A stretch of DNA of 16,233 nt, taken from assembly GCA_025362535.1 (NCBI GenBank), contig JANYGE010000164.1:1-16233 (forward strand), in the 5' to 3' direction. The notes beneath the pieces are model-generated. The model ran no database searches and had not been told where the DNA came from. It worked only from the letters and a program-made list of their open reading frames with translations. The stretch comes from Hyphomicrobiales bacterium. Lineage in GTDB: Bacteria > Pseudomonadota > Alphaproteobacteria > Rhizobiales > Aestuariivirgaceae. Positions within the stretch are counted from its first letter, which is position 1, and every line of letters begins with the position of its first letter. The position numbers were made by a program, and so were the translations under genes. Below, piece by piece: positions 1-16,233 of the stretch.

Positions 1-619
1 CATTCATATTTCATCGTTAGCAGCACGCATGCCTGCGCTCTCACCCTATGCCGCGAGCAAGCGGGCAGGTGAGGAATTCTTGCAGGCTGTAAAGAGCACC
101 ATGTCGATCACCCTGTTGCGGCCATCGGCGATTTATGGACCCGGCGACAAAGCCACTTTGCCCTTGTTGGCGGCTTTACAAAGAACCATTGCCTTGATCC
201 CAGGCTCTGCAGCCGCTCGTTTTTCGCTGCTGCATGTGCGTGATTTTGCGGCGGTGATCGTTGCTGCTGTCACCCGTGATGCTGCGGGCCTTTATGAAAT
301 CGATGATATGTCTGGCGGTCATAATTGGGCTGAATTATCTGCGTTAAATGTGCAAAGTTCTGGCCTGCCCAAGCGGATTGTCTATTTGCCGCGCTGGCTC
401 TTATCAGCTGTTGCCATCTTGGTGGAAGCTGTGAGTTTTATAACGCAAAAGCCGGGTATGATTACCCGCGCCAAACTGCGTGAGCTCTATCATGAAGATT
501 GGGTGGTGCAGGGGCCTGAATGGCCGAGGCCTCACCCTATTGGCCTTGCCGAGGGCTTGGGTGAAACATTAGAATGGTATCGAAGCCATGGTTGGCTGCG
601 ACCACTCACAACGACATAG
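1..619 (+). CDS. cerR: CerR-like NAD-dependent epimerase/dehydratase (3-ketoceramide reductase), 5' end missing
   Basis: This is the C-terminal part of an extended short-chain dehydrogenase/epimerase. The reading frame is open from base 2 and reads Ile-Ser-Ser-Leu-Ala-Ala-Arg before the ATG at 29. That ATG is therefore internal and the real start lies outside the window. Visible catalytic elements are the Ser pair (11-16) and the YxxxK motif YAASK (Tyr 47-49, Lys 59-61), followed by the family's substrate-domain motif RPSAIYGPGD. The N-terminal NAD-binding glycine motif is cut off. In Caulobacter, a protein of this type next to acp and spt reduces 3-ketoceramide to ceramide (established for CerR). 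Assignment here rests on the fold plus the neighbours acp and spt, which follow after 11 bases. It could instead be a sugar-nucleotide epimerase if the context misleads. The protein ends in a short Thr-rich tail with a TAG stop. Confidence 0.8.
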   Translation, partial: IHISSLAARMPALSPYAASKRAGEEFLQAVKSTMSITLLRPSAIYGPGDKATLPLLAALQRTIALIPGSAAARFSLLHVRDFAAVIVAAVTRDAAGLYEIDDMSGGHNWAELSALNVQSSGLPKRIVYLPRWLLSAVAILVEAVSFITQKPGMITRAKLRELYHEDWVVQGPEWPRPHPIGLAEGLGETLEWYRSHGWLRPLTTT

Positions 620-630
620 GAAAAGCTTTG

Positions 631-876
631 ATGGAAAATTCTAAAACAGTTACTGAAATTTGCACTTTGCTTTTGCCCTTTAATGCAACTGGCAAAAAGC
701 TTAGCGCGCAAACGGATATTCCGGCTGAGCTCAATATCGATTCCGTTGGTATTCTTGATTTCATTATGGAAGTTGAAGATCATTTCGATGTGGAAATTCC
801 GATGAATGTGGTTTCAGATATTCGCACCATCGGTGAGTTGGCCACCTATGTGCAATCGCAATTGGAGAAAGTGTGA
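631..876 (+). CDS. Dedicated acyl carrier protein of the sphingolipid locus
   Basis: This 81-residue acidic protein has the acyl carrier fold signature. The phosphopantetheine attachment site is Ser38 in LNIDSVGILD, and the following helix (FIMEVEDHFDVEIP) is the usual ACP recognition helix with acidic residues. The ATG at 631 is preferred because AGGAAAAG lies just upstream (618-625), overlapping the stop of the epimerase gene. An in-frame ATG at 574 would lie deep inside the upstream gene. The stop overlaps the spt start by 4 bases, so the two are probably translationally coupled. Its sequence looks specialised rather than like the fatty-acid AcpP (Val rather than Leu after the active Ser). 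By analogy with the Caulobacter locus it should carry the long-chain acyl group that Spt condenses with serine. The role is inferred from context; the ACP identity is clear. Confidence 0.9.
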   Translation: MENSKTVTEICTLLLPFNATGKKLSAQTDIPAELNIDSVGILDFIMEVEDHFDVEIPMNVVSDIRTIGELATYVQSQLEKV

Positions 877-2063
877 GCGTGGTTGATCTACTTGATAAGC
901 ACCGTGGCATTGCCGAGCGTTTTGAGCGCATCGTGGCGCTGGGTGAAAATGCTTTGGGTGTTACCAATGAGCGGATGATTTCGCCAACGCGCGCCATTGT
1001 GGGAAATCGCGAAATTATTTTGGCGGGCACCAATAATTATATGGGCATTACGTTTGATCCGCGCTGCATTGCTGCCGGGCAAAAGGCTCTTGCTGAATTT
1101 GGTACTGGCACCACGGGCTCACGCATTGCCAACGGCACATTCGCGCTGCACACAGCGCTTGAAAATGAATTGGCCAAATTTCTCAAACTCAAACATTGCA
1201 TCGCCTTCACCACTGGCTATCAGGCCAATCTTGGGATGTTATCCGGTTTGGCTGGTCCGCAAGATACCATTTATCTCGATGCGGATTCGCATTCTTCAAT
1301 TTATGATGGCTGCACACTTTCGGGCGCTAAGCTTGTGCGGTTCCGCCATAATGATGCGAGTGATCTCGATAAGAGACTGGCGCGCTCTGAAGGCGAAACC
1401 GGCGGTCGATTGGTGGTGTTGGAAGGCATTTACTCGATGATCGGAGACAGAGCACCGCTTGCTGATTTTGTGGCGCTCAAGAAGAAACATAATTTTCAAT
1501 TGCTGGTGGATGATGCCCATTCATTTGGGGTGATCGGGCCTGATGGGCGCGGCCTCGGCAATGAGGCGGGGCTGGAAGATGAAGTTGATTTTGTGATCGG
1601 CACATTTTCCAAAAGTGTAGGCGCTATTGGTGGGTTTGGTGCCAGCAATCACCCGCTGTTTAATACGCTGCGCTATGCCATGCGGCCTTATATGTTTACG
1701 GCCTCGGCCTCACCAGCCTCGGTTGCCACTTCGCTTGAGGCTTTACGCATTTTGGCGGCGGAACCAGAGCGGCGGCAGCGTCTGATGGAAAATTCTGCAC
1801 GGCTGTTCCATGGGCTTCGCGCCTTGGGCTTAGAAACCGGAAGCGATGTGGTGAGCCCCGTGATAGCTGTTAAATGTGCCGATGAGCAAAGCACGATTGC
1901 CAAATGGAATGCGCTTTTTGCGGCTGGCGTTTATGTGAATATGGCCATTCCGCCAGGCACACCTAATCGCCTTTGCTTGCTGCGCTGCTCGGTTTCAGCA
2001 GCGCATAGTTTCGATGAGATTGATAAAATCATTGCTGTGTTTAAAGCGGTTGTGGTGGATTAA
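873..2063 (+). CDS. spt: Serine palmitoyltransferase (PLP-dependent alpha-oxoamine synthase)
   Basis: This 396-residue cytoplasmic enzyme condenses an acyl thioester with L-serine to give a 3-ketosphingoid base. Visible active-site elements are His140 in DADSHSSI (stacks on PLP), Asp213 and His216 in VDDAHSFGV, and the Schiff-base Lys247 in GTFSKSVGAIGGF. The late PPGTP loop (360-364) leads to the carboxylate-binding Arg371 region (LLRCSVSAAH). Spacing between these residues matches the Sphingomonas paucimobilis enzyme closely. The GTG start at 873 overlaps the ACP stop (GTGA) and has GGAGAAA just upstream. The close relatives BioF (8-amino-7-oxononanoate synthase) and 2-amino-3-ketobutyrate ligase are less likely, given the GTFSKS motif and the flanking acp, cerR-like and ceramide-synthase-like genes. 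One oddity: the Arg that precedes the PPATP loop in the Sphingomonas enzyme is Ile359 here. Confidence 0.88.
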   Translation: MSVVDLLDKHRGIAERFERIVALGENALGVTNERMISPTRAIVGNREIILAGTNNYMGITFDPRCIAAGQKALAEFGTGTTGSRIANGTFALHTALENELAKFLKLKHCIAFTTGYQANLGMLSGLAGPQDTIYLDADSHSSIYDGCTLSGAKLVRFRHNDASDLDKRLARSEGETGGRLVVLEGIYSMIGDRAPLADFVALKKKHNFQLLVDDAHSFGVIGPDGRGLGNEAGLEDEVDFVIGTFSKSVGAIGGFGASNHPLFNTLRYAMRPYMFTASASPASVATSLEALRILAAEPERRQRLMENSARLFHGLRALGLETGSDVVSPVIAVKCADEQSTIAKWNALFAAGVYVNMAIPPGTPNRLCLLRCSVSAAHSFDEIDKIIAVFKAVVVD

Positions 2064-3130
2064 GCCCGCTCAGTGCGGGCCACAAAACTCAATCCAATTG
2101 TTGTGAAAATTAAAATCGGAGCCCAAGCGGCAAGCCACGGGGCCACAATGCCCAGTTCGCCCATAGTGGTTGATATGCCGTCGGAAATGAAGAAGAGAAA
2201 TCCGAGTGCAACGCCCACCACGAACAAATAGCCAAGCCCGCCGCCGCGCCGGAAGCGCGCCGCCATGGGCACACATAGCATGATCATAAGCAGCGAAATC
2301 ACAAATGCGGTGAGGCGCTTATGCCAATTGGTTTGATAGACATAGACTGGACGCAGACCATAACCTTGGTTCACAATAAAACTATCGAGTTCTCCCAAGG
2401 TCATGTCTTCGGGATCGCTGGAGCGGTTAGCACCCGCAGCTTGCATTTTGCCATCATAGATCAAACTGTCGAGACGATTGGGAACCTGAGTCCCATTGTA
2501 ATAGACCACAACTTTTTGCAAACGCCAGCGTCCATCTTCCTGGGTGGCACTGTCGGCATAGATTTGTTCTTTCAAGCGGCCATCATCACTGCGCCTGAAG
2601 ATAATCACATCTTCAAGCTGCTTGCCGTCTTGGCTCACCTTCGACACGCGCATAATATCAGCACCAGACCTGATCCAGATCGGGTCTTTGCTATCGACGT
2701 TGACTTTGTTTTTGGCATAGTCGCCGATCCCCCAGATTTTTAATGTGGGGGTAACGGCGGGAATAAGTCGGTCCAGCAGAATGAAGTGAAATCCGCCAAC
2801 AAAAACAGCCAATGGCAGAAGCATGATGATGATGCGAAGTGGTGAAATGCCAGCGGCAAAAATCGCTGTCATCTCGTTGCGATAGGTAAGCTCGGTTATG
2901 GTCAGCAATAGCGCGAGCAACATGCTCATCGGCAAAAACACCGCGAGAACAGCAGGGCTTCTGAACAACGCATAGCGCAGCAGCGCTTGGACCGGGCTCG
3001 GATTGAGGGCCAGAATATCACCAATAAAAGCCACAGATTCAAGCGTGATCACAAAAATGCTAATGCTGACCAATATGGTCATGAAGCGGATAAAAATCAT
3101 GCTGGTGAGAAAGCGGGCTATTCTGCTCAT
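2060..3130 (-). CDS. LptF/LptG-family (YjgP/YjgQ) permease within the ceramide locus
   Basis: This 356-residue inner-membrane protein has the LptF/LptG layout. Three hydrophobic segments lie at the N terminus (about 15-37, 58-80, 98-118), then a periplasmic beta-jellyroll-like domain (about 125-260, including WIRSGADIM and GRWRLQKVVVY), then three C-terminal segments (about 273-293, 300-318, 328-350). The motif YQTNWHKRLTAFVISLLMIM at the start of the fourth segment is characteristic. Canonical LptF and LptG sit with LptB as the LPS-extracting ABC complex and are usually encoded as an adjacent pair. Here the gene stands alone, 27 bases after the metallophosphoesterase gene and convergent with spt. 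I infer either a paralogue devoted to (glyco)sphingolipid transport or the genome's LptG relocated here; the window cannot distinguish these. The stop overlaps the spt stop by 4 bases (TTAA). Confidence 0.85.
   Translation of the reverse strand: MSRIARFLTSMIFIRFMTILVSISIFVITLESVAFIGDILALNPSPVQALLRYALFRSPAVLAVFLPMSMLLALLLTITELTYRNEMTAIFAAGISPLRIIIMLLPLAVFVGGFHFILLDRLIPAVTPTLKIWGIGDYAKNKVNVDSKDPIWIRSGADIMRVSKVSQDGKQLEDVIIFRRSDDGRLKEQIYADSATQEDGRWRLQKVVVYYNGTQVPNRLDSLIYDGKMQAAGANRSSDPEDMTLGELDSFIVNQGYGLRPVYVYQTNWHKRLTAFVISLLMIMLCVPMAARFRRGGGLGYLFVVGVALGFLFFISDGISTTMGELGIVAPWLAAWAPILIFTTIGLSFVARTERA
2064..2080. terminator. Palindromic hairpin at the convergent spt / LptG-like stop codons
   Basis: GCCCGC (2064-2069) and GCGGGC (2075-2080) are perfect inverted repeats around a 5-base loop, starting directly after the spt stop codon and lying within the last codons of the opposing gene. 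A hairpin forms in either transcript. No real U tract follows on the + side (CACAAAAC), and only UUAAU follows on the - side. It is therefore at best a weak or bidirectional terminator, or simply codon constraint (Ala-Arg-Thr-Glu-Arg-Ala). Confidence 0.3.
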
Positions 3131-3157
3131 ATTACTTCGCCGATGAAACTGGTGGCA

Positions 3158-4060
3158 TTATGAGGCACCTTCCAAATTAAAGCTATCGCCATCACTGAAG
3201 CTGTTTGCCTCCGCGTTCCAATTTCGAATTTGCACGTGGGTTTTCCAGGTGCCTTTGTAGCGCTCAATATCATAGCGGTTCCATGCTGCAGGCGGGTGAT
3301 TGCTGCCTGCTGCCATTGAGGCAGAGGGTACGCCAAGCACCGGAATTCTTGTGGTGTCACTCACGATTTCATTGAAATTACGCTGGTGATTATGGCCATG
3401 AATCACCAGTTCAGCACCTTGCTTTTTAAGCACGGCTTCAAGCGCGCTGGCATCAGACAAAGATCGGATGTTGGAGGTCATGCCGGGGGCAGGCGGGTGG
3501 TGGATCATCACCAGTCGGTAAAATCCACGCTCCCGCAGGCTTTGCAAATTGGTGTCAAGTTTTTGCAATTGATCAGTGCCAACAGTTCCGCCCGCTCCCA
3601 ATAGAAGCTGCGGGCAGGCCGCATGTATTCCAATGAGTGCCACATTGCGGCGCAGCCTGATGAAGGGCAGGCTTTCATCCTTGGCAATTTCGTTGGTCAT
3701 GTAATTGGAAAATTTGCCGAGGCCTTTAGCCAAAGGCAATTTCACATAAGCATCGTGATTGCCCGGCGTGAAAGACACAAAATCGCTCGAGCCAAAACCA
3801 TTCAACCATTTTAACCCCTGATCAAATTCAGCGGCGGCGGAGATATTCACCAAATCTCCGGTGAAGGCTACATGATCAGGATTTGCTGCCAGAATATCAG
3901 CGCGCAGCGCATCGGCAATTTGCGGCAGGTGATGTTTCTTGCGGTTCATATGCCATGAGGCCGCACCAATTATTTTCTTGAAGGCAAAATCCTGCAGCAC
4001 CGCACCCTTGGGTAAGGGGCCAAGATGGGGATCCGAAAAATGGGCGAGAGAAAATGTCAC
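3158..4060 (-). CDS. Calcineurin-like metallophosphoesterase
   Basis: This 300-residue protein carries every metal-binding block of the calcineurin-like phosphoesterase superfamily, in order: Asp10-x-His12 (FSDPHLG), Gly68-Asp69 (FTGDLVN), Gly100-Asn-His-Asp103 (PGNHDAYV), His187-His188 (MIHHPPAP) and the C-terminal GHNH (222-225). No signal peptide is visible, so it should act in the cytoplasm on a phosphomono- or diester. The substrate cannot be read from the sequence. The start is GTG at 4060 (reading MTFSLAHFSD), 6 bases after the stop of the ceramide-synthase-like gene, and the LptG-like gene follows 27 bases later. This operon position suggests a role in lipid head-group or intermediate metabolism, for example hydrolysing a phospho-lipid or nucleotide-lipid intermediate. 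That is inference; CpdA-like cyclic nucleotide or LpxH-like nucleotide-sugar-lipid activities are alternatives. Confidence 0.85.
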   Translation of the reverse strand: MTFSLAHFSDPHLGPLPKGAVLQDFAFKKIIGAASWHMNRKKHHLPQIADALRADILAANPDHVAFTGDLVNISAAAEFDQGLKWLNGFGSSDFVSFTPGNHDAYVKLPLAKGLGKFSNYMTNEIAKDESLPFIRLRRNVALIGIHAACPQLLLGAGGTVGTDQLQKLDTNLQSLRERGFYRLVMIHHPPAPGMTSNIRSLSDASALEAVLKKQGAELVIHGHNHQRNFNEIVSDTTRIPVLGVPSASMAAGSNHPPAAWNRYDIERYKGTWKTHVQIRNWNAEANSFSDGDSFNLEGAS

Positions 4061-4066
4061 GAAGGC

Positions 4067-5203
4067 CTAGAGCTGCTTTTCGTAGATGCGGTAGGTTTTA
4101 TAGACTTTACCACCAATCGACTCGATGAGATTTTTGATGCGCTCATTGTCTTCCAATATCCATGAGAGCTCGATTTCCTTAACGCCACGGGGGCCATGGA
4201 ATTCATGAATTTTTTTGATGAGGCCATAAGATAAAGCAGCACCAATCGCACTGTCTTGAAACTCCTGTTTGATGCCCATCAAGGGAATGCGGAAGGAGCT
4301 CGCCTTCTTGGTGATGAGTTTGCCAATGAGGCGCGGCAGGCCGCGTGGCAAAAGCTTACCATTCAAGCCAGAAAACCATTCATTGAGATTGGGCATGGCC
4401 ACAATGAAGGCCGCACTCTGGCCTTTGTAATAAGCGATCTGCACTGAGTTCTTGTCCACCAGTAATTTCAGGTTGGTCGCAAGCATTTGCAATTCGGCCT
4501 CGGTGAAGGGCACATAATTCCAATTCTTGCTCCAGGCATCATTGAATATTTCCATGATGGTTTGGATTTCAGTTTTAATCTTTGACTTGTTGAGGGGGCG
4601 GAATTCAAGATCGCCGGATTTTGTCGCCCATTTATAGCGCCGCTCTAAATCGGCAGGCAGGGGATCATCAAATTTACGAATATAAGCAAGCAAGTCTTTG
4701 GCTTTGTGAAAGCCATTGGCTTTTACGTGGGTTTCATAAAACGGTCTGGCATGGCCCATCAACATGTTTGGTGGAGTATTGAAACCATCAACCAACAATC
4801 CGCTCTCGTCATTGATCGAAAAACTAAAGGGTCCATGAACCTGGGTCATGCCCTTTTGGCGCAACCAGTTTTCTGCTGCTTCAAACAGGCTCGCGAATAT
4901 TTCTGGATCATCCGGCGCGTCGAGAAACCCAAATTGCCCGCATTTATCTTTATAGCGTTCCAGATGGAGCTGATCGATTTGCGCCGAAATTCGGCCAACT
5001 GGCTTTCTATCTTTTTCAGCAATGAACAGCTGTGCTGTGGCATGCCTGAAATAGGGGTTCTTTTTTTCATCGAGATGTTCGAGCCGCTCAAAATAAAGCG
5101 GGGCGACCCAATTTTTGTCATCGGCAAAAATCGCAAATGGAACGCGCAAAAAATCGAGCTTGTCGGCCTTGGTGATAACTGGCCGGATGGTGATGGCACT
5201 CAT
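4067..5203 (-). CDS. bcerS: Bacterial ceramide synthase-type N-acyltransferase (GNAT superfamily)
   Basis: The 378-residue length and sequence layout resemble the GNAT-related family whose Caulobacter member acylates 3-ketosphinganine with a fatty acyl-CoA. There are two GNAT-like halves. The N-terminal half (about 1-175) includes HGPFSFSINDESG (123-135) and the block MGHARPFYETHVKANGFHK. The C-terminal half (about 198-375) contains QDSAIGAALSYGLIKKI, an acyl-CoA-binding-like helix region, and ends in the usual GNAT tail ELSWILEDNERIKNLIES. No membrane segment is obvious, so it is cytoplasmic or peripheral. The ATG start at 5203 overlaps the stop of the ABC exporter gene (ATGA), implying translational coupling. 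The acp, spt and cerR-like genes lie on the opposite strand about 2 kb away. Function is inferred from family resemblance and locus context. A generic uncharacterised N-acetyltransferase remains possible, but the context makes it unlikely. Confidence 0.78.
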   Translation of the reverse strand: MSAITIRPVITKADKLDFLRVPFAIFADDKNWVAPLYFERLEHLDEKKNPYFRHATAQLFIAEKDRKPVGRISAQIDQLHLERYKDKCGQFGFLDAPDDPEIFASLFEAAENWLRQKGMTQVHGPFSFSINDESGLLVDGFNTPPNMLMGHARPFYETHVKANGFHKAKDLLAYIRKFDDPLPADLERRYKWATKSGDLEFRPLNKSKIKTEIQTIMEIFNDAWSKNWNYVPFTEAELQMLATNLKLLVDKNSVQIAYYKGQSAAFIVAMPNLNEWFSGLNGKLLPRGLPRLIGKLITKKASSFRIPLMGIKQEFQDSAIGAALSYGLIKKIHEFHGPRGVKEIELSWILEDNERIKNLIESIGGKVYKTYRIYEKQL

Positions 5204-6909
5204 TTGGGTTTTGCCTTTGATTTTTTAAGTTCGGCGATCTTGCCTTTTTCGACCTTATAGAGTTTGTCGGCGATTGCTGTCCATGCCGGACGGTGGGTGA
5301 TTGCAATAATTGTGTAGCTGCTGCGCAGCTCAAGAATATTGCGCACAATCTCGGCTTCGGTTTCGGGGTCAAGCGCACTGGTCACCTCATCAAGAATGAT
5401 GAGTTTTGGGTTTTTAACCAAGGCGCGGGCCAATGAAATGCGTTGTTTCTGGCCGCCAGATAATTTGCCACCCATTTCTCCCACATCAGTGTTCAATCCT
5501 TCGGGAAGGGCTGCGATAAACTCTTTTGCGCCAGCCCGATCTAACGCTTTCTCCACATCAGCAGTTGAAACAGTGAGATCAGAGAGAGACACATTGGCCT
5601 CAATGCTATCGTGAAACAACACAAGTTCCTGTGGCACATAGCCAATGTTTTTGCGCCAGAGTGTGAGATCAATATCTTGCAGATCGTCATTGCCAATTTT
5701 AATCTGGCCTTTTTGCGGCTTATGAAAACCGATGAGAAGATCAATGATTGTGGTTTTGCCAGCCCCCGATGGCCCTTGCAAAACGGTGATCTGGTTTGCC
5801 GGAATCATAAAGGATAAATTGCTCACGGTTGGCTGCTTGCCATGGGCAAAGGATACGTTTTCGAAATTGCAGCCTTGCATGATATTTGGCGCTTTCGTGC
5901 CTTCGCTTTGTTCCTGTGCGGCTTCAGCTTTTTTAATGTCTTCAATCACGGCAAGATAAGAGCTTTCAAGCTGCACGGCAGATTGATACTGCTTTTGCAA
6001 ACGTGAAATGCTGAATATGACTTGATAGAAGAGCAAACCAAACACCATCAATTCGGGCAGGCTCAAATTGGCAAATCTATGTGCAAGATAAGCCGATGCG
6101 GCTATGGCCACGGATGTCATCGCATCGCTGCCATAGGTCAACCCGGCTTTTGCAACATTGCCTTGGAGCAAACTCCGCTTGATGTATTTGAGTTGTGATC
6201 CCAGCTTTTCAACCAAGGCATCATAGCGATGCATGGATTTCAAAGCTTTCATATTGTGCATGATGTCAATCATGTCAGAGGTGAAATTGGCCACGCGATT
6301 GGTAATTTTACTGCCACTCTTACGCGCCACATGAATGAGCCGTGAGGAGACAAGCGCAATCAGACCGCCTGCAATAAAGCCAGCCAAGGTGACACGCCAA
6401 TTGATGAAGAAGGCTGCGGCGGCATAGGCCATAATTTGCACCAGCATCGCCGTAACGGTGGCTGCAGTTGCATAGGCGCTGCCTGCATTGCCCGCATTGT
6501 TACTGATCGAATTGGCAATGTCGCCGCCGCTTTGATCGTTGTAAAAACTCCAACGCGCCCGAAAAATGGCGCGGATCATGCGTTGACGGAGATCAATGGT
6601 GACACGCGCTGCCGCAATGCCTGAATAGGTGTTGGCAAAAAACAGCAGGGCCGAACGCAGCAGCATGAATATCGTTAACAACAGTAAAAGCGATTCAAAG
6701 CTCGGCGTTAATCCGAATACGGATAATATGGATTTGAAGTACCCATCAAGCGGAGAGGTGGTGCTTTTATCACCGAGCATGGCACCGGCCAGAGGTAAAA
6801 TACTGCCAATGCCAACGGCTTCAGCAAGTCCGCCAGCCAAGAGACAAAACAACACCACCCACGGCTTGGTCTTTTCGGCGTTAAAGAAAATTTTCAGGAT
6901 TTGGATCAT
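5200..6909 (-). CDS. MsbA-type ABC exporter (fused TMD-NBD half transporter)
   Basis: This 569-residue half transporter should work as a homodimer in the inner membrane. The N-terminal ~320 residues carry the exporter transmembrane domain, with clear hydrophobic segments near 17-45, 72-92, 150-170, 172-190, 262-278 and 284-304. The nucleotide-binding domain follows: Walker A GPSGAGKTT (379-387), Q loop YVPQE (424-428), signature LSGGQ (483-487), Walker B LIILDE (503-508) and H-loop His539. All catalytic residues are intact. It ends in a Lys-rich tail. It is the first gene of the minus-strand operon and overlaps the ceramide-synthase-like gene by 4 bases. MsbA relatives flip lipid-linked substrates, so a ceramide or sphingolipid flippase is the natural hypothesis. 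General peptide or drug export cannot be excluded from sequence. A candidate promoter lies about 45-75 bases upstream. Confidence 0.9.
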   Translation of the reverse strand: MIQILKIFFNAEKTKPWVVLFCLLAGGLAEAVGIGSILPLAGAMLGDKSTTSPLDGYFKSILSVFGLTPSFESLLLLLTIFMLLRSALLFFANTYSGIAAARVTIDLRQRMIRAIFRARWSFYNDQSGGDIANSISNNAGNAGSAYATAATVTAMLVQIMAYAAAAFFINWRVTLAGFIAGGLIALVSSRLIHVARKSGSKITNRVANFTSDMIDIMHNMKALKSMHRYDALVEKLGSQLKYIKRSLLQGNVAKAGLTYGSDAMTSVAIAASAYLAHRFANLSLPELMVFGLLFYQVIFSISRLQKQYQSAVQLESSYLAVIEDIKKAEAAQEQSEGTKAPNIMQGCNFENVSFAHGKQPTVSNLSFMIPANQITVLQGPSGAGKTTIIDLLIGFHKPQKGQIKIGNDDLQDIDLTLWRKNIGYVPQELVLFHDSIEANVSLSDLTVSTADVEKALDRAGAKEFIAALPEGLNTDVGEMGGKLSGGQKQRISLARALVKNPKLIILDEVTSALDPETEAEIVRNILELRSSYTIIAITHRPAWTAIADKLYKVEKGKIAELKKSKAKPK

Positions 6910-6954
6910 ATTTTAAGAGTTACTCGATTTTGATTCAGCGCAGCGTTGAAATCA

Positions 6955-6982
6955 ATTATAGCGATTGCTGCAGCTGCACAAG
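6955..6982 (-). promoter_or_regulatory. Candidate promoter of the ABC exporter - ceramide synthase operon
   Basis: On the minus strand, a perfect TATAAT box lies at 6960-6955, with a weak -35-like CTTGTG at 6982-6977 (16-base spacer). The -35 keeps only the CTTG of the CTTGAC seen in many alphaproteobacterial promoters. Transcription would begin near 6948, giving a leader of about 40 bases to the ATG at 6909. It sits in the divergent gap between the exporter and NUDIX genes. Support is positional and by hexamer match only. Confidence 0.4.
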
Positions 6983-6983
6983 C

Positions 6984-6987
6984 GAGG
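6984..6987 (+). promoter_or_regulatory. Ribosome binding site that fixes the NUDIX start
   Basis: GAGG lies 5 bases before the ATG at 6993. The longer alternative, a TTG at 6930, has no such element and would add a Cys-rich, non-conserved N-terminal extension, so the ATG is preferred. Confidence 0.55.
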
Positions 6988-6992
6988 TTCCG

Positions 6993-7463
6993 ATGGGTTT
7001 TAAAAGCGGTTTTTTCAAGGTTGCGAACCTCACGGTGCAGCAGCCCTTGGCGCGGATCACGCGCGGCATGACGCTGGGCGCGCGGGTGGCGGTGCTTGAC
7101 GATCAGGGCCAAGTTATGTTGGTGCAACATACTTATTCACCTGGGTGGATTTTGCCGGGTGGTGGAGTGGAAAAAGGCGAGACTTTGGTTGCGGCCGCTT
7201 TGCGTGAGATTCGTGAAGAGGCTGGGATTATTGGTGAGGCGCCTGTGTTGCACGGGATATTCTCCAATGAGCCGGCTTTTCGGGGGGATCATGTGGCGTG
7301 TTTTGTGGTGCGCAAATTTTCGCGGGCAGCATGGAAACCCAATATGGAGATTGCCGCCGCGCAGTTTTTTGCGGTGGCTGATTTGCCGGAAGCAACCACC
7401 GGAGGCACCCGTCGGCGTCTTGCTGAAATCATCCATGGTGCGGCCATTTCTGAAATGTGGTGA
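6993..7463 (+). CDS. NUDIX hydrolase, MutT-like
   Basis: This 156-residue cytoplasmic protein hydrolyses a nucleoside diphosphate linked to some moiety X. The Nudix box is complete at residues 57-79, fitting GX5EX7REUXEEXGU exactly, with metal-binding glutamates in REIREE. Just before it comes HTYSPGWILPGGGVE, typical of a common small NUDIX group. Substrate specificity is not readable. The gene stands alone, divergent from the ABC exporter, and is followed by a non-coding stretch with hairpins before the next + strand gene. There is no strong link to the sphingolipid locus other than adjacency. Confidence 0.85.
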   Translation: MGFKSGFFKVANLTVQQPLARITRGMTLGARVAVLDDQGQVMLVQHTYSPGWILPGGGVEKGETLVAAALREIREEAGIIGEAPVLHGIFSNEPAFRGDHVACFVVRKFSRAAWKPNMEIAAAQFFAVADLPEATTGGTRRRLAEIIHGAAISEMW

Positions 7464-7468
7464 GAGTG

Positions 7469-7498
7469 CTTGACGGCAAACATGGCGGGGAGTATCGC
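7469..7498 (+). promoter_or_regulatory. Candidate promoter for the downstream GNAT gene
   Basis: CTTGAC (7469-7474), within TTGACG at 7470-7475, is an exact match to the -35 element seen in many alphaproteobacterial promoters. A 17-base spacer after TTGACG leads to TATCGC (7493-7498), a weak -10. It starts just after the NUDIX stop codon. If used, transcription begins near 7505 and gives the GNAT gene a leader of about 115 bases. Confidence 0.33.
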
Positions 7499-7535
7499 GT
7501 TTCCATGCAATTTATTCCTCATATTAGTTTGCGAC

Positions 7536-7560
7536 GACGCTCCTGGTCCTGTTGAGCGTC
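7536..7560 (+). other. Hairpin in the leader between NUDIX and GNAT genes
   Basis: GACGCTC (7536-7542) and GAGCGTC (7554-7560) form a perfect 7-bp stem around an 11-base loop. Only a short CCTTTT follows, so by itself it is a poor terminator. Its 3' arm overlaps the base of the next hairpin (7558-7589) by about three bases, so the two structures may compete. Confidence 0.4.
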
Positions 7561-7601
7561 CCTTTTCCACTTTTCAAGCGGGAAGGGGCAGAAGTTTTTT
7601 T
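7558..7601 (+). terminator. Candidate intrinsic terminator or attenuator just before the GNAT gene
   Basis: CCCTT (7560-7564) pairs with AAGGG (7583-7587), extended inward by CC (7567-7568) with GG (7581-7582) and outward by a G-C and a G-U pair. Five bases after the stem comes a run of seven T (7595-7601). The gap before the T run is longer than ideal. An overlapping small repeat, GCAGAA (7588-7593) with TTCTGC (7600-7605), brackets the T run. It may end the NUDIX transcript or regulate the GNAT gene, whose start lies only 20 bases beyond. Confidence 0.4.
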
Positions 7602-7621
7602 CTGCATATATGAGAATTGCC

Positions 7622-8185
7622 ATGAGCTTTAAACTAACGCCTGTCGCTGCACTTGCCGCTGATCACGCCGCCATTGAGAACCTCCTTGATTTAGCCTTTG
7701 GTCTGGGGCGTCGGACCAAAACATCTTATCGTTTGCGCGAGGGCAGCATGCCTGTTGCTGGATTGTCGCTGGTTATTCGAGACAGTGAAGTTGGGCTGGC
7801 CGGGGCCATTTCCTATTGGCCATTGGTGGTGGGCAAAGACTTTAAACCAGCAATTTTGCTGGGGCCTTTGGCCGTGCATCCGGCGCGACAAAATCTGGGG
7901 ATTGGCCGGGCGCTGATGATAGAGAGCCTGGCTGCAGCACAGCGCTTGGGCCATCAGCTGGTTATATTGGTGGGCGATGCGCCCTATTATGCGCGGGTGG
8001 GGTTTAAAAAATTGCCAGAAGGATTGCTGCAATTGCCGGGGCCATTTGATCCAGCGCGGTTTTTATATTTGGAATTGGTCGAGGGTGCTTTGCAAGGTGT
8101 GGCAGGCATGGTGCTGCCGCCGTTTCGCCAAGCTGAGTTATCCCAAACTGAACTATCAGCGGCCCTCACGCAGCCACATGGCTGA
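7622..8185 (+). CDS. YhbS-type GNAT family N-acetyltransferase
   Basis: This 187-residue cytoplasmic acetyltransferase contains the acetyl-CoA-binding motif A at about 80-99 (LGPLAVHPARQNLGIGRALM; the QNLGIG stretch is the Q/RxxGxG/A loop) and the C-terminal YYARVGF motif (122-128). Overall layout matches the YhbS group. The acceptor substrate is unknown. The ATG at 7622 is preferred because GAGAA lies 5 bases upstream; an in-frame ATG at 7610 would add four residues (MRIA) and has a poorer ribosome site. The 3' end overlaps the convergent vWA-protein gene by 30 bases. The gene is probably transcribed alone, behind a structured leader. Confidence 0.82.
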   Translation: MSFKLTPVAALAADHAAIENLLDLAFGLGRRTKTSYRLREGSMPVAGLSLVIRDSEVGLAGAISYWPLVVGKDFKPAILLGPLAVHPARQNLGIGRALMIESLAAAQRLGHQLVILVGDAPYYARVGFKKLPEGLLQLPGPFDPARFLYLELVEGALQGVAGMVLPPFRQAELSQTELSAALTQPHG

Positions 8186-10213
8186 GGCGATGATCAGCAA
8201 AGCCAGCAGACTAAGCAAAGTTGAAAACAGCGGAATTTCTTTCACGGCGGTAACGCGGTAAATATTATTGTCGCGCAGATTTAACCAAGCAGAACCCGCC
8301 ATGATGTGGCCGGGGGCTGCCTTGGCGATGCGCGGCATGCCATCTTCCAACCAGATTAAAGCGCCCCCAGTTGCCTTGGCCACGGGGATTAGCTTTTCTG
8401 AAGTGGCGTGAATTTCGGTGGCTTCTTTGGCATCAGCATTGCCGATTGCGGCGGCGGCTTGCAATGTGCCATCGGTTAACGTGTAAAGGCCAGCCTCTGC
8501 AGCGGGAATTCTCGCCGTGAACAGTCCGGGCGAGCTTGGGCTTAAGGCTTTTGTTTCAGTCTTGCCGGAAGGGGCTGTGATGGTGACGGGCTTGGCTGTA
8601 TCTGCCATGCTGCGGCGCTCGACCACAATATCGGCACCCATTTGTTTGGCCGAGAGGAACTCTTCCTCAAGATCAGGTTCCTTCATCAACCAATGGGCCA
8701 TGCGGCGCAGCAATTCGGTTTGAGGCCCACCGCCTTCATAGCCTCTGGCCCAGAGCCAACCGTGATCTGACAGAAGCTGAGCCACACGGCCATCACCCGC
8801 ATGGCTGAGCACCAGCAAGGGCTTGCCATCAAGACCAGACATCAGCGTTTCGGCTTGGTCTGATACGGTGCTGTCAATCAAACGAAACCACCGGCCCCAA
8901 CTCGGTTTGCCATTATTGGCGTTGGGCAGGTTTTTGGTAACAGGGTGGCGGTTGCCTTGCTCGGTGACGGTGGGTTTAAACGGCGCTTCGGAGACCGACC
9001 CTGTGGGGGCCGCTGGCAAAACATCAGAAAGCGGTGTGCTATAAAGCCCATCAGCATCGGCATAGTCCGGCCCAGATGCCACCAGCAAGGCGCCACCTTT
9101 GCGCACATAGTCGGCGATATTGGCGATATAGGAATCGGGTAGAATGGCTTGGCGGCGGTAGCGATCAAAAATCACCAGATCAAACTGGTCGAGCTTATCA
9201 ATGAAAAGTTCGCGCGTTGGAAAAGCAATTAAAGATAATTCTTTGGTCGGCGTTCCATCCTGTTTTTCGGGCGGGCGCAGAATGGTGAAATGCACCAGGT
9301 CAACCGAACTATCAGCCTTGAGGAGATTGCGCCAGGTGCGTTCACCCGGATGCGGCTGGCCCGAAACGAGAAGCACCCGCAAGCGGTCGCGGATGCCTTC
9401 GATCACAGTAACCGTCCGATTATTTTGAGTTGAAAGTTCGCCCTCGCGTAACGCAGCCGAAACCTCCACCACATTCTGTCCGGCATGGGTGATGCGCAGT
9501 TGCACATCATTCACTTCACCGGGGGTCACATTGAGCAGGCGTGGTTCTTCGCCCGCCAGCTGAATGGTCACTTGAATGTTGGTGTAGCTGCGATCAGATT
9601 CTTCCACATGAAATTGCAGCGATTGATCTTGGCCGACAATGCCAAAATGCGGGCTGCGATCAATCACAATGCGGCGATCACTTTCATTTTTGCTGCCAGT
9701 GATCAGGCTGTGCACAGGAACAGAGAGGGTGGCAAGGTTCTGCGGAATATCATGCACTTGACCATCGGTGATCATAATTGCTCCGGCGTAACGGTCCTTT
9801 GGAATATCCGCCACAGCGCGGTTGAGCGCAGTAAACAGCTTGGTGCCGCCGCCATCGGTTGCCAATCCGGAGGTGACTGTGATCACGCGCAATTCAGTGT
9901 TCGGCAATTGGCTGACGCGCTGCTTTACCTCATTCAAAGCTTTTTCAGTTTGCGCAGTTCGGCCTGCCAGAGCCTGGCTTTGGCTTTGATCCACAATCAG
10001 CACGGCAATATCATTGAGGGGCTGGCGTTCTTCTTGGCGGACCGTGGGGTTCGACAAGGTTGCGATAAGCAGGGCTGCCGTTGCAGCGCGGAGAAGGCCC
10101 CCGCGCAGGCCCTTGATAAATATGAAACCGATCAAGGCGATGGCAAGCGCCGCGAAGGCTGCAATTAAAGGCCAAGGCAGCAGGGGGGCAAATTCGATAT
10201 TTTCGATATTCAT
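8156..10213 (-). CDS. Membrane-anchored vWA and glutamine-amidotransferase-like domain protein
   Basis: This 685-residue protein is the last gene of the MoxR operon. Hydrophobic segments lie near 12-34 and 38-53 at the N terminus and about 662-680 at the C terminus, so the bulk is probably periplasmic. A von Willebrand A domain (about 67-180) keeps a MIDAS-type metal site: Asp75-x-Ser77-x-Ser79 (VDQSQS), Thr124 and Asp150 (ITDGQ). A Rossmann-like, glutamine-amidotransferase-like domain follows at about 278-480 (LLVSGQPHPGERTW, FDLVIFDRY, GGALLVASGP), without a recognisable catalytic Cys triad, so it is probably a binding fold. vWA proteins partner with MoxR AAA+ ATPases in several systems. 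The start is 1 base after the stop of the DUF4159 gene. The 3' end overlaps the GNAT gene by 30 bases. Specific function unknown. Confidence 0.75.
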   Translation of the reverse strand: MNIENIEFAPLLPWPLIAAFAALAIALIGFIFIKGLRGGLLRAATAALLIATLSNPTVRQEERQPLNDIAVLIVDQSQSQALAGRTAQTEKALNEVKQRVSQLPNTELRVITVTSGLATDGGGTKLFTALNRAVADIPKDRYAGAIMITDGQVHDIPQNLATLSVPVHSLITGSKNESDRRIVIDRSPHFGIVGQDQSLQFHVEESDRSYTNIQVTIQLAGEEPRLLNVTPGEVNDVQLRITHAGQNVVEVSAALREGELSTQNNRTVTVIEGIRDRLRVLLVSGQPHPGERTWRNLLKADSSVDLVHFTILRPPEKQDGTPTKELSLIAFPTRELFIDKLDQFDLVIFDRYRRQAILPDSYIANIADYVRKGGALLVASGPDYADADGLYSTPLSDVLPAAPTGSVSEAPFKPTVTEQGNRHPVTKNLPNANNGKPSWGRWFRLIDSTVSDQAETLMSGLDGKPLLVLSHAGDGRVAQLLSDHGWLWARGYEGGGPQTELLRRMAHWLMKEPDLEEEFLSAKQMGADIVVERRSMADTAKPVTITAPSGKTETKALSPSSPGLFTARIPAAEAGLYTLTDGTLQAAAAIGNADAKEATEIHATSEKLIPVAKATGGALIWLEDGMPRIAKAAPGHIMAGSAWLNLRDNNIYRVTAVKEIPLFSTLLSLLALLIIASAMWLREGR
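8171..8184. other. Short palindrome inside the convergent gene overlap
   Basis: CAGCCA (8171-8176) and TGGCTG (8179-8184) are inverted repeats around a 2-base centre, within the last codons of both convergent genes. It could slow or stop polymerase from either side but lacks a T run. Chance or codon constraint is equally plausible. Confidence 0.22.
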
Positions 10214-10214
10214 G

Positions 10215-12950
10215 TCATTGCCCTAATCTTTCGAGCAGTGCCGGAATATGCACTTGATCTGTTTTGTAATTGCCAGTCAGAGCATACATCACGACGTTGA
10301 CGCCCACTCTAAACGCCATTTCGCGCTGGCGCTCTGAACCGGGGATCAGCGCATTCATCGGCTCGCCCTTCTCGTTGAGCGCCCAAGCGGCGGCATAATC
10401 ATTGGAGCCGATGATGATGCCGGAAACCCCATCTGAATTATTGGATGCAGCATTTGCATCCTGGGTTTCAACCCAGAGCGGGCCACCCTCATAACGGCCC
10501 GGAAATTTTTTCAACAAATAGAATGAACGCGTCAGCACATGGTTTTCAGGCACGGGCTCAAGCGGCGGAATGTCGAGGTTTGCGAGAATGCGCTTCAAGG
10601 CCTCGCCCGTGGCGCTGCCGCTGCCAAAATCGCCACCGCTATCGCGCAGATCAAAGAAAATCGTACCGCCATTACGCATATAGCTATCAAGCTTATTCAA
10701 GGTGGCATCAGTTGGGGCCTGATCATTTTCAGTAACGGGCCAATAGAGCAGCGGAAAAAAAACCAGATTATCGGTTTCGATATTGATCCCCACCGGGTCA
10801 CCAAGAGCCGCCGATGTGCGGTCATCCATCACCAAACCCAATCCTTTAAGGCCCCGTTCGCTTGTCTCATCAATTTCGGCATTGCCAGTTTTCACATAAG
10901 CCAGATGGGTTTCAAGAGCGGCAGCCATATCAGACTGATCATCGGCCTTGGCCTTTTGTGGTGGTAAAATGAGGAGTGTGCCGAGTGCTAAGAGTACGGC
11001 AAGGCTTGGGCCTTGGCTGCGTCTTCTAAAGGCCCCGCCGAGCAACAAGGCCGCCAGACTATCGGCCAGAAACAGCAAAGCTGCGGCACTGAAAAGTTGC
11101 GGTGCAAGTTCCTTGCTTTCAGGGGCTACACGTTTTTGCAAAGGAACAGCAGTGATCGGCGCAAGATCAGTCTCGCCGAGATTGAGATTGATCGCCCGCT
11201 CTTGGCCACCACGCAGATAAAGCCCTGCAGGCGACTGTGCCGAGGCAGGTGTTGTGTCAAATTTCGAAGCTGGAATTGAGTGGAGTGTTGCCGTGGGGCT
11301 CACCAGTTCGCCATTGCCAGTTAAGACCAGATGCGGTGCAAAATCTTCGGCTGTGGCAGCACTGGCATTGGCTGCTGCATTGCTGCCAGCTGCTGGCGCC
11401 AGATCAACAATACGCTGCAGCATTTCAACGAAAGTGCCTGACAGCGGCAGATTGGACCAATCTGGATTTGCGGTGATGTGAAATAGAATGATCAGGCCTT
11501 TGCCTTCCTTAGAGGCGGTGACCAGAGGTGTGCCATCAGCCAGACTGCTCCAGGTTTTTTCTGAAAGATCAATATCAGGCTCGGCGAGCACTTGGCGCGA
11601 AACGGTGATGCGATCATCAATGGCAATGCCTGAAAAGGGCGATTTATCGTTGAAGGCTTGCAGGGTCTGCGGGGTTTCCCAACTCAAGGCATTGCCAAGA
11701 TTGCGGTCACCTTCACGCAATTTAACCGGAATGAGATCATCGGTTGCAGCCGCCAATCGGGGTCCGGCAAAGCGCAGCAACACACCGCCTTTTTCGATCC
11801 ACGGCTTTAACAGATCATGGGTGTCTTTGGTCACCCGGCCAATATCGGCCAGCACCAGCATGGAAAGGCCTGCATCAAGCTCGGCTTTCAAATCGGCTGC
11901 AGTGGCGGGTTCATGCAGATCAGCAAACGGGGCCAGCGCATTGCTGACGTAATGCAAAGGCGAGAGCAAGGGCTGGGCAGCTTCCTGAGCAGAGCCGGTT
12001 TGAATGGCAATGGTTTTGCGACGCCAGCGATCATCCAGCAATTGCGTGGCTCCAGCTTGGTGCTCGCTGGCAATTGAAATTTTTTGAATTTCATTGCGCA
12101 GCTCTACGGGCAAATCAATTTTTGCCGTCACCGAAGTTTTGCTGGCAAAATCCAAGGGCAATTCAGCAAGCACACGGCCATCGCTGGCGCTGGCTTGTAA
12201 CACTGCGGTGTTAGGCGCTGCGGGGCTGCGCAAGGCGGTGATTTTAATATCAGCGCCATCAATTGTCGGGCGTGAAATGGCGAGAGGTAAGTCGGCGCTA
12301 TCGAGGGTCAATGCTGTGATGGTATTGCCATAGAGCTTAGTGAGGCCTTGGGCAAAAGCGCTGGAGGAGCCTGCATCTAAACCATCACTCAGCCAAGTTA
12401 CACTGGCTGCATCTGGTTTTTGCTGGGTGAGGCGGGCGAGCAGGGCCAAGCGATCAGTGTTCAAAGCTTGCGGGGTGGTTGCCCGAATGGTGCTTAGGGC
12501 ATCACCAGCCGCCACAGCCTTTAGAGTTGAAGGCGACAAAGTGGGGGCGGTGGTTGCAAGCGTCACAATGCGATTTGCAGCGCGGGCTTCTTCCAAAATA
12601 CCAATCAAGGTATCTTGACGCTTCGACCATGATTTTGCAGCGGCCCAGCCATCATCAACAATCAGCAATAAAGGCCCCGAGGTTTGGTTGCTTGTGGCAC
12701 TCTGGTTTAACAGGGGATGCGCCACCGCGACGATTAAAAGTGCTGCCATTGCAAGGCGCAGCAGCATAAGCCACCACGGGGTTTTATCAGGCGTTTCTTC
12801 TTTTGAGCGTAAGCTCAGCAGAATGCGCAGCGGCGGAAATTTTATAGTTTGCGGGCGCGGCGGAGTAAAGCGCATCAACCACCATATGACCGGAAGCGCC
12901 AATAGGCCCCAGAGCGCCAGCGGCGTTACAAAGCTGAGATTGCTCATCAT
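10215..12950 (-). CDS. BatA-like / DUF4159 membrane protein
   Basis: This 911-residue protein opens with the BatA (aerotolerance) N-terminal module: a first membrane segment at about 8-26, the FTPPRPQTIKFPPLRIL stretch, and a second segment at about 59-78. A vWA-like region follows (about 93-225), but the first metal motif reads VDDGWA instead of DxSxS, so metal binding is probably lost. A Rossmann/amidotransferase-like region lies at about 355-520. Two more hydrophobic segments (about 616-640 and 649-663) precede the C-terminal DUF4159 domain (about 670-911; LVFFPLLYWPVT, MRNGGTIFFDLRD, VNVVMYALTGNYKTDQVH). The start overlaps the DUF58 stop by 4 bases (ATGA). It is likely a scaffold or effector for the MoxR ATPase at the inner membrane. 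Function not established. Confidence 0.8.
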   Translation of the reverse strand: MMSNLSFVTPLALWGLLALPVIWWLMRFTPPRPQTIKFPPLRILLSLRSKEETPDKTPWWLMLLRLAMAALLIVAVAHPLLNQSATSNQTSGPLLLIVDDGWAAAKSWSKRQDTLIGILEEARAANRIVTLATTAPTLSPSTLKAVAAGDALSTIRATTPQALNTDRLALLARLTQQKPDAASVTWLSDGLDAGSSSAFAQGLTKLYGNTITALTLDSADLPLAISRPTIDGADIKITALRSPAAPNTAVLQASASDGRVLAELPLDFASKTSVTAKIDLPVELRNEIQKISIASEHQAGATQLLDDRWRRKTIAIQTGSAQEAAQPLLSPLHYVSNALAPFADLHEPATAADLKAELDAGLSMLVLADIGRVTKDTHDLLKPWIEKGGVLLRFAGPRLAAATDDLIPVKLREGDRNLGNALSWETPQTLQAFNDKSPFSGIAIDDRITVSRQVLAEPDIDLSEKTWSSLADGTPLVTASKEGKGLIILFHITANPDWSNLPLSGTFVEMLQRIVDLAPAAGSNAAANASAATAEDFAPHLVLTGNGELVSPTATLHSIPASKFDTTPASAQSPAGLYLRGGQERAINLNLGETDLAPITAVPLQKRVAPESKELAPQLFSAAALLFLADSLAALLLGGAFRRRSQGPSLAVLLALGTLLILPPQKAKADDQSDMAAALETHLAYVKTGNAEIDETSERGLKGLGLVMDDRTSAALGDPVGINIETDNLVFFPLLYWPVTENDQAPTDATLNKLDSYMRNGGTIFFDLRDSGGDFGSGSATGEALKRILANLDIPPLEPVPENHVLTRSFYLLKKFPGRYEGGPLWVETQDANAASNNSDGVSGIIIGSNDYAAAWALNEKGEPMNALIPGSERQREMAFRVGVNVVMYALTGNYKTDQVHIPALLERLGQ

Positions 12951-13795
12951 GCGTTGCTCACTTTCGCATGCAAAGCAAGAAGGCAGGTGGTGAGGGGCTG
13001 ATCCGTGCGGTGCACTGTAAAGCTCCAGCCCAAACGCGCCGCCAATTGCTTGGTGGAATCTCGTTGGGCTTGATAGGCCGCAGCATAGGCCCCGCGCAGA
13101 TTTTCAGTTTTGCTGGCGAGAAAGCGTTGCGGAAATTCGAGGCCCAAGAATTCCACACGGCCAGAATAGGGAAGGGTCTCTTCGGCAGGATCAGCGATTT
13201 GCACGAGATGCCCGCGCACGCCGCTTTGCGCCAGTGGTGTGAGGGCCGATTTTATGTCTGCTGGATCATCCAGAAAATCTGAAATTAAAACCGCGGCGGA
13301 TTGGCGCTGCAGCTGCGTGGGTTTAGGCAAGGGCTGATCATTTGGGGTTTCGCAATGCTCAGCAATCTGGCGCAAAGCTATTCTGCCATGAGCAGGGCGA
13401 TTGTGGCTGCCAATGGCGCCGATCCGCTCATGGGCGCGAATGGCAAGGCTGGCCAAGGCCAGTTGCAAAATTTGGGCGTGATGCTTTTTGGTTTCAGAGG
13501 CCAGATGCGATTTGAAATCCATGCGCGGGCCAGCGTTCGACCACAGCCATAAGGTGTTGGCGGCCTCCCATTCATTATCGCGGATATATACCGCATCAGA
13601 TTTAGCGCTTCGGTGCCAATCAATGCGCTGGGTTGAATCGCCAAAACTATAATTGCGATATTGCCAGAAATTTTCGCCGGGGCCAGCACGCCTGCGGCCA
13701 TGCACACCAAGGATCACGGTGGCAGCAATACGCTCGGCCTTCACCAAGAGGGGGGGAAGGCTTTGCGATAATTGCTCGGCACGCTGGCTTAACAC
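12947..13795 (-). CDS. DUF58 domain protein
   Basis: This 282-residue protein carries the DUF58 signature at about 33-80: GRRRAGPGENFWQYRNYSFG, then GDSTQRIDWHRSAKSD with the invariant Asp-Trp, then VYIRDNEWE. The remainder looks like a vWA-type fold (VLISDFLDDPADI). No membrane segment is evident. DUF58 proteins nearly always follow a MoxR ATPase gene and are thought to act with it; the biochemical role is not defined. The start is GTG, 1 base after the MoxR stop, and the stop overlaps the next gene (ATGA), so the four genes are probably made as a unit. Confidence 0.85.
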   Translation of the reverse strand: MLSQRAEQLSQSLPPLLVKAERIAATVILGVHGRRRAGPGENFWQYRNYSFGDSTQRIDWHRSAKSDAVYIRDNEWEAANTLWLWSNAGPRMDFKSHLASETKKHHAQILQLALASLAIRAHERIGAIGSHNRPAHGRIALRQIAEHCETPNDQPLPKPTQLQRQSAAVLISDFLDDPADIKSALTPLAQSGVRGHLVQIADPAEETLPYSGRVEFLGLEFPQRFLASKTENLRGAYAAAYQAQRDSTKQLAARLGWSFTVHRTDQPLTTCLLALHAKVSNA

Positions 13796-13796
13796 G

Positions 13797-14777
13797 TTAG
13801 GCGAGGCTCTTGGCTAAGTGGGCGATGACTTGCGTAACGGTGGTGCCATCGGCACGCGCTGCGAAGTTCAATGCCATGCGATGCTTGAATACGGGCTCCA
13901 GCAACGCGATTACATCCTCAACTGAAGGCGAGAGGCGGCCTTGCAACAAGGCCCGTGCTCTGGCGCAGAGCATCAGGGCTTGGCTGGCACGGGGGCTTGG
14001 CCCCCAAGCGACAGAGTCATTGATCAGCTTATCAGCATCAGGCCCTGGCCTTGCCGCCCGCACCACTTTGAGAATAGCGTCAGTCACTTGCTCACCCACC
14101 GGCACAAGCCGCGTGAGCTGTTGGGCAGTGAGAAGATCTTGCGTTGAGAGAACAGGTTTAGGCAGCACTTCTTCATTGCCCGTGGTGGCAAAGAGCATGC
14201 GGCGTTCAGCCTCCAAGGGCGGATAGGAAATATCAATTTGCACGAGGAAGCGATCAAGCTGCGCTTCGGGTAGGGGATAGGTGCCTTCTTGCTCGATGGG
14301 GTTTTGCGTGGCGAGCACATGAAAGGGTTCCGGCAGATCATGGCGCTCACCTGCCACTGTCACATGATGTTCCTGCATCGCTTGCAACAAGGCGGATTGG
14401 GTGCGTGGACTAGCACGGTTGATTTCATCGGCCATCAACAATTGGCAAAACACCGGGCCCGGTACAAAGCGAAAGGCGCGTTTGCCCTTATCATCAGCAT
14501 CAAGAATTTCTGAACCGAGAATATCGGCGGGCATTAAATCTGGGGTAAATTGCACCCGCTTTTCGCTGAGGCCCAGAACTGTGCCAAGCGATGTGGCCAG
14601 TTTGGTTTTGGCAAGTCCAGGTGCGCCCACAATCAAGGCATGACCCCCGGCGAGAATAGCGATCATGGCGAGTTCAATCACATCATTCTGGCCGAAGACC
14701 ACCAGATTAAGTGCATCGCGCGCACTTGCCAGTTTTGCTGCTGTTGCTTCAAGTTCGGTTACGGTTTTTTTGGCCAT
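13797..14777 (-). CDS. MoxR-family AAA+ ATPase
   Basis: This 326-residue cytoplasmic AAA+ ATPase of the MoxR group is the first gene of a four-gene operon. Visible elements are Walker A GAPGLAKT (51-58), the FTPDLMPADILGSE block (77-90), Walker B LLMADE (113-118), sensor 1 ATQNP (156-160), the EGTYPLPEAQLDRF motif with its conserved Arg176, and a C-terminal lid ending PSPRASQALMLCARARALLQG. MoxR ATPases are believed to act as chaperones that remodel or mature partner complexes together with vWA proteins, which are encoded just downstream here. The ATG at 14777 has AGGGA close upstream on the minus strand. It diverges from the DUF1285 operon. Confidence 0.92.
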   Translation of the reverse strand: MAKKTVTELEATAAKLASARDALNLVVFGQNDVIELAMIAILAGGHALIVGAPGLAKTKLATSLGTVLGLSEKRVQFTPDLMPADILGSEILDADDKGKRAFRFVPGPVFCQLLMADEINRASPRTQSALLQAMQEHHVTVAGERHDLPEPFHVLATQNPIEQEGTYPLPEAQLDRFLVQIDISYPPLEAERRMLFATTGNEEVLPKPVLSTQDLLTAQQLTRLVPVGEQVTDAILKVVRAARPGPDADKLINDSVAWGPSPRASQALMLCARARALLQGRLSPSVEDVIALLEPVFKHRMALNFAARADGTTVTQVIAHLAKSLA

Positions 14778-14888
14778 TGTCCCTGCTTTTCTTTATTTTA
14801 TCGCGCTGTCACATTCCCGCCGGAGAATGGCGTAATCGTGGCATCGCGTCTCGCGACTCATTTTCAAAACTGTGTATAGATTGGAACC
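14778..14888. promoter_or_regulatory. Divergent promoter region between the MoxR and DUF1285 operons
   Basis: This 111-base gap separates two divergent operons and must hold promoters for both, unless transcription starts within genes. A small inverted repeat, TCGCG-TCT-CGCGA, lies at 14844-14856 and could be an operator. TATAGA at 14875-14880 is -10-like but only 8 bases before the DUF1285 ATG and lacks a good -35. I cannot define either promoter with confidence. Confidence 0.4.
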
Positions 14889-15455
14889 ATGAAGCTTTCG
14901 AGTGATGTGAGCAATCCGCTCAAAGGATTAGCAGATGTGGTTAAGGCTAAAGGCCTGCCGCCGGTACACCTGTGGAATCCGCCATTTTGTGGCGATATTG
15001 ACATGCGCATCGCTGCCGATGGCCTATGGTATTACATGAATTCACCGATTGGGCGCATGCCACTGGTGAAATTATTCGCATCAATTTTGCGTTACGATGC
15101 AGATGGAAAATATTATCTCGTCACACCCGTCGAAAAATGTGGGATTCGTGTGGATGATGCACCCTTCGTTGCGATCCGCATGCGGGTGGAAGGGGCAGGC
15201 CAAAATCTGGTCATTCATTTTGAAACCAATGTCGATGATGAAGTGGCCGTGGGGCCGCAACATCCCTTGCGTGTGGCCAATGAGGCAGGCACGGGCGGCT
15301 TGAAGCCTTATGTTTTGGTGCGCACCAATTTAGAGGCGCTGGTGTCGCGGGCTTTATATTACGATCTGGTGGCGCTGGGGGTGAATGACGGGGAATGGTT
15401 TGGCGTTTGGTCATCGGGGGTGTTCTATCCGATGCAGCGGTCCGCAGAACTATGA
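14889..15455 (+). CDS. DUF1285 domain protein
   Basis: This 188-residue soluble protein has the DUF1285 signature: HLWNPPFCGDIDMRIAADGL (about 27-46), then NSPIGRMPLVKLFASIL, then YYLVTPVEKCGIRVDDAPFV. The family is widespread in proteobacteria and has no established activity. It typically lies just upstream of a CoA-pyrophosphatase-like NUDIX gene and the CCA tRNA nucleotidyltransferase gene, as here. The ATG at 14889 is preceded by TTGGAA, a modest ribosome site. The stop overlaps the next start (ATGA, 15452-15455), implying coupling. It may be tied to nucleotide or CoA metabolism by association only. Confidence 0.88.
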   Translation: MKLSSDVSNPLKGLADVVKAKGLPPVHLWNPPFCGDIDMRIAADGLWYYMNSPIGRMPLVKLFASILRYDADGKYYLVTPVEKCGIRVDDAPFVAIRMRVEGAGQNLVIHFETNVDDEVAVGPQHPLRVANEAGTGGLKPYVLVRTNLEALVSRALYYDLVALGVNDGEWFGVWSSGVFYPMQRSAEL

Positions 15456-16087
15456 GCTTTTCCTTTGCTGAATTTCAAGCGCGGGCTGGGGCCGGGCTTT
15501 TGCCTGATCCGCCTTCAGATTGGAACCGCTCTGATGATGATATGAATGATCGAGCGCGGATGATCCCTGCTGGGGTGATCACCAAGCCTGCTGCGGTTCT
15601 TGTGCCAATTATCTTGCGCGCAGCTGGGCCAATGGTACTGCTCACCCAGCGCCATGCTGATCTCTCAAAACATGCCGGGCAAATTGCCTTTCCCGGTGGT
15701 CGTATGGATGAAGGGGAAACCGCCATTGAAGCGGCGCTCCGCGAGGCGCAGGAGGAAATTGGGCTGGCCGCCGAGTTCATCACGCCGCTTGGCTATCTGG
15801 ATGGCTATCTCACCATCACGCAATATTTGGTGACGCCAGTTGTTGCTTTGGTGCGCGAAGGTTTTGCCCTGCAAGCCGCCCCGCAAGAGGTGGATGATAT
15901 TTTTGAGGTGCCGCTTTCATTTTTGATGGATGCGCAAAACCGTCAAACCCAATCGCGCGAATGGAAGGGCATGACGCGCTATTTTTATGTTTATCCGCAT
16001 GGGGAGAGATATATTTGGGGCGCCACCGCTGGCATGATAAAGAACTTGCATGATCGCCTCTATGAAAACCCTGCCCTCACTTTCTAA
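15452..16087 (+). CDS. NudL-like CoA pyrophosphatase (NUDIX family)
   Basis: This 211-residue cytoplasmic hydrolase combines the CoA-specific UPF0035-type motif (63-83: LLTQRHADLSKHAGQIAFPG) with a full Nudix box (83-105, ending REAQEEIGL). That pairing is the mark of NudL/PCD1-type enzymes, which cleave CoA and its derivatives to 3',5'-ADP and a 4'-phosphopantetheine moiety. The ATG at 15452 overlaps the DUF1285 stop. Longer in-frame starts lie inside the upstream gene and are rejected. The 3' end overlaps the CCA enzyme gene by 38 bases. Confidence 0.9.
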   Translation: MSFSFAEFQARAGAGLLPDPPSDWNRSDDDMNDRARMIPAGVITKPAAVLVPIILRAAGPMVLLTQRHADLSKHAGQIAFPGGRMDEGETAIEAALREAQEEIGLAAEFITPLGYLDGYLTITQYLVTPVVALVREGFALQAAPQEVDDIFEVPLSFLMDAQNRQTQSREWKGMTRYFYVYPHGERYIWGATAGMIKNLHDRLYENPALTF

Positions 16088-16233
16088 CGCAGCCTGGCTC
16101 AATGAACCACGCCTGCAAGAGCTGATGCGCGTTCTCACAGCAGCAGGGGGAGAAGTGCGGGTTGCCGGAGGTGCAGTGCGCAATTCGCTTTTGGGCGAAC
16201 CGATCAGCGATGTTGATTTGGCCACAACGCTGC
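16050..16233 (+). CDS. cca: CCA tRNA nucleotidyltransferase, 5' fragment
   Basis: An open frame runs from an ATG at 16050 (or 16062) to the window end; about 61 codons are visible. The signature of class II nucleotidyltransferases is clear: RVAGGAVRNSLLGEPISDVD, with the Gly-Gly-x-Val-Arg nucleotide-binding loop and the Asp-x-Asp metal site that starts catalysis. CCA-adding enzymes and bacterial poly(A) polymerases share this motif. The neighbours (DUF1285 and a CoA pyrophosphatase) favour the CCA enzyme in alphaproteobacteria. Both starts overlap the NUDIX gene (38 or 26 bases). The ATG at 16050 has AAAGAA nearby and is slightly preferred. The gene is cut by the window edge. Confidence 0.85.
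   Translation, partial: MIASMKTLPSLSNAAWLNEPRLQELMRVLTAAGGEVRVAGGAVRNSLLGEPISDVDLATTL

Follow-up and report, generated by a model that had tools for sequence, protein, structure and literature searches.

Layout of the ceramide locus

The DNA analyzed here, hereafter the window, is a stretch of 16,233 nucleotides from an Aestuariivirga-type genome (Hyphomicrobiales; G000). A cerR fragment, acp, and spt converge on an opposing arm in the order ABC exporter–bcerS–metallophosphoesterase–lptG.

2–619, + strand: cerR-like NAD-dependent epimerase/reductase, 3′ fragment truncated because the contig starts within the gene (PF01370 Epimerase, 42 bits)
631–876, + strand: acp, Spt-pathway acyl carrier protein (PF00550, 37.8 bits, scan covering 634–876; ATG at 631)
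873–2063, + strand: spt, serine palmitoyltransferase (NF047599, 566 bits against a cut-off of 500)
2060–3130, − strand: lptG of the ceramide-linked clade, LptG2-type (PF03739, 212 bits; TIGR04408, 206 bits against a cut-off of 240; trees)
3158–4060, − strand: calcineurin-like metallophosphoesterase, MPE (PF00149, 50.5 bits; catalytic motifs intact)
4067–5203, − strand: bcerS-like tandem-GNAT N-acyltransferase, a predicted ceramide synthase by fold and context
5200–6909, − strand: ABC exporter, a TMD-NBD half transporter (PF00664, 78.8 bits; PF00005, 117.9 bits)

The spt gene overlaps acp by 4 bases, and its end shares the 4 bases TTAA with lptG. The convergent layout described in the initial annotation is confirmed, including the 4-base overlap (ATGA, 5200–5203) between bcerS and the exporter gene and the 6-base gap (4061–4066) between bcerS and the phosphoesterase gene, which is followed after 27 bases by lptG.

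The bcerS-like product combines an acyltransferase fold with a place in an spt/cerR locus; by this fold and context, rather than by direct comparison to the Caulobacter sequence, it is a predicted ceramide synthase. A sequence search of the PDB returned no convincing match for it. The phosphoesterase contains the metal-binding motifs DxH, GD, GNH, HH, and GHxH, with residues D10, H12, D69, N101, H102, H188, H223, and H225 invariant across 20 aligned sequences; its structure model has a pLDDT of 92.4, and the PDB sequence search gave nothing useful (best match Rv0805, E 0.077). The exporter had been labeled MsbA-type. It is an ABC exporter, but the name MsbA proves loose: the protein reaches 258 bits against the MsbA model TIGR02203 (cut-off 602), scores slightly higher with HepA than with MsbA, and also falls under the PglK cut-off.

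Conservation of the neighborhood was surveyed by tblastn (E 1e-6, 50 bits), a gene being counted wherever it lay in a named locus. All 80 named loci together contain MPE in 57, LptG in 52, and LptF in 52. When 31 loci with short flanks are excluded, leaving 49 with flanks of 8 kb or more on either side, MPE is found in 41 and LptG in 40. Within the genus, bcerS, mpe, and lptG occur together in the same order, some with extra intervening genes, in 21/21 loci that reach far enough (L033–L053). These counts argue that the bcerS–mpe–lptG arrangement is not due to chance.

A ceramide-linked clade of LptF and LptG

The LptF_LptG domain of the window permease is full length (profile positions 1–349 of 353), and the closest PDB chains are LptG. 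The permease nevertheless lies below the NCBIfam LptG equivalog cut-off, against 265 bits for the ordinary LptG of genome G030. In a genome search of G000, it was the sole LptG found. Its partner LptF is encoded on contig C23, unlinked to the window; lptC-lptA-lptB lie on C422, where LptB is assigned from its ABC domain and position only, and lptD lies on C228.

Ordinary and ceramide-linked LptG separate with 100/100 support. The trees comprise a 52-row LptG tree with 11 rows thinned and a 130-row LptF/G tree that leaves out one very long row, G038_C197_5376. The window permease belongs to the separate, bCerS-linked clade and thus corresponds to ceramide-linked LptF2/LptG2, as judged in trees without Caulobacter sequences. 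None of 32 ordinary LptF/G rows lies within 16.5 kb of bCerS, compared with 75 of 98 ceramide-type rows. In other families of the order, all 13 genomes that lack bCerS contain only the ordinary LptG type: in 11 of them 21/21 LptF/G copies are ordinary (a third, sub-cut-off match in G035 stands outside these 21), and G026 and G037 were placed by tree. Among the classified genomes, the ceramide-linked clade occurs only together with bCerS, except in G009, which is 66% complete and in which bCerS was not detected. Outside the genus, the pairs of bCerS-containing, LpxC-less genomes are all located 0.9–6.2 kb from bCerS (12/12).

For charge in the LptG cavity, the picture is mixed. We aligned 16 ordinary and 46 ceramide-type rows to E. 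coli LptG. The K40 column is basic in 15/16 ordinary rows versus 12/46 ceramide-type rows (9/46 acidic), and the K41 column in 15/16 versus 3/46 (36/46 acidic). The K34 column is acidic in both clades (15/16 ordinary, 44/46 ceramide-type), and the R136 column is basic in 0/16 and 1/46, respectively. The R133 column is reversed, being acidic in 14/16 ordinary rows and basic in 29 of the 46 ceramide-type rows, which does not fit a mere loss of contacts with lipid A. PMC5548808 reports a lack of conservation at K40/K41 and normal growth of a K40E/K41E double mutant. The residues are therefore only suggestive.

LPS genes and the pepA–lptD site

Profile models for LpxC, LpxB, and KdtA matched none of the 25 genus genomes. 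Among 16 other genomes of the order, the same models detected LpxC in 14, LpxB in 11, and KdtA in 12. Judged from these genes, lipid A would not be the cargo of the genus's Lpt system, which is itself retained (LptFG and LptD in 25/25, LptC in 23/25). Since the G000 assembly is fragmented (a MAG of 92.8% completeness), absences in it rest on the genus.

In LPS-positive relatives, the order pepA-lptF-lptG-lptD is found in 11 of 13 stretches, the other two being cut by contig ends (11/11 complete). Of 25 LPS-less stretches, 24 have pepA next to lptD, with the lptF-lptG pair gone (survey without G016 and G017 of the genus and G029 of the order). The genus thus appears to have lost both LPS and the ordinary lptFG copy. 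Copy numbers in a sample of the class (n = 144; G165, G173, G179, and G180 identified as LpxC-less by elimination) follow the same division: two LptF/G copies (one pair) in 13/14 genomes with bCerS but without LpxC, and at least four copies (two pairs) in 7/10 genomes with both. Fisher tests ignored phylogeny. Of the 14 genomes with bCerS but without LpxC, 13 have only the ceramide-linked type; the exception, G095, contains bCerS, and neither LpxC nor LptFG was detected in it.

G095 counts against the explanation we favor, as do several other genomes. G068 and G104 contain bCerS and LpxC, yet only ordinary LptFG, and the same holds for G093, whose bCerS match is weak and partial. In G038, the three LPS genes were not found, and an ordinary-type LptG is kept besides the ceramide-type pair. 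Six genus genomes have a third LptF/G-family copy, and in G003, G013, G016, G020, G021, and G022 the sole LptF-type copy is divergent and unlinked. Ten class genomes are without both LpxC and bCerS, indicating that LPS loss has other routes.

A proposed sphingolipid export route and its alternatives

The best reading of the window LptG, together with LptF from C23 and LptABCD, is an Lpt exporter dedicated to sphingolipids. From comparative genomics, we assign a probability of about 0.8 to the view that the locus makes ceramide and encodes an inner-membrane permease that sends it outward, the Lpt cargo having switched to sphingolipid. In the proposed route, Spt with its own ACP would form 3-ketosphinganine, which the bCerS-like protein would N-acylate in the cytoplasm. 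The lipid would then be flipped, in this lineage perhaps via the adjacent ABC exporter, and reduced by CerR on the periplasmic side; excerpts of PMC11087976 place Caulobacter Spt and bCerS in the cytoplasm and CerR in the periplasm. LptG and LptF would act with LptB as an LptB2FG-type complex that extracts sphingolipid from the inner membrane and delivers it to the LptC-LptA-LptD bridge and the outer membrane. The bridge probably first served LPS; the lineage apparently gave up lipid A synthesis along with the lptF-lptG pair of the LPS type and kept the rest.

The initial annotation had cast the permease as the component that feeds the lipid onward, and the comparative evidence strongly supports such a role: a bCerS-linked clade is the sole LptG type in a genus with no detectable LPS genes. 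It had missed this state of the genus, the LptF gene on C23, and the retention of LptABCD. We infer the cargo as follows. Since the genus apparently lost LPS and the ordinary copy of the pump, the remaining pump most likely carries sphingolipids; and since only the ceramide-linked LptFG module was left while the rest of the bridge was kept, the cargo probably changed. It is likely, if less so than the reading of the locus itself, that throughout this LPS-less genus the entire Lpt bridge, LptD included, was reassigned from LPS to sphingolipid, with the paralogous LptFG module kept and the LPS module deleted. If so, Lpt would build the outer leaflet without ever handling LPS.

The ceramide-linked LptFG might instead carry another lipid, such as a glycolipid or phospholipid, and lie near ceramide genes through shared outer-membrane regulation. 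The indirect assignment of cargo and the third LptF/G copies in some genomes leave room for this, but we consider it improbable given that, G009 aside, the clade is confined to bCerS-containing genomes and is the sole type in nearly all of those without LpxC. Hopanoids were rejected as cargo, being unlikely because Aestuariivirga is listed without shc. It would also be possible for LPS synthesis to continue through genes that have diverged beyond the reach of the models, with LptFG and LptD serving LPS and the ceramide link incidental. The Lpt proteins are retained, and the absence of LPS is based on three pathway families; still, the models that match most other genomes of the order find 0/25 in the genus, and the part that is gone is precisely the LPS-type lptFG. 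We rejected this reading as very improbable.

Two further alternatives concern the neighbors of bcerS. The initial annotation joined exporter, phosphoesterase, and permease into one dedicated, synthesis-coupled export unit. The tight packing of the genes and the conservation of phosphoesterase and permease near bcerS favor such a unit, but only 13/49 loci have the exporter immediately upstream of bcerS (16/72 with at least 2.5 kb upstream), and it is missing at that site in some members of the genus, A. litoralis among them; Roseomonas has an annotated flippase instead, and LptG also needs LptF, encoded elsewhere. A three-part unit is therefore unlikely and was rejected; the exporter, weakly supported as a part of the route and not a general one, is a lineage-specific candidate flippase. 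The initial proposal for the phosphoesterase is partly supported: it stands as a conserved neighbor, and we infer that its substrate is a lipid or head-group intermediate. It could well be a head-group enzyme for phosphosphingolipids (CPG/CPG2-like) that stands outside transport, as suggested for Caulobacter CC_1158, although we lean slightly away from this: it is kept in five genus genomes (G000, G003, G013, G016, and G021) in which a ceramide kinase homologue was not found, which also weakens the head-group role proposed for it initially.

The proposed sphingolipid-dedicated exporter shares with the LptB2FGC-A-D system for LPS a PF03739 permease with an LptF partner, as well as LptA, an LptB-like protein, LptC, and LptD in the window's genome. 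It differs in the separate, sub-cut-off clade of its LptG, in the K40/K41 columns, where the basic pair that ordinary alphaproteobacterial LptG retains is mostly lost, and in a genus in which LpxC, LpxB, and KdtA were not found. Permeases automatically named LPS exporters thus occur where the LPS pathway was not found. The genus offers a natural experiment on Lpt lipid recognition and a clean system for studying a change of Lpt cargo free of LPS background, with only the ceramide-linked LptG kept and no LPS genes detected.

The route of sphingolipids to the outer membrane is called unknown in excerpts of two 2024 papers (PMC11324152, PMC11087976). In excerpts of the former, Olea-Ozuna 2024, a transport role is proposed, untested, for Caulobacter LptC2, LptF2, LptG2, and a flippase (CC_1166). 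That cluster (CC_1168-CC_1152) likewise combines ceramide genes with LptF/LptG. Caulobacter, as described there, also has LPS, and LptF2/G2 are second versions, whereas the window's pair is the only one found in its genome; the window locus is missing the phosphosphingolipid genes, its lptF partner lies elsewhere in the genome, a single LptC was found, and an ABC half transporter is the candidate flippase. Trans-envelope transport without LPS also occurs in LPS-lacking diderms that have Lpt-like bridges, for example Borrelia burgdorferi (excerpts of PMC10353723); in the window, unlike there, the genes for making the proposed cargo lie next to that of the permease. Like the lipid flippases MsbA and PglK, the window exporter is a TMD-NBD ABC half exporter; it differs in scoring under both cut-offs and in lying beside bcerS only in some relatives. 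In the Roseomonas cluster, reached via an Spt search in plasmids, an annotated oligosaccharide flippase gene lies beside acp-spt in place of the ABC exporter.

LPS genes and the lptFG site

The genome that carries the window, G000 (2.8 Mb in 469 contigs, 92.8% complete; the window is contig C281), belongs to an Aestuariivirga-type genus in Hyphomicrobiales. bCerS was detected in 24 of 25 genomes of the genus, G000 included; the sole exception is G009, which is 66% complete. LpxC, LpxB, and KdtA were detected in none of the 25 genus genomes, compared with 14, 11, and 12, respectively, of the 16 others of the order. All three were likewise undetected in G028 and G038, both of which encode bCerS. 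Lpt genes are kept across the order (LptFG in 41, LptD in 41, and LptC in 38 of 41 genomes). Two LptF/G genes were detected in G000, one for LptF on contig C23, adjoining a PEP carboxykinase gene, and one for LptG in the window; contig C422 carries lptC-lptA-lptB-rpoN and contig C228 carries lptD-surA-pdxA.

The gene order in LPS-positive genomes is pepA (divergent), lptF, lptG, lptD, surA (sometimes undetected), and pdxA. Of 13 LPS-positive stretches, 11 have the lptF-lptG pair between pepA and lptD, and the other two, cut by contig ends, agree with this order. In 24 of 25 LPS-less stretches, pepA adjoins lptD with no match to lptF or lptG between them, which indicates that the LPS-type lptFG pair was lost from a conserved site at which lptD was kept. 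In G022, an 816-codon reading frame between pepA and lptD matches neither lptF nor lptG. The LPS-less exception, from G028, contains neither pepA nor the lptF-lptG pair. Only the start of pepA in G000, at the contig end, could be compared; it is 70% identical to that of G003 and G021.

Two types of LptF and LptG

A tree of 130 rows separates an ordinary from a ceramide-linked clade, both for LptF and for LptG (SH-aLRT 91–99). None of the 16 + 16 ordinary rows lies within 16.5 kb of bCerS, whereas 75 of the 98 ceramide-linked rows (52 LptF and 46 LptG) do. A 52-row LptG tree gave the same split at 100/100 support. Both types occur together with bCerS and LpxC in eight genomes (G030, G061, G062, G120, G145, G146, G172, and G177). 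In 11 bCerS-lacking genomes from other families of the order, 21 of 21 copies were best matched by ordinary profiles, and G026 and G037 were ordinary in the tree, so that all 13 bCerS-lacking genomes of other families are ordinary. LptFG of G009, the genus genome in which bCerS was undetected, is of the ceramide type. In G030, the ordinary LptG scores 265, above the NCBIfam LptG cut-off of 240; LptG of the window scores 206, below it. Among the 120 of 405 homologues of window 2060–3130 listed, most of those named by their source are called lipopolysaccharide export permease, an automatic name that is possibly misleading, as the genus shows no LPS pathway. Six genus genomes have a third LptF/G-family copy above the cut-off (G001:C2, G006:C783, G008:C294, G018:C22, G019:C150, and G024:C200), on contigs other than that of bcerS; the G006 copy is near a second lptD.

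Across 144 alphaproteobacterial genomes, bCerS occurs without LpxC in 14, both occur in 10, LpxC alone in 110, and neither in 10 (Fisher p = 2e-7, ignoring phylogeny). Two LptFG copies were found in 13 of the 14 genomes with bCerS and no LpxC (G095 has 0); of the 10 genomes that have both proteins, 7 have at least four copies. Outside the genus, 12 bCerS-only genomes have the pair, and in these it lies 0.9–6.2 kb from bCerS. G068, G093, and G104 each have two copies, all ordinary; the bCerS match in G093 is weak and partial. The ten genomes with neither protein (G045, G056, G059, G088, G091, G112, G117, G127, G135, and G155), many of them small, may reflect another route to LPS loss or assembly gaps. 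LptFG of G088, G112, and G155 is ordinary in the 130-row tree (a third G112 copy is unplaced).

K40 and K41 of E. coli LptG contact the lipid A 4'-phosphate and inner core, according to PMC6744409. These columns are each basic in 15 of 16 ordinary alphaproteobacterial LptGs, whereas among 46 ceramide-type rows the K40 column is basic in 12 and acidic in 9, and the K41 column basic in 3 and acidic in 36. The R133 column shows the reversed pattern; K34 and R136 do not discriminate. In PMC5548808, K40/K41 are reported to be dispensable and to lack conservation. These residue differences are no more than suggestive.

A possible route for sphingolipid export

According to PMC11087976, Caulobacter Spt and bCerS reside in the cytoplasm and CerR in the periplasm, and no flippase or transporter was known as of 2024. 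We propose that ceramide is synthesized in the cytoplasm, flipped across the inner membrane, perhaps by the adjacent ABC exporter, and then reduced by CerR. Ceramide-type LptB2FG would extract the putative sphingolipid cargo, which would pass through LptC, LptA, and LptD. Transport by LptC2/F2/G2 is already known as a proposal: Olea-Ozuna 2024 (PMC11324152) names these proteins and a flippase as probable sphingolipid transporters in Caulobacter. Our literature search, which covered few subscription papers, returned nothing that deals with sphingolipids or the loss of LPS in Aestuariivirga, or with LPS-less genomes with ceramide-linked LptFG as the sole pair.

Neighbourhood of the ceramide locus

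All 21 genus loci L033–L053 keep bcerS, the metallophosphoesterase gene mpe, and lptG together. The genes often interposed encode a MobA-like nucleotidyltransferase, a second nucleotidyltransferase, HIT, LptF, a CDP-alcohol transferase, a DAG-kinase-like protein, and an unassigned protein; by family they resemble the Caulobacter phosphosphingolipid set described in PMC11324152. A wider survey took the best 80 of 519 confirmed bCerS homologues, a selection that favours close relatives, and counts were restricted to the 49 loci flanked on either side by 8 kb or more. The initial annotation had joined exporter, phosphoesterase, and LptG-like permease in one synthesis-coupled export route. The latter two recur near bcerS (metallophosphoesterase in 41 of 49 loci, LptG in 40, with LptF in 36 and spt in 37); the exporter lies immediately upstream of bcerS in only 13. 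No homologue of the ceramide-kinase-type neighbour was found in G000, G003, G013, G016, or G021, all of which still have bcerS, mpe, and lptG; permease and phosphoesterase are therefore not tied to this kinase. The homologue was also not found in G012 (79% complete).

Plasmid p1 of Roseomonas mucosa (L212, NZ_CP147881.1) carries a large sphingolipid cluster with genes for DAG kinase, CDP-alcohol transferase, metallophosphoesterase, HIT, LptF, LptG, and an oligosaccharide flippase. By annotation, the series metallophosphoesterase-HIT-LptF-LptG, interrupted by a DUF2141 gene, lies near acp-spt.

In most of the genus loci inspected, the genes at window 8156–14777, which we take to be BatA-like, DUF4159, DUF58, and MoxR genes, adjoin the ceramide locus. 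NUDIX and GNAT genes (6930–7463 and 7610–8185) lie between the ABC exporter and this MoxR-type operon, a position also kept in most genus loci inspected.
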